This document shows positions 1-64,000 of a stretch of 64,000 nt of DNA, one piece after another. Origin of the DNA: Magnetococcales bacterium (GTDB lineage: Bacteria; Pseudomonadota; Magnetococcia; Magnetococcales; Magnetaquicoccaceae); assembly GCA_011089965.1 (NCBI GenBank), contig JAANAU010000015.1, positions 1 through 64,000 of the forward strand. Direction: 5' to 3'. The translations under genes were made by a program, and so were the position numbers. Under the pieces are notes generated by a model. The model did not search any database. It was not told the DNA's origin and saw only the letters and a list, made by a program, of their open reading frames with translations. Numbering within the stretch: the stretch's first letter is position 1; each line of letters begins with the position of its first letter.

Positions 1-3000
1 CGGTTCCACTTAAAGTCAGACTCCCGGTGGCACTGTTCCAGGAACCGGTGATGCCGGATTGATCGACAAAGGCAAGAAGATCCTCGCTGGCCAGATAATT
101 CCCGGTGATCTGCACACTGGCACCACGGATGAAGGCATCATCCACGTCAACAAGCGAAAGACCCGAATCGATTGGCACGGCTCCATCATCCTCGAAATAG
201 GTGAGAGAAAAAGCCGAGGTGGTGACGCCGGGTGCATCATTGATTGCCTGGATGACCAGATCGCGGGTGGCTGTTGTGGTCAGCGCACCTGATCCCGAGC
301 CATGGGAGTTGGAGTCGGTCACGGAAAAGGTGATCGTGCGAACGGCAAGAGTCGGATGGTCGGTGTTGGCATTGATATAGGTGACAGAGCGCAAGGCCGT
401 CTGATAATCGGCAATGGAGGCTGTACCACTCAAGGTCAGAGTTCCCGTGGCACTGTCCCAGGCACCCGAGATTCCCGCCTGATCGGTAAACGCAAGAACA
501 TCCTCATTGGTGAGATAATTTCCGGTGATCTGCACTCTTGCGCCACTGATGAACGTATCATCCACATCGCTGAGAGAGAGGGTCGTATCCACAGGCGTGG
601 CGACATCTCCTTCCGTATAGGAGAGTGCCATGGCATTTGTCGTGACGCCTGGGGCATCGTTGACCGATTGCAGCAGAATGTCGCGGGTGGCGGTGGTGGT
701 GATGGCTCCGACCCCTGCGCCATTGGAATTGGAATCGGTCACGGAAAAGGTGATGGTCCGCAAGGCAAGATTGGGATTTTCCAGATTGCTGTTGGTATAG
801 GTGATGGAGCGCAAAGCGGCTTCATAGGTTGCCTTGGATGCCGTTCCGCTGAGGGCCAGAATGCCGGTTGTGGGATCCCAGGCGCTGACAATACCGGGTT
901 GATCGACCAACAGCGAAAGAATATCTTCACTGACATGATAGTTTTGGGTGATCTGAATCGTGGCACCCTGGATGAAGGGATCGTCCACATCGGTCAATGC
1001 AATGGCGGAATCGATCACCGCAGCCGCAGAGGCTCCCTCGATATAGAGGAGTGGTGCGGGGTTGGTGGTGACGCCCGGAGCGTCGTTCACAGCATTCATG
1101 AGAATGGTGCGCGTGGCACTGGTGGTATTGGCTCCTGTGCCTTCGCCATGCGAATTGGAGTCAGTCACAGCAAACGTGACGGTGCGCGCATTTGTACTGG
1201 GATTGTCGGGATTGTTATTGATATAGGTTATCGAACGCAATGCTGTTTCATAATCGGCTTTGGCAGCGCTCCCGCTCAGGGTCAGCATACCCGTGGCGCT
1301 GTTCCAGGAACCCGCAATTCCTGCCTGATCGGCAAATACAAGCAAGTCTTCGCTGTCAAGATAGTTTCCGGTGATTTGCACGGTGGCACCGCTGATGAAC
1401 GCATCGTCCACATCAGCCAAAGAGAGGGCAGGATCGATAGGGGTTGCGGAATCACTTTCGGTATACAGGAGCGGAGCAGCCGTTGTTGTGACTCCTGGAA
1501 GATCATTGATGGCCTGAATCAGGAGTTGACGTGTGGTGGTGGTCGTATTGGCACCACTTCCTTCGCCATTGGAGTTGGCATCCGTGACCGAAAAGGTCAA
1601 GGTACGAGTGGTCAGATTCGGTCGGTCCGAGTTGCTGTTGGTATAGGTGATGGAGCGCAAGGCACTCTCATAATCGGCCTTGGAGGCGGTTCCCGTTAAG
1701 GTCAAAGTTCCTGTGCTGCTGTTCCAGGAACCGGTAATCCCAGCCTGATCTGTAAATGACAACAAATCTTCACTGGCAAGATAGTTGCCGGTGATCCGAA
1801 CCGATGCCCCGACGATGAAGGAGTCATCCACATCAGCCAAGGAGAGAGTGGCATCCACTGGAGTGGCACCATCACCTTCGGTGATGGTGAGCGGTGTTGC
1901 ACTGCCAGAGAGCGTTGGGGCATCGTTGACCGCCTGGATCTGGAGGTCACGTGTGGCTGTGGATGTTATGGCACCTGAGCCTTGACCATCGGAGTTGTCG
2001 TCCGTGATGGCAAAAGTGACGGTGCGTTGGGCAGTGCTGGGATTGTCGTTGTTGGTATTGGTATAGGTGATGGAGCGCAAGGCTGCCTGATACTCTGCTT
2101 TGGTTGCTGTTCCACTCAAAGTCAGGGTTCCGGTGATCGTGTCCCATGATCCGGTGATGAGGGGTTGATCCGAAAATGTTAAAATATCCTCGCTGGCCAG
2201 ATAATTGCCGGCAATCTGAATCGAGGCTCCGGACATGATGGCATCATCCACATCGGACAAGGTGATGGAATCATCCACCACAGTCGCTGTATTGCCTTCG
2301 GTATAGGTCAAGGTGGATGCCGAAGAGGTGATTCCCGGGGCATCATTGATGGCAGTGATGACGATGTCGCGGCTGCCATGGGTCGTGACTGCGCCATCTC
2401 CTTGACCATTGGAGTTGCCATCGGTTACCCAGAAAGAGATGGTGCGGGTGAGCGTGCTAGGATTATCGACATTGAGATTCTGGTAGGTGATGGAACGCAG
2501 GGCAGCTTCGTAATCGGCCTTGAGCGCAGTTCCAGACAGGATCAATGTCCCGGTGGCACCATCCCAGCTTCCGGTAATACCCGATTGATCGTTGAAAGTC
2601 AGCCGGTCTTCGCTCGCAAGATAGTTGCCGGTGATCTGCACGACTCCAGCAACGATGGAGTCATCATCAACGTCGATCAGACTCAGACCTGCATCTACGG
2701 ATGTAGCGGCGTTTCCTTCCGTATAGGTCAGGGCGCTCTGGTTGGTCATGTTGGGGGCATCGTCAATGGCTGTCATGATGATGCGACGACTGCCAGAGAT
2801 GGTCAATGCGCCGCTGCCTTGACCATTGCTGTTGCTGTCTGTCACCGAGAAGGTGACGGTACGCATGGCCGTACTGGGATTGTTGTCATTGGTATTGTCA
2901 TAAAGGACCGAACGCAGAGCTGTTTGATAATCGGCCTTGGATGCGGTTCCGCTCAAGGTCAAGGTACCGGTGGCTCCATCCCAGGAGGCGGTGATGCCCG

Positions 3001-6000
3001 CCTGATTGGTCATGGAGAGCAGATCCTCGCTGGCCAGATAGTGGTCGGTGATCTGCACTCTGGCTCCGCTGATCATGGTGTCGTCGATGTCATCCAGCGA
3101 GATGGCTGAATCGACCGCAGTGGCGGCACTGCTCTCCGGGAAGGAGAGGGCGTTGGTCGTACAGCTCAAGGTAGGGGTGTCATTGACCGCCGTGACGGTG
3201 ATGGCACGTTGCACGGCCACGGTTTGGGCACCGCTTCCTTGGCCGTTGGAGTTGTCATCGGTGATGGTGAACTGGATGGTGCGCGTACCGACCGTTGGAT
3301 TGTCTGACCCGTTCGTATAGGTGATTGAGCGCAAGGCGGCCTGATAATCGGCTTTGCTGGCTGTTCCGCTCAACGTCAAGGTGCCGGTGAGCAGATCCCA
3401 GGAGCCGGTGATGCCCGATTGGTTGAAAAAGTCGAGCTGGTCTTGATTGGAATGATAATTCCCGACAATCTGGATGGTGGCACCGGTGATATTGCCATCA
3501 TCGAGATCAGCCAGCAACAAGGCGGAATCCACAGCAACCTGACCATCTCCTTCGGTATGGTTCAGTGTCGTGACCGTGGCGGTCAGAGTCGGGGCGTCGT
3601 TGATGGCGGTCAGGTTGATGGAACGGGTTGCTGAAGAGGTCAGTGAACCGCTGGCTTCTCCTTGTGAGTTGGCATCGGTGATGGTGAAGGTGACGGTACG
3701 GGGGGTGATATCCGGATTGGCGGTATTGCTGTTTTGATAGGTGATCGCGCGCAGAGCGGTCTCATAGTTTGTCTTGCTGGCCGTACCTGAGAGCGTCAGG
3801 CGACCCAAGACACCATCCCAGGAACCGGTGATTCCGGATTGATCCGAGAAGAGCAGCAGATCTTCTCCAGACTGGTAGTGGGCCGTGATCTGAACAACAG
3901 CTCCGGTGAGTTGGGTATCGTCCACATCTGCGAGGGTCAAAGCGCCATCCACAACCACAGCTCCATCTCCTTCGGTGATGCCAAGAGGGGCAACAGTCGT
4001 GGTCAGGGTCGGGGCATCGTTGATGGCTTCGATGACGATGGAACGGGTGTGGCTGTCACTCAAGGCACCCAGCCCCAAGGTGTTGGCATTGTTATCCGTC
4101 ACCGTGAACGTCACGATCCGTGTGGCAATGATCGGATGATCCGTGTTGCTGTTCTGGTAGGTGATCGAACGCAAGGCCGTCTGATATTGGGCCGTAGTGG
4201 CAGCACCACTCAGGGTCAGCATGCCGGTCGTTCCATCCCAGGAACCGGTGATGCCAGCCTGATTGACAAACAAGAGCGCATCTTCGCTTGCTTGATAGTT
4301 GGCGGTGATCTGGACGGTTGCTCCGGTCAGATGGGTGTCATCCAGATCATTCAGGGAGAGTGTGGCATCGACCGGGGTGGTTGCCGCACCTTCGGCAAGG
4401 CTCAAGTTGATGGCGCTCCCGGTTACGGTCGGGGCATCGTTGAGCGGTTGGATCTGGATGGCACGGGTGGCCTGGGTGGTGATGGCACCACTCCCTTGAC
4501 CTGTGGAGTTGCCGTCCGTGACCGCCATGGTGATGGTGCGGGTGGCATTGCTGGGATCATTGGCGTTGCTGTTGTGATAGGTCACGGCCCGCAGGGCGGC
4601 CTGGTAATCGGCTTTGGAGGCCGTTCCGCTCAGGGTCAGGGTGCCGGTGGCTGCGTTCCAACTGCTGGTGATGGCAGGCTGAACCGCCAGGGAGAGGAGA
4701 TCTTCACTGGCCAGATGATTTCCGGTGATCTGCACGGTTGCGCCGTGGATCATACCATCGTCCACATCGGTCAGGGTGAGCGCAGGATCGATGGCTGTCG
4801 CAGCATCGCCTTCGTTGAACGGGAGCGGGGTTGCGCTCATGGTGATGCCCGGGGCATCGTTAATGGCATGGACCAGTATGGAACGTGTGGCTGTGGTCGT
4901 ACGGGCACCGGATCCTTCGCCATTGGAGTTGGAGTCTGTAACCGCAAAGGTGATGGTGCGCGCCCCAGTGGCGGGATTGTCGTTGTTGCTGTTCAGATAG
5001 GTCACAGCACGCAAGGCAGTTTGATAATCGGCTTTGGAGGCGATACCGCTCAAGGTGAGCGTTCCGGTGGTTGCGTTCCAACTGCTGGAAATGTTGGGTT
5101 GAGCCGTGAGAGAGAGTTGGTCTTCGCTGGACAGATAGTTGCCTGTGATCTGGACTGTTGCTCCGCTGATCCAGGCGTCATCCACATCGGTTAATGACAA
5201 GGAAGTATCGACTGGTGTAGCGGCATCGCTTTCGGAAAAGCTCAAAGAAACAGCGTTCGTGGTGACACCCGGGGCATCATTGTCGGCCTGCATGACCAGG
5301 GTGCGGGAGGTGCTGGTGGTGATGGCACCGGTTCCTGTGCCATTGGCATTGGAGTCAGTGACCGAGAAGGTGATGGTACGCGGAGCCACACCGGGATGAT
5401 CGGGATTGCTGTTGATATAGGTGATGGAGCGCAGTGCCGTTTCATAGTCAGACCTGGAAGCGGAACCCGACAAGGTGAGCATACCAGTCGCCCCGTTCCA
5501 GGAACCGGCAATCCCGGATTGATTGGTAAATGCAAGCAGATCTTCGCTGGCCAGATAGTTGTGGCTGATCTGCACGGTTGCGCCCTGGATGAAGGCGTCA
5601 TCGATATCTGTCAAAGAGAGGGTGGCATCGATGATCTGGACGGCGGATCCTTCGGGGATGGTGAGAACCGCACCAGCACCAGTCAGTACCGGAGCATCGT
5701 TCACCGATGACACCACGATATCCCGGCTCCCCTGGGTGGTGATCGAACCGGTTCCGGCACCATCGGAGTTGGCATCCGTGACCGAAAAGGTGATGGAACG
5801 GGTGGACTGGTTGGGTGTGGCATTGTCGAGATTCTGGTAGGTGATGGTACGCAGTGCGGCTTCATAGTTGGCGCGCGTGGCTGCACCGGTCAGGACCAGG
5901 GTGCCGGTCACCGGATCCCAGGAGCCGGTAATGCCAGCCTGATCGACAAAAGCCAACAGATCTTCGCCCGCCTGATAATTGCCGGAGATTTGCACCATGC

Positions 6001-7789
6001 CACCAACCACCCAGTTGTCATCCACATCGATCAGACTCAGGCCCGGATCGATGATCGTGGCCGGATCTCCTTCTTCATAGGCCAGTGGGGCATCCGTGGT
6101 CATGTTGGGGCCATCGTTGACCGCACTCATGATGATGGTGCGACCACTTGTGGTCGTGAGTGCGCCGCCTCCAGCACCATCGGAGTTGCTGTCCGTGACC
6201 GCAAAATGGATGGTGCGGATGGCAATATTCGGGTTGTCGGAGTTGGAGTTCAGATAGGTGACGGCCCGCAAGGCGGCTTGATAATCCGCTTTGGAGGCGA
6301 TGCCCGTCAGGGTCAGTGTGCCGGTGGTGGCATTCCAGGAGCTGCTGATATTGGCTTGGGGCGTCAAGGCAAGCAGATCTTCGCTGGCTTGATAGTTGCC
6401 GATGATCTGGATGGTGGCTCCATTCATCAGGGTATCGTCCACGTCGTTCAAGGTCATGGCTGCATCCACCACAGTGGCTGGATCGCCCTCCTGGTAGGAG
6501 AGCGGCATGACGGTAGACGACAAGAGAGGGGCGTCATTGACCGCGCTGATGGCGAGATCACGCTGGATGGTGACGCTTTGGGTGCCAGATCCCAGACCTC
6601 CGGAGTTGTTGTCTGTAATCGTGAACTGGATGGTGCGTGTGCTGGTATTGGGATTGTCCAGGCTGTTCAAGTAAGTAATGGAACGCAAAGCCGCCTGATA
6701 GTTGGCTTTGGTGGCGGTTCCGGCCAGGGTCAGGGTGCCAGTGGTGGCATCCCAGGTGCCGGTAATGCCGGACTGATCGGTAAAAAGAAGCTGATCCTGA
6801 TCGGCATGGTGGTTGCCGATGATCTGCACGACAGCTCCGGTGATTTGGGTATCATCGACATCGCTCAATGTGATGGCGCTGTCAACAACAACCAGACCAT
6901 CCCCTTCGCTATAAGAGAGTGGTGCGGCACTGCCAGAAGCGGTAGGGGCGTCATTGACGGACTGAATGGCAATGGTGCGGGTGGCGGTGGCGTTCAGGGC
7001 ACCACTGCCCTGGCTGGCCGAGTTGGCATCGGTGATGGTAAAGGTGACCGTGCGCGTGCTGGTGTCGGGTGTGGTGGCATTGGTGTTCTGATAGGTCACA
7101 GAACGCAGTGCGGTCTCATAGTCGGATTTGCTGGCCGTGCCGGAGAGGGTCAGTTTGCCGAGAACGGCATTCCAGGAGCCGGTGATGCCGAGTTGATTGG
7201 TGAATGACAACTGATCTTCGCTGGTAAGAAAATTGCCGGTGATTTGAACCGTGGCACCGGTCAGTTGGGTATCGTCCACATCAGCCAGAGAAAGTGCGCC
7301 ATCCACAAAGGTTGCGGCGTCTCCTTCGGTGAATGTCAGGCTGGTGGCTGTTGTGGTGAGGGTCGGGGCATCATTGATGGCCGTGATGGCGATGGGACGG
7401 GCGGAACTGGCGGTCAAGGCACCAAAGCCTGTGCCATCGGAGTTGGCATCCGTGATCGTGAAGGTGACGGTCCGGGTGGAGATGTTGGGGTTGTTGGCAT
7501 TGGTGTTCTGGTAAGAGACGGCCCGGAGAGCTGCCTGGTATTCGGCCTTGGTCGCGGTTCCGGTCAAAGTCAGGGTGCCGGTGGTGCCATCCCAGGAGCT
7601 GCTGATGTTGGCCTGGGGAGCCAGGGCGAGCAGATCTTCACTGGCCAGATAGTTGCCGGTGATGCGTACCGTGGCCCCGGACAGATTCAGATCGTCGATA
7701 TCGGCCAGGGTCAGGGAGTTGTAGACGGCGGTCGGTGCATTCCCTTCGGTCACGTTCAGGGTGGTGGCGGTGACGGACAAGGTTGGGGT
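1..7789 (-). repeat. Tandem 420-bp (140-residue) coding repeats, at least 18 full copies
   Basis: The conserved unit boundary (INDAP on the coding strand) recurs near 232, 653, 1078, 1498, 1918, 2338, 2755, 3175, 3595, 4015, 4435, 4855, 5275, 5695, 6112, 6532, 6949, 7369 and 7789. Spacing is 417-426 bases, so length is held within one or two codons. Copies differ at many positions but keep the same motif order. A partial unit continues over the left edge. Confidence 0.92.
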
Positions 7790-10700
7790 GTCGTTGACCT
7801 CGGTGGCCAGAATGGAGGCGGTATCGCCATTCACGCTGAAGGCGGTTGTGGAACCGCGACTGGTGACGTTGACCTTGGTGCCAAAGGTTCCCGTGGTCTG
7901 GTCCCAGGCATAAAACGAGATCTCTGCCGTTGTGCCCTTGATGGCATTGGGGATGAAACGGATCTGATCACTGGCACGCAGCAACAGGGCCGAGGTGTCG
8001 CTGACCGTTCCAATATTGGTCCAACCGCTGCCGGTATTGTATTGCCAGGTGCCATTGCTGCTGTTCAGCCCATACAGGGCCATCCCCCTGGCAGCACCGA
8101 CATCGATATCACTCACCCCACCCAAAAGGGTGGAGACCGTGGTGCCGGTATTGGTGGTTTGATCTTCGGTGATGGTGGGCAGGGCAGGGGAGGCCGATGG
8201 ATCCAGGTCGGGTGCGGCATTGATGCGAATGGTGGCCGTATCGCTGGACGTGCTGAATGCCGTGGTTCCGCCACGGGTTGTGACGTTGGTTTTGGTCCCT
8301 TGTTGACCCAGATTCTGGGTCTGATCCCAGGCATAGAATCCGAAGCTGGCATTGTCATTGGTATTGAGCACACCAGGTTGGAAGCGGATTCTGTCCTGGG
8401 TGCGCAGCAGCAAAGCTGAAGTGGTGCTGACAACCCCGGTTTGGGTCCAGGTTGTGCCATTATCGATTGAATACTCCCAATATCCTCCACCTGTACCTGA
8501 ATTGAGCGTATGGATGGCAATGCCTTCCAGAGGAGCGGTGACCACATCCACATCCGAAATGGTTGTACCAACCAGAGAAGCGATATCCACGCCGCTGTTG
8601 GTGGTTTCAGTATACCGGATGGCCGACAATACGGGATTGGCCGCAGTCAACACCGGGGCATCATTGAGGTCTGTCACCGAGATGCTCGCGGTTTCGATAT
8701 TCACTGAAAAAGGCGTGGCACCGCCCCGGGAGGTGGTCGAGACCTTGCCACCGGCATACCACATGGAAGAACGCCCCGTGCGATCCCAGGCAACATACGA
8801 AAAACTGGTACTCCCGGGAGAGGTATCGAACGGCGGATTCTGGGCGTCCGGTACAAACCGGACACGATTGGTCGGATAAAGCAATAAAGATTGCGTGGAA
8901 GAGATGGTGCCGAAGTTGGTCCAGGTTGTGCCATTATCCAGCGAGTATTGCCAGGTGCCGTTGTCCACGGAGACGCTGCGAATGGCAATCCCCTCACTGG
9001 CACCCTGGTCGATATCGGAAATCGATGTGCCCAAAAGAGTGCTGACCAACTGCCCGGTATTGGTGGTTTGATCTTCGGTGATGGTGGGCAGGGTCGGATT
9101 GGGTGCGATGTCCAGGACCGGAGCAGCATTGACCGTGCCGTTGATGATGCCGGCATTGGAGCTGAAGGCGGTCGTACCGCCCCGTGTGGCGGCATTGACC
9201 TGGGTGCCAGCCACTCCGGATGTTTGATCCCAGGCATAGAAATAGAGGGTCGGCTGTCCGCCATCGCTGTTGTTGGGCACAAAACGCAGCTTGTCCGTGG
9301 CACGCAACAGCAAGGCATTGACCGAACTGACATTGGGTGGAACATCAATCCAGGAGGTGCCGCTATCGATGCTGTATTGCCAGGTGCCGACGCTGGCCTG
9401 GTGTCTGGAGTAGATGGCAACTCCTTCCAAAGGTGTGGCATCGCCATCCGTGATATCACTGGCGGCAAACAGGCTGCCGACCGTGGCGCCAGTGTTGGTG
9501 GCGTCGGACTGATTGCGGATGACCGGAGGTACGAACCATTGGGTGCCGGTGGTCAGCACTGGAGCATCGTTGACACCGGTGATGTTGACGGTCGCAATGG
9601 ACGGAGTGCTGGTGGTGGTGCCATCCGTGACCTGAAACGAGACGCTGCGGGCCAGGGTGGTGGGGGCATCGCTGGTGTTTTGATATTTCACGGTGCGCAG
9701 GGCCGCCTGGTAATTGGCCAGTGTATCGGCACCCGTCAGGGTCAAGGTGCCGGTCACGGCATTCCAGGAGCCGGTAATATTGGCGGTATTGGTGAACGAC
9801 AACAGATCGGCACCGCTTTGGAAGTTGCTGCTGATGGTGATGGTTGCCCCAGACAGAGTTGTGCTGTCGACATCACCGATGGTGATGGTGGCATCGATGA
9901 CCGTGGCCGTGTTGTTTTCCGTATAGTTCAGTGTTGCTCCACCACTGATGGTGGGGGTGTCGTTGACCCGTGTCACCGTGGCTGTGGTGGTTGATGTGGT
10001 GGCACCGCCATCCCCATCGGTGAGACTGAACGTGATGCTGCGGGTTGTATTGGTAGGGTTGACCGTGTCGGTATTGGTATACGTGATATTTTTGAGCAAC
10101 GCAGAAACCGCAACCGGGTCGGCATTGGCATTGAAGGTGATCACCAGATTGTTCGTACCGGTCCCACCGGTGAATGTGCCGATTACCGTACCCTGGTAGG
10201 TGACATTGGCCCCGGCCACACCGATCTGACCGGCACCTGCACCCTGGTTGCGGATCGCCAGTTGATCTTCCGTGGCGTCACGATTGGCGCTGATGGCCAC
10301 GGTCAGGGTGCCACCATTGAAATCGGGGGAATCGGTATCCGTGACAGTGACATTGCCTCCCTGATCGATCACCAGGGCACCGCTGTCTTCCGTATAGGCC
10401 AATACGTCGCTGTTCAGATTGGCAATGATCGGGTTGGCCGATGGCAAGACGCCATGGAAGGCCAGACGGGCCGGTTCGGATGGAAAGATCGGGGTGTCGA
10501 TGGTGCCCTGATGCTGTTCCAGCTCCCAGTCCCCCCCCTGGTCCGCAGATCCGGTCAGGTCGGTGGAGGCTGCCACATCGGCTCCGGTCAACTCGCCGAG
10601 CCGTTGCACAAAGGCCGATCCGGTCATGCCGGAAGCAACATCACAACCATAGATCAGGATGTCGGCCTGTTCCGAGAGCGCCGTGCCCCACTCCTGCAAG

Positions 10701-11215
10701 GTCTGGGCATGCTCATCCACATTCAAAAGATCCAGTGTGGCACTGCCCAATGTCAAGCGGCCCGGACTGCCGTGGGAGACGATATGGACCGCTTCGATTT
10801 CGGCGTGACCGGAGAGGGCCTGACGGATTTGTGCGATCCCGTCCTGGTTTGGATTCAATACCACCACCCGGGTGCTGTCCGGAAGATCCTGCAACAAAGT
10901 CTGGTGATCGGCCACGCGGGGATCGACAAAGATGATCTCTTTCGGAGAGTTGTCAGCCTCATGGGGCATGATGGATCCAAAGGTGGAAAAATCACCATCA
11001 GGAGCCGCATCCTGGCCATCGCCGTGAGCATCGTGGTGCATGGCGGCCAGCACAGTCAGGACTCCGGCACCATCGAACATCAGGCGGCGTTCCAGGCGCA
11101 AAGCCAAACGGGAGCGATGCGGACGGTGCTGAGGCGGTTGGGAAAAAGTGGCCACCGGGGATTCCGGTTGGGAAGGGGCTGAGAAGAGATTCCGGATCCA
11201 AGGCCAGAGTTTCAT
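1..11215 (-). CDS. Giant DUF4347 / Ig-like repeat surface protein (C-terminus beyond the window)
   Basis: One minus-strand frame is open from the ATG at 11213-11215 to the window edge, about 3738 codons with no stop. The N-terminus has a basic stretch and an LERRLMFDGA motif (residues 41-50), as seen in large secreted DUF4347 proteins. DUF4347 spans about residues 92-245, with SHGSPGRL, IYGCDV and GADVAAST. Then come two Ig/cadherin-like units, four units of a second class (RGGTTAFS-type) and at least 18 copies of a 140-residue unit with INDAP, DVDD, ITGSWN, TGTLTLSGTA and YTNSNSDNP signatures. No classical signal peptide is visible, so type I-like secretion by a C-terminal signal outside the window is inferred. 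A role as adhesin or surface-layer protein is likely. An AGGGAG sequence 8 bases upstream supports the start. Confidence 0.88.
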   Translation of the reverse strand, partial: MKLWPWIRNLFSAPSQPESPVATFSQPPQHRPHRSRLALRLERRLMFDGAGVLTVLAAMHHDAHGDGQDAAPDGDFSTFGSIMPHEADNSPKEIIFVDPRVADHQTLLQDLPDSTRVVVLNPNQDGIAQIRQALSGHAEIEAVHIVSHGSPGRLTLGSATLDLLNVDEHAQTLQEWGTALSEQADILIYGCDVASGMTGSAFVQRLGELTGADVAASTDLTGSADQGGDWELEQHQGTIDTPIFPSEPARLAFHGVLPSANPIIANLNSDVLAYTEDSGALVIDQGGNVTVTDTDSPDFNGGTLTVAISANRDATEDQLAIRNQGAGAGQIGVAGANVTYQGTVIGTFTGGTGTNNLVITFNANADPVAVSALLKNITYTNTDTVNPTNTTRSITFSLTDGDGGATTSTTTATVTRVNDTPTISGGATLNYTENNTATVIDATITIGDVDSTTLSGATITISSNFQSGADLLSFTNTANITGSWNAVTGTLTLTGADTLANYQAALRTVKYQNTSDAPTTLARSVSFQVTDGTTTSTPSIATVNITGVNDAPVLTTGTQWFVPPVIRNQSDATNTGATVGSLFAASDITDGDATPLEGVAIYSRHQASVGTWQYSIDSGTSWIDVPPNVSSVNALLLRATDKLRFVPNNSDGGQPTLYFYAWDQTSGVAGTQVNAATRGGTTAFSSNAGIINGTVNAAPVLDIAPNPTLPTITEDQTTNTGQLVSTLLGTSISDIDQGASEGIAIRSVSVDNGTWQYSLDNGTTWTNFGTISSTQSLLLYPTNRVRFVPDAQNPPFDTSPGSTSFSYVAWDRTGRSSMWYAGGKVSTTSRGGATPFSVNIETASISVTDLNDAPVLTAANPVLSAIRYTETTNSGVDIASLVGTTISDVDVVTAPLEGIAIHTLNSGTGGGYWEYSIDNGTTWTQTGVVSTTSALLLRTQDRIRFQPGVLNTNDNASFGFYAWDQTQNLGQQGTKTNVTTRGGTTAFSTSSDTATIRINAAPDLDPSASPALPTITEDQTTNTGTTVSTLLGGVSDIDVGAARGMALYGLNSSNGTWQYNTGSGWTNIGTVSDTSALLLRASDQIRFIPNAIKGTTAEISFYAWDQTTGTFGTKVNVTSRGSTTAFSVNGDTASILATEVNDTPTLSVTATTLNVTEGNAPTAVYNSLTLADIDDLNLSGATVRITGNYLASEDLLALAPQANISSSWDGTTGTLTLTGTATKAEYQAALRAVSYQNTNANNPNISTRTVTFTITDANSDGTGFGALTASSARPIAITAINDAPTLTTTATSLTFTEGDAATFVDGALSLADVDDTQLTGATVQITGNFLTSEDQLSFTNQLGITGSWNAVLGKLTLSGTASKSDYETALRSVTYQNTNATTPDTSTRTVTFTITDANSASQGSGALNATATRTIAIQSVNDAPTASGSAAPLSYSEGDGLVVVDSAITLSDVDDTQITGAVVQIIGNHHADQDQLLFTDQSGITGTWDATTGTLTLAGTATKANYQAALRSITYLNSLDNPNTSTRTIQFTITDNNSGGLGSGTQSVTIQRDLAISAVNDAPLLSSTVMPLSYQEGDPATVVDAAMTLNDVDDTLMNGATIQIIGNYQASEDLLALTPQANISSSWNATTGTLTLTGIASKADYQAALRAVTYLNSNSDNPNIAIRTIHFAVTDSNSDGAGGGALTTTSGRTIIMSAVNDGPNMTTDAPLAYEEGDPATIIDPGLSLIDVDDNWVVGGMVQISGNYQAGEDLLAFVDQAGITGSWDPVTGTLVLTGAATRANYEAALRTITYQNLDNATPNQSTRSITFSVTDANSDGAGTGSITTQGSRDIVVSSVNDAPVLTGAGAVLTIPEGSAVQIIDATLSLTDIDDAFIQGATVQISHNYLASEDLLAFTNQSGIAGSWNGATGMLTLSGSASRSDYETALRSITYINSNPDHPGVAPRTITFSVTDSNANGTGTGAITTSTSRTLVMQADNDAPGVTTNAVSLSFSESDAATPVDTSLSLTDVDDAWISGATVQITGNYLSSEDQLSLTAQPNISSSWNATTGTLTLSGIASKADYQTALRAVTYLNSNNDNPATGARTITFAVTDSNSNGEGSGARTTTATRSILVHAINDAPGITMSATPLPFNEGDAATAIDPALTLTDVDDGMIHGATVQITGNHLASEDLLSLAVQPAITSSWNAATGTLTLSGTASKADYQAALRAVTYHNSNANDPSNATRTITMAVTDGNSTGQGSGAITTQATRAIQIQPLNDAPTVTGSAINLSLAEGAATTPVDATLSLNDLDDTHLTGATVQITANYQASEDALLFVNQAGITGSWDGTTGMLTLSGAATTAQYQTALRSITYQNSNTDHPIIATRIVTFTVTDNNANTLGLGALSDSHTRSIVIEAINDAPTLTTTVAPLGITEGDGAVVVDGALTLADVDDTQLTGAVVQITAHYQSGEDLLLFSDQSGITGSWDGVLGRLTLSGTASKTNYETALRAITYQNSNTANPDITPRTVTFTITDANSQGEASGSLTSSATRSINLTAINDAPTLTATVTTLNHTEGDGQVAVDSALLLADLDDGNITGATIQIVGNYHSNQDQLDFFNQSGITGSWDLLTGTLTLSGTASKADYQAALRSITYTNGSDNPTVGTRTIQFTITDDNSNGQGSGAQTVAVQRAITVTAVNDTPTLSCTTNALSFPESSAATAVDSAISLDDIDDTMISGARVQITDHYLASEDLLSMTNQAGITASWDGATGTLTLSGTASKADYQTALRSVLYDNTNDNNPSTAMRTVTFSVTDSNSNGQGSGALTISGSRRIIMTAIDDAPNMTNQSALTYTEGNAATSVDAGLSLIDVDDDSIVAGVVQITGNYLASEDRLTFNDQSGITGSWDGATGTLILSGTALKADYEAALRSITYQNLNVDNPSTLTRTISFWVTDGNSNGQGDGAVTTHGSRDIVITAINDAPGITSSASTLTYTEGNTATVVDDSITLSDVDDAIMSGASIQIAGNYLASEDILTFSDQPLITGSWDTITGTLTLSGTATKAEYQAALRSITYTNTNNDNPSTAQRTVTFAITDDNSDGQGSGAITSTATRDLQIQAVNDAPTLSGSATPLTITEGDGATPVDATLSLADVDDSFIVGASVRITGNYLASEDLLSFTDQAGITGSWNSSTGTLTLTGTASKADYESALRSITYTNSNSDRPNLTTRTLTFSVTDANSNGEGSGANTTTTTRQLLIQAINDLPGVTTTAAPLLYTESDSATPIDPALSLADVDDAFISGATVQITGNYLDSEDLLVFADQAGIAGSWNSATGMLTLSGSAAKADYETALRSITYINNNPDNPSTNARTVTFAVTDSNSHGEGTGANTTSATRTILMNAVNDAPGVTTNPAPLLYIEGASAAAVIDSAIALTDVDDPFIQGATIQITQNYHVSEDILSLLVDQPGIVSAWDPTTGILALSGTASKATYEAALRSITYTNSNLENPNLALRTITFSVTDSNSNGAGVGAITTTATRDILLQSVNDAPGVTTNAMALSYTEGDVATPVDTTLSLSDVDDTFISGARVQITGNYLTNEDVLAFTDQAGISGAWDSATGTLTLSGTASIADYQTALRSVTYINANTDHPTLAVRTITFSVTDSNSHGSGSGALTTTATRDLVIQAINDAPGVTTSAFSLTYFEDDGAVPIDSGLSLVDVDDAFIRGASVQITGNYLASEDLLAFVDQSGITGSWNSATGSLTLSGT
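7790..9550 (-). repeat. Second repeat class in the giant protein, four copies
   Basis: Four units of about 420-470 bases start near 8210, 8655, 9120 and 9550 when read toward lower coordinates. Their shared motifs are WQYSIDNGTTW, LLLRATDRIRFVP, FYAWDQT and TRGGTTAFS. They replace the DVDD/ITGSW signatures of the 140-residue class and form a separate block between the N-terminal Ig-like units and the long uniform array. Confidence 0.85.
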
Positions 11216-11499
11216 CGGGCAGGCTCCCTACTTGCAAATCTGGTAGTGATGGAGTGTATTGACATTACGAATAGCATACCTCATGTTGCCATCCATGTGA
11301 ATCAAAAAGTGCAAGGTTGAGAGCCGGAGCAAAACTCCCCTGACAGGCTGCAAGGTACCAGAGGCATCCTGTGCAAGCTTGCGAAAATATCCATTCATGG
11401 TTACCATTTCCAAAAGATCAAGAAAAGCACATGGGCACGGATCATCCAATAGCCTGGCGATGATACCGTTCCGTGATTCATTTGTTCAGGAGTTCTGTG
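11216..11499. other. Divergent intergenic region between the giant repeat protein and the radical SAM gene
   Basis: These 284 bases separate two divergent start codons. A perfect 10-base palindrome GCAAGCTTGC lies at 11373-11382. A weak plus-strand promoter candidate is TTGCGA (11379-11384), 17 bases, then TACCAT (11402-11407). I see no convincing minus-strand promoter for the giant gene. The short reading frames here look like chance. Confidence 0.3.
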
Positions 11500-13188
11500 A
11501 TGGGTATGACACTTCACCATGAACCGGTCATGCAGGATCTTTTGTATTCTCAACCCAATGGGCAACCATTGTTGAAGATCGGTGCGCTCAGTCGGGCGGA
11601 ACGCCTTGTGTTTGAGGATTATCCTCCGTTCATGGCCATGCAAGGACAGGGCACGGCCATGGTGGAGATTGGTCGTGGGTGCCATTTGGCCGATCCCGTG
11701 CATGTGCGCCTGTATGAGGATTCTGCGTACCGGCGTATTGCCATCAGTCCGTTGGCTCCGTTGAACACGACGGGGGATCCCGCCCAGGCAGCACCGACCA
11801 GATCCATTCGGATTGGTCATGATGTCTGGATCGGTTCCGGGGTGCAGATTCTCAATCCGGTCATGATCGGTCACGGAGCGATCATTGAGGCCATGTCGGT
11901 CATTATGCAGGATGTACCTCCCTATGCCATTGTCTCAGGCAATCCGGCTTCGATTCGCGGTTATCGATTCTCCTCCGAACAGATCTCAGCCTTGTTGGGG
12001 ATTGCCTGGTGGGAGTGGTCAGGAGATCGGATTCTGGCCTGCAAAGAGCTTTTGTTTTCGGACGATATTGACACATTCATCCAGACAATGCGGGGGGCAA
12101 CCCCCCAGCCGTCGATTCCCGGTCCGGGAACCGATCTGGTCGCACAGATGGAGTCGGTTGATTATTGTGTTGATTTTTCTGCGCTTACCACCATTCAGGT
12201 CGAGATCTCCAGTGCCTGCAATTTGCAATGTCCACAATGCTTCAACAGAATGGCGAATCATGTAACAAAAGTAATGACGCTTGATATATGGAATCAGCGT
12301 ATCAAACCGCATCTGGCGCAATTCAAATCGGTTCATCTGGTTGGGATTGGTGAACCTCTTATGAATAAACATTTTTTTACGTTTGTGGAGGATGTTTGCC
12401 ATGCTGGCGGTTGCGTTCATACCACTTCCAATTTGCAGTTGGTAACGGAAGAGATTGCAGCGCGGATGGTGAATAAAGTGGCGGAACTCAGCTTCTCCTG
12501 TGACGGTGCCAGCAAGGAGAGCTATGAAGCGATTCGGCGCAACGGAACCTTTGAGAAGCTGCATGCTGCGCTTGGTCATATCGTTGCAGCCAAGGCCCGT
12601 GTCGGGGCAACCTGGCCGGTATTGACCTTGAATTTCGGGGCCACGCGCCACAATATCCGGGAGTTGCCGGATGTCATACGTTTGGCCAGACAGTATGGCG
12701 TGGCCAGAGTGATTGCCTATCATAATATTGTTTATGAAGAGGCGCTCAAAGAAGAGAGTCTGTATCATGACCAGGCGCTTTCGGATGCATGTTTCACGGA
12801 AGCAGCAGCGTTGTGCCAACAGTTTGGTATTCAGCTACTGAGTCCAGGTCTGTTCCGGAGTCCGAATCACTACACGCCAGGCCGGATCTATTGCAGTTAT
12901 CCCTTTGAGCATGTTTATGTATACAGTGATGGTCGGGTCGGTCCGTGCTGTATGGACTTTCCAGACCGGTTGAATCTGGGCAACCTGATGCAGGCCGAGT
13001 TGCCGGAAATCTGGAATGATCGTCCTTTGCGCGATTTGCGACGGGAAATGTGTACCGAACCCTCTTACAACTGCCGTTACTGTTCCAGCCATCTGCGCAT
13101 GGATATCACCGATCCGCGCTACTTTTTCCGTTATCCAGGTGCCGACTCGTATCTGGCCCGATTGTTGTCTGAACGATCCGGGGGATGA
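11500..13188 (+). CDS. Fusion of hexapeptide acyltransferase and radical SAM/SPASM enzyme
   Basis: A 562-residue protein. Residues about 40-165 form a left-handed beta-helix acyltransferase of the CatB/xenobiotic type, ending in IGHDVWIGSGVQI and DVPPYAIVSGNPA. From about residue 225 a radical SAM domain starts, with Cys240, Cys244 and Cys247 in the CX3CX2C order (ACNLQCPQC) that binds the 4Fe-4S cluster. A SPASM-like Cys-rich tail follows (RIYCSYPF, GPCCMDF, NCRYCSS). I chose the ATG at 11500 because CAGGAG lies 7 bases upstream; an in-frame GTG at 11473 lacks this. The stop overlaps the next gene by four bases (ATGA). The substrate is unknown; a sugar, lipid or peptide of the cell surface is inferred from the neighbours. 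Confidence 0.88.
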   Translation: MGMTLHHEPVMQDLLYSQPNGQPLLKIGALSRAERLVFEDYPPFMAMQGQGTAMVEIGRGCHLADPVHVRLYEDSAYRRIAISPLAPLNTTGDPAQAAPTRSIRIGHDVWIGSGVQILNPVMIGHGAIIEAMSVIMQDVPPYAIVSGNPASIRGYRFSSEQISALLGIAWWEWSGDRILACKELLFSDDIDTFIQTMRGATPQPSIPGPGTDLVAQMESVDYCVDFSALTTIQVEISSACNLQCPQCFNRMANHVTKVMTLDIWNQRIKPHLAQFKSVHLVGIGEPLMNKHFFTFVEDVCHAGGCVHTTSNLQLVTEEIAARMVNKVAELSFSCDGASKESYEAIRRNGTFEKLHAALGHIVAAKARVGATWPVLTLNFGATRHNIRELPDVIRLARQYGVARVIAYHNIVYEEALKEESLYHDQALSDACFTEAAALCQQFGIQLLSPGLFRSPNHYTPGRIYCSYPFEHVYVYSDGRVGPCCMDFPDRLNLGNLMQAELPEIWNDRPLRDLRREMCTEPSYNCRYCSSHLRMDITDPRYFFRYPGADSYLARLLSERSGG

Positions 13189-14624
13189 TCGATATGGCCA
13201 TGCCACAGGATGAGGTGATTCAGTTCATCAGAAACGTTCTTGATGCTGCCAGAGAACGTACTCTGGCACGGGAAATCTACGAGCATGTTTTGGAACTGTT
13301 GATTTCAATAGAAAATTATGGCGTTGCGGAACTGTTGATCACGGCCTGGGAGGAGGGGCGGCAGCAACGAACAGCCCAAGAGATGTTGCAAGAGATCGTG
13401 TCTGCGATTCAGAACAGATCTCTGCCGGAGCGCGAGTTCTATCGCAACATGAACACGGTGACAGATGCAGGACAGGTGGAGGTTGCCGCCATGCTGTTGG
13501 AGACATGGCGGAACCATTGTGAAACCGTACCCATGCCGGAAGGGTTGCAACCTTTGACGTACGACTCTCCCTGGCCTGCCCCCTGGCTGACGGATCTGCC
13601 AACCATTTTGACCTGGCATCGCTCCGGACCACCCATGCACACGGGAAGCAAGCGCCCCTTCAAGCCATCCACCAATTTGGGATGGCGCGTTCACGAAGAT
13701 TTTATACAGGATCGGTTTGCTCAGACCCCTCATCCGGCGTTTGTGCTGGAGTGTCCGGAGGCGTTGGTCTATAAGGGACCGGATTATGTGTTGAACAAAA
13801 GCGGTTCCGAGTATGCGTTGTTGAATCATGCGATGGTAGACTCGATTGCGGCTTTTTGTGGATATTGGGGTATCACGCACGACAGATCACCTCCCGATTC
13901 GTTCTTGGCATTGCGCGGATCGACTTTGATTCTAGACAGCACCTGGTCAGAAAATTATTTTCATTTCGTTTCCGATACGGTGAGTCGTCTGCATCATTTT
14001 TACCATTATGGTTATACGTTGCATGATGTTGACCGCATTCTGGTTGCTTCCCAACCTTCAGCGGTCAAATGGCAATGGTTCAACCATTTGGGCATTGCGG
14101 ACAAGATCATGGTGGCACCGCCTTGTTTCTTGCAATGCGAACGGTTATTGATCCCTTCATTGCCTGAAGGTGGTCTCACCGTGGAAATCATGGAATTCCT
14201 GCGTAAGGGTTTTCAATTGAGTCCACAAACCGGAAAACGGATTTTTGTGGCACGCGGTCAGGCCCGCAATGGCCGAAGAATGATCAATGAAAAACTCTTT
14301 TTTGAGCGATTCCTGCAACCACACGGCTTCATGTGGATTGTTGCGGACACCTTGGACATGTATGAACAGGCAGAGATCTTCTCCTCAGCCAGCACGATTG
14401 TCGCCCCGCATGGAGGGGCATTAATGAATTTGGCTTTTGCAACTCCTGGATCAAAAATTTTGGAATTGTTTGGCAGTGGATATATCAATTCATGCATGTT
14501 GCATATTGGCAATCAGATTGGTCTGGATCACTACCACCTGATCGGCAGAGATGTTTCGCAGCAGGGAGATCTGTCGGATTATCTGCTGGATCTGGATGCA
14601 TGGGATGTGCAGAAAATTTTATGA
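13185..14624 (+). CDS. Glycosyltransferase family 61 protein
   Basis: A 479-residue protein. The C-terminal half has the family 61 (DUF563) signatures: STWSENYFHFVSDTVSRL (about 245-262), KRIFVARGQARNGRRMIN (about 350-367) and the hallmark IVAPHGGALMNLAFATPG. The first 130 residues are helical and unrelated to the catalytic part. The start codon overlaps the stop of the radical SAM gene (ATGA), so the two are probably made together and act on one product. The family transfers sugars to glycans or proteins; donor and acceptor cannot be read here. An alternative start at 13194 is possible. Confidence 0.88.
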   Translation: MIDMAMPQDEVIQFIRNVLDAARERTLAREIYEHVLELLISIENYGVAELLITAWEEGRQQRTAQEMLQEIVSAIQNRSLPEREFYRNMNTVTDAGQVEVAAMLLETWRNHCETVPMPEGLQPLTYDSPWPAPWLTDLPTILTWHRSGPPMHTGSKRPFKPSTNLGWRVHEDFIQDRFAQTPHPAFVLECPEALVYKGPDYVLNKSGSEYALLNHAMVDSIAAFCGYWGITHDRSPPDSFLALRGSTLILDSTWSENYFHFVSDTVSRLHHFYHYGYTLHDVDRILVASQPSAVKWQWFNHLGIADKIMVAPPCFLQCERLLIPSLPEGGLTVEIMEFLRKGFQLSPQTGKRIFVARGQARNGRRMINEKLFFERFLQPHGFMWIVADTLDMYEQAEIFSSASTIVAPHGGALMNLAFATPGSKILELFGSGYINSCMLHIGNQIGLDHYHLIGRDVSQQGDLSDYLLDLDAWDVQKIL

Positions 14625-14660
14625 TGGATCATTATTGCTGAATGGACCTGTCCGTGATGC

Positions 14661-15578
14661 TCAGGAAACAGTCAGGAGAAACGGAGTTGGTTGGTTCTTG
14701 TGTTTAGTCAAGGTGGCAACCAGGCAGGCATGCCAAATTTCACGCAGCAGTTCATGATAATCGGTGCGATGACGCCAAGTGTTGGTGTCCATGCCGTATT
14801 CTGCAAAATGGGAATACCCTGGAGGATGGGCCAGATACATTTCTCGTAAAGAATCGAGGTGGTGCGTATTCTGGAGCAAAGGCAGTACAGCAGAAAGACA
14901 GGAGTGATGCACCAGGGTGACATCATGGGTCCAAGGGCTGATGAAGTCGATTTGGATCGGATGATATCCAAAACGGCGTGTCATATTGCAAATGTAGGCC
15001 AGGGAGGCACCATAAAACCCACCCTGAAATCCATTATCATCCAATGGACGATAGTTGGGGTCGTACAACACGGCAAATTCGATGGGGGGTGGAATTTCTG
15101 GATTGACTTCGACTTGCAGCAGTTTGGGTTGATAGCCGGCTTTGAGGATTTCCAGCAAAATTGGACCATCATAGCCATCGACATCGAGTTTGAGCATGTC
15201 TGGAGATTGTGGACACTTGTTGGAAATTAACAAATCAGTTATGTTGATTGGTGTAATGAATTGTCCCAAGATTTTTTTTATTTTCGGGTTTGGAAGATTG
15301 TTGAAAAGTGCATCAGATTCGGTAGCATCCACGGCCAATCCAGAGTAGCCCATTTCGTAGAGCGGATAGACTGGATCCTGGCAACTTTTGCCGTCTCCTG
15401 CGCCAAGGTTGACGGCATAGTGGTTGGAAAAATGAGGGTATTGTTGATTGATTGCCAGTGTAAAAACGTGTGGATGATAGAGGTGAATCGGATATTCACG
15501 TCCATCTTTGGATTGATGTGCTGCAAAAACCCCGGAAAGCGCAGGAACAAAGGGCGGAATGGTCATGGCTTGGGACAT
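14661..15578 (-). CDS. FkbM-like SAM-dependent methyltransferase
   Basis: A 305-residue protein with a Rossmann-type SAM site: YAVNLGAGDGKS (about 54-65), then GLAVDATES, and LKLDVDGYDGPIL, typical of FkbM-type methyltransferases. The start has AGGAGA 7 bases upstream. It converges on the GT61 gene with 36 bases between stops. Its place next to a glycosyltransferase and an acyltransferase fusion suggests methylation of a sugar or related surface product; this is inference. Confidence 0.75.
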   Translation of the reverse strand: MSQAMTIPPFVPALSGVFAAHQSKDGREYPIHLYHPHVFTLAINQQYPHFSNHYAVNLGAGDGKSCQDPVYPLYEMGYSGLAVDATESDALFNNLPNPKIKKILGQFITPINITDLLISNKCPQSPDMLKLDVDGYDGPILLEILKAGYQPKLLQVEVNPEIPPPIEFAVLYDPNYRPLDDNGFQGGFYGASLAYICNMTRRFGYHPIQIDFISPWTHDVTLVHHSCLSAVLPLLQNTHHLDSLREMYLAHPPGYSHFAEYGMDTNTWRHRTDYHELLREIWHACLVATLTKHKNQPTPFLLTVS

Positions 15579-15619
15579 GACAATGTCTCCTGATGCTGAA
15601 CATGAAAAACACCGTTTGA

Positions 15620-15648
15620 TTTATATACCACACCTGTTTAAACCGCAA
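15620..15648 (-). promoter_or_regulatory. Candidate sigma-70 promoter for the FkbM-like gene
   Basis: On the minus strand a -35 TTGCGG (15643-15648) and a -10 TATAAA (15620-15625) are separated by 17 bases. It lies 41 bases upstream of the start at 15578, in the gap behind hrpA. It would allow expression independent of hrpA. Confidence 0.45.
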
Positions 15649-15676
15649 CTCAATTGTTGAATCTACCTGGTGAATT

Positions 15677-18600
15677 TTAAGGAATGGTTTTGTGCAACTG
15701 TGCCGTCAACCGTTTGGGCGAGATCGGCAACAAGGTCTTCAGTTCCTGTGCAAACAAGGAGATGCGCAACTCCTCGATCATCCAGCGCAGGGTGGTGAGT
15801 TCCGGGTCATGCACCTTTTCTTGGGCGTGACGAGCAGCCCTTTTGCGGAATTCACTCCAGAAGGGGACGGTCTCCAGGGCGTTGCGGCCATCCCGGTGGG
15901 GATCACGAGCGCACCGTTCCAGACGGATCGTGATGGCCTGAAGATAGACCGGCAACCGTTCCAACCAGGGGGCGGGCGTGGTGAGATAAAAGTCGGTGGG
16001 TAACAGATGGAGCAGCTGTTCCTGAATGTCGGGCACGGCAGCTTTCAATACCTGGGGTGGAGCCTGGTTCAACCTGCTCCGGACTTCGGCATAACCGGTC
16101 AATATTTTCTGGGCGAGAGCCATGCCCGTGGTGACAGCGGGCAACAGGCGTTGGCGTCCGGCCTGGAGGCGGTTATGAAACTCGTCCGGATCCCGGATGA
16201 TCGCACCTTCCGGGGGCAGGAACAGTTCGATGATGGCGCGGGTGATCACCTGATCGATCACGGTCAGATGCGGGCCAGGTTTACCCATGGTCAGGGTCAG
16301 AAAGGCCATCGATGCCTCCTTCGACAGGGGGTGATGGCGGCGGACCCCTTGCAGTACCGAAGCCAGATGCAACAGAAAAAGACGAATCAATCCTTTGCGG
16401 GTGGTGTGGATCGCCTCCTGGGGATCGCTCATCAAACGCAATGAGACCGATTCCCCATCATCCTGCAACACCGGGGTACCATGGATGCGAATGCCTCCGG
16501 CATCCAGGATCACCTGTTCCGGGATCGGGCCAAACTCCCAGCGGGTCAGACCGCTGCGTTCCCATGCGGTTTTGGGGAGCCGTAACAAGCGATTGCTGGC
16601 ATCCGGGCAAAGTTCGCTTTTGAGGATTTCCAGGTCACGCCCCCGGCCCAATACCCTGGTGCCGGATTCATCGACGATCAAAAAGTTCATGCGCAGATGG
16701 TCAGGGAGATTGGTCTCATCCAGGGCTTCCAGAGGGACATCGCACCCAGTTCTGACTTTCAATAATTTAATTAACGTAATCTTAAATGGCCCTTTGGCCG
16801 CAACAAGCTGCCCAAAACACCACTCTGCCGTCTGCGGCAGTGGCACCAAAGGCCGACGCAGAGACTTGGGCAGGGATTTCAACAAAGCCAGAATTTTATC
16901 CTGCAACAGGCCGGGCACCAGCCACTCAAACGGCAACGGGGAGAGTGCATTCAACAGCGCCAGGGGGATGCGGGCATTGACCCCATCGTTATGGCCACCC
17001 GGATCAAACGTGTACTCCAGGGGAAATTCCCGTCCATCGATAATCAAATGACCAGGAAACCGCTCACCGCTGATGGAGCCATCATCGCGCCGCAACACAT
17101 CCTCACGTTGGAAATACAGAAGTCGCGAATCTTTCTTGCGGGCTTCGGCATACCATTCGTGAAAACGCCGCGACGTGAAGATCGCAGCCGGTATCACGGC
17201 ATCATAAAACGCATAACGGTCCGGATCCGGGGTCAGAAGATCACGACGTCGCGATTTGTGTTCCAATTCGCGAATTTCGGTGATCAAAGCCTGATTGTGT
17301 ACAAAAAACGGGGCACTGGAGTTGAACTCTCCCTCGACCAGAGCAGATTGAATGAAGATCTGACGCGCTTCGACCGGATTGATCGGTCCGAAATGGACCT
17401 TTCGATTGGCGATCAGCACCAGACCAAAAAGGGTCACCCGCTCCATGGCCACCACCTGCCCGGCCTGTTTCTCCCAATGGGCATTGGCATAGGCCCGACG
17501 GCACAACGAACCGGCAGCCGTTTCCAACCACTCCGGTTGAATGTGGGCGCAGATCCGGCCATACAGCCGGGTGGTCTCGACCAACTCCCCAACCACCACC
17601 CACTCCGGAGGCTTGCGATGCAAAGCCGAACCGGGATGGATCCAGAAGCGGCTGTCGCGTGCCCCCTGGTACTCCTTGCGGTCGATGCGCCATCCGGCAT
17701 GGGCCAAAAGACCTGGCAACAGAGCCTGATGGATCTCGGCATATGTGCTGGGGGTTTCGTTGAGCCGCATCCCCATCTCCAGACACATCTCCTCCAGTTG
17801 AGCATGGATCTCCAGCCATTCGCGCACCCGGACACGGGAGAGATGATTCTCTTTCAAAAAACGACGAAAACCATTGTTGCTCGGATGGTCGCTCCGTCCC
17901 TGGTGGATGAAATTCCATAAGTTAATAAAACCGATAAAATCGGATTGGGGATCCTTGAAGCGGGCATGGGCCTGACGGGCTGCGTCGCGCCGTTCCAGGG
18001 GTTCTTCGCGGGGATCCGGAACGCAGAGAGCTGCCACCAGGATCAAAATTTCCCGCAGGCGTCCGCGCTCTCCCCCTTCCAACACGATGCGACCCAATCC
18101 CGGGGGCAGCGGCAGTTTGGCCACCTGCCTGCCAATACGGGTGATATGACCATGATCATCGACGGCACCCAATTCTTCCAAAAAACGCATACCTGTGCTG
18201 ATGGCGCGACTGTTCGGAGGTGTGACAAAAGGAAACGTGTCGATCTCACCGATACGCATGGCCTTCATTTGCAAGATCACGGCATCGAGAGAGGTGCGCA
18301 GGATCTCCGGATCCGTGAATTGTGGACGGGCCAGATAATCCTCTTCTGAATACAGACGAATGCAAATCCCCTCTGCCAGACGACCACAACGCCCCTGGCG
18401 TTGATCTGCCGAGGAACGGGAGATCTTTTCAATGGGCAAACGCTGAATGCGTGAACGTTCACCGATTCGACTGATGCGCACCAGACCCGAGTCGATCACA
18501 TAACGCACCCCGGGCACAGTGATCGAGGTCTCGGCCACGTTGGTGGCCAGAATGATGCGACGACGCGCCGTTGACTGGAAGATCCGCTGCTGATCCGCAG

Positions 18601-19612
18601 CAGGCAAACGGGCGAACAGAAAGAGGATGTCGGTTCCTGGTCCAACCTCGCGATTCAGGATCTCGCCCAGCGCCCGTATGGGTTGCTCTCCAGGCAGAAA
18701 CACCAGGATATCCCCTTGCATGCCTGGCTGGGACAACTCGGATACCGCTGCCAGCACCGCCTGTTCCAGACTCTGCTCTTCGGCCTCTTCCAGGTCGTTC
18801 TCTTCATCTGCGGCCACGAATCGCGGGCGGTAACGGGTTTCGACCGGGTAGGTGCGGCCTGACACCTCAATCACCGGTGCCTGATCAAAGTGATGCGAAA
18901 ACTGTTCGGCATCCAGAGTTGCCGAACTGATGATGAGGCGGAATTCCGGACGTTTCGGCAGAATCTGCTTGAGCAGTCCCAACAGGAAATCGATGTTGAG
19001 GGAGCGTTCATGGGCCTCATCGACCAGGATGGTCGTATACCGTTTCAGCAGTCGGTCGTTCTGCAACTCGGCCAGCAGGATGCCATCGGTCATGATTTTG
19101 ACCAATGTTTCCGGAGCGGTATAATCCGTGAACCGCACCTTGTAGCCGACCAGACGCTCGGAGGCCGCACCCAGATCCCGTGCCAGAAAATCGGCAATGG
19201 AGCGCGCGGCAATGCGGCGGGGTTGGGTGACCCCGATCAGACCTGCATGACCCAATCCCAACTCCAGACAGATCTTGGGCAATTGTGTGGTCTTGCCCGA
19301 GCCGGTCGCCCCGCGCACGATGGTGACCGGATGTTTGCGAATGGTGGCAGCCAGCTCTTCCCGACGTGCAGTGATCGGCAACTCGGGTGGATAGGTCAAA
19401 GGGGGCAGGGCCGCACGCCGCTGGTGCCATTCGGTCTGGGAACGTTCCAGATCGGCCAGCAAAGCGACCACCCGCTCCGGATCCGGTACGTGATCGGCTG
19501 GCATTCGGTGCAACTCCAGCAACCGTTTGCGCAACATCTGCCGGTCGCGGGTCATGCAGTGGTTCACGATGCCCGGGCCAGGCAAACCGTGCAGTTTGGA
19601 TGAAGATTTCAT
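15677..19612 (-). CDS. hrpA: ATP-dependent RNA helicase HrpA
   Basis: A 1311-residue DEAH-box helicase, close to the usual 1300 for HrpA. It shows the Walker A motif GATGSGKTTQLP, the DEAH box VDEAHERSLN, SSATLDAEQF, and the RQGRCGRLAEG motif VI. HA2/OB-fold regions and the long HrpA-specific C-terminal region follow. HrpA acts in mRNA processing and rescue of stalled ribosomes. The frame can extend upstream, but the ATG at 19612 overlaps the rsmJ stop by four bases (ATGA), which fixes the likely start and implies coupled translation. Confidence 0.95.
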   Translation of the reverse strand: MKSSSKLHGLPGPGIVNHCMTRDRQMLRKRLLELHRMPADHVPDPERVVALLADLERSQTEWHQRRAALPPLTYPPELPITARREELAATIRKHPVTIVRGATGSGKTTQLPKICLELGLGHAGLIGVTQPRRIAARSIADFLARDLGAASERLVGYKVRFTDYTAPETLVKIMTDGILLAELQNDRLLKRYTTILVDEAHERSLNIDFLLGLLKQILPKRPEFRLIISSATLDAEQFSHHFDQAPVIEVSGRTYPVETRYRPRFVAADEENDLEEAEEQSLEQAVLAAVSELSQPGMQGDILVFLPGEQPIRALGEILNREVGPGTDILFLFARLPAADQQRIFQSTARRRIILATNVAETSITVPGVRYVIDSGLVRISRIGERSRIQRLPIEKISRSSADQRQGRCGRLAEGICIRLYSEEDYLARPQFTDPEILRTSLDAVILQMKAMRIGEIDTFPFVTPPNSRAISTGMRFLEELGAVDDHGHITRIGRQVAKLPLPPGLGRIVLEGGERGRLREILILVAALCVPDPREEPLERRDAARQAHARFKDPQSDFIGFINLWNFIHQGRSDHPSNNGFRRFLKENHLSRVRVREWLEIHAQLEEMCLEMGMRLNETPSTYAEIHQALLPGLLAHAGWRIDRKEYQGARDSRFWIHPGSALHRKPPEWVVVGELVETTRLYGRICAHIQPEWLETAAGSLCRRAYANAHWEKQAGQVVAMERVTLFGLVLIANRKVHFGPINPVEARQIFIQSALVEGEFNSSAPFFVHNQALITEIRELEHKSRRRDLLTPDPDRYAFYDAVIPAAIFTSRRFHEWYAEARKKDSRLLYFQREDVLRRDDGSISGERFPGHLIIDGREFPLEYTFDPGGHNDGVNARIPLALLNALSPLPFEWLVPGLLQDKILALLKSLPKSLRRPLVPLPQTAEWCFGQLVAAKGPFKITLIKLLKVRTGCDVPLEALDETNLPDHLRMNFLIVDESGTRVLGRGRDLEILKSELCPDASNRLLRLPKTAWERSGLTRWEFGPIPEQVILDAGGIRIHGTPVLQDDGESVSLRLMSDPQEAIHTTRKGLIRLFLLHLASVLQGVRRHHPLSKEASMAFLTLTMGKPGPHLTVIDQVITRAIIELFLPPEGAIIRDPDEFHNRLQAGRQRLLPAVTTGMALAQKILTGYAEVRSRLNQAPPQVLKAAVPDIQEQLLHLLPTDFYLTTPAPWLERLPVYLQAITIRLERCARDPHRDGRNALETVPFWSEFRKRAARHAQEKVHDPELTTLRWMIEELRISLFAQELKTLLPISPKRLTAQLHKTIP

Positions 19613-20388
19613 GAGCGACTCTGGTGGGAGAAATACAGGTCGTAGCGGGTGGAGTGGCCGGCAAGCACCTGATCCGCAGCCATGTCTGCCAGAGGTGGTG
19701 CCACCTTGGGGCGTTTGACGACCACGCGCTGACGGGCGCAAGCCCGCGCCAGAGGCAACAGGGATGCGGCATCCGGATCATCTCCGACCAGCAGACGCAG
19801 ATGACGCATCTCTTTTTTGACCAGGGCACTTTTGTGGCGTTCCGGATGCATGGGGTCGAGATAGATCACCTCCGGGGCGGCCATGGGACCGTGGCATGCG
19901 GTCAGGTAGTCGCGGGCATCTCCGGCGATGAGAGACAGCCGGGCGCAAACCGGGACACCCGCCTTTTGGGCGCGCTCCAGTCCGTCAGCCAGCAGCGCAT
20001 GGACCACCAAGGATCGCTCCACCATGATCACCTGACAACCCAACGCAGCCAGCACGAACGCATCCCGTCCCAAACCCGGCGTGGCATCCAGCACCAAGGG
20101 TCGAATCCCGCTTTTGATCCCGACAGCCCGCGCCAGACTCTGTTTGATGCCCTCTTGCTGACGTGCCCGGGCAATGGCCGTGCTGAAATCGACACGCACC
20201 GCTGCATTGCATCCCCGGGTGCGTTGCAGCAACTCCAGACCTGTCGCGGCAACCCGCAGCACCAGACGAGAAGCCGTCTCCTCCCATGCCATCCACGGCA
20301 GTCCCAAACGGTCTGCCTGCTCCTGGGCGCGCGCCACGAACGCCGTATCATCGGTGGTGACGACTACGGGAAAAACAGACCAAGGCAT
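19609..20388 (-). CDS. rsmJ: 16S rRNA (guanine-1516-N2)-methyltransferase RsmJ
   Basis: A 259-residue protein of the RsmJ (YhiQ/DUF548) family, which methylates G1516 of 16S rRNA. Signatures are LVLDATPGLGRDAFVLAALG (SAM site), VIMVERSLVVHALL, EVIYLDPMHPER and VVVKRPKVAPPL. The ATG at 20388 is chosen because CGGAGA precedes it; longer in-frame starts add a non-conserved leader. It overlaps hrpA by four bases and is the first gene of a two-gene RNA-related operon. Confidence 0.92.
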   Translation of the reverse strand: MPWSVFPVVVTTDDTAFVARAQEQADRLGLPWMAWEETASRLVLRVAATGLELLQRTRGCNAAVRVDFSTAIARARQQEGIKQSLARAVGIKSGIRPLVLDATPGLGRDAFVLAALGCQVIMVERSLVVHALLADGLERAQKAGVPVCARLSLIAGDARDYLTACHGPMAAPEVIYLDPMHPERHKSALVKKEMRHLRLLVGDDPDAASLLPLARACARQRVVVKRPKVAPPLADMAADQVLAGHSTRYDLYFSHQSRS

Positions 20389-20606
20389 GCAGTCTCCGGA
20401 ATGTTCAAGAAAAAGTCGCGCGCATTTCAAGGTGGGTATGGACCAGCAACCATGCACTATTCTTGCAAACTGTCGGTAAATTGTGATAAATTGTCCATAA
20501 AAAATCAACCTGTGATGCGGAAGAATGGCGTGGTTTTCTTTGTATTGAAATCCGTCTTTCTGGCATTCCGTACAATCTCTTTTTTATTTGGAATAAGGAG
20601 ACGTTC

Positions 20607-23600
20607 ATGCCTGATGATTTTTCGTCAACCGTTTCAACAACGGGAAGAGTAACACCCAACGGCGCTTCAATAACAGGAAGAATTGAATCACTTAATGATA
20701 GTGATTGGTTTCAAATACAATTGATCGCTGATACGGAGTATCGGTTCCACGCCACACGTACCACTTTGCATGGATTGAGCGATCCGGTTCTCTATTTGTA
20801 CGACAGCCGTGGGGTGAACCTGGCCTTGGATGATGACAGTGGCGGACAGGGCAACGCACGGATTGCCTATTCGTGTCTGCTCTCTGGAACCTATTATCTC
20901 GGAGTGCGGGATTATTCGTCCGGGGTCGGGGCGTACACCCTGGCAGCAACCTATCCCATCGACGATCACCCCAACACAATGGCCACAACGGGCCAGTTGG
21001 TGATCAATGGTCCGGCACGCTCCGGCACCATCGACACCGTGCAGGATGCAGACTGGTTCGGGGTCACCCTGAATGCCGGTACGCTCTATCAACTGCGGGC
21101 AACACGTACCGGTTCCGCCGGTCTGACAGACCCCTACTTGACCCTGTACAATGGCCGTGGCGAGGAGGTCACCTCGGATGATGATCAGGGAGGGGGCGGC
21201 AACTCCCTGATCCGTTTCACCCCATCGGTCACTGGAACATTCTATTTGGGGGTGCGGGATTATGGTTTTGGAACCGGAAGCTATCTGATCTCTGCCACGG
21301 TGGATGATTTTGCCGGCTCGCGTATGACCACTGGGCGCGTGGCCGTCAATGGGACGGCGGTTGCCGGCACCATCGAAGGGCCGGAAGACCAGGACTGGTT
21401 TGCCGTCAATCTGACCTCCCGTTCCACCTATCGGTTGCGCGTCACGCGCAGCGGAACAACCAGTGGGTTGGTCGATCCCTATGCGACGCTGTTCGATGGC
21501 CAGGGCAATCCGGTCACATCCAACAACGATGGCGGCATTGGCAATAATGCGCAGATCACATTCACCCCGGAGAGTTCCGGCACCTATTACCTGGGTGTGC
21601 GGGATTTCAGCACAGGCACCGGACGGTATACCGTTTCTGTCGCCAACCCGGACGATTTTGACAGCTCGGTTGCCACGACTGGCCGTCTGGTGGTCAATGC
21701 ACCGACGGCAACACGCGGCAAAATCGAACGCGGCGGGGATCGCGACTGGTTTGCCATCACCCTGAACGCAGGCACGGCCTATCAATTGCGCGCTGAAGGG
21801 ACAACCACACTGAGTCTGTCCGATCCCTACCTGACCCTTTACAATGCCCAAGGACGCCTGATCACCTCCAACAACAACAGCGGCAGCGGCAACAATGCCC
21901 TGATACGTTATACCCCGACTCTGACCGGAACCTACTACCTGGGAGTCAGAGGCGATGCCAATACGGATCGCGGTTTTTATACGGTATCGGCAGTCAGTGC
22001 CGATGATTATGGCGGATCATCAACAACTTCCGGGAGTTTGTCGACCACAGGAACCGTACGCACCGGCATCATCGAACGGGTCGGGGATGAAGACTGGTTT
22101 GCCGTCACCCTGAACGCCGGTACATCCTACAGCGTGCGACTCAACCGTTCCACCACAGATGGATTGAACAACCCCTATCTTTCACTGTTCAACTCCAGCG
22201 GGGTTCTGATTGCCACGAATAATGACGGGGGACTGAATGGCAATGCCAGGCTGGTCTATACCCCACTGGTCACCGGAACCTACTATGTAGGCGCGCGGGA
22301 TGTCAGTAGCGGAACGGGCAATTATCGGCTCAGTGCCATTGTCACCACCACCACCAACCTGCAAGATGATTTTCTGTCCACCATGGCCACCACAGGTCGG
22401 GTGACGGTCAATCAAACCACCGGAACCTCTGGTCGCATCGAAACCGCCTGGGACAACGATCTGTTTGCCGTCACTTTGACCGCTGGCATCTCCTACCGCT
22501 TGAGCGCCACGGCTGCTGTCAGTGCCGGACTGACCGATCCATTTCTGACCCTGTATGATCCCCAGGGAACAGCCATTACCTATAATGATGACCATGGAAA
22601 CACACGTGACTCTTTGATCATTCATACTCCCACAGAGAGTGGTACGTATTATCTTGGAGTCAAGGATTACTCCAATGGCACAGGCTCCTATACAGTCTCC
22701 GCCATAACCGGAGATGATTATGGTGATTCCGCATCTGCTGCTGGCGTCGTGTTGGTCAACGAAGAAGCGGAGTCCGGACAGATCGAACGCAGTGGGGATC
22801 AGGACTGGTTTCTTGTGGTGCTCTCTGCCGATACTCCCTATCAATTCCATGCCACGTCAGAGATTGCGGCTGGTCTCACTGATCCGCTCCTCACCTTGTT
22901 GGATGGATACGGAAACGTCCTGACCAGCAACGACAATGCCCACAGCGGGACACATGACTCCCTGATCCGCTATACGCCGACTACTGAAGGAATTTATTTT
23001 CTTCAGGTCTCGGATCGTGGTACTGGCATTGGTGCCTATACCGTTTCCGCTTTGACCGATGATGATTATGCCGAGGCGGTGACCACAACCGGGCGTGTGA
23101 CTCCGAATGGTTCGGTCACTGGTATGATCGAATCAACCAATGATCGGGATTGGTTTCAGGTCGATCTGGTTGCCGGTCATGGCTATGCAATTGATCTGTT
23201 GGGTGAACCATCGGGAAACGGCACTGTACTGGATCCTTTTTTCTATGGCGTGTATACCAGCAGTGGGGAGCTGATCGGCAATACCAGCAACGATGATTCC
23301 GGAGACTCTGTGGAATCGTATATGCTGTTTATACCTGAAACCTCTGGCAGCTATTACCTCTCGGCAGGCGCCTATGGAACATACACTGGCAGCTACCTGC
23401 TGCGGGTCAACGATGTTTTGGCAACAGATATCGCCAATACAGTACAAACGACCGCCACTCTGGAGGTGGATGGTCGTGCCGAAAGTCGGATCGAATTGGC
23501 TCAGGATGTGGATTGGTTTCGAGTCACCTTGACGGCTGGCGAGACCTATATCATCGAACAGTGCAGCGACTCCAGCAGTGCTTCGCCATTGAGGGATCCC

Positions 23601-25928
23601 TATTTCCGGGGAGTGTACACGGCTGCCGGAACCCGCATCAGCGGGACATCCAACGACGATTACGGATTGGGCCTGGATTCCCGGGTGCAATTCACCCCCG
23701 AAAGATCCGGCACCTATTATCTGGCGGCAGGAGCGGCCAGCGGCACCGGAGATTATCTCCTGACCCTGACAGCCCGTACCAACAGCAACGACAACGTGGC
23801 AGATTCGACCGAAACCACAGCCTCCATCACTGTGGATGGCGACAGCGTGGATGGCGTGATCGATACCGCTTTTGAAAGGGATTGGTATCGCGTCAGCCTG
23901 ACATCCGGTCAGAACTACGAAATCAGCGTACGTGGAGCGGCCAGCAACTCCGGCAGCTTGAGTGATCCCGTGTTGATCGGTGTGTACGATGCAGACGGAA
24001 GAGTTCTGCCCGGGACCGGCAACCAGAATGCTCAGGGTACTTCCGATGCCTTTTCCACATTTCGTCCCGCCTCCAGCGGCACCTATTATCTGGCCGTGGG
24101 GGGGTATGCCGACAATACCGGAACTTTCCGGTTGTCGATCAACACCAGCAACGATACGGATGTGCCGGATAATGTTACAACTTCTGCAACGATGACGACT
24201 GAGTATCGTGGCCGGGTCGAGGCGGTTTGGGATGTGGACTGGATCCGTGTGGCACTCACGGCAGGCACCACCTATCGCATTCAGGAGTTGGGAAGCTCGG
24301 GCGGACATGGCACCTTGCGGGATCCGATGATTCATGGGATCTATGACAGCAATGGCTTGGCGCTGCCTGGCACCTCGAATGATGATGTCAACGATACCCG
24401 CAACTCTGAAGTCACCTTCACAGCCCCGGTCACGGGCAATTTCTACCTTGCAGCCGGTGCGTATGGCACCGAAACCGGCAGCTATTTTGTGACCATGACC
24501 GCAGGGGATCCGGACACCTCGCAACCGCAAATGGTCAATGCGATTCCGGCCACGATCAATCCGGCCTCCAATCTCACCCTGACCTTCAATGAAACAATGC
24601 GCGCAGGTAGTGGGAATCTGCGTATTACCGGCGGTGGAGAAACCATCACCATCGCCATCACCAGCCCCCAGGTCACCATTTCCGGGGAGACAGTCACAAT
24701 CAATCCTGGGCAAAATCTGGCAGACAATACCAGCTACACCCTCTCCATCGACAATGGTGCACTGACCGATCTGGCTGGCAATGCCTACGCTGCGAACACA
24801 AACCTCTCCTTTGCAACCAGTGCAATCACGGATCGCGACACCTGGACGATCATGTTCTACATCGATGGCGATAATGATTTGGAGTCATATGCCATCGATG
24901 ATCTGAATGAAATGGAGTCGGTAACCATACCAGAAGGGATCAATCTGGTGACTCTGCTGGATCGGATCCCAGGTTATGATTCCAGCAACGGCAACTGGTC
25001 GGATACCCGTCAAGGGGTCATGCTGACCGATTCCAATCCCAACACCGTGACCTCATTTTCTGGTTTCAGCTCTCTGGGCGAGCAGAATCTGGGCAATCCG
25101 GCCAGTTTGACCCGCTTCATCAACTGGGCTGCCACCAACAATCCAGCGGATCACTATGCCCTGGTGGTCTGGGACCATGGCGGGGGATTGTCCGGGAGTT
25201 GTTGGGACGATACGAACAATGGAGACAATCTGACCGCCAATGAGTTGCGTTCGGCCATCGACAACTCCAATGTGGATCATTTTGATCTCATCGGTTTTGA
25301 TGCCTGTCTGATGGGCATGACCGAGCAGGCCTGGGATTTACGTAATCTCACCGATGTGATGGTGGCCTCCGAAGAGTTGATTCCCGGAACCGGTTGGGCG
25401 TATGACCTTTGGCTGCGAGATCTGGCCAACAACCCCAACATGTCCGCCACAGATCTGGGATCCAGAATCGTACAAACCTATGCCCAGCGCAATGCCGGCG
25501 AGGAGGATATCTCCTTGTCTGCAATCCAGAGCAATCAATTGACTGCTCTGAATACGGCCATGGAAGCGTTTGCCTCCCGGGCACTGAGTCTGCCTGCAAC
25601 ATCCCAGGAGTGGCAAAAAGTGCGTCAGGCCGCAGAACGCACGGTCAGTTTCGGTGGAGAAGGGAATCGTTACAACTATCGTGACTTGGGCGATTTCATG
25701 AACAATGTCGCTTCCCGCGCCACCGATGCCAATCTGGTTACCGCAGCCAATCATGTGGTGGCCCAACTGGATCAGGTGGTTTCCGCCAATGCCGGCACCA
25801 TTGCCGGCGCCAGTGGTCTCTCCATTTATCTGCCATATGGTTCCAGACCGGTGGATGCCAGTTATACGGCCACCAATCACTCGTTTTTGTCTTCTTCCTC
25901 TTGGGAGACCTTTCTGGCCACACTGTGA
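20607..25928 (+). CDS. Large PPC-repeat protein with Ig-like and clostripain (C11) peptidase domains
   Basis: A 1773-residue protein. Residues 1 to about 1300 are eleven PPC-type (pre-peptidase C-terminal) beta-sandwich repeats, each with DWF near the start and SGTYYLGVRD near the end. About 1307-1408 is an SbsA/Big_5-type Ig-like domain (NLTLTFNETMRAG). From about 1411 a C11 clostripain-family domain begins (WTIMFYIDGDNDLE), with the expected His1524 in WDHGGG and Cys1567 in DACLMGM. TAAGGAG lies 6 bases upstream of the ATG. There is no N-terminal signal peptide; the protein starts directly in the first PPC repeat. A secreted or surface peptidase is inferred, exported by a route not visible here. 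Confidence 0.9.
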   Translation: MPDDFSSTVSTTGRVTPNGASITGRIESLNDSDWFQIQLIADTEYRFHATRTTLHGLSDPVLYLYDSRGVNLALDDDSGGQGNARIAYSCLLSGTYYLGVRDYSSGVGAYTLAATYPIDDHPNTMATTGQLVINGPARSGTIDTVQDADWFGVTLNAGTLYQLRATRTGSAGLTDPYLTLYNGRGEEVTSDDDQGGGGNSLIRFTPSVTGTFYLGVRDYGFGTGSYLISATVDDFAGSRMTTGRVAVNGTAVAGTIEGPEDQDWFAVNLTSRSTYRLRVTRSGTTSGLVDPYATLFDGQGNPVTSNNDGGIGNNAQITFTPESSGTYYLGVRDFSTGTGRYTVSVANPDDFDSSVATTGRLVVNAPTATRGKIERGGDRDWFAITLNAGTAYQLRAEGTTTLSLSDPYLTLYNAQGRLITSNNNSGSGNNALIRYTPTLTGTYYLGVRGDANTDRGFYTVSAVSADDYGGSSTTSGSLSTTGTVRTGIIERVGDEDWFAVTLNAGTSYSVRLNRSTTDGLNNPYLSLFNSSGVLIATNNDGGLNGNARLVYTPLVTGTYYVGARDVSSGTGNYRLSAIVTTTTNLQDDFLSTMATTGRVTVNQTTGTSGRIETAWDNDLFAVTLTAGISYRLSATAAVSAGLTDPFLTLYDPQGTAITYNDDHGNTRDSLIIHTPTESGTYYLGVKDYSNGTGSYTVSAITGDDYGDSASAAGVVLVNEEAESGQIERSGDQDWFLVVLSADTPYQFHATSEIAAGLTDPLLTLLDGYGNVLTSNDNAHSGTHDSLIRYTPTTEGIYFLQVSDRGTGIGAYTVSALTDDDYAEAVTTTGRVTPNGSVTGMIESTNDRDWFQVDLVAGHGYAIDLLGEPSGNGTVLDPFFYGVYTSSGELIGNTSNDDSGDSVESYMLFIPETSGSYYLSAGAYGTYTGSYLLRVNDVLATDIANTVQTTATLEVDGRAESRIELAQDVDWFRVTLTAGETYIIEQCSDSSSASPLRDPYFRGVYTAAGTRISGTSNDDYGLGLDSRVQFTPERSGTYYLAAGAASGTGDYLLTLTARTNSNDNVADSTETTASITVDGDSVDGVIDTAFERDWYRVSLTSGQNYEISVRGAASNSGSLSDPVLIGVYDADGRVLPGTGNQNAQGTSDAFSTFRPASSGTYYLAVGGYADNTGTFRLSINTSNDTDVPDNVTTSATMTTEYRGRVEAVWDVDWIRVALTAGTTYRIQELGSSGGHGTLRDPMIHGIYDSNGLALPGTSNDDVNDTRNSEVTFTAPVTGNFYLAAGAYGTETGSYFVTMTAGDPDTSQPQMVNAIPATINPASNLTLTFNETMRAGSGNLRITGGGETITIAITSPQVTISGETVTINPGQNLADNTSYTLSIDNGALTDLAGNAYAANTNLSFATSAITDRDTWTIMFYIDGDNDLESYAIDDLNEMESVTIPEGINLVTLLDRIPGYDSSNGNWSDTRQGVMLTDSNPNTVTSFSGFSSLGEQNLGNPASLTRFINWAATNNPADHYALVVWDHGGGLSGSCWDDTNNGDNLTANELRSAIDNSNVDHFDLIGFDACLMGMTEQAWDLRNLTDVMVASEELIPGTGWAYDLWLRDLANNPNMSATDLGSRIVQTYAQRNAGEEDISLSAIQSNQLTALNTAMEAFASRALSLPATSQEWQKVRQAAERTVSFGGEGNRYNYRDLGDFMNNVASRATDANLVTAANHVVAQLDQVVSANAGTIAGASGLSIYLPYGSRPVDASYTATNHSFLSSSSWETFLATL
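20610..24510 (+). repeat. Eleven tandem PPC-type coding repeats
   Basis: Units begin near 20610, 20959, 21303, 21651, 22001, 22366, 22713, 23059, 23421, 23788 and 24157, a period of about 345-370 bases. The first seven or eight share DD(F/Y)xxSxxTTG at the start and an LTDPYLTLY core. The last three or four are a variant with LxDPxxxGVYxxxG and SNDD. Confidence 0.85.
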
Positions 25929-26005
25929 TGGTGCTGAAATGGAAGTCAATGTCTGCCAGTTTGCCATGCGCAAAGGGCAGCAAGTGATCGACTTGGCCGG
26001 GGATC

Positions 26006-26031
26006 CCCCTCATCTTTCCAACGATGAGGGG
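26006..26031. terminator. Perfect 9-bp hairpin between convergent genes
   Basis: CCCCTCATC (26006-26014) and GATGAGGGG (26023-26031) form a perfect 9-bp stem with an 8-base loop. It lies between the stop of the C11 protein (25928) and the end of the sigma-54 regulator (26085). No T-run follows on either strand, so a bidirectional terminator is only a guess. Confidence 0.4.
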
Positions 26032-26084
26032 TTCATCCCCGGTTTCTGGCAACTGTTATCTGAATTACAGAAAGTCAGAACCGC

Positions 26085-27539
26085 TCACCCCCCCACGGTG
26101 TCAATACCGTGTTTTTCCATCTTTCGGTAAAAGGTGCTGCGACTCACCCCAAGGATTTTGGCGGCCTTCTTTTTCCTCCACTGCGCCTCCTCAAGGGCGC
26201 GCAACAAGGCTTCCCGCTCCGGTGGCGGGGCAGATGCCACCGGAATGGTGGGTGGCGTGGGTGCCGGGGTGGGCGTGGGGGCAGGGATTGGGGGCCGCTC
26301 CGGTTCGACCGGCAACTCCAATTCCAGCTCCACAGGATCGGCACAAGGACGGTTGATAATCAAATTTTTGGGCAGATGCCGGATGCGGATCGTGTTCTGA
26401 CGCGATACCACATAGGCGTGTTCGATGGCATTTTCCAACTCGCGGATATTGCCCGGCCACGGGTAAAGCCGAAACATCTCCAACACGCTATCCTGAACAC
26501 CTATGATACTTTTCTCATATTTACGGTTGAATCGCTGAATAAAATGGTTGACAAGCAAGGGAATGTCATCCAAACGCTGGCGCAAAGGTGGGACATGGAT
26601 CTCCACCACATTGAGCCGGAAATAGAGATCTTCGCGAAATCGACCCAGACGGATCTGTTCCGCCAGATTGCGGTTGGTGGCTGCGATCACCCGTACATCC
26701 ACTCGAATCGTGCGGGAGTCTCCCACCCGTTCCAGCTCTTTCTCCTGCAAGATGCGCAACAACCGGGTCTGCATGGAAAGGCTGATATCGCCGATTTCAT
26801 CCAGAAAGATGGTCCCGCCGATGGCTGCCTCGAACCGTCCGGGCCGGTCGCGTACCGCCCCGGTAAAAGCCCCTTTCACATGGCCAAACAGCTCGCTCTC
26901 CAGCAAGGTATCCTGCAAGGCGGCACAGTTCACCTTGACCATGGGGCCATGACTGCGTTTACCCTTGAAATGCAGGGCTTCGGCTACCAGTTCCTTGCCC
27001 ACACCAGACTCTCCGGTGATCAAGGTGGTGGTGTCCATGCTGGCCAGAGACTCCACCAGATCATACACCTCCTGCATCTTTTCGCTCATGCCGATCAGGC
27101 GATGGAAAGTGCGACGTTTGCGCACCAACTCCGGCAGTGGAGTGAGACTGGAACGGTCGAGAATCACCACCACCGCCCCCTTGCAATGACCGACATGATC
27201 GATCAAAGGGGTGGCGCTGACCCGTACTTCGGTGCGCTCCTCTCCTGGTCCCGGACAACTCAGATGCAGGTTCCACTCGGCCTTGCGCATGGCAATGACG
27301 CGCTGCAACAGGGTGGCCACTTCAGGCACACATCCCGCTTTCTGCTCCAATAACGAATATCCCAAAGCCGGTCCGGCAAAATGACAGGCATTCAAGGCTG
27401 CCGGGTTGATGCTGTGAACGATCATCCTTTCGTCCACCACAATCACCCCTTCGCGGATGCTGTTGGTCACGGTCTCCAGCAAATCCCGCAGCAGGACGGG
27501 ATTGGTATGCAGATGGTTGGTCTCATGGGGTGGCATCAT
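26085..27539 (-). CDS. Sigma-54-dependent transcriptional activator (PAS-AAA+-Fis HTH)
   Basis: A 484-residue enhancer-binding protein. A PAS domain (about 17-130; EGVIVVDERMIVHSINPAA) is followed by an AAA+ domain with Walker A GESGVGKE, the sigma-54 contact loop GAFTGA and Walker B TIFLDEIGD. A Pro-rich linker and a Fis-type helix-turn-helix (RKKKAAKILGVSRSTFYRKM) complete it. There is no receiver domain, so the PAS domain is the likely sensor; its Cys residues could sense redox, which is inference. Start choice is uncertain: ATGs at 27539, 27536 and 27596 are in frame, and the last lies inside a palindrome. It is divergent from the ankyrin/cytochrome operon and is its probable regulator. 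Confidence 0.93.
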   Translation of the reverse strand: MMPPHETNHLHTNPVLLRDLLETVTNSIREGVIVVDERMIVHSINPAALNACHFAGPALGYSLLEQKAGCVPEVATLLQRVIAMRKAEWNLHLSCPGPGEERTEVRVSATPLIDHVGHCKGAVVVILDRSSLTPLPELVRKRRTFHRLIGMSEKMQEVYDLVESLASMDTTTLITGESGVGKELVAEALHFKGKRSHGPMVKVNCAALQDTLLESELFGHVKGAFTGAVRDRPGRFEAAIGGTIFLDEIGDISLSMQTRLLRILQEKELERVGDSRTIRVDVRVIAATNRNLAEQIRLGRFREDLYFRLNVVEIHVPPLRQRLDDIPLLVNHFIQRFNRKYEKSIIGVQDSVLEMFRLYPWPGNIRELENAIEHAYVVSRQNTIRIRHLPKNLIINRPCADPVELELELPVEPERPPIPAPTPTPAPTPPTIPVASAPPPEREALLRALEEAQWRKKKAAKILGVSRSTFYRKMEKHGIDTVGG

Positions 27540-27588
27540 CGGGAATCTTTGTACCCTGCACAGGTTGCGGGTGGGAGTGTGTGTATCA

Positions 27589-27605
27589 TGAGACATTATG
27601 TCCCA
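27589..27605. promoter_or_regulatory. Candidate activator-binding palindrome, regulator side
   Basis: TGAGACATTATGTCCCA pairs TGAGACAT with ATGTCCCA around a single base, with one mismatch in eight. The core ACATTATGT is the reverse complement of the core at 27691-27699. Its position just upstream of the regulator start would suit autoregulation as well as activation of the divergent operon. Confidence 0.45.
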
Positions 27606-27620
27606 TTCTGTCCCAATGGA

Positions 27621-27633
27621 ACACATTTTGTGT
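27621..27633. promoter_or_regulatory. Third ACA-TGT palindrome in the divergent region
   Basis: ACACATTTTGTGT is a perfect inverted repeat with 5-base arms and a 3-base centre. It is related in arms and spacing to the ACATAATGT cores. Its centre is 30 bases from that of the regulator-side palindrome. Confidence 0.3.
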
Positions 27634-27690
27634 CGCATCGGTGCATCATGACCGGAGCGGAAAACCACGCAACAGACAGGAATCGACGTG

Positions 27691-27699
27691 ACATAATGT
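27691..27699. promoter_or_regulatory. Candidate upstream activating sequence, operon side
   Basis: ACATAATGT is a perfect palindromic core, the same as the core at 27593-27601 read on the other strand. It lies about 70 bases upstream of the -24 element, in the range usual for sigma-54 enhancers. Confidence 0.45.
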
Positions 27700-27724
27700 G
27701 ATTATTTTAAAAATTTTTGAATTT

Positions 27725-27737
27725 TATCAATTTCTTG
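27725..27737 (+). promoter_or_regulatory. IHF consensus site
   Basis: TATCAATTTCTTG fits the IHF consensus WATCAANNNNTTR at every fixed position. It lies in an AT-rich stretch between the candidate activator site (27691-27699) and the sigma-54 promoter (27768), where IHF bends DNA in classical sigma-54 systems. Confidence 0.5.
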
Positions 27738-27767
27738 AAGGATGCCTGCCGTTGTGTCTCACATCTC

Positions 27768-27783
27768 TGGCATGCGCTGTGCG
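27768..27783 (+). promoter_or_regulatory. Sigma-54 (-24/-12) promoter of the ankyrin/cytochrome operon
   Basis: TGGCATGCGCTGTGCG has the invariant GG and GC separated by exactly 10 bases and matches TGGCAC-N5-TTGC at all but two positions. It predicts a start near 27794 and a leader of about 86 bases before the ankyrin gene. Confidence 0.6.
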
Positions 27784-27879
27784 CTATATAAAGACAAAAG
27801 CACACATAACCCGTCTGAGTGTTTCACGGCACGAAGCGGATAAATTGGATAGACGACATCACAGGCAAGGAGTACGACC

Positions 27880-28845
27880 ATGAACACCAAGAAAATCACC
27901 CTGACTCTCTCCATCATGGCCGTGGCTGCCGTGATGGTCTTCACCGTCGGCGACCGAAGCACGCCCAAAAAGGTGGATAACGCCCTGTCTGTAGCGGCCA
28001 TGGAAGGAGATGTGACCAAGGTGCGGGAACTGCTCGGTCGGGGCATGGATGCCGACAGCCACGGCAATCTGAAAATCTCTCCGCTGGCCTGGGCAGCGGA
28101 GAATGGACATGCGGAGGTGGTCAAAGTGCTCCTGGAGGCAGGAGCGGATGTGAATGCTGTGGATCCTTCGGGTTTCACGCCGTTGAGCCTGGCGGCACGT
28201 TGGAATGATCATGCCATTGTCGGCATGTTGCTCGATGCCGGAGCCAACCCGAATCTTGCCACCCGTTCTGGCCAGACCGCCATCTTTGGACCGGCCCAGT
28301 ACGGATTTGAGGAGCTGTTGAAAAAGCTGATCGAAAAGGGAGCGGATGTCAATGCCATCGACAAACGCGGCGACAGCCCCATGATCATCGCTTCCAAACG
28401 GGGACATGACAAGGTGGTGGTGGCACTGCTCGATGCGGGTGCAACCCCCAACCTCCAGAACAAACAGGGCTATACCCCGTTGATGATCGCTGCCGAGTCG
28501 GGTCATGAAATGATCGTGGCCAAATTGCTGGAACGGGGTGCGGATCTGACCTATCGGCATGAGTGCGGCTGCACGGCACTCCTGGCCGCTGCCGAGAAGG
28601 GGTATGTCGGGATCGTGCGGCTGCTGCTCGATCATGGTGCCGACATCAATGCCGTGAACTATGAAGGATCGTCGGCCTTGATGTTTGCCGCACGCTACAA
28701 CTATCTGGATACGGCCAAGCTGTTGCTGGAGCGGGGTATCCGGACCGATCTCAAAGATGAGAAAGGCAAAACGGCCAGGGACTATCTGCGTGTCGGAGCC
28801 ACACGCGCCATGAACCGCCTGTTGGATCCAGGCAAGAACGTATGA
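27880..28845 (+). CDS. Exported or membrane-anchored ankyrin-repeat protein
   Basis: A 321-residue protein. Residues 1-24 (basic start, then LTLSIMAVAAVMVFTV) form a signal peptide or anchor. The rest is about eight ankyrin repeats of 33 residues with the usual TPLxxAAxxGHxxxVxxLLxxGAD pattern, so it probably works in the periplasm as a protein-binding scaffold. AAGGAG lies upstream of the ATG. It is the first gene behind the sigma-54 promoter and is followed by three cytochrome genes. Bacterial periplasmic ankyrin proteins such as AnkB protect against oxidative stress; a chaperone or assembly role for the cytochromes is possible but inferred. Confidence 0.9.
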   Translation: MNTKKITLTLSIMAVAAVMVFTVGDRSTPKKVDNALSVAAMEGDVTKVRELLGRGMDADSHGNLKISPLAWAAENGHAEVVKVLLEAGADVNAVDPSGFTPLSLAARWNDHAIVGMLLDAGANPNLATRSGQTAIFGPAQYGFEELLKKLIEKGADVNAIDKRGDSPMIIASKRGHDKVVVALLDAGATPNLQNKQGYTPLMIAAESGHEMIVAKLLERGADLTYRHECGCTALLAAAEKGYVGIVRLLLDHGADINAVNYEGSSALMFAARYNYLDTAKLLLERGIRTDLKDEKGKTARDYLRVGATRAMNRLLDPGKNV

Positions 28846-28866
28846 CCAACAGCCAACATCAACCCC

Positions 28867-28902
28867 CCGGCAGTCGGCCACGACAGCCAGGCCGACTGCC
28901 GG
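28867..28902 (+). repeat. Perfect 13-bp hairpin between ankyrin and cytochrome genes
   Basis: CCGGCAGTCGGCC (28867-28879) and GGCCGACTGCCGG (28890-28902) pair perfectly around a 10-base loop. No T-run follows, so it is not a normal terminator. In an operon such a stem can stabilise one side of the mRNA after processing or lower read-through. Confidence 0.75.
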
Positions 28903-28926
28903 CCAATCAGGAAAGCGGAGGAGACC

Positions 28927-29874
28927 ATGAACGCATTCATCATCACCCGGTCATGGGTCATGCTCCTGACTTTTCTGGTTGGAGTGATTGTTGCCACAAA
29001 AGTACAAGCACAAGCACAAGGGGATGAAACCTGCATGCGTTGTCACAGTATGGCGACCCTCTCCTATCTCGACGCCAAAACCGGCTTGATGCGCAATCTG
29101 GCCATCGATCCTCAGGCCATGGCACAATCCGACCATCGCCAACTGAAATGTCGCGATTGCCATGCTGCCGGTTACGAGGCCTATCCGCACTTCGAGGAGG
29201 CGCGGCGCGAGCGTCTTGATTGCTTTGGTTGTCATGATTCCATTGGGAAATTCCCAAAAGATAAATTTGAAATCATTGAGCGTGGATTTCAGCGCAGCAT
29301 TCATTATCAGAATCGGCAAGACTCTTTGAACTGCTTTTCATGCCACAATCCACACGATTTTCGTCAGTTGGCCGGACTGCCCAAAGAGCGGTTGATTCCC
29401 ACCGTGGCGCGTGACAATGGGGTGTGTCGCCGCTGTCACGACTCGCCCGAAGGCATTCTGGGACAAAGCGGGCGGCTGTTTCTGACTTTGGAGATGACCC
29501 ACTCCTGGTTGCCGGAAACAGAACGCCATTGGAGCAAGATCCGGTGCGTGGAGTGTCACACCTCGTCGCAGCAGGAAAACAGCCATTTCATCCTGGGACG
29601 GGATTATGCCGTACGTGCATGTGAAGCGTGTCACAGCCGGGATTCGATTCTGGCGGTCAAACTCTATCGCCATCGCACCCGCGAGGAGCGGCGCACGGCT
29701 GGATTCATCCATTCGGTGGTGATGAACGATGCTTATGTAATCGGGATGACCCGCAACCAATGGTTGGATTGGGGCGGGATGGCTCTGATCGGCCTGACCA
29801 TTGTCGGAGTTGGCGCTCATGGTTTGGCCCGTTTTCTGGTTGGAAGGAGCATGCGCCATGAAACCCGTCATTGA
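28927..29874 (+). CDS. Membrane-anchored seven-heme cytochrome c
   Basis: A 315-residue protein with an N-terminal signal sequence (about 1-29, ending in VQAQA), seven CXXCH heme motifs (CMRCH, CRDCH, CFGCH, CFSCH, CRRCH, CVECH, CEACH) and one C-terminal membrane helix (WGGMALIGLTIVGVGAHGLARFLV). The hemes lie in the periplasm. GGAGGAG stands just upstream of the start. The stop overlaps the cytochrome b start by 17 bases. It probably passes electrons between the cytochrome b and the eight-heme protein downstream. The exact family is not recognised. Confidence 0.93.
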   Translation: MNAFIITRSWVMLLTFLVGVIVATKVQAQAQGDETCMRCHSMATLSYLDAKTGLMRNLAIDPQAMAQSDHRQLKCRDCHAAGYEAYPHFEEARRERLDCFGCHDSIGKFPKDKFEIIERGFQRSIHYQNRQDSLNCFSCHNPHDFRQLAGLPKERLIPTVARDNGVCRRCHDSPEGILGQSGRLFLTLEMTHSWLPETERHWSKIRCVECHTSSQQENSHFILGRDYAVRACEACHSRDSILAVKLYRHRTREERRTAGFIHSVVMNDAYVIGMTRNQWLDWGGMALIGLTIVGVGAHGLARFLVGRSMRHETRH

Positions 29875-30484
29875 ACTCTATCCCCTCTGGATCCGATTGT
29901 GGCATTGGACCAATGCGCTGTCGTTCCTGGTGCTGCTGGCAACGGGAATCAGCCTGCATTTTGCGACTCCTGGTGCCATGCTGATTCCCTTTGAAATCGC
30001 CCGGATGCTGCATAATGTTTTCGGATTGGTGATGACCGGGGGTTGGGTGGTGTTTGTGATTGGCAACTGGTGGAGTGGCAACGGGATCCATTACCGTCCC
30101 CAAAGGACCGGTTTGATCGGGCGTCTGCTGGTCCAGATCCAATTTTATGGGGTGGGTATTTTTCGCCATGATCCTCATCCTTTTCCGGCTGCACCGCAGG
30201 CCAAATTCAATCCGCTGCAACAGTTGACCTATCTGGGCGTGATGTTTGGTGCCATGCCGGTGTTGATCCTCTCCGGATGGGGTTTTTTTTGGCACGAGTG
30301 GATACCTGAACGTTTTCTGGAGATGGACGGACTGTGGGTGGTGGGTGTGATCCATTATCTGGTGGCACTGTTTCTGACTGCTTTTCTGATCGGACATCTC
30401 TATCTGGCTACTGCCGGTGAGACGGTGTTCGGAGAGTTCAAAAAAATGATTTCTGGTTCCAGACTGACGGAGGAACAACCATGA
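29858..30484 (+). CDS. Cytochrome b561-type membrane subunit
   Basis: A 208-residue integral membrane protein with four hydrophobic helices of the bacterial b561 / Ni-Fe-hydrogenase b-subunit type. Candidate heme-ligand histidines are in LWHWTNA (His16), ARMLHNVFG (His52), VIHYLVA and LIGHLYLA. The start at 29858 follows AAGGAG at a 10-base spacing; a longer frame from 29801 lies inside the preceding gene. It overlaps both neighbours (the 3' overlap is ATGA) and is the likely quinol-reactive module of the complex. Confidence 0.9.
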   Translation: MKPVIELYPLWIRLWHWTNALSFLVLLATGISLHFATPGAMLIPFEIARMLHNVFGLVMTGGWVVFVIGNWWSGNGIHYRPQRTGLIGRLLVQIQFYGVGIFRHDPHPFPAAPQAKFNPLQQLTYLGVMFGAMPVLILSGWGFFWHEWIPERFLEMDGLWVVGVIHYLVALFLTAFLIGHLYLATAGETVFGEFKKMISGSRLTEEQP

Positions 30485-32628
30485 ACACCCAGATGATCCG
30501 CCAATCACATCATGTCAAACGGATCGCCCTCATCCTTGGAATAGGCATGACCATCGGAGTTGTGCGCTGGATTTATCCCGGACTCCTGGAAAGCTATATC
30601 GGGGTCACGAATGCCCCTTTGACCTATGCCAACAGTGTGGAGTTGACGCCACGGGAGTTTGATCAACTGGCCGACTCCTTGACCCGAGAACATCGGCAAC
30701 AGCGTGCCCTGGCCCAGACTGCCCATGAAGAGGTGCCCTTTGCCCGGCGTCTGAAGGTCAACCTGTTGATGAAGATCCCGTCGTTTGCCAAACCCTCGCC
30801 CTATCCGCACATTCAATATTTTCGCAAGGCGGGCATTCGGCACTATACCGGGCCTGAGACCTGTCTGACGTGTCATGAAACCATAAAAGTAACCGATGCG
30901 CATGGCAAGATTCAAGAAGTTGAAACCATGCAGGACATCGTGAACTCGGTCCATTTCAAATTCCAGAGCAGTGGAGCCGGTTTTTCCACCTATGGTTTTG
31001 ATGGTCGCCAGGTGAACGGACCTGGGGTGCGTTCCATTCCAGTCGGCAAGATCGACCGGGCGTGTGGAGTGCCCGGTTCCTTTACCTGGACCGGTTGGGC
31101 GGAGTTGATCCGGACCAAACCCGAACATGCCAATGGAAATGTGGAGCTGCGCAGCGAAGGGTGTGGACAATGCCATATTGGTGGTGGATATCATCCGGCG
31201 ACCGAAAAGATGTTGCCATTCCATGACGCTCCGGAGAGCGCCAAGGCCGGTATCGACTGTCTCATCTGTCACAGCCAGAGCTACGACATGAATCAGCGTT
31301 ATGTGATCGAAGATGATCATGGTCGGCGCTGGAATCAGGATCGCTCCATGAAGGCGGCCTTGACCGTAGGTGCCGCCAGCAACCGGACCTGTCTCAACTG
31401 CCACCAACACAATATGGGCGGCGATCTGGAAAAATCTCTGCCCTCTGGTGCGGCTCCGGACAATCTCGGCTATCAAAACAAACGCCTGCTCCATCCCGGT
31501 GCCAAGCGTGGCAATTCGATCCAACCGGAACACGATGTTCATGCCGCAGCGGGCATGACCTGCACCGACTGTCACAAACCCCAAGGCCACAAAATTCCCC
31601 GTGGTACGCTGGGTGTGGATCTGGTGGCCAATGACCTGCCGGGACGCAAGGTCGATTGCGAGTCCTGTCATACCGCTGCCCCGCATGTCAAAGATACCGA
31701 GGAGCGGGCACTGCTCAATGGTCATGTCGCGCGTGTTGCCTGCGAAACCTGCCATATTCTCAAATTGCGTGATGACAATACCGTGCTGCGTGACTGGATC
31801 CACCCAGTCTGGAATGCCGAAGAGGGGGCCTATCTCTTCCGGGATGTCTATCAAAGCGGAGAACCGGGTCGTGGTTTCACATTTCTGTGGTTCAACGGCA
31901 ATGGATCGTTTCTGGCCAATGCGTTGGGGGACAATCCGGTTGGCGACGGCAGCTACAATCCGTTGATGCGGCAGTTGGTCAAGATCGAAGATCCCAAGGT
32001 GATTGCAGCGGTTCGTCAGGCGGCGATTGAGTTGCAGAAAAGCTATCCGGATCTGGATGTGGAGCGTTATGTGCGTGATGCCACAGATTTTCTGGCTCCT
32101 CTTTCTCCGGAGATGCGGGCACAACGTCAAAAGATGATCGATGAGAAGATCCGCCCCATCATGGCGCAAGGGCAAAGCAGGATCTATCCATTCAAGCTCT
32201 TCAATGCCATCATGTATGAGGATATGAACAATCAAGGACCGTTTGGTGCCATGATTCTGCCCTTTGACTATCCGAGTTATTACGAACAGGGCGATCCTAA
32301 GCTCTCGGTACGCCGGGCGCTGGAACACCCGATTCTGCAACGGATGTATCAGGCACCGTTCAAGGCATACATGATGGATGAATTCATGCACTACTTTGGA
32401 GTGTCTGGATGGAAGGCCGAATATCCGGTAGATGCCAAGGGGCAGTTGCGGCATGTCGAGCCACACTGGATGCGGCAGATGGGAACCCTGATGGTCAATC
32501 ATGGCATCCAGAAGGAGGGGCGTGGCTGCAAAGAGTGTCACTCCAAGAACGGTATACTCGATTTCCAGGCATTGGGTTACCCACCGGAACGGGTCGAGGA
32601 ATTGCGGAAATTGCCAGAATTGCAATAA
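30481..32628 (+). CDS. Eight-heme cytochrome c, possibly octaheme reductase-like
   Basis: A 715-residue protein with an uncleaved N-terminal anchor (about residues 14-35) and eight CXXCH motifs: CLTCH (128-132), CGQCH, CLICH, CLNCH, CTDCH, CESCH, CETCH and CKECH near the C-terminus. Seven lie in the first 60 percent; about 250 heme-free residues then separate them from the eighth. Heme number and the membrane-anchored layout recall octaheme tetrathionate reductase-type cytochromes, but I cannot assign a substrate. It is the last gene of the operon and is followed by a strong terminator, which fits a terminal oxidoreductase or outward electron carrier. Confidence 0.88.
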   Translation: MNTQMIRQSHHVKRIALILGIGMTIGVVRWIYPGLLESYIGVTNAPLTYANSVELTPREFDQLADSLTREHRQQRALAQTAHEEVPFARRLKVNLLMKIPSFAKPSPYPHIQYFRKAGIRHYTGPETCLTCHETIKVTDAHGKIQEVETMQDIVNSVHFKFQSSGAGFSTYGFDGRQVNGPGVRSIPVGKIDRACGVPGSFTWTGWAELIRTKPEHANGNVELRSEGCGQCHIGGGYHPATEKMLPFHDAPESAKAGIDCLICHSQSYDMNQRYVIEDDHGRRWNQDRSMKAALTVGAASNRTCLNCHQHNMGGDLEKSLPSGAAPDNLGYQNKRLLHPGAKRGNSIQPEHDVHAAAGMTCTDCHKPQGHKIPRGTLGVDLVANDLPGRKVDCESCHTAAPHVKDTEERALLNGHVARVACETCHILKLRDDNTVLRDWIHPVWNAEEGAYLFRDVYQSGEPGRGFTFLWFNGNGSFLANALGDNPVGDGSYNPLMRQLVKIEDPKVIAAVRQAAIELQKSYPDLDVERYVRDATDFLAPLSPEMRAQRQKMIDEKIRPIMAQGQSRIYPFKLFNAIMYEDMNNQGPFGAMILPFDYPSYYEQGDPKLSVRRALEHPILQRMYQAPFKAYMMDEFMHYFGVSGWKAEYPVDAKGQLRHVEPHWMRQMGTLMVNHGIQKEGRGCKECHSKNGILDFQALGYPPERVEELRKLPELQ

Positions 32629-32653
32629 ACGTATCATTGCGGTCTATCTGAAG

Positions 32654-32686
32654 AAAAAGGAGGCGACGTCATGCCTCCTTTTTTAT
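32654..32686 (+). terminator. Rho-independent terminator of the cytochrome operon
   Basis: AAAAAGGAGGC (32654-32664) pairs with GCCTCCTTTTT around an 8-base loop and ends in a T-run. It lies 26 bases after the eight-heme cytochrome stop. Confidence 0.88.
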
Positions 32687-32727
32687 TGTATTAATCTGCA
32701 AAAAATGAAAAACAAGCAAAAAATGGC

Positions 32728-32757
32728 ATTGCATCTTGTGTGCAATCGCACAATAAT
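32728..32757 (+). promoter_or_regulatory. Sigma-70 promoter candidate overlapped by inverted repeats, kinase operon
   Basis: A -35 TTGCAT (32729-32734), 17 bases and a -10 AATAAT (32752-32757) stand 78 bases before the kinase start. Two inverted repeats overlap the spacer: ATTGCA (32728-32733) with TGCAAT (32741-32746), and TTGTG (32736-32740) with CACAA (32748-32752). They could be operator halves. Confidence 0.45.
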
Positions 32758-32835
32758 AACCATTCATACGGATCGGTCGCGTGCTGGTCCGGATTCGTCC
32801 CGGGAGATGCACAGCTCTGGTCAGGAGAGACCCAG

Positions 32836-35253
32836 ATGAGATCGGGATTGTGTCGCAGCATGGGTGTTGTGGTCAGCATGGTGGGCCTGTTGTGGTTGAT
32901 GCCAGCCCTGGTTGATGCCACCGGGGAGCGGATTGTGCCGAGAAACAATGCCCGGGCACTCCTGGTGGGCAGTGAATTGGATTATCCTCCCTATGCCACG
33001 GTCAATGCCCAAGGTGAGGCAGATGGCTTCAGTGTAGATCTTTTCAAAGCCGTAGCCCAGGTGATGGGGCTGGAAGTTACATTCCGGGTTGGGCCGTGGC
33101 ACGAAATGCGGGCTGCCTTGGAACGCGGGGAGATCGATGCCTTGCCGTTGGTCTCATATTCCGAGGAACGGGAGAGGGTATTCGACTTTTCTGCCCCGCA
33201 TACCGATGCCCTTGCCACAGTCATGATTCGCAAAGGAGATCCAGCCTTTACCAGCGAACGAGATCTGTATGGCAAGAAGATCATTGTGATGCAAGCAGAT
33301 GCCACTCATGACTATCTGGTGCGCCATCAGATTTCAACGGATCTGATTCTGGCCAAAACCGTACTGGAGGTCTTGCAACGTCTGAGCGGTGGAGAAGGGG
33401 ATGTGGCCTTTGTGGCACGCCTGCCCGGGTTGCTGGAAGCCAGAGCGCGTGGATTGGATGAGCTGGTGATTGCCACCGGTCCTGCGATTGCCGTGCATGG
33501 CCGTGGATACGGCTTTGCGGTCCGCAAGGGAAACAGTGAACTTTTGGACCAGTTGAATCATGGTCTGGCTGTGGTCAAGGCAGCAGGCAAATATGCGGAG
33601 ATCTATGACAAATGGTTTGGCATGGTCGATCCGCGCGGCATCTCCTTGGAAACCCTTCACACCTATGGCGGCATGATCGGGGGTGGGATCCTGTTTGTTT
33701 TGGCTGTTGGTTTGTTGTGGAACAGCTCTTTGCGGCGGGAAATCCAACAGAGACGTGTGGCTGAAGAACGTCTGGAACAAAGCAATCACAATTTGAGTCT
33801 GGCCAAGGAGGCTGCCGAGGCAGCCAGTCAGGCCAAAAGTCTTTTTCTGGCCAATATGAGCCATGAATTTCGTACCCCTTTGCATGCCATCCTTGGGTTC
33901 AATCGGTTGTTGTTGTGCGATGTCGAAGTGACCGCCAGACAAAAGGAGTATCTGGAGGTGATCCAGGCGAGCGCCTCCCATCTGTTGACGCTGATTCAGG
34001 ATGTATTGGAGATGTCACGCATCGAGGCCGGGCGGATGGAACTCCATCTGAAAGTGGTGGATCTCAAGAAGATCTTGACGGATGTGGCCGATATGATGCG
34101 CATACGGGCTGAAGAGAAGGGACTTATGTTTCACGTGAAACATGATGCCGACTTGCCACACGATGCCCAAACCGATGGCAGCAAGCTGCGGCAGGTGCTG
34201 ATCAATCTGTTGAGCAATGCGATCAAATTCACGGAAAAAGGAACCGTGACTTTGCGTGCCGGCCTGGGAAGAGACATCGATATGGATGGGCCGCGTGAGC
34301 TTTGGTGCGAGGTGGAAGATAGCGGTGTAGGAATTCCTGCCGAGGCATTGGAAAAAATTTTTGAACCCTTTACCCAGATTTCCCACAGTCCCGGATCCGG
34401 GGAGGGGACCGGATTGGGATTGACCATCACTCGCCACTATTTGCGATTGTTGGGGGGGGATGTGGAAGTGACCAGTTCTCCGGGGCATGGTTCGATCTTT
34501 CGGTGCCGCGTGCCGATTGTTTGCCTTGGGGGAACAGCCGTCAGGGATTTGGAACGCGCAGAGGTACAAATCATCGGGCTGGAAGAGGGAGAGAGGATAC
34601 CACGTATTCTGGTGGTGGACGATCTGCCTGCCGGGCGGTTGATGTTGCGACGGTTGATGGAGGCAATCGGCTGCCAGGTCGAAGAGGCGGTGAACGGACA
34701 ACAGGCCGTCGAGCGGTTTCTGGAGTGGCATCCGGATCTGATCTGGATGGATATGCGCATGCCGGTCATGGATGGGTATCAGGCTACACGGCAGATCAAA
34801 TCCGATCCGCAAGGCCGTCAGATTCCGGTGATTGCCGTAACGGCCAGTGTGCTTGGACAGGATATGCAGGAAATTCAGAAGGCTGGTTGCGACGATTTTC
34901 TTGGAAAGCCGTTTCAGGAATCCGATATCTATCACCGTATGGTCAAACATCTGCCATTGCGATATCGCTATCAACAAAAAGACAAACGTGTGGATCAGGC
35001 CATTGCCCAGATTTTGTCCTGGGAGGTGTTTCGGGAGACGTTTACGGCCCTGCCTCCGGAGTTGTGTGCGGATTGGCGTCAAGCTGTAGCACTGTTGCAA
35101 ATGGATCAGATGAGTTGCTCTGCGCAGGCCATGCAGGCGCATGATCCGAAACTGGCTGAAGGGTTGTTGGAGTTGATTGACCATTATCAACTGGAAGTTC
35201 TGGCGCGCTGGATGGCATGGCTGGATGGCGCGACCAGTGAAACGTGGAGTTGA
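32836..35253 (+). CDS. BvgS-like hybrid histidine kinase with periplasmic solute-binding sensor
   Basis: An 805-residue protein. A signal sequence (1-30) precedes a periplasmic type 3 solute-binding domain (about 40-265; VGSELDYPPYATVN, EIDALPLVSYSEER). A membrane helix (about 280-297) leads to HisKA with His343 (NMSHEFRTPL), HATPase and a receiver with phospho-acceptor Asp639 (LIWMDMRMPVMDG). There is no PAS or HPt domain, so phosphate must pass to a separate HPt. CAGGAG lies upstream of the ATG at 32836; the frame extends to 32740 through the promoter. Only two bases separate it from the next kinase gene. Confidence 0.92.
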   Translation: MRSGLCRSMGVVVSMVGLLWLMPALVDATGERIVPRNNARALLVGSELDYPPYATVNAQGEADGFSVDLFKAVAQVMGLEVTFRVGPWHEMRAALERGEIDALPLVSYSEERERVFDFSAPHTDALATVMIRKGDPAFTSERDLYGKKIIVMQADATHDYLVRHQISTDLILAKTVLEVLQRLSGGEGDVAFVARLPGLLEARARGLDELVIATGPAIAVHGRGYGFAVRKGNSELLDQLNHGLAVVKAAGKYAEIYDKWFGMVDPRGISLETLHTYGGMIGGGILFVLAVGLLWNSSLRREIQQRRVAEERLEQSNHNLSLAKEAAEAASQAKSLFLANMSHEFRTPLHAILGFNRLLLCDVEVTARQKEYLEVIQASASHLLTLIQDVLEMSRIEAGRMELHLKVVDLKKILTDVADMMRIRAEEKGLMFHVKHDADLPHDAQTDGSKLRQVLINLLSNAIKFTEKGTVTLRAGLGRDIDMDGPRELWCEVEDSGVGIPAEALEKIFEPFTQISHSPGSGEGTGLGLTITRHYLRLLGGDVEVTSSPGHGSIFRCRVPIVCLGGTAVRDLERAEVQIIGLEEGERIPRILVVDDLPAGRLMLRRLMEAIGCQVEEAVNGQQAVERFLEWHPDLIWMDMRMPVMDGYQATRQIKSDPQGRQIPVIAVTASVLGQDMQEIQKAGCDDFLGKPFQESDIYHRMVKHLPLRYRYQQKDKRVDQAIAQILSWEVFRETFTALPPELCADWRQAVALLQMDQMSCSAQAMQAHDPKLAEGLLELIDHYQLEVLARWMAWLDGATSETWS

Positions 35254-35255
35254 TC

Positions 35256-37730
35256 ATGTCACGGCAGGATTCGATCACTGGAGATATTCTGGTCGTTGAC
35301 GACGACCGGGCGGCTTTGCGCTTTCTGGATGAAACTTTGCGGCGACAGGGTCATACGGTACGTCTTGCCCCTTCGGCAGGCCTGGCCATGGTCTCTTTTC
35401 ACTCCCGTTGCCCGGATCTGGTGTTGCTGGATGTGGCATTGCCGGATCTGAGCGGTTTTGAGTTGTGTCAGAAGATCAAACGGGTGCCGGGTGGGGCTGC
35501 GGTTCCGGTCATTTTCATCAGTGGATTGACCGACATCACGGACAAGGTGCAGGGATTTGAGGTCGGTGGAGTGGACTTTGTCAGCAAACCGTTTACACCG
35601 GAAATCATTGTCGCCCGGGTAACAACTCATTTGGTATTGGCCCGCACCCTGAAAGAGATGGCCGAACGCAATACCCGACTGGAAGAAGAGATTATCCACC
35701 GCCAGAGGGTGGAAGAGCGGTTGCGTTTGAGCGAAACCCGTTTTCGTGGTGCCTTTGAAACCGCTGCCCATGGCATGGCGCTGGTCTCACCCAATGGTCG
35801 CTTTTTGCAAGTAAATCATGCCTTGTGTCAACTGGTCGGTTACAGTGAGACAGAACTGTTGGCCCTCGATTTCCAAAGCATCACCCATCCGGATGATCTG
35901 GAGTCTGACCTGGAATTTGTCCGTCAGATGTTACATGGAACACTGCATACTTACCAAATGGAAAAAAGATATTTCAATAAACAAGGAAAAATAATTTATG
36001 CGTTAATAAGTGTCTCTCTGGTACGTGACAGGCACGGGATGCCATTGCATTTTGTTGTCCATATTCAGGACATAACAGCACGCAAGGAGGCAGAACAGAA
36101 ACTGCGCGAGGCGCACAACACCCTGGAACAACGGGTGTTTGATCAGACACAGGTGTTGCGTCAGACGGTTGAACTGTTGCACCAGGAAGTGACAGAACGG
36201 AGTCGCATTCAAGAGGAGTTGCAACGGGAGCGAGACAAATTATTTGGCATTCTCGATGCCATGGATGATGGGGTCTACATCGTGGATCAGGAATGCAATA
36301 TTGAATATGTCAACCCGGTAGTCGAAAGAGATTTTGGAGTGCCTGGGAACCGGAAGTGCTATCAGTATTTTCATGAACTTTCAGAACAATGTTCATGGTG
36401 TAAAAACTCACAAGTTTTTAGAGGACAGACAGTCAACTGGGAGTGGTATTCGGAAAAGAGTGGTAAACATTTTGATCTGTTTGACGCACCGCTGCGTCAT
36501 CCGGATGGTGAGATACGCAAAATTGAATTCTTTCATGATATCACGGATCGCAAACGGCTGGAGGAGTCTTTGCGTTTGGCCAAGGATGGTGCAGAGGCTG
36601 CCAGCCAGGCCAAGAGCGAGTTTCTGGCAGCCATGAGTCATGAAATCCGCACGCCAATGAACGTGGTATTGGGAATGGCAGAGATGTTGCTGGAGACCCC
36701 ATTGACCCAAAAGCAACGCCATTATGCCTTGACCATGCACCATTCGGGAAAAGCCTTGTTGGGGGTAATCAACGATGTGTTGGATTTCTCACGCATCGAA
36801 TCAGGTCGTTTTTCCTTGGCGGATGAACCTTATGCCCCACAGAAGGTGATCGAGGAGACCGTAGGCTTGATGCGCGTGGCTGCCGAAGAAAAGGGATTGG
36901 CCATGGAGTCGCTGCTCTCTGACAATCTTCCCGATCTGATTCTGGGTGATGAGACGCGGGTCCGCCAGGTGCTCATCAATTTGATTGGAAATGCCATCAA
37001 GTTTACCGAGCATGGACGGGTGGAGGTCAGACTCTCGCGAGTTGCCGATGGGGGGGATTTGCAATATCGGGTGCTGGATACGGGCATTGGGATTGCCAAA
37101 GAGCAGATCGGCCATATTTTTGAGCAGTTCATTCAGGCTGATGCCGGTATTACCCGACGCTACGGAGGGACTGGGCTGGGATTGGCCATTTCCAAGCGTT
37201 TGGTCGAAATGATGGGAGGACGTATTTGGGTCGAAAGCCAGGCTGGAGCAGGCAGCGCCTTTTTTGTCACCCTGCCGGTGCGCATTGTTCCAAACCAGGA
37301 GCCGCCGCTTGAACGTGCCGATGAAAAACCGGTTGCCAGCAACCAAACCGGTCTGCGTATTCTGTTGGCAGAAGATGTGGAGGAGAACCGGGTGTTGCTC
37401 GATGCCTATCTGGTCGGTACGCCGCATCGACTGGTCATGGTTTCCGATGGTGCCCAGGCCGTTGCCCGAATACGCACGGAACCCTTTGACGTGGTGATCA
37501 TGGATGTACAAATGCCGATCATGGATGGCTACACAGCGACCAGGTTGATTCGGGATTGGGAGCGGGAACAGGGAACAAGGCGCATTCCGATTGTCACCCT
37601 TTCGGCACATGCCATCGAAGGGGAACTGGAACGCTGTCGAGCTGCCGGTGGGGATCTCTATCTGACCAAGCCTATCGGAAAAAAAGGATTGTTGACAGTA
37701 TTAAACAAAATTGCGGAGACCAGGATTTGA
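35256..37730 (+). CDS. Soluble hybrid histidine kinase REC-PAS-PAS-HisKA-HATPase-REC
   Basis: An 824-residue cytoplasmic protein. The N-terminal receiver has Asp59 (LVLLDVALPDLSG). Two PAS domains follow, the second with a Cys pair (SEQCSWCKNSQ). HisKA has His462 ([12 protein letters not shown]), and HATPase (GGTGLGLAISKRL) precedes a C-terminal receiver (DVVIMDVQMPIMDG). The N-terminal receiver could be phosphorylated by the BvgS-like kinase just upstream, giving a two-kinase relay. The ATG at 35256 is preferred over 35244, which overlaps the upstream gene; GTGGAG precedes it. Confidence 0.92.
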   Translation: MSRQDSITGDILVVDDDRAALRFLDETLRRQGHTVRLAPSAGLAMVSFHSRCPDLVLLDVALPDLSGFELCQKIKRVPGGAAVPVIFISGLTDITDKVQGFEVGGVDFVSKPFTPEIIVARVTTHLVLARTLKEMAERNTRLEEEIIHRQRVEERLRLSETRFRGAFETAAHGMALVSPNGRFLQVNHALCQLVGYSETELLALDFQSITHPDDLESDLEFVRQMLHGTLHTYQMEKRYFNKQGKIIYALISVSLVRDRHGMPLHFVVHIQDITARKEAEQKLREAHNTLEQRVFDQTQVLRQTVELLHQEVTERSRIQEELQRERDKLFGILDAMDDGVYIVDQECNIEYVNPVVERDFGVPGNRKCYQYFHELSEQCSWCKNSQVFRGQTVNWEWYSEKSGKHFDLFDAPLRHPDGEIRKIEFFHDITDRKRLEESLRLAKDGAEAASQAKSEFLAAMSHEIRTPMNVVLGMAEMLLETPLTQKQRHYALTMHHSGKALLGVINDVLDFSRIESGRFSLADEPYAPQKVIEETVGLMRVAAEEKGLAMESLLSDNLPDLILGDETRVRQVLINLIGNAIKFTEHGRVEVRLSRVADGGDLQYRVLDTGIGIAKEQIGHIFEQFIQADAGITRRYGGTGLGLAISKRLVEMMGGRIWVESQAGAGSAFFVTLPVRIVPNQEPPLERADEKPVASNQTGLRILLAEDVEENRVLLDAYLVGTPHRLVMVSDGAQAVARIRTEPFDVVIMDVQMPIMDGYTATRLIRDWEREQGTRRIPIVTLSAHAIEGELERCRAAGGDLYLTKPIGKKGLLTVLNKIAETRI

Positions 37731-37832
37731 GGAACGGCTTTTGCAATGGAGTCCGTTTGCTGGAGTGATCGATGCGCACGGGGTGTATCGGTGACAGACT
37801 CCAGATCTGGCAATCTTGAAACAGCATTGGGC

Positions 37833-38768
37833 ATGTACATCATTCGCGGACTCAGGAATCTGCCGACTCGGTTTCGCCATGCAGTTGTCGCCATCGGCAA
37901 TTTTGACGGTGTGCATCGGGGCCATCAGGCGCTGTTTGCCCGACTGCGGGAACTTGCGGTTGGCCAGGGTGGTGCGCCGATCATGGCCGTGACTTTTGAA
38001 CCGCATCCGTTGCGTCTGTTGGATCCGACGCGGGCACCGGCACGGATCACCGGCTTGCGTGGCAAGGCACGCTGGATGGAAGAGGCGGGGGTGGAGGGGT
38101 TGTTTGTCTTGCAGTTCTCCCGTCAGTTGGCGGCGATGAGTCCGGAGGCGTTTGTACAGGCTGTCCTGGTCAACGGTCTGGGGGTGCGCGAGGTGCTGGT
38201 TGGTGAGAATTTCCGTTTCGGAGCCAAGGGTGTGGGAACCTTCGAGGATCTGGAACAGATGGGCAGAAAGTATGGATTTGGGGTGCATGCCCATCCCCTG
38301 GTGATTCTGGATGGCCAGACCGTCTCTTCGACCTGGGTGCGTCGCGAGGTGGAATCCGGATCCTTTGGCATGGCCGCCAGATTGTTGGATCGTCCTTTTG
38401 AAATCGAAGGACGGGTCGTGGTTGGCGACCGGCGTGGCCGGACTTTGGGATTCCCGACCGCCAATCTCCCCTTGAGTGGTATGTTGTATCCGCCTCGCGG
38501 GGTCTACATCTCCCGTGCCTGTGTGGGTGGGTGTTGGGTTCCATCCGTGGTGAACGTGGGACGCAATCCGACCTTTGGCGAGCATGAGACCCGTCTGGAG
38601 GCCCACATGCTGGTGTCCGACGAGGTGATGGAGTTGTACCGGAAGGTGTTGCGTATTCAATTCCTGCACCATTTGCGTCCGGAAATGACCTTCCCCAACC
38701 CAGAGGCTTTGCGTGCGCAGATCGGTCAGGATGTCGCTGCGGCACGGGAGTTTTTTTCTGGCCATTAA
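37833..38768 (+). CDS. ribF: Bifunctional riboflavin kinase / FAD synthetase
   Basis: A 311-residue protein, the normal length for RibF. The N-terminal nucleotidyltransferase part has AIGNFDGVHRGHQAL and the VSSTWVRREVESG signature. The C-terminal flavokinase part has GRTLGFPTANL, PPRGVY and NVGRNPTFG. It makes FMN from riboflavin and then FAD. The ATG at 37833 fits the conserved start (MYIIRGLRNLP), although a longer frame begins at 37746. It is the gene upstream of ileS, a common arrangement (ribF-ileS-lspA). Confidence 0.95.
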   Translation: MYIIRGLRNLPTRFRHAVVAIGNFDGVHRGHQALFARLRELAVGQGGAPIMAVTFEPHPLRLLDPTRAPARITGLRGKARWMEEAGVEGLFVLQFSRQLAAMSPEAFVQAVLVNGLGVREVLVGENFRFGAKGVGTFEDLEQMGRKYGFGVHAHPLVILDGQTVSSTWVRREVESGSFGMAARLLDRPFEIEGRVVVGDRRGRTLGFPTANLPLSGMLYPPRGVYISRACVGGCWVPSVVNVGRNPTFGEHETRLEAHMLVSDEVMELYRKVLRIQFLHHLRPEMTFPNPEALRAQIGQDVAAAREFFSGH

Positions 38769-38806
38769 TATGGTGTGCATGAGTGGTGATGGTCGCATTC
38801 CTTGAT

Positions 38807-38842
38807 TCTACCTCTGGCTTTATCTCTGGCCTTACCTCTGGC
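38807..38842. repeat. Three tandem 12-base units between ribF and ileS
   Basis: TCTACCTCTGGC, TTTATCTCTGGC and CTTACCTCTGGC follow one another. On the minus strand they lie in a 67-codon frame (38765-38968) that reads ARGKARDKARGR, but nothing else supports that frame as a gene. The rest of the ribF-ileS gap holds a weak promoter-like TTGCTT (38912) / TATGCT (38933) and no other clear signal. Confidence 0.5.
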
Positions 38843-38985
38843 CAACAGTTCTTGATACATGGATCGATAACAGATCATGGTTACCGGCATCCGGTGGTGA
38901 AACATAGCAACTTGCTTGCTGGATGCGTGGTTTATGCTAAACTTGTCACTTTTTGACAGGTGGGTCATTCAGTCAGGGATTCTCA

Positions 38986-41847
38986 ATGGAGTGCAAGGAC
39001 GTGGATTACAAAGATACTGTGCAATTGCCGGTGACCGCTTTTCCCATGCGTGCCGATCTGCCGACCACTGAACCGGCCATACTGGCCCGTTGGGAGGCCA
39101 TGGATCTGCACGACCGGATGGGTTCGGTCGCACAAGGAAGACCGCGTTTCATTCTGCATGACGGCCCTCCTTATGCCAATGGCAATTTGCATATGGGGCA
39201 CGCCATAAATAAAGTATTAAAAGATGTCATTCTCAAGGCCAAACGCATGGAGGGATTTGATGTCCCTTATATTCCCGGTTGGGATTGCCATGGATTGCCG
39301 ATTGAAACCAAGGTTGAGGTGGAACTGAAACAGAAGGGACAGGACAAGGAGTCCATGGATCCGGTGGTGTTTCGTGGCCATTGTCGTGATTATGCGCAGC
39401 GTTGGGTGGGGATTCAGCGTGAGGAGTTCAAGCGCCTTGGCGTGATCGGAGATTGGAATCGCCCTTATCTGACCATGGATTACCGCTTCGAGGCGGATAT
39501 CTTGCGCGAGTTGGGGCAGTTTCTGGTCAATGGTGGTCTGTTCAAAGGATCCAAGCCGGTCTACTGGTGTGTCAACGATGTCACGGCTCTGGCCGAAGCC
39601 GAGGTGGAGTATGCCGATCATGTCTCGACCTCGATTTATGTCAAATTCCCGCTGGCCACAGACGAAACCCTGAACGGACTGGAACGAACCGGTCCGCTCT
39701 CGGTGGTGATCTGGACCACCACACCCTGGACCATTCCTGCCAATCTGGCGGTCTGCGTACATCCGGAATTCACCTATGTTGCGGCGCGCATCCTCGAACC
39801 GGGTCCATGCACCCATCTGCAAACCGGTGAAATTCTGATTCTGGCTGAAGGGTTGTGGGAGGCAACGGTCGATGCCTGTGGTGTCTCCCGTACACAGGTC
39901 GAGATCCTGGCCCGTTTCACCGGCGCAGAACTGGAGAAAAAACGGTTCCGTCATCCGTTGGTGGAACGGGACTCCCCGATCCTGACCGGTCGCCATGTCA
40001 CCCTGGAAGCTGGAACCGGTTGTGTTCACACAGCTCCGGGTCATGGTCACGATGACTATGAAGTTGGACGTCGAAATGGTTTGCCGGTTTACAACCCGGT
40101 GGATGATCGCGGTCACTTTGAGCCGGGCACGCCCTTTTTTGCCGGCCAACACATCTTCAAGGCCAATGATGCGGTGGTGGCCATGCTGACCGAGCGCGGC
40201 GCTCTGTTGGCCCAGGGTCGCATGACCCACAGCTATCCCCATTGCTGGCGTTGTCACAAGCCGGTGATCATTCGGGCAACCCCGCAATGGTTCATCTCCA
40301 TGGAGACGAACGGACTGCGCACCAAGGCGTTGCAGGAGATCGATCAAACCCGGTGGATCCCTGCCTGGGGGAGGGATCGGATCTACAATATGGTGGCGGT
40401 ACGTCCGGATTGGTGTGTCTCCCGGCAGCGTTCCTGGGGCGTGCCGATTGCCGTGATCACGTGTCAAGGGTGTGGTCAGGTGATCACCGACGGTGGCATC
40501 ATTGAATCCATTGCCCAACAGGTGGAGCTGCACAGTGCCGATGTCTGGTTCCAGAAAGAGGCAGCGGAATTTCTGCCGGATGGATTCCAGTGTCCCGGTT
40601 GTGATGGCAAGACGTTTGTCAAAGAGAAGGATATTCTGGATGTCTGGTTTGATTCCGGTGTGACCCAGGCTGCGGTGCTGTTGCGTACAGACCAGGATGG
40701 CTGGGGATTGAGTTGGCCGGCGGATCTCTATCTGGAAGGGTCGGATCAGCATCGCGGCTGGTTTCATTCCAGTCTGCTGGCTTCGGTCGGCGTACGGGGT
40801 CAGGCACCCTACCGGGCGGTATTGACCCACGGCTTCGTCGTGGATGGCAAAGGCCGCAAGATGTCGAAATCTCTGGGCAATGTGATTGCCCCAGCCAAGG
40901 TGATCCAACAATACGGAGCGGATATCCTGCGCATGTGGGTGACTGCCGAAGATTATGCGGGCGATATCCGGATCTCGGACGAAATTCTGAAAGGACTTTC
41001 GGATGCCTACCGTCGCATTCGTAATACCTTGCGGTTTTTATTGGGTAATCTGGCAGGATTTGATCTGGCGCGTGATGCGGTCATGTACCACGACATGCTG
41101 GAGTTGGATCGTTGGGCGTTGCATCAATTGCATGCCTTGATCACCGATGTGCGCAGCGCCTATGATGAATATGCATTCCATCGGGTCTACCAGGATATTC
41201 ATTACTTCTGTTCGGTTGATATGGGGGCATTTTACCTGGATGTCCTCAAGGACCGGCTCTACTGTGAAGGGGTCGGCTCTTTGGAGCGTCGCTCTGCCCA
41301 AACGGTACTGTCCCGGATTCTGGATGCCGTGACCCGTCTGCTCGCTCCCATCCTCTCGTTTACTGCCGAGGAGGTGTGGAGCTACATGGATGGTCTGCGT
41401 GCCGAGTCGGTCCATCTGGTTCTGTTTCCCGAGGCTGAGGCGGTCTGGAAAGCGGATACGCTGGAGACACGCTGGAAAACGGTCCGCAAGGTTCGCGCTG
41501 CCGCCTACCGGGTACTGGAGATCGAACGACGGGAAAAACGTCTGGGAACGTTCATGGAGGCCGCCGTCACCCTTTATCTGGATGAAGAGCTGCGCACCCT
41601 GCTCCAATCGGTTCCGGATCTGCATCGTGTCTTCATTGTGGCCTCTGTGACCCTGCTGCCTGTGGAGATGGCTCCGGCTGATCTGGAGATGGATGCGGAA
41701 CTGGCGGGGGTGAAGGTGGCGGTTGCCAAGGCTGCTGGTGCCAAATGCATCCGGTGTTGGAACTGGGATGTGGCGTTGGGCAACGGTGATGAGGTGGTGT
41801 GTCCCCGTTGTCATGCCGTGGTCACAGCCAGTGGCGGGATGCCATGA
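38986..41847 (+). CDS. ileS: Isoleucyl-tRNA synthetase
   Basis: A 953-residue class I synthetase. It shows the HIGH-type motif (GPPYANGNLHMGHA), WDCHGLPIE, the editing domain, the KMSKS motif (GRKMSKSLGN) and a C-terminal zinc-binding region with CIRCWNW and CPRCH. Length and order are as in E. coli IleS. AGGGA lies upstream of the ATG at 38986; a longer frame from 38953 is less likely. The stop overlaps lspA (ATGA). Confidence 0.97.
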   Translation: MECKDVDYKDTVQLPVTAFPMRADLPTTEPAILARWEAMDLHDRMGSVAQGRPRFILHDGPPYANGNLHMGHAINKVLKDVILKAKRMEGFDVPYIPGWDCHGLPIETKVEVELKQKGQDKESMDPVVFRGHCRDYAQRWVGIQREEFKRLGVIGDWNRPYLTMDYRFEADILRELGQFLVNGGLFKGSKPVYWCVNDVTALAEAEVEYADHVSTSIYVKFPLATDETLNGLERTGPLSVVIWTTTPWTIPANLAVCVHPEFTYVAARILEPGPCTHLQTGEILILAEGLWEATVDACGVSRTQVEILARFTGAELEKKRFRHPLVERDSPILTGRHVTLEAGTGCVHTAPGHGHDDYEVGRRNGLPVYNPVDDRGHFEPGTPFFAGQHIFKANDAVVAMLTERGALLAQGRMTHSYPHCWRCHKPVIIRATPQWFISMETNGLRTKALQEIDQTRWIPAWGRDRIYNMVAVRPDWCVSRQRSWGVPIAVITCQGCGQVITDGGIIESIAQQVELHSADVWFQKEAAEFLPDGFQCPGCDGKTFVKEKDILDVWFDSGVTQAAVLLRTDQDGWGLSWPADLYLEGSDQHRGWFHSSLLASVGVRGQAPYRAVLTHGFVVDGKGRKMSKSLGNVIAPAKVIQQYGADILRMWVTAEDYAGDIRISDEILKGLSDAYRRIRNTLRFLLGNLAGFDLARDAVMYHDMLELDRWALHQLHALITDVRSAYDEYAFHRVYQDIHYFCSVDMGAFYLDVLKDRLYCEGVGSLERRSAQTVLSRILDAVTRLLAPILSFTAEEVWSYMDGLRAESVHLVLFPEAEAVWKADTLETRWKTVRKVRAAAYRVLEIERREKRLGTFMEAAVTLYLDEELRTLLQSVPDLHRVFIVASVTLLPVEMAPADLEMDAELAGVKVAVAKAAGAKCIRCWNWDVALGNGDEVVCPRCHAVVTASGGMP

Positions 41848-42347
41848 CCAGCCAAGGGGGAGCGTGGTTGAGTCTGCGCATGGGTGTGGGATTGATTCTG
41901 GGTGGTGTGGTTTTTATCCTGGATCAGTTCACCAAGGAGTGGGCCATGCAGGAGCTGGTCGTCTCCGGTGTAACGCTGGTTCCGGGTTTTTTCGATCTGG
42001 TGCTGGTGCACAATGTCGGGGCCGCCTTTGGATTGTTTACCAACATGGCCGCAGAATACCGGGCGCTTTTTTTGAGCAGTGTGGCCATCATTGCCGCGTT
42101 GACCATCGTTTGGATGTTGCGCACGGCCAGACATTGGGTTCTGGTGGTCGGGCTTGGGATGCTGTTGGGTGGCGCTTTGGGCAATCTGTGGGATCGCTTG
42201 CGCTTTGGATGGGTGGTAGACTTTTTATATGTCCACTGGCATGATTGGTCGTTTCCGGTATTCAATCTGGCGGATTGCGCCATCAGTGCCGGGGTGGGAT
42301 TACTGCTTGTGGATCATCTGATTCTTTCGGACTCTGCTGATGCGTGA
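41844..42347 (+). CDS. lspA: Lipoprotein signal peptidase (signal peptidase II)
   Basis: A 167-residue protein with four membrane helices. Catalytic aspartates are in RFGWVVDF and FPVFNLADCAI, and the conserved FDLVLVHNVGAAFGLF is present. It cleaves prolipoproteins in the inner membrane. The start overlaps the ileS stop (ATGA), as in many proteobacteria. A lipoprotein gene follows directly. Confidence 0.97.
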   Translation: MTSQGGAWLSLRMGVGLILGGVVFILDQFTKEWAMQELVVSGVTLVPGFFDLVLVHNVGAAFGLFTNMAAEYRALFLSSVAIIAALTIVWMLRTARHWVLVVGLGMLLGGALGNLWDRLRFGWVVDFLYVHWHDWSFPVFNLADCAISAGVGLLLVDHLILSDSADA

Positions 42348-42354
42348 GGCTGCC

Positions 42355-42711
42355 ATGAAAAAAACATCCGCGTCTCTCCTGCCGCTGTTGGCCGTGTTGG
42401 CGTTGCTGCCATTGGCCGGTTGTTCGAGCAATTTCACGTTGCCGTGGGAGCAGAATCAGCTCGATCCGAGCCGGATTGCCACACGGGAACCTCTGGAGAT
42501 TCCACCGGATTTGCATATCCTCCCTGGTCAGGAACCCCCGGAAGAGCAGAGCGGAGGCCGCATGGCCCGTTCACGCGAGGATGGCACCCCCTCTTCGGCC
42601 CGTTCAATACTGTTCAAGACTCCGGAGAGCAAACAGGAGAGCAAACCCTTGGGCCGGGATGAGCAGGAACGACTGCCCGGATGGCTCGGTTCCTCGCGAA
42701 ATGGGCGGTAA
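42355..42711 (+). CDS. DUF3035 (BamF-type) lipoprotein
   Basis: A 118-residue lipoprotein with the signal MKKTSASLLPLLAVLALLP and lipobox LAGC at Cys22. The mature part has the DUF3035 hallmark REPLEIPPDL and is otherwise Pro/Glu/Arg-rich. In Alphaproteobacteria this family is described as an accessory of the outer-membrane beta-barrel assembly machine. It lies 7 bases after lspA, whose product would process it. TGAGG precedes the ATG. Confidence 0.8.
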   Translation: MKKTSASLLPLLAVLALLPLAGCSSNFTLPWEQNQLDPSRIATREPLEIPPDLHILPGQEPPEEQSGGRMARSREDGTPSSARSILFKTPESKQESKPLGRDEQERLPGWLGSSRNGR

Positions 42712-42712
42712 A

Positions 42713-44041
42713 ATGATGCGGTGGATTGGTTTCTGCGTCGGTCTGACCCTGCTGTTGGGAACGACATCCACAGCATTGGCCCTGGAGAGTCGTGAATTCC
42801 GTTTGGATAACGGCTTGAAAGGGGTGGTGGTGCGGGAGTCCAAAGCGCCGGTGGTCATCGTTCAGACCTGGTATCGGGTGGGTTCTGCGGATGAAAAACC
42901 GGGCAAAGGCGGTCTCTCCCACATGCTGGAACACATGATGTTCCAGGGCACCGAAAATCTGGAACCGGAAGAGTTCAGCCGACTGGTTGCCCAGGAGGGC
43001 GGCGAGGACAACGCCTCGACGACCAACGACTACACGATGTATTACATCAAACTGTCCGCAGACCGTGCGGAGTTGGCCTTGAAGCTGGAAGCAGAACGGA
43101 TGGGAAGTCTGCTTCTGGCACAAGAGGAGTTTGATGCGGAAAATCTGGTGGTGCGGGAAGAACGGCGCGTCCGTATCGATGCCGATCCGAATCAACGGAT
43201 GCTGGAACGCTATCGGACCTTGGCCTATGGAGAGCATCCCTATGGTCGTCCGGTCATTGGTCGGATGGATGAAATTGCCGCTTTGACCCTGGACGATCTG
43301 AAGGCGTGGTATCAGAGCTACTATGCGCCCAATAACGCCACCATCGTCGTGGTGGGAGATGTGGATCCAAAACAGATTGAGGAGTGGATACGCACCCATT
43401 TTGACTCTCTAGCTGCCCAACCCGCCCCGCCACGTCCCCGTTTACCGGACCCTCCGCGCAGAACCAAACCGGAACGTTTGGAGGTTTCTGACAAACTCGC
43501 GAAACTGCCGATCTGGATTGCCGGATATCCCGTGCCGGGCATGGCCATGCCTGCTTCCATTGAGGATGCTTTGGCTTTGGATGTATTGGCGGTCATTCTG
43601 GGTCATGGCAGTACCAGTCGTCTGCATCAACGTCTGGTGCGTGATCTGGGAGTGGCGGTTTCGACCTCGGCATCGTACAGCGGTTTTTCTGCCAGTTGGG
43701 AGCTGTTTTCCATCTCAGCCATGCCCAAACCTGGTGCCGATCTCCGTGCCATTGAAACCGTGATTTTTCAAGAGGTGGAGCGACTGACCAAAGAACCGGT
43801 GACCGCGCGTGAATTGGAAAAGGCGCGCAATGGTCTGATTGCCGAGCAGGTCTATTCTCAGGACTCCATCGAACGGATTGCCTGGATTATTGGCCGCATG
43901 ACGACCAACGGACTCGATTGGCGCCTGATGTTGGACGACTATCCCAAACGGGTCAGAACAGTGACCAGTGCAGCGGTCCAGCGAGTCGCTGCGCGCTATC
44001 TGCAATCCGAAGGGGTAACGATAGGGATCCTGAAGCCATGA
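42713..44041 (+). CDS. M16 zinc metallopeptidase, catalytic subunit
   Basis: A 442-residue protein with a signal peptide (MMRWIGFCVGLTLLLGTTSTALA). The inverted zinc motif HMLEH occupies residues 70-74 and is followed by the downstream Glu region (NLVVREERRVRIDADPNQR). The C-terminal M16 domain is complete. It is probably periplasmic and acts with the next gene product as a heterodimer. It begins one base after the DUF3035 stop; ATG codons at 42701 and 42716 are alternative starts. Confidence 0.93.
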   Translation: MMRWIGFCVGLTLLLGTTSTALALESREFRLDNGLKGVVVRESKAPVVIVQTWYRVGSADEKPGKGGLSHMLEHMMFQGTENLEPEEFSRLVAQEGGEDNASTTNDYTMYYIKLSADRAELALKLEAERMGSLLLAQEEFDAENLVVREERRVRIDADPNQRMLERYRTLAYGEHPYGRPVIGRMDEIAALTLDDLKAWYQSYYAPNNATIVVVGDVDPKQIEEWIRTHFDSLAAQPAPPRPRLPDPPRRTKPERLEVSDKLAKLPIWIAGYPVPGMAMPASIEDALALDVLAVILGHGSTSRLHQRLVRDLGVAVSTSASYSGFSASWELFSISAMPKPGADLRAIETVIFQEVERLTKEPVTARELEKARNGLIAEQVYSQDSIERIAWIIGRMTTNGLDWRLMLDDYPKRVRTVTSAAVQRVAARYLQSEGVTIGILKP

Positions 44042-45435
44042 ACAGACGCATGTGGATGCCATGGGGATGGATGGTCGTGGTTTGGGTGGTTTGGAATCTG
44101 TGGCTGCCCCCTGTTGCTGTAGCCAAAGAAAGCGACAAGGTACGGAGGTTTGTCACTGCCAACGGTATTCAGGTTTTTCTGATTGAAAATCATGTCAATC
44201 CCATGATCGAAATGCGTCTGCTGGTTGCTGGCGGCGGCAGTCACGACCCGGCGGGTCGCGAAGGGGTGGCGGCATTGACAGCCTGGATGTTCAACGAAGG
44301 GGGCGGCGAGCTGGATTCGGTCGCATTTCAGGAACGGTTGCACTATTACGGGATCGCCCTGGCAGCCAACGCTGGTCAGGATACCCTGGAAATCAGTATG
44401 ACCACTCTGAGTGAACACCTGGATGAAGCCTGGAGTCGTCTGGGGGATGCCATGCTGCGACCCCGTTTTTCCAGTGCCGATTTTGAACGGGGTATCCATG
44501 AACGGGTGGCGGATCTGATCAAGAGTGAAGAGGAGCCATCTTTTCAGGCCATGCGTGCGCTGAATCCAATGATCTATGGGGATCACCCGTACGCCCGTCC
44601 CGTCAATGGCACCTTGGAAAGTGTCAAACGGATCGAACTGGATGATATCCGGCGACACCACACGGCAGCTTTTCGTGCACCCGGCATGGTGATCGCTGTG
44701 GCGGGTGATGTGGATCTGGAACGACTCAAAGGGTTGGTCGAGAAGCATCTCTCTGGCCTGGAGAGCAAGCCCGGTCCTTTCAAGTCGCCTGTTGAGGCCA
44801 GAGTGGGAGCCAAAGGGGGCCAAAAACATATTGAGATGGATCTGCCCCAGACCACGGTAAAAATGGGCGTGGTGGCCATTCATCGGGAAGATCCCGATTT
44901 CTACGCCCTGACCGTCATGAATCAGATTCTGGGTGGGAGTGGTTTCACCAGTCGTTTGACCCGGGTGCTGCGCGAAGAGCGCGGCTTGACCTATGGGGTG
45001 TACTCCTATTTTTCACCCTTGATGGGGCGCGGGCCATTATTGATCAGCACTCAGACCAAAAATGAATCGGCTGAAGAGGCGATCAAACTGATCCGCAACG
45101 AATTGACGCGCATGCTGGACGAGGATGTAAGCGCGGATGAGTTGCGCGATATCCAGAGGTATTTGACTGGCTCGTTTCCTTTGCAACTGGATGGATTGGA
45201 CAAGCTGGCAGATACCTGGTGCCGGATTGGATTTTATCGACGTGGTCTGGATTATCTGGATTTATGGCCGGAGCGCATCCGCGCCGTCACCCATGAGGAT
45301 GTCCGGCGCGTGGCTTGGCGGTTTTTAGTGTTGGAGCGGATGCATACGGTTACGGTTGGAAAACGCCAGAGCGGCGTGGCCGCCAGGGACGACGGTACTC
45401 CGCCAAAAACTGGCTCATCTCCTCCGAGTCGCTGA
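44038..45435 (+). CDS. M16 peptidase-like, non-catalytic partner
   Basis: A 465-residue protein with a hydrophobic signal region (1-31, ending VAVAK). At the place of HXXEH it reads GVAALTAWMFNEGG, so the zinc site is lost. The C-terminal domain keeps the R/Y-type substrate motif (LREERGLTYGVYSYF). This is the known division of labour in paired bacterial M16 proteins. The start overlaps the catalytic subunit stop (ATGA). The last 24 residues are low-complexity and overlap an antisense zinc-ribbon gene. Confidence 0.92.
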   Translation: MNRRMWMPWGWMVVVWVVWNLWLPPVAVAKESDKVRRFVTANGIQVFLIENHVNPMIEMRLLVAGGGSHDPAGREGVAALTAWMFNEGGGELDSVAFQERLHYYGIALAANAGQDTLEISMTTLSEHLDEAWSRLGDAMLRPRFSSADFERGIHERVADLIKSEEEPSFQAMRALNPMIYGDHPYARPVNGTLESVKRIELDDIRRHHTAAFRAPGMVIAVAGDVDLERLKGLVEKHLSGLESKPGPFKSPVEARVGAKGGQKHIEMDLPQTTVKMGVVAIHREDPDFYALTVMNQILGGSGFTSRLTRVLREERGLTYGVYSYFSPLMGRGPLLISTQTKNESAEEAIKLIRNELTRMLDEDVSADELRDIQRYLTGSFPLQLDGLDKLADTWCRIGFYRRGLDYLDLWPERIRAVTHEDVRRVAWRFLVLERMHTVTVGKRQSGVAARDDGTPPKTGSSPPSR

Positions 45436-45658
45436 CCATTTGCCGATAGGTGGCCGAGCCGCAATTGCGGCAGATGGTGCCGCTGCGCGCCCATCGTTGG
45501 TAATCAGTGCCTTTGCTGCCGGTGCAGCGGTCACTGCCACAGCGTACTTCACCGCACCCTGCACAGCGAAAAATATGCATGGGATGGCTGCCGCAGACCG
45601 GACATTCAATCAGATGTTGCAGGAAGGGGGATTGGTTTTTGGTGATCAGCGTTTTCAT
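45350..45658 (-). CDS. Small zinc-ribbon protein
   Basis: A 102-residue protein with clustered cysteines: CPVC, CAGCGEVRC, a further Cys in DRCTG, and CRNC. This pattern is typical of zinc-ribbon proteins that bind nucleic acid or protein. A GGGA sequence precedes the ATG at 45658. Its 3' end overlaps the 3' end of the M16 partner by 86 bases on the other strand. The Cys spacing makes chance unlikely, but the function is unknown. Confidence 0.6.
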   Translation of the reverse strand: MKTLITKNQSPFLQHLIECPVCGSHPMHIFRCAGCGEVRCGSDRCTGSKGTDYQRWARSGTICRNCGSATYRQMVSDSEEMSQFLAEYRRPWRPRRSGVFQP

Positions 45659-45754
45659 GGTACGATTCCCGTGAGCAGTCATGGGGAGTCCGTCAATAGC
45701 ATGACGGACTCTGTGGTCTTCAGGAACCGCATTAGGGAAAAACGTGCCAGAATG

Positions 45755-46480
45755 TCAGCGTCGCCACTCCTCGACCCACATGGCCGTGGCTCCGGCGACA
45801 GCAGCGGGCATGACCAGAAAATTGACCACCGGGATCAGCGTCATCACCAGCGTGGCGGCACCGAATCCAATGGAGAGCAGTCGTTTCTCCCGCAGATTGG
45901 CCAGGATCTCCTTGTCGTACAGATTGTTGTTGCCCATGGGGAAATCGGTGTATTGGAAAGCGTTCATCCAACAGGAGAAGAGGGTCCACAAAAAGGGTGC
46001 CGCAACATTGGCAACCGGGACCACAAACAGCAACAGCAATGGAATCGCCCTGGCCAGATAATAGAATATTTTTTGGATTTCGCTGCGTATCGTGGGAAAC
46101 AGCGTCTCCATGAACGAGGTGGTCTGTGGGGCAGGAGCGCCGGTCAGATGGATTTCAATCTGTTGGGCAAGCAGCGCATTGAACGGTGCCCCAATCAGAT
46201 TGGCCAGTGAACCCAGGGTCGAAAAGAGCAGCGTGCCTGCCGAAAGAAACAGGAGTGGAATCAAAATCCACTCCATCCATTGCAACCAGCCAGGCAACTG
46301 GGAGTTGAGCCATTCGGACCAAACCAGCACATAATGGGCCGCAATCCAGGTGCCGGTGGCAAACAGCAGCGTACCGATCAGAACAGGGGCAATGATAAAA
46401 TTGCGCAGTCCTGGATTGGTCAATAATTTCAGTCCGGTGAACAAATAGCCAGCGCCACGCAACAGGGAGGGTTGTTTCAT
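45755..46480 (-). CDS. cysZ: CysZ/EI24-like membrane protein
   Basis: A 241-residue integral membrane protein of the CysZ (EI24, DUF540) family, which in E. coli transports sulfate for cysteine synthesis. Signatures are GAGYLFTGLKLLTNPGLRNF at the start, NLIGAPFNALLAQQ, and NAFQYTDFPMGNNN, with several helices. AGGAG precedes the ATG at 46480; an upstream in-frame extension to 46558 is unlikely. No sulfate-assimilation gene lies nearby, so the substrate is inferred from the family. Confidence 0.85.
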   Translation of the reverse strand: MKQPSLLRGAGYLFTGLKLLTNPGLRNFIIAPVLIGTLLFATGTWIAAHYVLVWSEWLNSQLPGWLQWMEWILIPLLFLSAGTLLFSTLGSLANLIGAPFNALLAQQIEIHLTGAPAPQTTSFMETLFPTIRSEIQKIFYYLARAIPLLLLFVVPVANVAAPFLWTLFSCWMNAFQYTDFPMGNNNLYDKEILANLREKRLLSIGFGAATLVMTLIPVVNFLVMPAAVAGATAMWVEEWRR

Positions 46481-46626
46481 ACGGTCAAAACTCCTGCACG
46501 AATGAAGGGAGGGTGTAGTTGGAATGGGTGCTTTCGCATGTTTGCCGCAGGCACGCAAGGAATGGATCGTAGCTCACATAAAAAAACGGTCCGCTCTTTG
46601 CTTTATCGATAATCAGGGGAGACGCG

Positions 46627-46653
46627 ATGAACAGCAAGGTTAAAACTTGTTGA
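46627..46653 (+). other. Possible 8-residue leader peptide
   Basis: GGGGAGA followed by CGCG and ATG starts an 8-codon frame (MNSKVKTC) that stops at 46651-46653, 47 bases before the next gene. A second 8-codon frame (from 46674) ends right before that gene. It may be a translational leader or chance. Confidence 0.25.
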
Positions 46654-46700
46654 GATTCATTTTCGTCTGCAAGATGATTTACCTTTGGGAGATGCTTTAG

Positions 46701-47087
46701 ATGCCGTTAGGAAAAACGTCGCACTGTTGGAGTTGCGGGGCCATGCTGCCGGCAAATGGATTTGGCCGGTCGGACACCTGCTCTGGATGCATGAAGGATA
46801 CGCGCGTCTGTTTGAACTGCCGTTTTCATGATGCGGGCAGCTACAACGAGTGCCGGGAGAGTGTCGCCGAACGGATTGTGGACAAGGAAAAGTCCAATTT
46901 CTGTGATCATTTCATGTCCAAGGGCGCCATGCCCCGCAATGAGAACCATCGGATGGGCGGACGCAGCAATGGCAGTGGCAAAGGCAATGCCAATGGCACC
47001 ACCAGTGGCAAATCGCGCAATGCAGAAGGTGGTACAGCCAATAGCGCGGCCTGGGCAGCAGCAGAGGCGTTGTTCAAACGGAATTGA
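46701..47087 (+). CDS. Conserved small Cys-rich (zinc-binding) protein
   Basis: A 128-residue protein. The N-terminal half has CWSCG, CSGC and VCLNCRFHD, followed by YNECRE and the ending NFCDHF, a Cys pattern that suggests one or two zinc sites. The C-terminal half is Gly/Asn/Ser-rich and ends in an Ala-rich helix. I recall similar short proteins from other proteobacteria, but no function. The RtcB start lies about 50 bases downstream, so the two are probably co-transcribed. Confidence 0.75.
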   Translation: MPLGKTSHCWSCGAMLPANGFGRSDTCSGCMKDTRVCLNCRFHDAGSYNECRESVAERIVDKEKSNFCDHFMSKGAMPRNENHRMGGRSNGSGKGNANGTTSGKSRNAEGGTANSAAWAAAEALFKRN

Positions 47088-47140
47088 TGCCTGTGCTGAT
47101 ACCGGAATGCAGAAACGGATCAGCAGACCAGGAGGATCTC

Positions 47141-48364
47141 ATGCCAGTCAAAGAGAGTCTGGACGGTACACGTGTGCCGGTCAAGATATTCACCGACGAG
47201 GTGGATGATCTCTCGCGCCGCCAATTATCGAATGTCGCCAACTTGCCGTTTGTGTTTCATCATGTAGCCGCCATGCCGGATGTGCATGCCGGGATGGGGG
47301 CCACGATTGGATCGGTGATACCGACGCTTGGGGCACTGATTCCGGCAGCCGTGGGTGTGGATATCGGTTGTGGCATGTGTGCCGCGCGTTTGACTCTCTC
47401 TGCCCGGGATCTGGAAGGGCGCGACGATGCGCTGCGTCAGGCTGTTGAAAAGGCTGTGCCCCACGGTCGGACGGATGATGGCGGTCCCAGGGATCGGGGA
47501 GCCTGGTCGGAGGTTCCGAACACGATTGGAGCGTGGTGGGAGCGAAACGGATTGCAGCACAAACTGCCTGGGTTGCTCGCACGTCACCCCAAACTGCTGC
47601 ATGCCCGGACCAATACCGAGCGTCATCTGGGCACTCTCGGAACCGGAAACCATTTTATCGAACTGCGCATCGATGAACAGGAGCGGGTTTGGATCCTGAT
47701 TCATTCCGGTTCGCGCGGCATTGGCAACCGGATTGGCACCTATTTCATTCAGCGTGCCAAGGATCAGATGGGCCGGGAGTTGCGCACGTTACCGGATCCG
47801 GATCTGGCTTTTTTTCGGGAGGGAACCCTGGATTTCACCGATTATCTCCAGGCTGCCGAATGGGCGCAGGGGTATGCCAAGGCCAACCGGGAGTTCATGC
47901 TGAAAGCGGTGCTGGAGGCTGTGCGCGCCGTCATGCCAGTGGCGGTTGAGCAGGTGGGGGAGGGGATCGACTGTCATCACAACTACGTGGTACAAGAGCG
48001 TCATTTCGGTACCGAGGTGTGGATCACGCGCAAGGGAGCGATCCGTGCCCGTTCCGGGGATTGGGGAATCATTCCTGGTTCCATGGGGACGCTTTCGTAT
48101 ATTGTGCGGGGCAAGGGCAATCGGGAGTCGTTTCACTCCTGCGCCCATGGAGCGGGACGGCGCATGGGGCGGCAAGAGGCGCTGCGACGTTTCACGATTC
48201 AGGATCTGGCTGCCCAGACCGTCGGCGTCTGTGGTCCCAAGGACCGGTCGGTGTTGGATGAAATTCCGGGTGCATACAAGGATATCGATGTGGTCATGGC
48301 CCATCAGCACGACCTGGCGGAACCGGTGCATACCCTGCGCCATGCGGTTTGTGTCAAGGGGTGA
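47141..48364 (+). CDS. rtcB: RNA-splicing ligase RtcB
   Basis: A 407-residue protein that joins 2',3'-cyclic phosphate (or 3'-phosphate) and 5'-hydroxyl RNA ends with GTP and manganese. It has MPDVHAGMGATIG, AAVGVDIGCGM (metal-binding Cys), GTGNHFIE, HSGSRGIGN and the guanylylated His in SCAHGAGR. A perfect AGGAGG precedes the ATG at 47141. The usual sigma-54 regulator RtcR and the cyclase RtcA are not adjacent. The cca gene begins 6 bases after the stop, so an RNA-repair operon is likely. Confidence 0.96.
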   Translation: MPVKESLDGTRVPVKIFTDEVDDLSRRQLSNVANLPFVFHHVAAMPDVHAGMGATIGSVIPTLGALIPAAVGVDIGCGMCAARLTLSARDLEGRDDALRQAVEKAVPHGRTDDGGPRDRGAWSEVPNTIGAWWERNGLQHKLPGLLARHPKLLHARTNTERHLGTLGTGNHFIELRIDEQERVWILIHSGSRGIGNRIGTYFIQRAKDQMGRELRTLPDPDLAFFREGTLDFTDYLQAAEWAQGYAKANREFMLKAVLEAVRAVMPVAVEQVGEGIDCHHNYVVQERHFGTEVWITRKGAIRARSGDWGIIPGSMGTLSYIVRGKGNRESFHSCAHGAGRRMGRQEALRRFTIQDLAAQTVGVCGPKDRSVLDEIPGAYKDIDVVMAHQHDLAEPVHTLRHAVCVKG

Positions 48365-48370
48365 TCCCAA

Positions 48371-49633
48371 ATGACGGCCCGGTCTGTCGATCTGACCGGT
48401 TTGACCCACTATCGGGTTGGCGGATGCGTCCGGGATGCCCTGTTGGGTATACCGATTGGGGAGCGTGATTGGGTGGTGCTGGGTGTCAGCCCGGCAGAGA
48501 TGATCGCACGTGGATTTCGTCAGATCGGAGCCGCATTTCCCGTCTTTCTGCACCCCCTGACGGGTGAGGAGTACGCCCTGGCGCGCACGGAACGCAAGTC
48601 CGGACGTGGGTATCACGGGTTTGCTGTCGATTTCTCTCCCCATGTGACCTTGCAGGAGGATCTGTACCGCCGCGATCTCACGATCAATGCCATGGCCATG
48701 GATGCCGGGGATCGACTCATCGATCCGTTTGGGGGGCAACAGGATTTGAAACGCCGCGTGTTGCGGCATGTCTCTGATGCCTTTGCCGACGATCCCTTGC
48801 GGGTGTTGCGGGTGGCACGGTTCCAGGCCCGTTTTGCCGGATTGGGATTTGAGGTGGATCCGGAAACCTTGCACCAGATGGTCAAGATTGTGGCCTCTGG
48901 GGAGCTTTCGACACTGGCAGCGGAACGGGTATGGCGCGAGTGTGTGAAAGCGTTGGAGAGCCAGGCTCCTGCCGAATTTTTTCGACTTCTGGATCGTTGT
49001 GGTGCATTGGCTGTCTGGTTTCCGGAGTTGACTGCACTGAAAGGAAAGAGCCATGACCCGGAGTATCATCCCGAAGGGGATGCCTTTGCCCATGTATTGT
49101 GGACCTTGGAGCGGGCAGCCCGTTTGACCCATGATCCGGTCATACGTTTTGCCGCCTTGACGCATGATCTGGGCAAGGGGTTGACCCCGGATGCCGAGTT
49201 GCCGCGCCATCACGGCCATGACGTCAATGGGGTGGCGGTCGTGGCGCACATGTGTACCCGCCTGCGCACGGCCAAACCCTATCAGGAATTGGCCTCGAAG
49301 GTGGTCGAACACCATATGCGCTGCCATCGGGTGCTGGAGATGCGTCCCGGTACGGTAGTCAAACTGCTGGAAAAACTGGACGCTTTGCGTCAACCGGAAA
49401 AACTGGATGCTTTCCTGTTGGCCTGTGCAGCGGACAGCAGAGAAGGTGCCGCTTTGGGGGTCTATCCGGCTGGAGAGTTCTTGCGCAAGGCACTACAGGT
49501 ATGCCGGTCTGTCGATGTCAAACCCCTGGTGGCAGCGGGTTTGACAGGGGAGCGGTTGGGTCAAGCGTTGCGTCAGACCCGGATCCGCCGACTGAAAGAG
49601 TGTTTGTGGATTCAGGCACGATCTGGTTCATAA
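48371..49633 (+). CDS. cca: CCA tRNA nucleotidyltransferase with HD domain
   Basis: A 420-residue class II enzyme that adds or repairs the CCA end of tRNA. It shows YRVGGCVRDALLG, ERDWVVLG (catalytic aspartate region), RRDLTINAMAMD and DDPLRVLRVARFQARF. A C-terminal HD phosphohydrolase domain has THDLGKG and VEHHMRCHR, as in E. coli Cca. It lies directly behind rtcB. Confidence 0.96.
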   Translation: MTARSVDLTGLTHYRVGGCVRDALLGIPIGERDWVVLGVSPAEMIARGFRQIGAAFPVFLHPLTGEEYALARTERKSGRGYHGFAVDFSPHVTLQEDLYRRDLTINAMAMDAGDRLIDPFGGQQDLKRRVLRHVSDAFADDPLRVLRVARFQARFAGLGFEVDPETLHQMVKIVASGELSTLAAERVWRECVKALESQAPAEFFRLLDRCGALAVWFPELTALKGKSHDPEYHPEGDAFAHVLWTLERAARLTHDPVIRFAALTHDLGKGLTPDAELPRHHGHDVNGVAVVAHMCTRLRTAKPYQELASKVVEHHMRCHRVLEMRPGTVVKLLEKLDALRQPEKLDAFLLACAADSREGAALGVYPAGEFLRKALQVCRSVDVKPLVAAGLTGERLGQALRQTRIRRLKECLWIQARSGS

Positions 49634-49655
49634 CCCATACAAGGGAATGACATAC

Positions 49656-50150
49656 ATGTTGATTCAGGCCTTGATGAAGGATATTCCATTCTTTTGGGAC
49701 TTCACGGAAGAGGAACGTCATGCATTGGTCTCCCGGAACAGCTTTTTCAGCAACCATCAGGATGGGGAGCATATTGTTACGGAAGGAGATGAAGATGATG
49801 CCTTGTTTGTCCTGTTGAAGGGGGAAGCCAAAGTGGTGCGCACAAGTCAGCCGGAACGTATTCTGGCCATGCTGGCTCCGGGAGCCGTGATCGGGGAGAT
49901 CTCCTTTCTGACCAAGCGGAAACGGACTACCAACGTCATTGCCTTTGGCGAGGCCACGGTGTTTCGCATCGATGCCTACAGTATGAATCGGGAACGTCTT
50001 GATCCGGGTTTGCAGACCAAGATCAAAAACCAGTTGATCGAGTTGTTGGTCTCCCGACTGGAAGAGTGCAACAAGAATCTGTTGGCCCAAAAAGAGGCGA
50101 ATGTGACCCTTACCAAGGCGTTGCGTGAACAGGTCATGGGAGAACGGTAG
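49656..50150 (+). CDS. Cyclic nucleotide-binding domain protein
   Basis: A 164-residue protein with one cNMP-binding domain (about 15-120; EGDEDDALFVLLKGEAKVV, MLAPGAVIGEISFLTKRKRTTNV) and a C-terminal helical tail (about 130-164). There is no DNA-binding domain, so it is not a CRP-type regulator; it probably acts through partner binding. I prefer the ATG at 49656 because AAGGGA is 9 bases upstream; 49647 is too close to it. It follows cca by 22 bases. Confidence 0.88.
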   Translation: MLIQALMKDIPFFWDFTEEERHALVSRNSFFSNHQDGEHIVTEGDEDDALFVLLKGEAKVVRTSQPERILAMLAPGAVIGEISFLTKRKRTTNVIAFGEATVFRIDAYSMNRERLDPGLQTKIKNQLIELLVSRLEECNKNLLAQKEANVTLTKALREQVMGER

Positions 50151-50167
50151 GCTTCAAGAGCAAGGCC

Positions 50168-50196
50168 TTGATCATTGGGAAGTCAAGTGATATTCT
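50168..50196 (+). promoter_or_regulatory. Candidate sigma-70 promoter of tpx
   Basis: TTGATC (50168-50173) and TATTCT (50191-50196) are 17 bases apart. The predicted start near 50203 leaves a leader of about 48 bases before tpx. Confidence 0.5.
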
Positions 50197-50250
50197 GAAA
50201 TGGAGTTTTGACCCTTTCCCCATGAATCTTTGCGATTGGAGTTGCATAGC

Positions 50251-50751
50251 ATGTCACAAATCACCCTCAAGGGCAATCCGATCAACACCTGTGGTGCTTT
50301 GCCAGCCGTCGGTTCCGCTGCCCCCGATTTTTGTCTGACCAGCGTGGATCTGGCCGATGTGAGTCTGGCCAGTTTTGCAGGCAAGCGTATTGTGTTGAAC
50401 ATCTTTCCCAGCATCGACACCCCGGTGTGTGCCGCTTCGGTGCGGCGTTTCAATGTGGACGCATCCCGTTTGGACAATACGGTGATTCTGTGTGTTTCAT
50501 TGGATCTGCCTTTTGCCCACAAGCGGTTTTGCGGGGCTGAGGGGCTGGAAAAGGTCCATTCGGTCAGCGAACTGCGGGCGCGTGGTTTTGGCGAGGCCTA
50601 TGGGGTGCGCATCATCGATGGACCTCTGGCAGGTCTGTTGGCACGCGCAGTAGTGGTAATCGATGCCGCAGGCCAGGTGATCTATACCCAGCAGGTTCCA
50701 GAGATCGTTGAAGAGCCGAATTACGACGCCGTATTGGCTGCTTTGGCATAA
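50251..50751 (+). CDS. tpx: Thiol peroxidase Tpx
   Basis: A 166-residue atypical 2-Cys peroxiredoxin. Peroxidatic Cys60 is in PSIDTPVC, and the resolving Cys94 is in RFCGAEGLE, the same spacing as in E. coli Tpx. It reduces organic and hydrogen peroxides using thioredoxin. The ATG at 50251 has GGAG 9 bases upstream; the frame extends to 50230 without support. It probably has its own promoter. Confidence 0.95.
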
Positions 50752-50761
50752 AACATCCCCC

Positions 50762-50842
50762 TGAAGGGCAGGTTGCGTCCTGGTCACTCTGTCGGTTGGA
50801 GCAGGACGTGTAGCATAGATGGCCGGACGCAACTCCCCTTCA
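50762..50842. repeat. Long inverted repeat between convergent tpx and polyferredoxin genes
   Basis: TGAAGGGCAGGTTGCGTCC (50762-50780) pairs with GGACGCAACTCCCCTTCA (50825-50842): 17 base pairs with one mismatch and one bulge, around a 44-base loop. Inside, GTCCTG and CAGGAC allow an alternative shorter stem. There is no strong T-run. It may be a bidirectional terminator, an RNA element or the relic of a small mobile repeat. Confidence 0.7.
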
Positions 50843-50883
50843 CGCCAGTTCCTCATGGTTTGTCTCGTGTGTATCCTTTGTGC

Positions 50884-52824
50884 CTAGAAACGCATCACCA
50901 TTTCATGGGACAACAGCCAGAAGTTGAAACCGCTCACCAGCAAGGCAAACAACAGAATCGGCACCAATCCTTTGCCCTGTAATGAAGCACCGCTGGCCAA
51001 AAGACCCACCCCGCGATAGCGGATGATACGCACCGACAACCAGAAACCGATCAGCATCAAACCGCTTTGGGTGGCAAACAGATACTCTTCCGGGACAAAC
51101 GTCTGCATCATCTGGGCGTGACGGTCTGCGGCGCTCATGGCCTGCACGCCGACACCGAATGGATTGAGGATCAATGCGGTCAGATCCCCTCCTTCCCGAA
51201 ACAGGTGTTCCATGTTATGGGCCAGATGATAGACAAAAGCCAGCGGCAGGGCGCTGAAGGCCAGACCGAGAAACAACCGTCCAAAACGGGTTCCGGCAGG
51301 AATCACTTTCAGGGTGGCCGCAATGGCCAAGGCATAGAACAGGATGGGAACCACAAAACCAGCCATCATCAGAATGGAAAAGCTGACGATCAACTGACCT
51401 GATTCGCCAATGAGTTTGGCGACACCAAAGATCCACTCATTCCAGAAGGACATCATGGTGACGCCGTGGAAACTGGTGATGCCCAGCAAAAAGAGCATGA
51501 ACCAGGAGGTGTCCCACAAAGGTCTGGCTTGAGACCCGGCCTCGCTGCCCATGGGGCGCAGACGCCAGGAGACGTTTTTGTGGGGGCAGGAGAGTACGCA
51601 GTTGCCACAGGAGATGCAGTAGGTGTTTTGCGAAAAGCGTCCGACTGTCAGATGGGTGGGGCAGGGTTCGATCTCCGCCGAGCCGTTATAGCACTCCATG
51701 GTTTTGCATGAGGTACAGATCGATTCCACCTGGGGACGAATTTCGATGGGTGCAATACGCGAGTAGCACCCCATGGTACGTCCGACCGGACAGAAGTAGC
51801 GGCAGAAAGCTTTGCGTTCGAACAGGATCAGGGAGATCAGGGACAGAAAGACCATCACCAGGGCCAACTGGGCCGTCAGATGGGGGATGGCGGTCACGCC
51901 GATGCCCAACTCCAGCCAGGTCAGGCCCATGAACAGCACCAGAGCCGGATAGACATTGCGCAGCCAGACCGGCACCTTGAGATTCAACCCGGGATGGGGC
52001 AGACGACGTTTCCACAACCGCCAGCGTACCAGCCACGAGGCCATGGTATCCCAGGGGCAGATGGCGCACCAAGCCGATCCGATCAGAAAAACCGAGACCA
52101 CCACAATGGGCCACCAGTAGTTCCAGACAAAAACCGTGGCCAGGTTGCGTTCCGGACTGGAGCTGCCGAACAGACCGGCAATGACCACCAGCAAGAAAAA
52201 TGCAACGGAGATGACCTTGAGTACCACCAAAGGCAAATAGGAGCTGTTCAGAAAACGCACCAGTATGCCAATCAACGGAATGTTGGCCATATTGTAGGTT
52301 TTTTGGGCTGTCAGTTCCGGTGGACGGCGATAGAGAGTCCAGAGGGTGATCAGCAGCATCAGTCCAATTGTCGGAAAGATCCAACGGGTCGGCAGGCCGG
52401 GATGGGTCATGGTATGATTGCTGCCGCCCTGTTCGCCGTGCTGGGCATGGGCGCTGTGATCGTCACCGAGGGTGGGTGCGGCATGGACATGACCGGCTGG
52501 TTCGGCAGGTTGCGGGGCATTGGCCTGGTGATCGTGGTGTCCATCATGCGTTGCGGCTGCCGGGGCAGGAGGCGGGGCATGGGAGCCGTGATCATGAGAT
52601 TGGGCAGCGGTCGGGGCCGGATGGTCATGCGCCGTGACTGCCGGAGCGGCATGGTCGTGGTGCGATGTCTCTGGGGCGGGAGGTGGCTGTGAGGCTGAAC
52701 CAGAATGGTGGTGTTCTCCAGCAGGAGGTTGCAGGGTTTCTGTACTCCAGGCCAAGGATACCCAGGAGATGCACAGCGCGATGAGCAGAAATCGCATGCT
52801 GCGCAGACATAAGTCGCCACGCAT
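50884..52824 (-). CDS. His-rich NapH/NosR-like membrane polyferredoxin
   Basis: A 646-residue protein. A signal sequence (1-27) is followed by a periplasmic region (about 28-145) rich in His, Pro and Ala with about 22 histidines in SHHDH, HDHGSH and DGHHDH clusters, a likely metal-binding segment. The membrane part has CAICPWD and FCRYFCPVGRTMGCY, as in NapH/NosR/CcoG-type proteins. A cytoplasmic ferredoxin part has CTSCKTMEC and CISCGNCVLSCP for 4Fe-4S clusters. More helices complete the C-terminus. It probably moves electrons through the inner membrane, perhaps for metal reduction or handling. GAGGAAC precedes the ATG at 52824. Confidence 0.88.
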   Translation of the reverse strand: MRGDLCLRSMRFLLIALCISWVSLAWSTETLQPPAGEHHHSGSASQPPPAPETSHHDHAAPAVTAHDHPAPTAAQSHDHGSHAPPPAPAAATHDGHHDHQANAPQPAEPAGHVHAAPTLGDDHSAHAQHGEQGGSNHTMTHPGLPTRWIFPTIGLMLLITLWTLYRRPPELTAQKTYNMANIPLIGILVRFLNSSYLPLVVLKVISVAFFLLVVIAGLFGSSSPERNLATVFVWNYWWPIVVVSVFLIGSAWCAICPWDTMASWLVRWRLWKRRLPHPGLNLKVPVWLRNVYPALVLFMGLTWLELGIGVTAIPHLTAQLALVMVFLSLISLILFERKAFCRYFCPVGRTMGCYSRIAPIEIRPQVESICTSCKTMECYNGSAEIEPCPTHLTVGRFSQNTYCISCGNCVLSCPHKNVSWRLRPMGSEAGSQARPLWDTSWFMLFLLGITSFHGVTMMSFWNEWIFGVAKLIGESGQLIVSFSILMMAGFVVPILFYALAIAATLKVIPAGTRFGRLFLGLAFSALPLAFVYHLAHNMEHLFREGGDLTALILNPFGVGVQAMSAADRHAQMMQTFVPEEYLFATQSGLMLIGFWLSVRIIRYRGVGLLASGASLQGKGLVPILLFALLVSGFNFWLLSHEMVMRF

Positions 52825-52891
52825 CGTTATTGTTCCTCTTCCTTGAATTTGGAAAAACCGTGTTCTGATTGCCCCCCGCAGTTCCTGTGGT

Positions 52892-52920
52892 AGCATACGG
52901 GTATCAGGGAGATATGGCAA
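52892..52920 (-). promoter_or_regulatory. Candidate sigma-70 promoter of the polyferredoxin gene
   Basis: On the minus strand a -35 TTGCCA (52915-52920) and a -10 TATGCT (52892-52897) are 17 bases apart, about 70 bases before the start at 52824. Confidence 0.45.
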
Positions 52921-52957
52921 GCAGGTTGACAGGCATCGGATATTTATTGAAAATTTG

Positions 52958-54910
52958 TTAAGGATTGGGGCGTTTGGTACCAAAGCGGTCCAAGGCAGCG
53001 AGCAGGGTCTTTTTGCTGATCGGTTTGCTCAGGTGATCATCACAGCCTGCATCACGGCACTGTTTGGCTTCTCCTTCCATGGAGTGGGCAGAAAGGGCCA
53101 GGATCACCATGGGGCGTGGTTGACCGCTCTTTTTCTCCCAGGCCCGGATCAGGGTCGTGGCGCGCAGACCGTTCATGACCGGCATTTCGATATCCATGAG
53201 GATCAGATCAAAGGGGTGTTGCTTCACAAGTTCGACGGCAGCGGCACCGTCTGCAACCGTGTGCAGCGTATGTTTGGTGTTTTCCAGATAGATCGTGATC
53301 AGTTCACGGTTCTCTTCCACATCTTCGACCAGCAGAATGTTGAGGGCAGTGCCAGTTCCGGGCGCAGGATTGGTGTGAACCGTGGATGATGTGATGTGGG
53401 GAACCACAGGATCGGTTGGACGTAACGGAATCGTGAACATGAATCGACTTCCCTGTCCTCGTTGGCTGTTGACCCAGATGTGCCCTCCCATCATGGTGAG
53501 CAGGTTGCGGGTCAAAGAGAGTCCCAATCCTGTGCCGCCATAGCGTCGGGAGATCCCGGAGTCGGATTGGGTGAAACTTTCAAAGATGCTCTCTTGCTGG
53601 TGTGGATCAATGCCAATGCCGCTGTCAGCCACCACGATCAACAGGGTATCCGCTTTTTTGGGATCGAGGCCGATCTCCACCAGCACCCCCCCCTGATCGG
53701 TAAACTTGATCCCATTGCTGATCAAATTATAGAAACATTGCTTCAAACGGATGCTGTCGGCCAGGATCCATGCGGGAATCTCCGGAGCCATGCGCAACTC
53801 CAGGGACAACCCCTTTTTTTGCGCCAACACCCGCAACATATCGGTCACCTCTTTGGCCAGGGCATGAATCTGGATGGGTTCCGAGGCAATCTGAAGTTTG
53901 TTGGCTTCGATCTTGCTGAGATCCAGAATATCATTGATCAAAAGAAGCAGATTGTCGCCAGCAGTCCGCAACATGGTGAGATAATTTTTCTGTTCTGCGC
54001 TTAACGGGGTTTCCAGCAGCACATCGCCCATGCCCAGGATGATGTTCATGGGGGTACGGATCTCATGGCTCATGGCAGCCAGGAAATCGCTTTTGGCCTG
54101 ATTGGCCTTCAATGCGTCGGCCTGGGCGCGGCTTAAGGCCAGTTCGGCCTGTTTGCGCTGGGTCACATCGCGCAACATGGCCAACAGCAGTTTCTGCTCC
54201 CCTTGAGCAAAAATTTGCAGATTGGTCTCGGTGTAATGGTGTTGGCGCTGTGCGTCCCGGTACGCACCTTCCACGATCAACCGCCCCTGGGAGCGGATGC
54301 GCTCCAGCAGCAGCTCCATCTCACGATACTGACCGATGATCAGATGACAATCCTCCAGGTGAAACTCACCGATGGCTTCGTTCCGTTCCAGACCCAATCT
54401 CTGAAAGGCCGTGACATTGGCATCCACCAACAGTCCGCTTTGAAGATCAAAGATCAGAATTTCATCACTGGATTCATCCAGCAGATTGTGAAACAGCCGG
54501 ATCGCCTGCTCCTGGGCACGGATGTGCTCTTTTTGGCGATAGAGTTCCAGAAAGACCTTGACCTTGGCCCGCAAAAACTCCGGGGGAAAGGGTTTGACCA
54601 GATAATCCACAGCCCCCAGATCATACCCCACCAAAGCATGTTGATCATCCTTGAACACAGCGGACATGAAGATGATCGGTATGGTACGGGTGCGACTCAC
54701 GCCCGCCATGAGTTTCACCACCTCAAAACCATCCATGTCCGGCATGTGGGCGTCGAGCAGCACCACGGCAAATTCATGTCTGGTGAGTTGCAGCAAAGCC
54801 TCGCGACCGTTGCGCGCCAGGACCATCTCGGCATTCAGGTCAGCGAGCAGTCCGGCAGTGGCAGTCAGGTTGTTGTCGAGATCATCGACAATCAGGATGT
54901 GCGGTTTCAT
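52958..54910 (-). CDS. Hybrid histidine kinase REC-PAS-HisKA-HATPase-REC
   Basis: A 650-residue soluble protein. The N-terminal receiver has Asp53 ([13 protein letters not shown]), followed by a PAS domain (about 145-265; [15 protein letters not shown]). HisKA has His282 ([12 protein letters not shown]), the HATPase has [13 protein letters not shown], and a C-terminal receiver has [13 protein letters not shown]. No HPt domain is fused. Its start is 4 bases after the stop of the GAF kinase, so the two are one operon and the N-terminal receiver is a likely target of that kinase. Confidence 0.93.
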
Positions 54911-54914
54911 GGCA

Positions 54915-57383
54915 TCACCGGTTTTTGTCCACCAGCCAAGGGCGCATCATGGATAACAGCTTGGCACTATCCACGGGTTTGGAAAGATAGTCCGAGGCTC
55001 CAGCCTCCAGGCAGCGTTGACGTTCCCCATGCATGGCCTTGCCCGTTACGACCAGAATGGGAATCTCGCGCCAGGCAGGCTGATGGCGAATCTCGCCGAG
55101 CAGTTCATAACCGTTCATATCTGACAGCAGGATATCCAACAGGATCATGTCAAGCAAAGGATTTTTTTGCAATATTTGCAAAGCTTCCCGACCGTTCTCT
55201 GCCATGTTGACCTGACATCCCTGTTCTTCAAGCAGACTGGTCAGTGCAAAAACATTACGAATATCTTCATCAACAAGAAGGATGCGTCGTCCGGACAGCA
55301 GGGCAATCGTCTGGGGCGTACGCGGAGCTTGTACAGGTGTGGTGTTGAGCACCTCAAACTCCAAGGCAGGCGGCTCATCCAAGGGTGGGGGTGGAGCTGT
55401 GCGCAGTGTATTCAGAAAGTGTTGGCATGCTTCCAGAGTGGAGTCATGGGTGCGTGTCATGGGGTGCAACCGGATGGATCCATCGGTGACATTCAGGGTT
55501 GGGGCGGCATTGGCCGGATGGAGATACAAAGTTGGCAAGGATTGGCGGTTGGCTGTGGTTTTCAACCGTTCGATCATCGGCAGTGCCGCAACCCCGGGCA
55601 GATTTCCCACCAGGATCAATCCGACCGGACGCAGAAAATTGGCCAGAAACAAGGCTGCGCTCTGGTCTCCTGCCACGACCACCCCAAAGCCCTGACTGCG
55701 TGTGGCCTCGCTCAGAGAGCGCATGTGGTGGTAATCGATGCCTACCAGCAAAATGGCATGATCATCCGGTCCCAGACGGCGACGATCATCCGGAATGCCC
55801 TCCACATTGCCAGGTACGCGCTCCTCTGGTCGGGTGTGATGCAGGGCAGGTATGGGTTGGATTTCGGCACTTTCCGCAGGGAGCAGAAAGGTAAACAGGC
55901 TGCCTCGCCCCTCTTCGCTGGTCAGTTCGATGCGACCCCCCAGCAATTGGGTCAACTCCTTGCAGATGGCCAGACCCAGCCCGGTACCGCCGTATTTGCG
56001 GTTGATGCCGTCATCCAGTTGGCGGAAGGGTTCAAACACCTCGGACTGCTGCTCTTTGGGGATGCCAACACCGGTATCGGCCACCGACATGGCAATGAAA
56101 GAACGCCCCTCCTCTTTGACCGCACGGAACGTTACGGTCACACTCCCGGCCTGGGTGAATTTGATGGCGTTGGTGATCAGGTTTTTGAGGATCTGTTCAA
56201 CCCGCATGCGATCCGTACGAATGGCTACCGGCAGCAGACCCTTTTGCAGCACCTCAAAGGAGAGCCGTTTTTCCCGGGCCACATGGGTGAAGAGTCTTTC
56301 CAGATTGGTGGCCAGATCTGCAAGTTTCACCGGTTCTTTGAAAATACTGATCCGTCCGGCCTCGATGCGGGCCAGATCGAGGATTTCATCGATCATGGTG
56401 AGCAGATCCGAACCGGCGGCATGGATGGTGGAGGCATATTCGATCTGTTTGGCCGTGAGGTTGCCGTGTTTGTTTTCTTTCAGGAGTTGGGCAAGAATCA
56501 GCAGACTGTTGAGGGGGGAACGCAATTCGTGGGACATGTTGGCCAAAAAACGTGACTTGAAGCCGCTGGTCTGCTCCAGAAGGACAATGGTATCTCGCAA
56601 TACTTGTTGATTGATGGCCAACTCTTCGGTTTTGCGACGACTTTCATCCAACAGCTTTTGACGGATGGAGTGGGCGCGCACGCCAGCCAGAGCACGGGCG
56701 ATGGTCTCTTCGGCCCGCTCCAGAAAGCAGACGTGGCGGTGTTGGAAACGGGTGCGCGCCCCCAAGGCGAGTATGCCCTGCAACTGGTCGTCATGAATCA
56801 GCGGAATCACCAACAGGTCATGCGGCACATTGGTCACCAGCTCCGAGTGGACCCGCAACGGCTCGATGGGCAGATCGGTCAGACGCACGCTTTTGCGGGT
56901 CATGGCCACCTGTCCGAGGATCCCTTCGCCAAATGCCAATCGTTTGGACCAGTTGCGATCCGCAGGCGTACCAATGCCGGTCAACCAGTGCAGGTGTCGA
57001 TCCTCGCTGCTCAAATAAACCACCCCATTGAGGGCATCCAGGGATTCGATCAGAAAGAGCAATGTTCTTTCGGCGAGGGACTCCGTGGTGGTCACATCCC
57101 GCATGCGCAGACTCATGGCCAGATGGATGGAGTGGATCCACTGCCGATCCATCAGCTCCCGATACAAGGGGAGGTGGAAAAAGATCAGAATGATGGCCAG
57201 ATTCCAGGCAGTCATGCTGAAGAAATGGAGCAGAGTGGCTGAGAATGAAAGCGCCGTACCACCCAGGAGCGGAGTGAGCAGCACGGTCAGGGCGGTTTCC
57301 CCGATGCCGATCAAGGTCAGGCCAAGCAAAAAACGGGTCGGGGATTGACACCCCCCGAAAAAACTGCGAAACGGATCCTGCAT
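54915..57383 (-). CDS. Membrane GAF hybrid histidine kinase with degenerate and intact receivers
   Basis: An 822-residue protein. Hydrophobic helices (about 15-75) precede a GAF domain (about 100-240; RLAFGEGILGQVAMTRKSV). HisKA has His285 (NMSHELRSPLNS) and HATPase has GGTGLGLAICKEL. Then comes a receiver-like region (about 545-625) in which the phospho-acceptor position reads LILVGNLPG, so it cannot be phosphorylated normally. The C-terminal receiver is intact (MILLDILLSDMNG). The first helices may anchor it to the membrane. The ATG at 57383 is chosen; a GTG at 57395 is possible but sits on the AGGGGGA ribosome-binding stretch. Confidence 0.9.
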   Translation of the reverse strand: MQDPFRSFFGGCQSPTRFLLGLTLIGIGETALTVLLTPLLGGTALSFSATLLHFFSMTAWNLAIILIFFHLPLYRELMDRQWIHSIHLAMSLRMRDVTTTESLAERTLLFLIESLDALNGVVYLSSEDRHLHWLTGIGTPADRNWSKRLAFGEGILGQVAMTRKSVRLTDLPIEPLRVHSELVTNVPHDLLVIPLIHDDQLQGILALGARTRFQHRHVCFLERAEETIARALAGVRAHSIRQKLLDESRRKTEELAINQQVLRDTIVLLEQTSGFKSRFLANMSHELRSPLNSLLILAQLLKENKHGNLTAKQIEYASTIHAAGSDLLTMIDEILDLARIEAGRISIFKEPVKLADLATNLERLFTHVAREKRLSFEVLQKGLLPVAIRTDRMRVEQILKNLITNAIKFTQAGSVTVTFRAVKEEGRSFIAMSVADTGVGIPKEQQSEVFEPFRQLDDGINRKYGGTGLGLAICKELTQLLGGRIELTSEEGRGSLFTFLLPAESAEIQPIPALHHTRPEERVPGNVEGIPDDRRRLGPDDHAILLVGIDYHHMRSLSEATRSQGFGVVVAGDQSAALFLANFLRPVGLILVGNLPGVAALPMIERLKTTANRQSLPTLYLHPANAAPTLNVTDGSIRLHPMTRTHDSTLEACQHFLNTLRTAPPPPLDEPPALEFEVLNTTPVQAPRTPQTIALLSGRRILLVDEDIRNVFALTSLLEEQGCQVNMAENGREALQILQKNPLLDMILLDILLSDMNGYELLGEIRHQPAWREIPILVVTGKAMHGERQRCLEAGASDYLSKPVDSAKLLSMMRPWLVDKNR

Positions 57384-57461
57384 GCCTTGTTCCACTCCCC
57401 CTTTTGGAAACGCACTCGGTATGGCGTCAGGCCGCCGTTACTCTTCTCGTCAGTGCCTGTA

Positions 57462-58376
57462 TCATCCTGCTCCCAGGCAGCAATAACGGTTCCTGCCCAG
57501 ATTTTTGGCCTGATACATCGCTTGATCGGCATTTTGCAGGAGTTGGATGAGATCCTGGGCATCATCGGGGAAGAAGGCAACGCCGATACTGGCCGAGATC
57601 TGCGCAATGAAGTCTGAAAGCTCAAAGGGTTGTGCCAGGACGGACAGGATTTTTTCGGCAACGATCCTGGGATCGGATTGTTGACACGGATTGGCCAGAA
57701 TCATCGTGAATTCATCCCCTCCGAGTCTGGCCAGGGTGTCGGAGGTACGCACACAATTTTTGAGACGTTGTGCTACCAGCCGCAGCAGTTCATCGCCAGC
57801 AGCGTGTCCTTTGGTATCATTGATCTCTTTGAAATGATCCAGATCAATGAAGAGCAGGGCCAGGGACTCCTGATTGCGGTTGGCCAGGGAGATGGCATGT
57901 TGCAGGCGATCCAGAAACAGTGTACGGTTGGGCAGATCGGTCAGTTGATCATAGGTGGCCTGATAACGGATGCGCGCCTCTTCGACGTTCCGTTCAAGAA
58001 GGATACGAATGCGTTGACGCAGGATGGCCCAGTGGATCGGTTTGGTGACATAATCATCGGCACCGGACTCAAAGGCCAGATCGACCGATTCGGAGTCGAA
58101 CATGCCGGTGAGCATGATGATCGGAATTCTGGAATCGATCCAACGACTGCGCATGGCGCGACAGGTGGCAATGCCATCGAGATTCGGCATGCGCACATCC
58201 AGAAGAATCAGGTCTGGCGTGGTTTGCGACCGCAGATGCAGCGCCTCCTCGCCATCTTTGGCCAACAGGCTTTGGTGGCCAAGGCGATGCAGAAAGGTGG
58301 CCAGTGATTCTCGAATCAGATCATCGTCATCGGCAACAAGCACGATGGCATTTTGGGCAGTACCGATCTGCTTCAT
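57462..58376 (-). CDS. Response regulator diguanylate cyclase (REC-GGDEF)
   Basis: A 304-residue PleD/WspR-like protein. The receiver has Asp60 (LILLDVRMPNLDG) and the GGDEF domain starts near 145. The active-site motif GGDEF is at 219-223, with an intact inhibitory I-site RTSD at 210-213 exactly five residues upstream. It should make cyclic di-GMP when phosphorylated and be subject to product inhibition. It sits between the HPt gene and the two hybrid kinases, so it is a likely output of the relay. Confidence 0.94.
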   Translation of the reverse strand: MKQIGTAQNAIVLVADDDDLIRESLATFLHRLGHQSLLAKDGEEALHLRSQTTPDLILLDVRMPNLDGIATCRAMRSRWIDSRIPIIMLTGMFDSESVDLAFESGADDYVTKPIHWAILRQRIRILLERNVEEARIRYQATYDQLTDLPNRTLFLDRLQHAISLANRNQESLALLFIDLDHFKEINDTKGHAAGDELLRLVAQRLKNCVRTSDTLARLGGDEFTMILANPCQQSDPRIVAEKILSVLAQPFELSDFIAQISASIGVAFFPDDAQDLIQLLQNADQAMYQAKNLGRNRYCCLGAG

Positions 58377-58420
58377 GGCGATCTCACGAGACGAGCAAGG
58401 CTGAACATGGTTGGTATAAC

Positions 58421-58828
58421 CTATGGCTCGTTTACTCCTTCCTTGTCTTGAAACGGTCTGGATGCGCCCATGTCATGGCAATAGCGGGTCAACTCCTGAC
58501 TGGCCACGACACTGGAGGCAATCAACTGTTCCACCAGCGGTTCGACATCCTGCAAGGAACCGGTGGCAGACATGGCTTCCAATTGTGCTGCCAAATTCCC
58601 CATATTTTGCAGTCCGACCTGACGGCAGACGCTTTTGAGCGAATGGCTCTCCATGGCAACCCGTTCGGGATCCTGTTCGCGCAGGGCTTGTCGGATCCGT
58701 TCCGGTCGATGCACGATGCCGGCCTGATAGTGACGCACCACCGTAAAGAAACCGCCTTCCAGTTCTTCGTGCATTTCGGTCAATTTGTGCAGCTCAATCA
58801 ACTCTTGATATAAATTGGTAGTATTCAT
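58421..58828 (-). CDS. Stand-alone histidine phosphotransfer (HPt) protein
   Basis: A 135-residue helical protein with the HPt motif ESHSLKSVCRQVG; the phospho-accepting His is His62. HPt proteins pass phosphate from the receiver of a hybrid kinase to other receivers. AAAGGA precedes the start. It begins 6 bases after a solo receiver gene. All four hybrid kinases in the window lack an HPt domain, which makes this the obvious shared carrier. Confidence 0.9.
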   Translation of the reverse strand: MNTTNLYQELIELHKLTEMHEELEGGFFTVVRHYQAGIVHRPERIRQALREQDPERVAMESHSLKSVCRQVGLQNMGNLAAQLEAMSATGSLQDVEPLVEQLIASSVVASQELTRYCHDMGASRPFQDKEGVNEP

Positions 58829-58834
58829 GGATCG

Positions 58835-59230
58835 TTATTCCTTTGTCGGTTCGACGTCCGAGGATTGAAGCGCACGTGTGACCTTCTGCAACACCGTTCC
58901 AGCCTGGAACGGTTTGGTAATGATGTCCATGGCACCAAAGGATTTGGCCATCTCCAGAGTCAAGCGGGAGTTCATGGCTTTGTAACCACCGGAGATGGCG
59001 ATCACCTTGACATTGGGACGATGGGCATGCAGAGCGGCGAGGAGATCGATGCCATCCATCTTGGGCATAAAGATGTCGGTGATGATCAACTCCACCGGAT
59101 GGGAGGCAAACAACTCCAAACCGGTCTCCCCATTGCTGGCCTCCAGTACCGTATGTCCGGCCTGCCTCAACAATGTGATCAGGTAGAGCCGGAAGCTCTC
59201 GTCATCGTCCACTACCAGTATGTGTGCCAT
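58835..59230 (-). CDS. Single-domain response regulator 1
   Basis: A 131-residue CheY-like receiver with the acidic pocket VVDDDE, Asp52 (IITDIFMPKMDG) and Lys in TKPF. No output domain. AAAGGA precedes the ATG at 59230. It is about half identical by eye to the next receiver, including TDIFMP and the GAVLQ/GTVLQ tail, so the two are tandem duplicates. Confidence 0.92.
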   Translation of the reverse strand: MAHILVVDDDESFRLYLITLLRQAGHTVLEASNGETGLELFASHPVELIITDIFMPKMDGIDLLAALHAHRPNVKVIAISGGYKAMNSRLTLEMAKSFGAMDIITKPFQAGTVLQKVTRALQSSDVEPTKE

Positions 59231-59264
59231 GCTGTCCTTTGCCTTTTCACAATTGCCCATATCA

Positions 59265-59645
59265 TTACACAGCGGCTGACTGCAACACCCGATCCACCAC
59301 CTGCAACACAGCTCCGGGTTGAAACGGTTTGCTGATCAGCTCGTTGGCACCCAATTTCTTGGCCACGTTCAAGGCCAAAGCGGGGGTCATGCCGGACCCG
59401 CCTCCGCTCATGGCGATCACCTGAATGCGTGGATGGCGTCTGAGCAGCGTTGAAAGCAGCTCGAAACCGTCCATGCGCGGCATGAAGATATCGGTGATCA
59501 ACAGATCGAACGGGTCGAGTGCGATTTTGTCCAAGGCATGCAGTGCGCACTCGACTTCCAGTACCACATGGCCCGCACCTCTGAGCAGAGTACCGAGGTG
59601 GACCCGGAAGGGTTCATCGTCATCTATGATCAAGATCCGGGCCAT
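59265..59645 (-). CDS. Single-domain response regulator 2
   Basis: A 126-residue CheY-like receiver with IIDDDE, Asp52 (LITDIFMPRMDG), a Ser/Gly-rich active loop (MSGGGSG) and Lys in SKPF. AAGGAG precedes the start. It lies between the kinase-like/receiver fusion and receiver 1 on the same strand. Confidence 0.92.
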   Translation of the reverse strand: MARILIIDDDEPFRVHLGTLLRGAGHVVLEVECALHALDKIALDPFDLLITDIFMPRMDGFELLSTLLRRHPRIQVIAMSGGGSGMTPALALNVAKKLGANELISKPFQPGAVLQVVDRVLQSAAV

Positions 59646-59669
59646 GGTCAGCTCCTTTCAATCGTGTTC

Positions 59670-60851
59670 TCATTTCTTGGCGCGGTTGCGCATGATCCGA
59701 TAGCGCGACAGGGCGTGACGGATCGAGCGCACCAGGGTTTTTTTGTTAACCTGACCTTTGACAAGATAGTCCTGAGCACCCGCATCCACAGCCTGGGCTG
59801 CTTTCTGGTCGTCGTCCATACCGGTAAAGACGATGATCGGTGTATCGAGGAGTTTGCGATTGATCCGGCCAAAGGTTTGATCCAGCCCCTGACTGTCTGA
59901 CAGGTTGAGATCCAGCAGAACCAGGTCGTATTGGTTGTGTTCCAACAGATCTTCAGCCTCTTTGAAGCTTTTGGCATGGGTCAGATGCACGGGTGGCGCT
60001 TTGATGCCATCCCTTTCGCCGGTGCCGGGCCAGGTTTCCAACCAGCCATTGATCAGGGAGTAGAATTCCATTTCGTCTTCGACCACCAGGAAATGGAGTC
60101 CGAGTTGCAGCGGCGGCAAGGGTTTGAACTCCAGAGGGGCCTCCGGGTGTTGCGGGTGATTGGCCTGTTGTTGGTCGATATAGCCCATCCGTTCCATGGC
60201 GTGGACAATGATATCGACGGCATGGACCGGGTCGATGCGATCCGTATTGAGCACCAGGTCGTAGTAGGTGCGGGTATTGGGATAGCGTTTGAACAGTCCT
60301 TTGAGGAAGCGGGAACGTTCCTTTTCGATTTCGATGATTTTGCGTTTGGCTGCGTCCAGGGTGATCCCTTCGCGCTGGGCCACCCGGCGGATGCAGACAT
60401 CCTTGGCACCTTCGATGTGGATGCGGAACACATGAGGATCGTGGGCCAGGATCAGACGGGCACCGCGTCCCACGATCACACCCCCGGTCTTGGCGATGTT
60501 CAGAATGGTTTTGATAATATTTTTGTAGTAGCCGGAAACCGACTGCTCGGGTTTGACGAACAGCGAATAGAGAAAGCTGTCGATGGCCCGAGGCAGTTTC
60601 TCATCCATGATCGACATGAGTTTCTTGGTGGTATGGGTTTTGTTCATCAACTCGTCGATCATCGAATGGCCGTAGCAGGTCACGCCGAGCCGTTCTGCCA
60701 ACAATTCGGCGATCTTGCCGCCATTGGAACCGAAATTCCGTGAGACGGTGACAACGATGGGGTGGCGCTCTTCCGGGGCATGGCCAGTGGCATGGCCTTC
60801 CTTGAACAGCCCGGATTTGACGACACTACCGATTCCGATATTGGGTTCCAT
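59670..60851 (-). CDS. Cytidylate kinase-like domain fused to a receiver domain
   Basis: A 393-residue protein. Residues about 31-222 match the cytidylate kinase-like family (Cytidylate_kin2): a P-loop-type start VTVSRNFGSNGGKIAELLAERLG, then GGVIVGRGARLIL, HIEGAKDVCIRRVAQREG and YYDLVLNTDRI. After a linker, residues about 252-388 are a receiver with VVEDE, Asp314 (LVLLDLNLSDSQG), Thr343 and Lys365. This joins a nucleotide kinase-like domain to phosphorelay input. The substrate is unknown; the family is distinct from housekeeping Cmk. CGGAGA precedes the ATG. It is probably co-transcribed with the receivers and the HPt gene. Confidence 0.88.
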   Translation of the reverse strand: MEPNIGIGSVVKSGLFKEGHATGHAPEERHPIVVTVSRNFGSNGGKIAELLAERLGVTCYGHSMIDELMNKTHTTKKLMSIMDEKLPRAIDSFLYSLFVKPEQSVSGYYKNIIKTILNIAKTGGVIVGRGARLILAHDPHVFRIHIEGAKDVCIRRVAQREGITLDAAKRKIIEIEKERSRFLKGLFKRYPNTRTYYDLVLNTDRIDPVHAVDIIVHAMERMGYIDQQQANHPQHPEAPLEFKPLPPLQLGLHFLVVEDEMEFYSLINGWLETWPGTGERDGIKAPPVHLTHAKSFKEAEDLLEHNQYDLVLLDLNLSDSQGLDQTFGRINRKLLDTPIIVFTGMDDDQKAAQAVDAGAQDYLVKGQVNKKTLVRSIRHALSRYRIMRNRAKK

Positions 60852-60884
60852 GAAGTTCTCCGCTTTCTACTCAATAATAGGTTG

Positions 60885-61259
60885 TCAGGCTCCAGGCCTG
60901 GAATTTGGAATGTCTGCATAGCGCAACGGGTGCCAGAGACGATTCCAGGGCTTCTCAAGGCGGGCCGGATCACAATTCGGGTTGCTCAACCGGTTGGGAA
61001 TTCCATCCAGTTTTCTGGAGCAGGTGGCCGCCCGGCGTATATGATGCCAGAGTTGGACCGCTTCACGCAAATGGGCAGCTTTATCTTCATCACGATTCCG
61101 GTAGGGCATGGCTGCGAGCACTCCTTCCAACCGGCGTGCATGCACTCTGGCCTCCATTACCTGGGTATGTAGTGACAACAGATGAGTAATGGCTTCCAGT
61201 TCTGCCTCTTCCAGGGTGGCGAATTGGAATTGGCTGCCGTTGATATGGATGGTCACCAT
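60885..61259 (-). CDS. Small protein of unknown function heading the signalling cluster
   Basis: A 124-residue protein with no recognised domain. The start is a beta-strand segment (MVTIHINGSQFQFATLEEAE), followed by a helical region with many His and Arg, and a Pro/Asn-rich tail. AGGAG lies 7 bases before the ATG at 61259. It is 33 bases upstream of the kinase-like/receiver gene and the probable first gene of that operon. Confidence 0.6.
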   Translation of the reverse strand: MVTIHINGSQFQFATLEEAELEAITHLLSLHTQVMEARVHARRLEGVLAAMPYRNRDEDKAAHLREAVQLWHHIRRAATCSRKLDGIPNRLSNPNCDPARLEKPWNRLWHPLRYADIPNSRPGA

Positions 61260-61567
61260 GGGTGTTCTCCTGCGGTAAGATCGGGTTAAGCGGGTCATGT
61301 TGACTATATTATTTTCCCGATTTTCTCATATTGCAAGATTATTTTATATTGATTTTCATTTTTTGCGCATTTTTCGGAGACAGCCAGGTCTGCAAACCAA
61401 GAATATATGTAAATAATTCCATATTTATGACAGACGAAAAAATTCCTTGCTCCTGCGTCGACAATCCTTTAAGCTGAAGTAGGTAGTGAGAGAAATTGGA
61501 ACCGGCTGCAAAATTGGTAATTTTTGCAACCTGTATTGGACACCCTTCTGATTCCGTTGGAAACACG
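61260..61567. other. AT-rich divergent intergenic region
   Basis: These 308 bases separate the small unknown gene (minus) from the HTH-receiver gene (plus). A weak minus-strand promoter candidate is TTGCAA (61331-61336) and TAATAT (61306-61311) with a long 19-base spacer. The inverted repeat at 61507-61528 is described separately. I see no RNA gene. Confidence 0.35.
61507..61528. promoter_or_regulatory. Inverted repeat upstream of the HTH-receiver gene
   Basis: TGCAAAATT and AATTTTTGCA face each other around GGT, about 40 bases before the ATG at 61568. It could be the binding site of the HTH protein itself or of another regulator of the divergent region. Confidence 0.35.
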
Positions 61568-62191
61568 ATGTCATCGATCCGGACCCCCGAAGCCGATCCA
61601 GTGGTCACCACTTCCAAAGCCGCTCAATTGCTGGGCGTTTCACAACGAACCATCCACTACTGGATGGAACGGGGCATCATCAAATCCTGGAAAACCGCTG
61701 GTGGGCACTGCCGGATTCCGATGAGTTCCATCAATCAACTCCTCGCGAAAAGACGCGAACAGTTGCAGGATCCGGATCTGCTGGAGTTGACCGTGCTGCT
61801 CGTGGAAGACGATGAAAATCTGCGCGAGATCACCAAGGCCGTGGTGGCCAACTGGGGCCTGCCGGTCCGCCTGGTGGTGGCCGAAGATGGTTACGATGGC
61901 CTGATCCAGGCCGGACTGCATAAACCGGAAGTGATCATCGCCGATCTGATGATGCCAGCCATGGATGGATTTCAGATGATCCGCGCACTGCGCGAAGCCC
62001 CGGATCTGGCGCGCACGCGCATCGTGGTCGTGACTGCCATGGATGAGGTGCAACTGAATGCCAAAGGCGGCGTGCCCGACGATGTCGAAGTGTTCCAAAA
62101 ACCCACCCCATACGACCGCCTGAAGGTGGTCATCATGGAGTCGCTCTTCACCCAACAACGGGCGCGCCGGATGAACTCTTCGGCTTCATGA
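61568..62191 (+). CDS. Excisionase/MerR-type HTH fused to a receiver domain
   Basis: A 207-residue protein. Residues about 13-62 form an excisionase-family (HTH_17, MerR-like) DNA-binding domain (TTSKAAQLLGVSQRTIHYWMERGII, followed by GGHCRIPMSSI). Residues about 75-200 form a receiver with VEDDE and Asp126 (IIADLMMPAMDG). The order is unusual, because most response regulators have the receiver first. TTGGAA precedes the ATG at 61568; the frame extends to 61496 through the inverted repeat and is less likely. It is probably the DNA-binding output of the neighbouring relay. Confidence 0.88.
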   Translation: MSSIRTPEADPVVTTSKAAQLLGVSQRTIHYWMERGIIKSWKTAGGHCRIPMSSINQLLAKRREQLQDPDLLELTVLLVEDDENLREITKAVVANWGLPVRLVVAEDGYDGLIQAGLHKPEVIIADLMMPAMDGFQMIRALREAPDLARTRIVVVTAMDEVQLNAKGGVPDDVEVFQKPTPYDRLKVVIMESLFTQQRARRMNSSAS

Positions 62192-62217
62192 CGGATTGAA
62201 CCCGCCGGATCCAAGGG

Positions 62218-63849
62218 TCATCCCTTGTCGCGATTCAAACCTGCACTCCACTGGACCACCTGATTGCGTCCGCGATGCTTGGCTGCATACAACGCCTGAT
62301 CTGCCCGCTTCAATAGTTCGTCCGGCCATGGAATCTCCGGATCGCATTCAGCCACACCAATACTGACCGTCACCCGCAAACCATCGACCTCCATCTCTTC
62401 GATCCCGTGACGCAGCCGTTGCGCTGCCAGGGTCGCCCCCTTCAAAACCGTACCCGGCATGATCACACAAAACTCTTCACCCCCCAGACGGCAGCAAAGA
62501 TCAATCTGCCGATAATGGTGTACCAGACTCTTGCCCACGGCCTGCAAAACCCGATCTCCTTGATCATGACCATATTGATCATTGAAACGCTTGAAAAAGT
62601 CCACATCCAACATCGCGATGGAAAACACCTGACCAGATCGCTGAAACCGCAGCAGTTCATCCTGCAATGCGGTCATGGCATGGCGACGGTTGTACAATCC
62701 GGTCAGCACATCGGTGATCGACTGGTTGCGCAGACTCTCTTCGAGCTTTTTCTCCTCGGTGATGTCGCGCAACATGGCCGCTGACCCAATGGGTTCACCC
62801 TCCCGATTGTGAATGGTGGAGGCATGGAAGTGCAAAACCCGATGGTTATACACAATCGTCTTGGGCATATCCATGCCGTTGTTTTCAAGATACTGCCCGA
62901 CAAACGCCGGATCGTCGATCATGCCCAGGAAACCATCCTGCTGGATGCGGGTACTCTCTTTGCCCAACAGCCGCTCGGCTGCCGGATTGACCAATACCAC
63001 CACACCCTGATCATCCGTAACCACGATTCCTTCGCGGGCACTCAAAATGATCGTGGTCAACTTGTTTTTCTCGTTTTGCAGTCCACGATGGAGTTTGTGC
63101 AGTTCATCGCTCATGGCGTTGAAATTTCTTGCCATGTCGGTCAACTCATCCTGTCCCACCAAAGGGAGATGGTGGGCGAACTCCCCTTTGGAGGTGGTCT
63201 GAAACGCCTGCATGAAGCCGACAATCCTCTGCATCACCCGGAACCGGCTTAAGACGATCACGGTGAACAATAAAATGGCCAACGCACCGACCACCAAAGA
63301 GGCTTGCATCACGATCCGTTCCACGGATTGCAACCAGGAGGTGATTTCAAAATAGATTTCAAAAGCGCCGCTGAACTGTTGATCTCGCATGATCGGGACA
63401 TAGGTTTCCACCACATCCAGCGTGATCTGTTCGTTCTCCAGGGATTTGTGATTTTTCTGCACAGTCAGGCTGTGGATCTGTCCTTTGGCCACGATCTCGT
63501 GAAAATAGGCGTGTTCATTGCGTTTACCGATCTCCTCGGAGACCGAGGAAAGGATGATCACACCCTGATGATCAAAGAGTCGATATTTGTAGAGATGAAA
63601 ACCTGAAGCGAGCTGCATCATTTCTGCACGCAGGCCGTCCGTCACCTCCACCTTGCCATCCGCGTCAAACCGCACCGATTCGGCCATATGTCCGGCCAAC
63701 TGCACCGCATGCGTTTCCGTGAACCGGATCATCAGATCGCGAAAGGCCGGATGACTGACCCAAATGGCATACAAAGGAATCAGCATGACCAGAATCACGG
63801 TCAACAAGAAGCTGGCACGCATCAGACGTGTCGTAAACAGAGCGATCAT
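62218..63849 (-). CDS. Membrane diguanylate cyclase (sensor-HAMP-PAS-GGDEF)
   Basis: A 543-residue protein. A first membrane helix (about 8-30), a periplasmic sensor region (about 31-180) and a second helix (about 182-205) lead to a HAMP-like segment and a PAS domain (about 270-375; GIVVTDDQGVVVLVNPAAERLL). The GGDEF domain contains the active motif RLGGEEF, with an I-site RQID five residues before it. It should make cyclic di-GMP in response to a periplasmic or PAS signal. It converges on the HTH-receiver gene with 26 bases between. Confidence 0.93.
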   Translation of the reverse strand: MIALFTTRLMRASFLLTVILVMLIPLYAIWVSHPAFRDLMIRFTETHAVQLAGHMAESVRFDADGKVEVTDGLRAEMMQLASGFHLYKYRLFDHQGVIILSSVSEEIGKRNEHAYFHEIVAKGQIHSLTVQKNHKSLENEQITLDVVETYVPIMRDQQFSGAFEIYFEITSWLQSVERIVMQASLVVGALAILLFTVIVLSRFRVMQRIVGFMQAFQTTSKGEFAHHLPLVGQDELTDMARNFNAMSDELHKLHRGLQNEKNKLTTIILSAREGIVVTDDQGVVVLVNPAAERLLGKESTRIQQDGFLGMIDDPAFVGQYLENNGMDMPKTIVYNHRVLHFHASTIHNREGEPIGSAAMLRDITEEKKLEESLRNQSITDVLTGLYNRRHAMTALQDELLRFQRSGQVFSIAMLDVDFFKRFNDQYGHDQGDRVLQAVGKSLVHHYRQIDLCCRLGGEEFCVIMPGTVLKGATLAAQRLRHGIEEMEVDGLRVTVSIGVAECDPEIPWPDELLKRADQALYAAKHRGRNQVVQWSAGLNRDKG

Positions 63850-64000
63850 AAGCAGGGCTGTCCAAAGTACAGGGGGTCATTTCAAACCGTTAACATCTTT
63901 TTATGATGCCATCAATGCATCGGAATTGCACGGAACCTTGCTCCAGTGTGTGATCTTGTCGAACAGTTCGTTTCACAAGAATCGCATTCAGGACAGTTGA
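63850..64000. other. Right edge, upstream of the diguanylate cyclase
   Basis: No gene is supported in the last 151 bases. A plus-strand frame starting at 63764 overlaps the cyclase and looks like chance. No clear promoter motif was found. Confidence 0.3.

Follow-up and report, generated by a model that had tools for sequence, protein, structure and literature searches.

A conserved trio of genes for a heptaheme cytochrome, a cytochrome b and an octaheme relative of octaheme tetrathionate reductase, joined in Magnetococcales by an ankyrin-repeat gene

Gene content and control of the operon

Within the window, by which we mean the whole 64,000-nucleotide stretch of DNA analysed here, a gene for an ankyrin-repeat protein (ank) is followed by genes for a heptaheme c-type cytochrome, a cytochrome b (cytb) and an octaheme c-type cytochrome, and the four constitute one operon closed by a terminator (Table 1). 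These are the open reading frames of a preliminary description of this DNA, whose total of 15 c-type hemes also holds, the heptaheme protein having exactly seven CXXCH motifs and the octaheme protein exactly eight. Seven motifs recur in 84 of 87 aligned rows of the former and eight in 89 of 92 rows of the latter, and the numbers found here are therefore not due to chance. The reported gene overlaps are likewise present, at 17 bp between the heptaheme gene and cytb and 4 bp (ATGA) between cytb and the octaheme gene, where the start of cytb is taken as the ATG at 29858 (the open reading frame as listed opens at a TTG at 29801). Terminator-like sites are no more numerous in the region than in shuffles, and the terminator is called by its stem length and position. 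Genes up to about 5 kb around the operon encode a peptidase, the sigma-54 activator and two hybrid kinases, the last of which come next after the octaheme gene.

Table 1. Features of the operon and its immediate surroundings in the window
Feature	Coordinates	Strand	Basis
ank, predicted exported/anchored ankyrin-repeat protein with HxCGC (H227, C229, C231)	27880..28845	+	ORF, Pfam
Heptaheme c-type cytochrome, N-terminal signal-like segment, predicted C-terminal TM helix	28927..29874	+	7 CXXCH
cytb, b561/Ni_hydr_CYTB-type cytochrome b	29858..30484	+	Pfam 9e-25, four invariant His
Octaheme c-type cytochrome, OTR-related, predicted N-terminal TM anchor	30481..32628	+	8 CXXCH, OTR homology
Sigma-54-dependent activator, divergent (PAS - AAA+ - Fis-type HTH)	26085..27668	-	Pfam
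Sigma-54 (-24/-12) promoter TGGCATGCGCTGTGC	27768..27782	+	9/11 consensus positions
Intrinsic terminator at operon end	32653..32684	+	13-pair stem + T run

The divergent regulator has Pfam matches to Sigma54_activat (1.4e-69), HTH_8 (1.5e-13) and PAS_4 (3e-5), and a sigma-54 activator is the divergent neighbour in 26 of 33 Magnetococcales loci. The promoter match is equalled in 1% of shuffles. Similar sites are found approximately 96-125 bp 5' of ank in most relatives, and in most loci lacking ank the site sits 5' of the heptaheme gene. Because a conserved sigma-54 promoter precedes ank, all four genes can be regarded as one module within Magnetococcales, and we propose from these sequence features that the operon of this order would be controlled by a dedicated sigma-54 activator.

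The product of ank comprises seven or more ankyrin repeats (Pfam E 5e-57). Its HxCGC motif is retained in 20 of 21 homologues. A hydrophobic N-terminus is common to all 21, which suggests export as first described, with signal cleavage only putative. Repeat matches to Dot/Icm effectors and to MzaA (NCBIfam) lie far under the cut-offs, and both identities were rejected. An ankyrin protein in the periplasm had been called unexpected, yet a precedent for pairing an exported ankyrin protein with a heme enzyme exists in Pseudomonas aeruginosa, where the periplasmic AnkB is required for the catalase KatB (as cited in PMC7567364). The likeness is one of location and neighbour, an exported ankyrin protein adjoining a heme enzyme gene; no catalase is encoded at the Magnetococcales locus. 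Equipped with its HxCGC site, the ankyrin protein is probably an accessory to the three cytochromes (hereafter the trio) in assembly, docking or thiol handling; sharing their sigma-54 control, it is an uncommon instance of an exported ankyrin protein linked to a multiheme system.

The cytochromes and their relation to octaheme tetrathionate reductase

Both c-type proteins are predicted to be membrane-anchored, in keeping with the preliminary description, the heptaheme protein by a C-terminal helix (residues 278-314, core pLDDT 95-98) and the octaheme protein by an N-terminal one (residues 10-40). Within the former helix H298 and R302 are invariant, and the same H...R helix terminates the true octaheme tetrathionate reductases (OTRs) of the order Magnetococcales and, at one locus (L149), fuses an OTR to cytochrome b561. 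The cytb product belongs to the family that supplies the cytochrome b of hydrogenase, formate dehydrogenase and thiosulfate reductase quinone modules, and its four invariant histidines (16, 52, 166 and 180) point to two b hemes. Together with the Ni_hydr_CYTB/b561 match, these residues agree with the b561-type quinol module predicted earlier; the score against PRK15006 is 176 bits (cut-off 204), and 4gd3 is a solved relative (E 4e-4). A tblastn search of plasmids with the heptaheme protein returned no match.

The octaheme protein, for which a comparison with OTR had been suggested, proves to be its full-length homologue, aligning with the Shewanella enzyme (1sp3, E 6e-12; hhalign probability 99.9, E 1e-32) with all eight hemes in order. 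Eight CXXCH motifs in the same order are shared with OTR, and equivalents of OTR Cys64 and Asp150 are retained as C195 and D315; with the OTR and cytochrome b pairs of Beggiatoaceae and Magnetococcales the trio described here also has in common a cytochrome b partner and the H...R transmembrane helix. Against TIGR04315 the protein scores 71 bits and its family 71-91, missing the NCBIfam curated cut-off of 375, whereas true OTRs of Magnetococcales reach 487-652; it also exceeds the Magnetococcales OTRs by some 170 residues in length and has an N-terminal anchor of its own. The Lys153-His154 pair of OTR is absent: KHGD is not found, and 16% of rows have Lys at the aligned position, 318. Lys153, within KHGD, is reportedly the ligand of the active-site heme 2 of OTR. 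Consequently, OTR chemistry is not transferable to the octaheme protein, whose family has invariants of its own (His310 and His338-x-G-A-Lys342). The active-site motifs of NrfA and MccA (CXXCK, CX15CH) are absent as well, all eight motifs being CXXCH. Neither Foldseek nor VIA-align found a meaningful match for AlphaFold2 models of the octaheme protein (mean pLDDT 65, pTM 0.73) or the heptaheme protein (73 and 0.53). These are moderate-confidence models built without heme, and such an outcome can be anticipated where hemes make up much of the packing.

Distribution of the trio and comparison with known systems

A search for the four-gene order revealed a fixed unit across phyla in the heptaheme, cytochrome b and octaheme genes, which ank joins only in Magnetococcales, preceding the trio at 20 of 33 loci; ank is an add-on of this order to a wider trio. 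The trio is intact at 28 of these 33 loci and at 54 of 58 loci elsewhere, mostly in Chromatiaceae but spread over several phyla; the cytochrome b is absent from two Magnetococcales loci. Carriers are largely sulfur bacteria, and most are sulfide oxidisers; members of the trio are found in Ignavibacteria, Bacteroidota and Calditrichota as well, which are not uniformly sulfur specialists. In 398 genomes of the phylum the octaheme protein was found only in its own order, that draw yielding no Chromatiaceae match. Flanking genes, clustered across loci, vary and include no general shared partner or recurring nitrogen genes. The genome of the window encodes dsrA twice and no SoxB, and neither NrfA nor OTR was detected above cut-off. 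Many carriers of the order possess a separate true OTR alongside the trio.

That this is not a named complex, as the preliminary description supposed, stands for the exact gene set, but its parts have clear relatives, the closest known being OTR with a cytochrome b partner and Cbc1 of Geobacter. In Geobacter metallireducens, cbcABC encode a heptaheme c-type, a b-type and a multiheme c-type cytochrome in that order, and Cbc1 comprises an 11-heme CbcC, a monoheme CbcD and a membrane protein CbcE besides CbcA and CbcB (PMC10989804). Cbc1 (CbcABCDE) and CbcBA resemble the trio in gene order and in the quinone-linked inner-membrane role proposed for it; the third subunit here is an OTR-like octaheme protein, with no 11-heme CbcC and no CbcD/E. 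In Beggiatoaceae, an OTR gene lies beside a thiosulfate-reductase-type cytochrome b gene, and tetrathionate reduction has been measured (PMC6449678); neither this pair nor those of Magnetococcales has a heptaheme protein between the b-type and catalytic proteins. A further comparison is with purple sulfur bacteria. Chromatium okenii DSM 169 (locus L138) has the full trio in the same order, with no adjoining ank-type gene, and the published b561 and octaheme pair (C. okenii CXB77_RS01235/RS01240 and A. vinosum homologues) is very probably the same operon. As excerpted, PMC6374484 does not describe the heptaheme gene or the OTR relation as part of the pair, and it reports second-hand that the pair is induced by sulfide in A. 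vinosum. In the portions of the literature consulted, such genes go by the name of octaheme cytochrome or tetrathionate reductase, or are listed as unknown. The trio would represent a fixed three-gene respiratory module common to many Chromatiaceae genera and to lineages of several phyla, with a catalytic subunit far under the OTR cut-off.

Proposed function and alternatives

We consider it somewhat probable that the trio functions as a quinone-linked oxidoreductase, seated in the inner membrane and acting in the periplasm, with a rebuilt OTR as catalytic subunit, a sulfur compound as its likely substrate and a reductive direction, which we favour since those relatives that have been characterised act as reductases. 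The cytochrome b, with two hemes b, would pack beside the C-terminal helix of the heptaheme protein and trade electrons with the quinone pool; the heptaheme protein would pass them to the anchored octaheme protein, giving a path from quinone through two hemes b, seven hemes c and eight hemes c to the substrate. Catalysis would take place in an OTR fold whose pocket at heme 2 has been remodelled, most likely on a small periplasmic compound of inorganic sulfur, such as tetrathionate or polysulfide. In favour of this reading we count the conservation of the unit across phyla, the gene overlaps, the OTR homology, the cytb family, the H298/R302 helix, the predominance of sulfur bacteria among the carriers, the two dsrA genes of the host with its lack of SoxB and of NrfA or OTR above cut-off, the conserved sigma-54 site and divergent activator, the Beggiatoaceae pair and the second-hand sulfide induction, which would fit an oxidative role as well. 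Against it count the lost Lys153-His154, the carriers that are not sulfur specialists, the two loci without cytochrome b, the activity of OTR-type enzymes on nitrite and hydroxylamine (PMC4484225), and Caldithrix, where an OTR-annotated gene lies beside a hydrogenase and predicted sulfur respiration was unconfirmed by growth tests (PMC5317091).

The opposite direction, in which sulfide, polysulfide or a sulfane, as the reduced sulfur compound, would feed electrons through the octaheme protein, the heptaheme protein and cytochrome b to quinone, is possible, though we regard it as rather unlikely. FdnI/HyaC-type cytochromes b usually reduce quinone and most trio carriers oxidise sulfide, which favours oxidation, but sulfide oxidisers already carry Sqr or flavocytochrome c. 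An octaheme cytochrome raised on pyrite (PMC11267869, where FccAB is named) speaks for oxidation alongside the sulfide induction, whereas the reductase activity of the characterised OTR relatives (PMC6449678, PMC4484225) speaks against it. The double activity of OTR, and the lack of NrfA above cut-off in the genome of the window, would also suit a quinol-linked nitrite or hydroxylamine reductase of the OTR/NrfA superfamily, ammonifying or detoxifying; with no nitrogen genes seen recurring beside the trio, regulation in purple sulfur bacteria linked to sulfur sources in PMC6374484, and a separate true OTR present in many Magnetococcales carriers, we find this improbable. Of the two functions offered in the preliminary description, a quinol-linked reductase or an outward electron conduit, the former is the better option. 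An inner-membrane part of a Cbc1/CbcBA-like extracellular conduit finds its argument in the gene order shared with cbcABC, and is very improbable because the inner membrane seems to anchor both c-type proteins and no gene for a porin adjoins; nor does an outer-membrane cytochrome lie beside the trio within the window, flanking genes differ among loci, and the octaheme protein is an OTR homologue rather than an 11-heme cytochrome.

A bolder version of the sulfur-linked oxidoreductase, which we consider unlikely, would assign the trio to sulfur-storing bacteria (purple sulfur bacteria, Thiomargarita and Magnetococcales) as a quinone-linked enzyme acting through its rebuilt heme-2 OTR fold on periplasmic sulfur or polysulfide, the HxCGC site of the Magnetococcales ankyrin protein carrying or presenting the sulfur substrate. 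The conserved set His310/His338/Lys342 of the octaheme protein allows a direct test of the chemistry in culturable organisms. [NiFe]-hydrogenase large subunits are encoded near the trio in 10 of 78 loci of at least 9 kb, a suggestive association, although Chromatiaceae are rich in hydrogenases.

Operon organization and distribution

The heptaheme, cytochrome b (cytb) and octaheme genes of the window, hereafter the trio, constitute a genuine, conserved respiratory module, a novel variant assembled from parts of known kinds. Open frames and CXXCH counts bear out the preliminary description of four genes, headed by the ankyrin gene ank, in which the last three overlap (heptaheme/cytb by 17 bp, cytb/octaheme by 4 bp).

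Features of the operon and its immediate flanks
Feature	Position	Strand	Remarks
Sigma-54 activator	26085-27668	-	upstream of and divergent from ank
-24/-12 site TGGCATGCGCTGTGC	27768-27782		5' of ank
ank, ankyrin-repeat protein	27880-28845	+	Pfam ankyrin repeats
Heptaheme gene	28927-29874	+	7 CXXCH; Pfam cytochrome c3/c7-type matches
cytb	29858-30484	+	ATG start; Pfam Ni_hydr_CYTB
Octaheme gene	30481-32628	+	8 CXXCH; weak Pfam cytochrome c7/MtrC-type matches
Terminator, 13-pair	32653-32684		3' of octaheme gene

Within the Magnetococcales, all four genes occur in order at 20 of 33 loci, and eight more carry the trio without a recognisable ank. Two lack cytb (L062 in genome G045, L063 in G035), the heptaheme gene there being immediately succeeded by one for a truncated form of the octaheme protein with 7 hemes; one has the octaheme gene by itself, and two are cut by contig ends. 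The activator is divergent at 26 of the 33. Sites of the -24/-12 type recur at about equal distance 5' of ank in most relatives, and 5' of the heptaheme gene at most loci devoid of ank, which ties ank to the operon.

Among the best 80 of 201 relatives, the trio is complete at 54 of 58 loci outside the order (of the remaining four, two run into contig ends), mostly in Chromatiaceae, with further carriers in Thiomargarita/Thiotrichaceae, Ignavibacteria, Calditrichota, Bacteroidota, Poribacteria and single alphaproteobacterial MAGs; among all loci compared, an ank of the window type and the activator adjoin the trio in Magnetococcales only. Accordingly, the refuting condition set in the preliminary description, separate occurrence of the genes in most relatives, does not apply to the trio and applies in part to ank. 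Three Chromatiaceae encode a different ankyrin protein 3' of the trio (L094, 11669-12382; L096, 16505-17188; L130, 5521-6252), that of L094 being lipoprotein-like and without a CGC motif.

On the two sides of the operon, the window encodes a protein of 1773 aa (20607-25928), made up of eight PPC domains together with one Ig-like and one clostripain-family peptidase domain, and two adjoining hybrid histidine kinases (32740-37730), of which the first includes an SBP_bac_3 (periplasmic-binding) domain.

Relation of the octaheme protein to OTR

The comparison with octaheme tetrathionate reductase (OTR) suggested in the preliminary description revealed homology (phmmer match to 1sp3, E 6e-12; profile match E 2e-14) that extends over the full length in hhalign (probability 99.9, E 1e-32, 392 columns) and, across 92 aligned rows, retention of the OTR Cys64 and Asp150 equivalents as C195 and D315, together with seven non-motif His aligned with those of the OTR family (H110, H158, H354, H370, H402, H415, H674). 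The KHGD motif of OTR, which contains the Lys ligand, is not retained. The octaheme protein has instead, over the same rows, an invariant H310 two residues past the fourth CXXCH and an inserted H338-x-G-A-K342-R343, so that its heme 2 may be open, or ligated by His310 or Lys342.

Its score lies far under the NCBIfam OTR cut-off; of 48 genomes examined from the order, 20 encode a true OTR above that cut-off as a separate gene, frequently alongside the trio. In the tree, the octaheme protein stands apart from OTR with full support, and the loci outside the Magnetococcales form one supported group, save for two alphaproteobacterial MAGs; Magnetococcales sequences are not monophyletic, the root being unsure. 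At three loci of family f5 (L059, L060, L061) the open frame of the octaheme gene is longer (872-1057 aa); in L059 and L061 its first third contains additional sequence.

Partner proteins

The heptaheme protein and cytb are both well conserved among relatives. The closest solved relative is 28pb (E 1e-16), titled only 'Cytochrome c', for the heptaheme protein and the E. coli hydrogenase 1 cytochrome b for cytb. Four His are invariant in cytb, which corresponds to two hemes b. The heptaheme C-terminal helix carries invariant H298 and R302, and a similar helix ends the true OTRs of the order; at L149 (G030:C115, 486-3338), a full OTR continues through this TM helix, within a single open frame, into a cytochrome b561 and a response-regulator receiver domain. 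These features suggest that the heptaheme helix packs against cytb close to the quinone site.

All 21 ank homologues have a hydrophobic N-terminal segment, and 20 retain H-x-C-G-C, containing the protein's only two Cys (both are lost in the L047 homologue); a thiol, metal or sulfur-carrying role is possible. Pseudomonas AnkB (cited in PMC7567364), exported and acting in support of a heme enzyme, sets a precedent for such an ankyrin protein.

Proposed electron path and its sulfur context

Most likely, electrons would pass at the inner membrane from the quinone pool through two hemes b, seven hemes c and eight hemes c to a periplasmic sulfur compound, the reductive direction being preferred. The sequence data establish the gene unit, its homologies, conserved residues, promoter and distribution, whereas assembly into a complex, reaction with quinone, substrate, direction and the part played by ank are inferred. 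The window's genome has two dsrA genes above the family cut-off (G000:C50:105043-106188, G000:C39:66121-67266) and three loci with a [NiFe]-hydrogenase large subunit, and none of SoxB, NrfA or true OTR above cut-off, a gene set compatible with, though not proof of, a sulfur role for the trio.

Published parallels exist. In PMC6374484, a Chromatium okenii cytb561 and octaheme pair is described as conserved among purple sulfur bacteria and, second-hand, as sulfide-induced in A. vinosum; the latter possesses a single 7-heme cytochrome and two of the 8-heme type, some of which have no annotated function, and one with 8 hemes is up on pyrite (PMC11267869). These cytochromes are probably the trio, since C. 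okenii DSM 169 (L138) carries it. An OTR from Beggiatoaceae, encoded next to a thiosulfate-reductase-type cytochrome b gene, reduces tetrathionate (PMC6449678), and Geobacter Cbc1 is ordered 7-heme, b, 11-heme (PMC10989804). In Caldithrix an OTR-annotated gene adjoins a [NiFe]-hydrogenase (PMC5317091), and the Calditrichota locus L119 likewise has one nearby. At ten loci, large-subunit genes of this hydrogenase are no farther than about 9 kb from the trio, all outside the Magnetococcales (L086, L094, L096, L107, L108, L111, L119, L126, L128, L143).

Follow-up and report, generated by a model that had tools for sequence, protein, structure and literature searches.

A PF13189 cytidylate kinase-like domain fused to an intact receiver at a conserved phosphorelay locus of Magnetococcales

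Passages on the Thermus CMP kinase (PMC7259600) describe Lys15 as bridging ADP and CDP, i.e. donor and acceptor, with the phosphates held by Arg126 and Arg171 and cytosine read by Asp127; for the Yersinia CMP kinase, passages of PMC3603445 report no activity in the Arg131Ala, Arg110Ala, and Arg188Ala variants. The PF13189 family, found in several phyla and represented by two solved structures without a functional name, is named after this enzyme, whose key lysine it lacks. Here we describe a protein, termed FUS, in which a PF13189 domain is fused to a receiver, which gives the family an assayable context. FUS is encoded by a Magnetococcales MAG within a 64,000-nucleotide stretch of DNA (the whole stretch analyzed, referred to as the window). 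Our search of the open-access PMC literature found no paper describing the fusion; domain databases may already list such architectures. One paper that lists PF13189, PMC7806268 (DolP/BON), contains no passage on the fusion or the family in its main text. We tentatively propose, at a probability of roughly 0.45, that FUS acts at the end or at a branch of a phosphorelay, in which receiver phosphorylation would be coupled to a nucleotide-binding PF13189 module as output. The support comes from sequence: the Pfam domains, the intact receiver, the conservation of the PF13189 half, the kept arginines, the synteny, and the repeated, independent joining of PF13189 to receivers.

Pfam identifies the whole PF13189 domain in the first half of FUS (aa 33-204, covering profile positions 1-175 of 176; E 4e-39, 135 bits, above the curated cut-off of 28) and PF00072 (Response_reg) in the second half (aa 290-376; E 1.9e-15, 57.4 bits versus a cut-off of 30.2). 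Across 15 orthologue rows, conservation is highest in the PF13189 half, with 75% mean pairwise identity and 80 of 197 positions invariant; the receiver shows 71% identity and 57 invariant positions out of 135, and the short, variable linker 24% identity and no invariant position. The receiver residues Glu258/Asp259, Asp314, Thr343, and Lys365 are identical in all 15 rows. An AlphaFold2 model from a deeper alignment (mean pLDDT 81) superseded an earlier model with a pLDDT of 68; its first half matches 3hdt (Z 22.5) and 3fdi (Z 21.0), and its second half matches receivers with Z up to 20.8. The VIA-align list for the model is filled by receivers, with no CMP kinase chain among the matches listed. 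The Pfam matches to both halves and the full-length orthologues confirm the original prediction of a kinase-like domain and an intact receiver in one open reading frame, with Asp314, Thr343, and Lys365 where it had placed them.

Table 1 Features of the FUS locus, in window positions.
Feature	Position	Strand	Description	Basis
FUS fusion protein	59670..60851	-	393 aa from ATG; PF13189 (Cytidylate_kin2), linker, receiver	
FUS PF13189 domain, aa 30-226	60174..60764	-		Pfam and orthologue alignment
FUS receiver domain, aa 251-385	59697..60101	-	Glu258/Asp259, Asp314, Thr343, Lys365	
FUS Asp314	59910..59912	-	predicted phosphorylation site	receiver family, for the role
FUS P-loop-like stretch, aa 37-46	60714..60743	-	SRNFGSNGGK	alignment
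FUS GRGA motif, aa 128-131	60459..60470	-		alignment
RRb	59265..59645	-	solo receiver, 126 aa	Pfam; synteny
RRa	58835..59260	-	solo receiver, 141 aa	Pfam; synteny
HPt protein	58421..58828	-	135 aa; candidate phosphoacceptor His in ESHSLKS	Pfam; synteny
REC-GGDEF (diguanylate cyclase)	57462..58376	-	304 aa	Pfam; synteny
GAF-HisKA-HATPase-REC hybrid histidine kinase	54915..57395	-	826 aa	Pfam; synteny
REC-HisKA-HATPase-REC hybrid histidine kinase	52958..54910	-	650 aa	Pfam; synteny
Divergent MerR/HTH_17-REC regulator	61496..62191	+	231 aa	Pfam; synteny

FUS is followed on its own strand by two genes for solo receivers and then by genes for an HPt protein, a REC-GGDEF protein, and two hybrid histidine kinases; the series that FUS thus heads is likely an operon because the gaps between the genes, taken from the coordinates, are only 4 to 85 bases. 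The two solo receivers and the HPt, which had been predicted to form part of a defined pathway with FUS, indeed adjoin it on the same strand (Pfam), and the pathway claim is borne out by what is likely a conserved phosphorelay operon: in 10 of the 14 other loci, FUS-RRb-RRa-HPt keep this order on one strand (tblastn). The divergent MerR-REC gene is likewise found upstream of FUS in 10 of the 14 (tblastn). Hybrid kinase, HPt, and receiver are encoded together at the FUS locus, and what is conserved is the gene set of a multistep phosphorelay. The loci of G011 and G015 keep only FUS and one receiver (tblastn); the next genes there encode similar proteins, and the G015 one, which was scanned, has a PilZ domain. 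The second FUS copy of G017 is accompanied by HPt and a partial REC-GGDEF (tblastn), and the first copy is close to a contig end. In G001, G002, and G008, a gene encoding a cNMP-binding-REC (cNMP-REC) protein lies directly upstream of FUS.

Some additional features were observed around these genes. RRb and RRa form one 260-aa double-receiver protein in G002 and G001 (L040:10577-11359, L042:10350-11132). A 137-aa ORF at window positions 60885-61298 (minus strand), between FUS and the divergent MerR-REC gene, has no Pfam match and finds a 60% match over 64% of its length in G004 only. Elsewhere in the window, a protein of 1773 aa (positions 20607-25928, plus strand) combines several PPC domains with a clostripain-family (C11) peptidase domain at its C-terminus.

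The full-length fusion occurs in 14 of the 18 genomes of the window's family, i.e. 9 of 11 in the window's genus and 5 of 7 in a second genus, with two copies in G017; the same search found it in 0 of 30 genomes of other Magnetococcales families. Its full-length recurrence in 13 further genomes of the family, at 62-82% identity, indicates that the fusion is not due to chance. FUS was not found in G003 (77% complete), G006 (57%), G012 (91%), and G014 (99%), and this absence from four family genomes, two of them more than 90% complete, counts against the output reading. Those relatives that carry a name come from Magnetococcales MAGs and from Candidatus Magnetaquicoccus inordinatus UR-1. A single scan of genome_contigs with two peptide patterns gave 144 relatives, of which the best 80 were kept (79 loci); 13 of these loci, all from Magnetococcales, carried the fusion, and the other 66 had no receiver in the matched ORF. 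At L061, the ORF neighbouring the fusion (L061:8480-9736) encodes a cNMP-REC protein. None of 95 pattern stretches on viral contigs encodes a relative, and 6 plasmid records match the PF13189 half only. We also surveyed PF13189 itself in 398 Pseudomonadota genomes, 48 of them Magnetococcales. Matches above 90 bits are present in 43 of these 48, a 44th having a weak match only, and in 3 of the 350 others, where all remaining matches stay below about 45 bits, weak scores of the kind probably given by canonical Cmk.

Residues were assessed in an alignment of 79 PF13189 domains, 15 from FUS and 64 solo, with the solo rows L091 and L124 left out. Conserved residues include R38 (78/79), R129 (79/79), R143 (78/79), R156 (75/79), R179 (79/79), and D198 (78/79), whereas the Walker-A Lys column holds Lys in 0/79 and Gly in 71/79. 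In the P-loop-like stretch of FUS, Arg38 replaces the first Gly and Gly44 replaces the Walker Lys. R38, G41, G44, G128, R129, G130, and A131 are present in all 15 FUS rows, and the family-conserved motifs SRxxGxxG and GRGA are both found in FUS. Its P-loop aligns without gaps to that of canonical Cmk (VVTVSRNFGSNGGKIAELLAERLG with VVAVDGPAGAGKGAVCRSAAARFG); its GRGA aligns with the Cmk GRD, which places R129 at the phosphate-binding Arg and Gly130 at the cytosine-reading Asp; and R179 aligns, again gapless, with the LID Arg (ERD Arg). Since the FUS-to-Cmk alignment scores are weak (best 9.3 bits for a whole protein), these equivalences depend on the lack of gaps and on the succession of strands and helices that the model shows. 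The weak scores count against the output reading, as do a non-significant hhalign profile comparison of PF13189 with Cmk (probability about 1%) and a reverse search of the FUS-Cmk comparison that found nothing. So do the absence of the Walker-A Lys from all 79 aligned domains and the changes in FUS at sites that hardly vary among the solo relatives, where it has Gly for D61, Thr for D75, and Arg for H132, and where R145 is variable. FUS has no match to PF02224 (CMP kinase) at E 0.001 in Pfam.

As judged from this alignment, the PF13189 family keeps the phosphate-holding arginines and lacks the catalytic Lys and the cytosine-reading Asp. The retained arginines speak for a functional nucleotide site in FUS, and the two missing residues argue against CMP kinase chemistry; CMP and dCMP are poor guesses for the acceptor because the cytosine-reading Asp aligns with Gly130, and "cytidylate kinase" is not a safe label for the domain. 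The original prediction of a nucleotide kinase controlled by a receiver is partly supported: the fusion and the intact receiver are real, and the kinase part is weakened by the missing residues. P-loop degeneracy, which had been named as grounds for refuting that idea, is half present: the Walker Lys is gone, yet family-wide, and the other phosphate-binding arginines are kept, so the FUS copy itself has not decayed.

If FUS is an output component, the hybrid histidine kinases, HPt, and receivers would form a multistep phosphorelay ending or branching at FUS. Its PF13189 domain may bind a nucleotide other than CMP, or bind without specificity for CMP, by means of an Arg-based P-loop. Phosphorylation of Asp314 would alter the packing of the receiver and thereby open or close the PF13189 nucleotide site, and nucleotide binding, or phosphotransfer on some substrate, could be the output of the relay beside the c-di-GMP output of REC-GGDEF. 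Taking PF13189 as output, not input, is a preference over the reverse direction; in either case, FUS would add a nucleotide-binding output or input to the diguanylate-cyclase-carrying phosphorelays of magnetotactic bacteria.

The reverse direction is suggested by the origin of the receiver. The same genome encodes a cNMP-REC protein (L047:3921-4940) with a receiver related to that of FUS, and the receivers of FUS and of cNMP-REC proteins are about 57% identical. In a tree of 48 receiver rows, including 15 FUS and 23 cNMP-REC rows from Magnetococcales, the FUS receivers come out as a single clade (100/99) within the cNMP-REC receivers and group with those of the same family (94/83), and by this phylogeny the FUS receiver descends from cNMP-REC proteins. 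PF13189 thus occupies the place of the cNMP-binding domain of these relatives. In a sensor reading, the PF13189 domain would be an input that senses a nucleotide (energy or messenger) and tunes phosphate gain or loss of the attached receiver, as the cNMP-binding domain presumably does in the cNMP-REC family. The joining of PF13189 to cNMP-binding domains, on either side of them, and in Planctomycetota to CBS, fits such a role, as does a degenerate PF13189 domain that precedes HisKA in G013 (L137), where a sensor usually sits, and the loss of the catalytic Lys is consistent with binding without catalysis. However, the sensor-like degenerate copies lost Arg129, which FUS keeps in 15/15 rows, and a C-terminal receiver following a catalytic domain would look identical. 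We consider the sensor possible, if somewhat doubtful, and retain the output reading.

The PF13189 half was placed in a separate tree of 94 rows, in which FUS forms one clade (100/100) inside the Magnetococcales solo proteins. Among other Magnetococcales, we found PF13189-cNMP-REC in G025 (L134:5667-7463, 598 aa) and in G030 (P0002, cut by the contig end, with a partial receiver match below the cut-off), PF13189-cNMP in G018 (L136:4374-5522), the opposite order, cNMP-PF13189, in G019 (L078:2326-3480), and a degenerate PF13189-HisKA-HATPase-REC protein in G013 (L137:2819-4717). In AU tests run after the PF13189 tree had been seen, a one-clade constraint was rejected for FUS with the PF13189-cNMP-REC proteins (p-AU 2.65e-61), for the same set including the related G018 protein (L136; p-AU 4.0e-5), and for the PF13189/cNMP proteins of G018 and G019 (p-AU 1.4e-4). 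A single origin of the receiver-bearing PF13189 fusions in Magnetococcales is rejected by these trees.

The survey for fusions covered 398 Pseudomonadota, 294 Planctomycetota, and 40 Sumerlaeota genomes, with follow-up confined to selected long open frames of about 320 aa or more. PF13189 was found at 35 places in 27 of the 294 Planctomycetota genomes and at 32 places in 26 of the 40 Sumerlaeota genomes; of these, we retrieved 16 stretches containing long open frames. Two of the 16 encode PF13189-REC, one in Planctomycetota (G544, L197) and one in Sumerlaeota (G702, L203). In the Planctomycetota protein of G424 (L192), PF13189 occurs with CBS and a sub-threshold BON match, and a protein of G597 (L193) is alike by sequence. 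Because PF13189 has repeatedly been joined to receivers as well as to kinase or nucleotide-sensing domains, its coupling to signalling is well supported, and the second option of the original prediction, a kinase-like domain serving as a signal module, gains from these fusions to cNMP-binding, receiver, and histidine-kinase domains. Nevertheless, the GR motif is lost in the PF13189-REC proteins of G544 and G702 and in the histidine-kinase fusion, suggesting that the motif is dispensable for a signalling role of PF13189, which counts against the output reading of FUS. More speculatively, PF13189 might here have no part in nucleotide biosynthesis and be a general signalling cassette: a P-loop fold, Arg-based and without the Lys, would bind or make a nucleotide signal and would have been added several times, each time independently, to phosphorelay proteins (REC, cNMP-REC, hybrid kinase) of Magnetococcales and other phyla; if so, one protein would read or write both a phosphorelay state and a nucleotide signal.

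The genomic context of the solo relatives was less informative. Immediate neighbours were taken from a greedy ORF call, which dropped 15 of the 66 solo loci (target lost), and neighbours above 650 aa were left out. The 84 adjacent proteins scanned showed no common theme, which counts against the output reading; the commonest matches were CNNM/CorC, ATP-synthase epsilon, and CBS, with 4 each. The four epsilon-chain matches are probably the similar 147-aa proteins that follow the solo PF13189 gene at L119, L122, L127, and L131 (Sulfuricella and a relative). Besides FUS, its genome has just one further PF13189 gene (230 aa; L002:369-2085, contig C35), which is preceded by a gene whose product, we presume, resembles polyphosphate kinase 2; PPK2 was found by Pfam in 2 of the 84 neighbours of other solo copies. 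At L066:7911-13774, a close solo relative in the family precedes a REC + HD-domain protein (Pfam), with an apparent large hybrid histidine kinase also at this locus, suggesting that unfused PF13189 can also sit in a signalling context.

PF13189 genes often form tandem pairs in Magnetococcales. A divergent copy, with GCGAH or GAGAH replacing GRGAH, directly precedes the PF13189-cNMP(-REC) gene in all three of G025, G030, and G018 (L134:5005-5691, L135:1663-2691, L136:5550-7514); these copies form one clade (99/98) and look like pseudo-enzyme partners. Three Sumerlaeota proteins of about 475 aa are tandem double PF13189 proteins (L204:802-2226, L205:1172-2593, and L207:1-1134, the last cut by the contig start). 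Such pairs and doubles would fit a FUS domain that is itself a pseudo-enzyme acting by protein contact only, e.g. by pairing with a solo PF13189 protein, with the receiver controlling the contact. We regard this as unlikely, given that the putative phosphate-binding residues are strongly conserved in FUS and that the window holds no tandem PF13189 partner for it. An ordinary CMP/dCMP kinase under two-component control, for which the Pfam name and a weak match to TIGR02173 (archaeal (d)CMP kinase; aa 112-219, 37.5 bits, cut-off 102.1) might speak, was rejected as the leading reading and is highly improbable, as the Walker Lys and the cytosine-reading Asp are absent and a canonical Cmk is encoded elsewhere in the genome (207.7 bits) and in 27 of 27 good-quality genomes among the 48 Magnetococcales.

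The output reading can be set against several known systems. FUS has the fold and the family-conserved residues in common with the PF13189 structures 3fdi and 3hdt ("uncharacterized protein" and "putative kinase"), but these chains are single-domain, whereas in FUS a receiver is added and the solo relatives' residues D61, D75, H132, and R145 are not kept. With canonical CMP kinase (Cmk, PF02224) it has in common the order of secondary structure and the GR and LID arginine motifs in a gapless alignment, without the Walker-A Lys, the cytosine-reading Asp, or a PF02224 match. The Magnetococcales cNMP-REC proteins (e.g. L047:3921-4940) have, like FUS, an N-terminal nucleotide-type domain and a receiver of common descent, but the N-terminal domain is PF00027 in these proteins and PF13189 in FUS. 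PF13189 and a receiver also occur in one chain in the PF13189-cNMP-REC proteins of G025 and G030, where the kinase-like domain is of separate origin, and in the PF13189-REC proteins of G544 and G702, which are without the GR motif that FUS has. Finally, multistep phosphorelays with enzymatic-output regulators (REC-GGDEF, REC-HD-GYP) bring together hybrid kinases, HPt, and receivers as at the FUS locus, and FUS would differ from these regulators in having PF13189 as its output domain.
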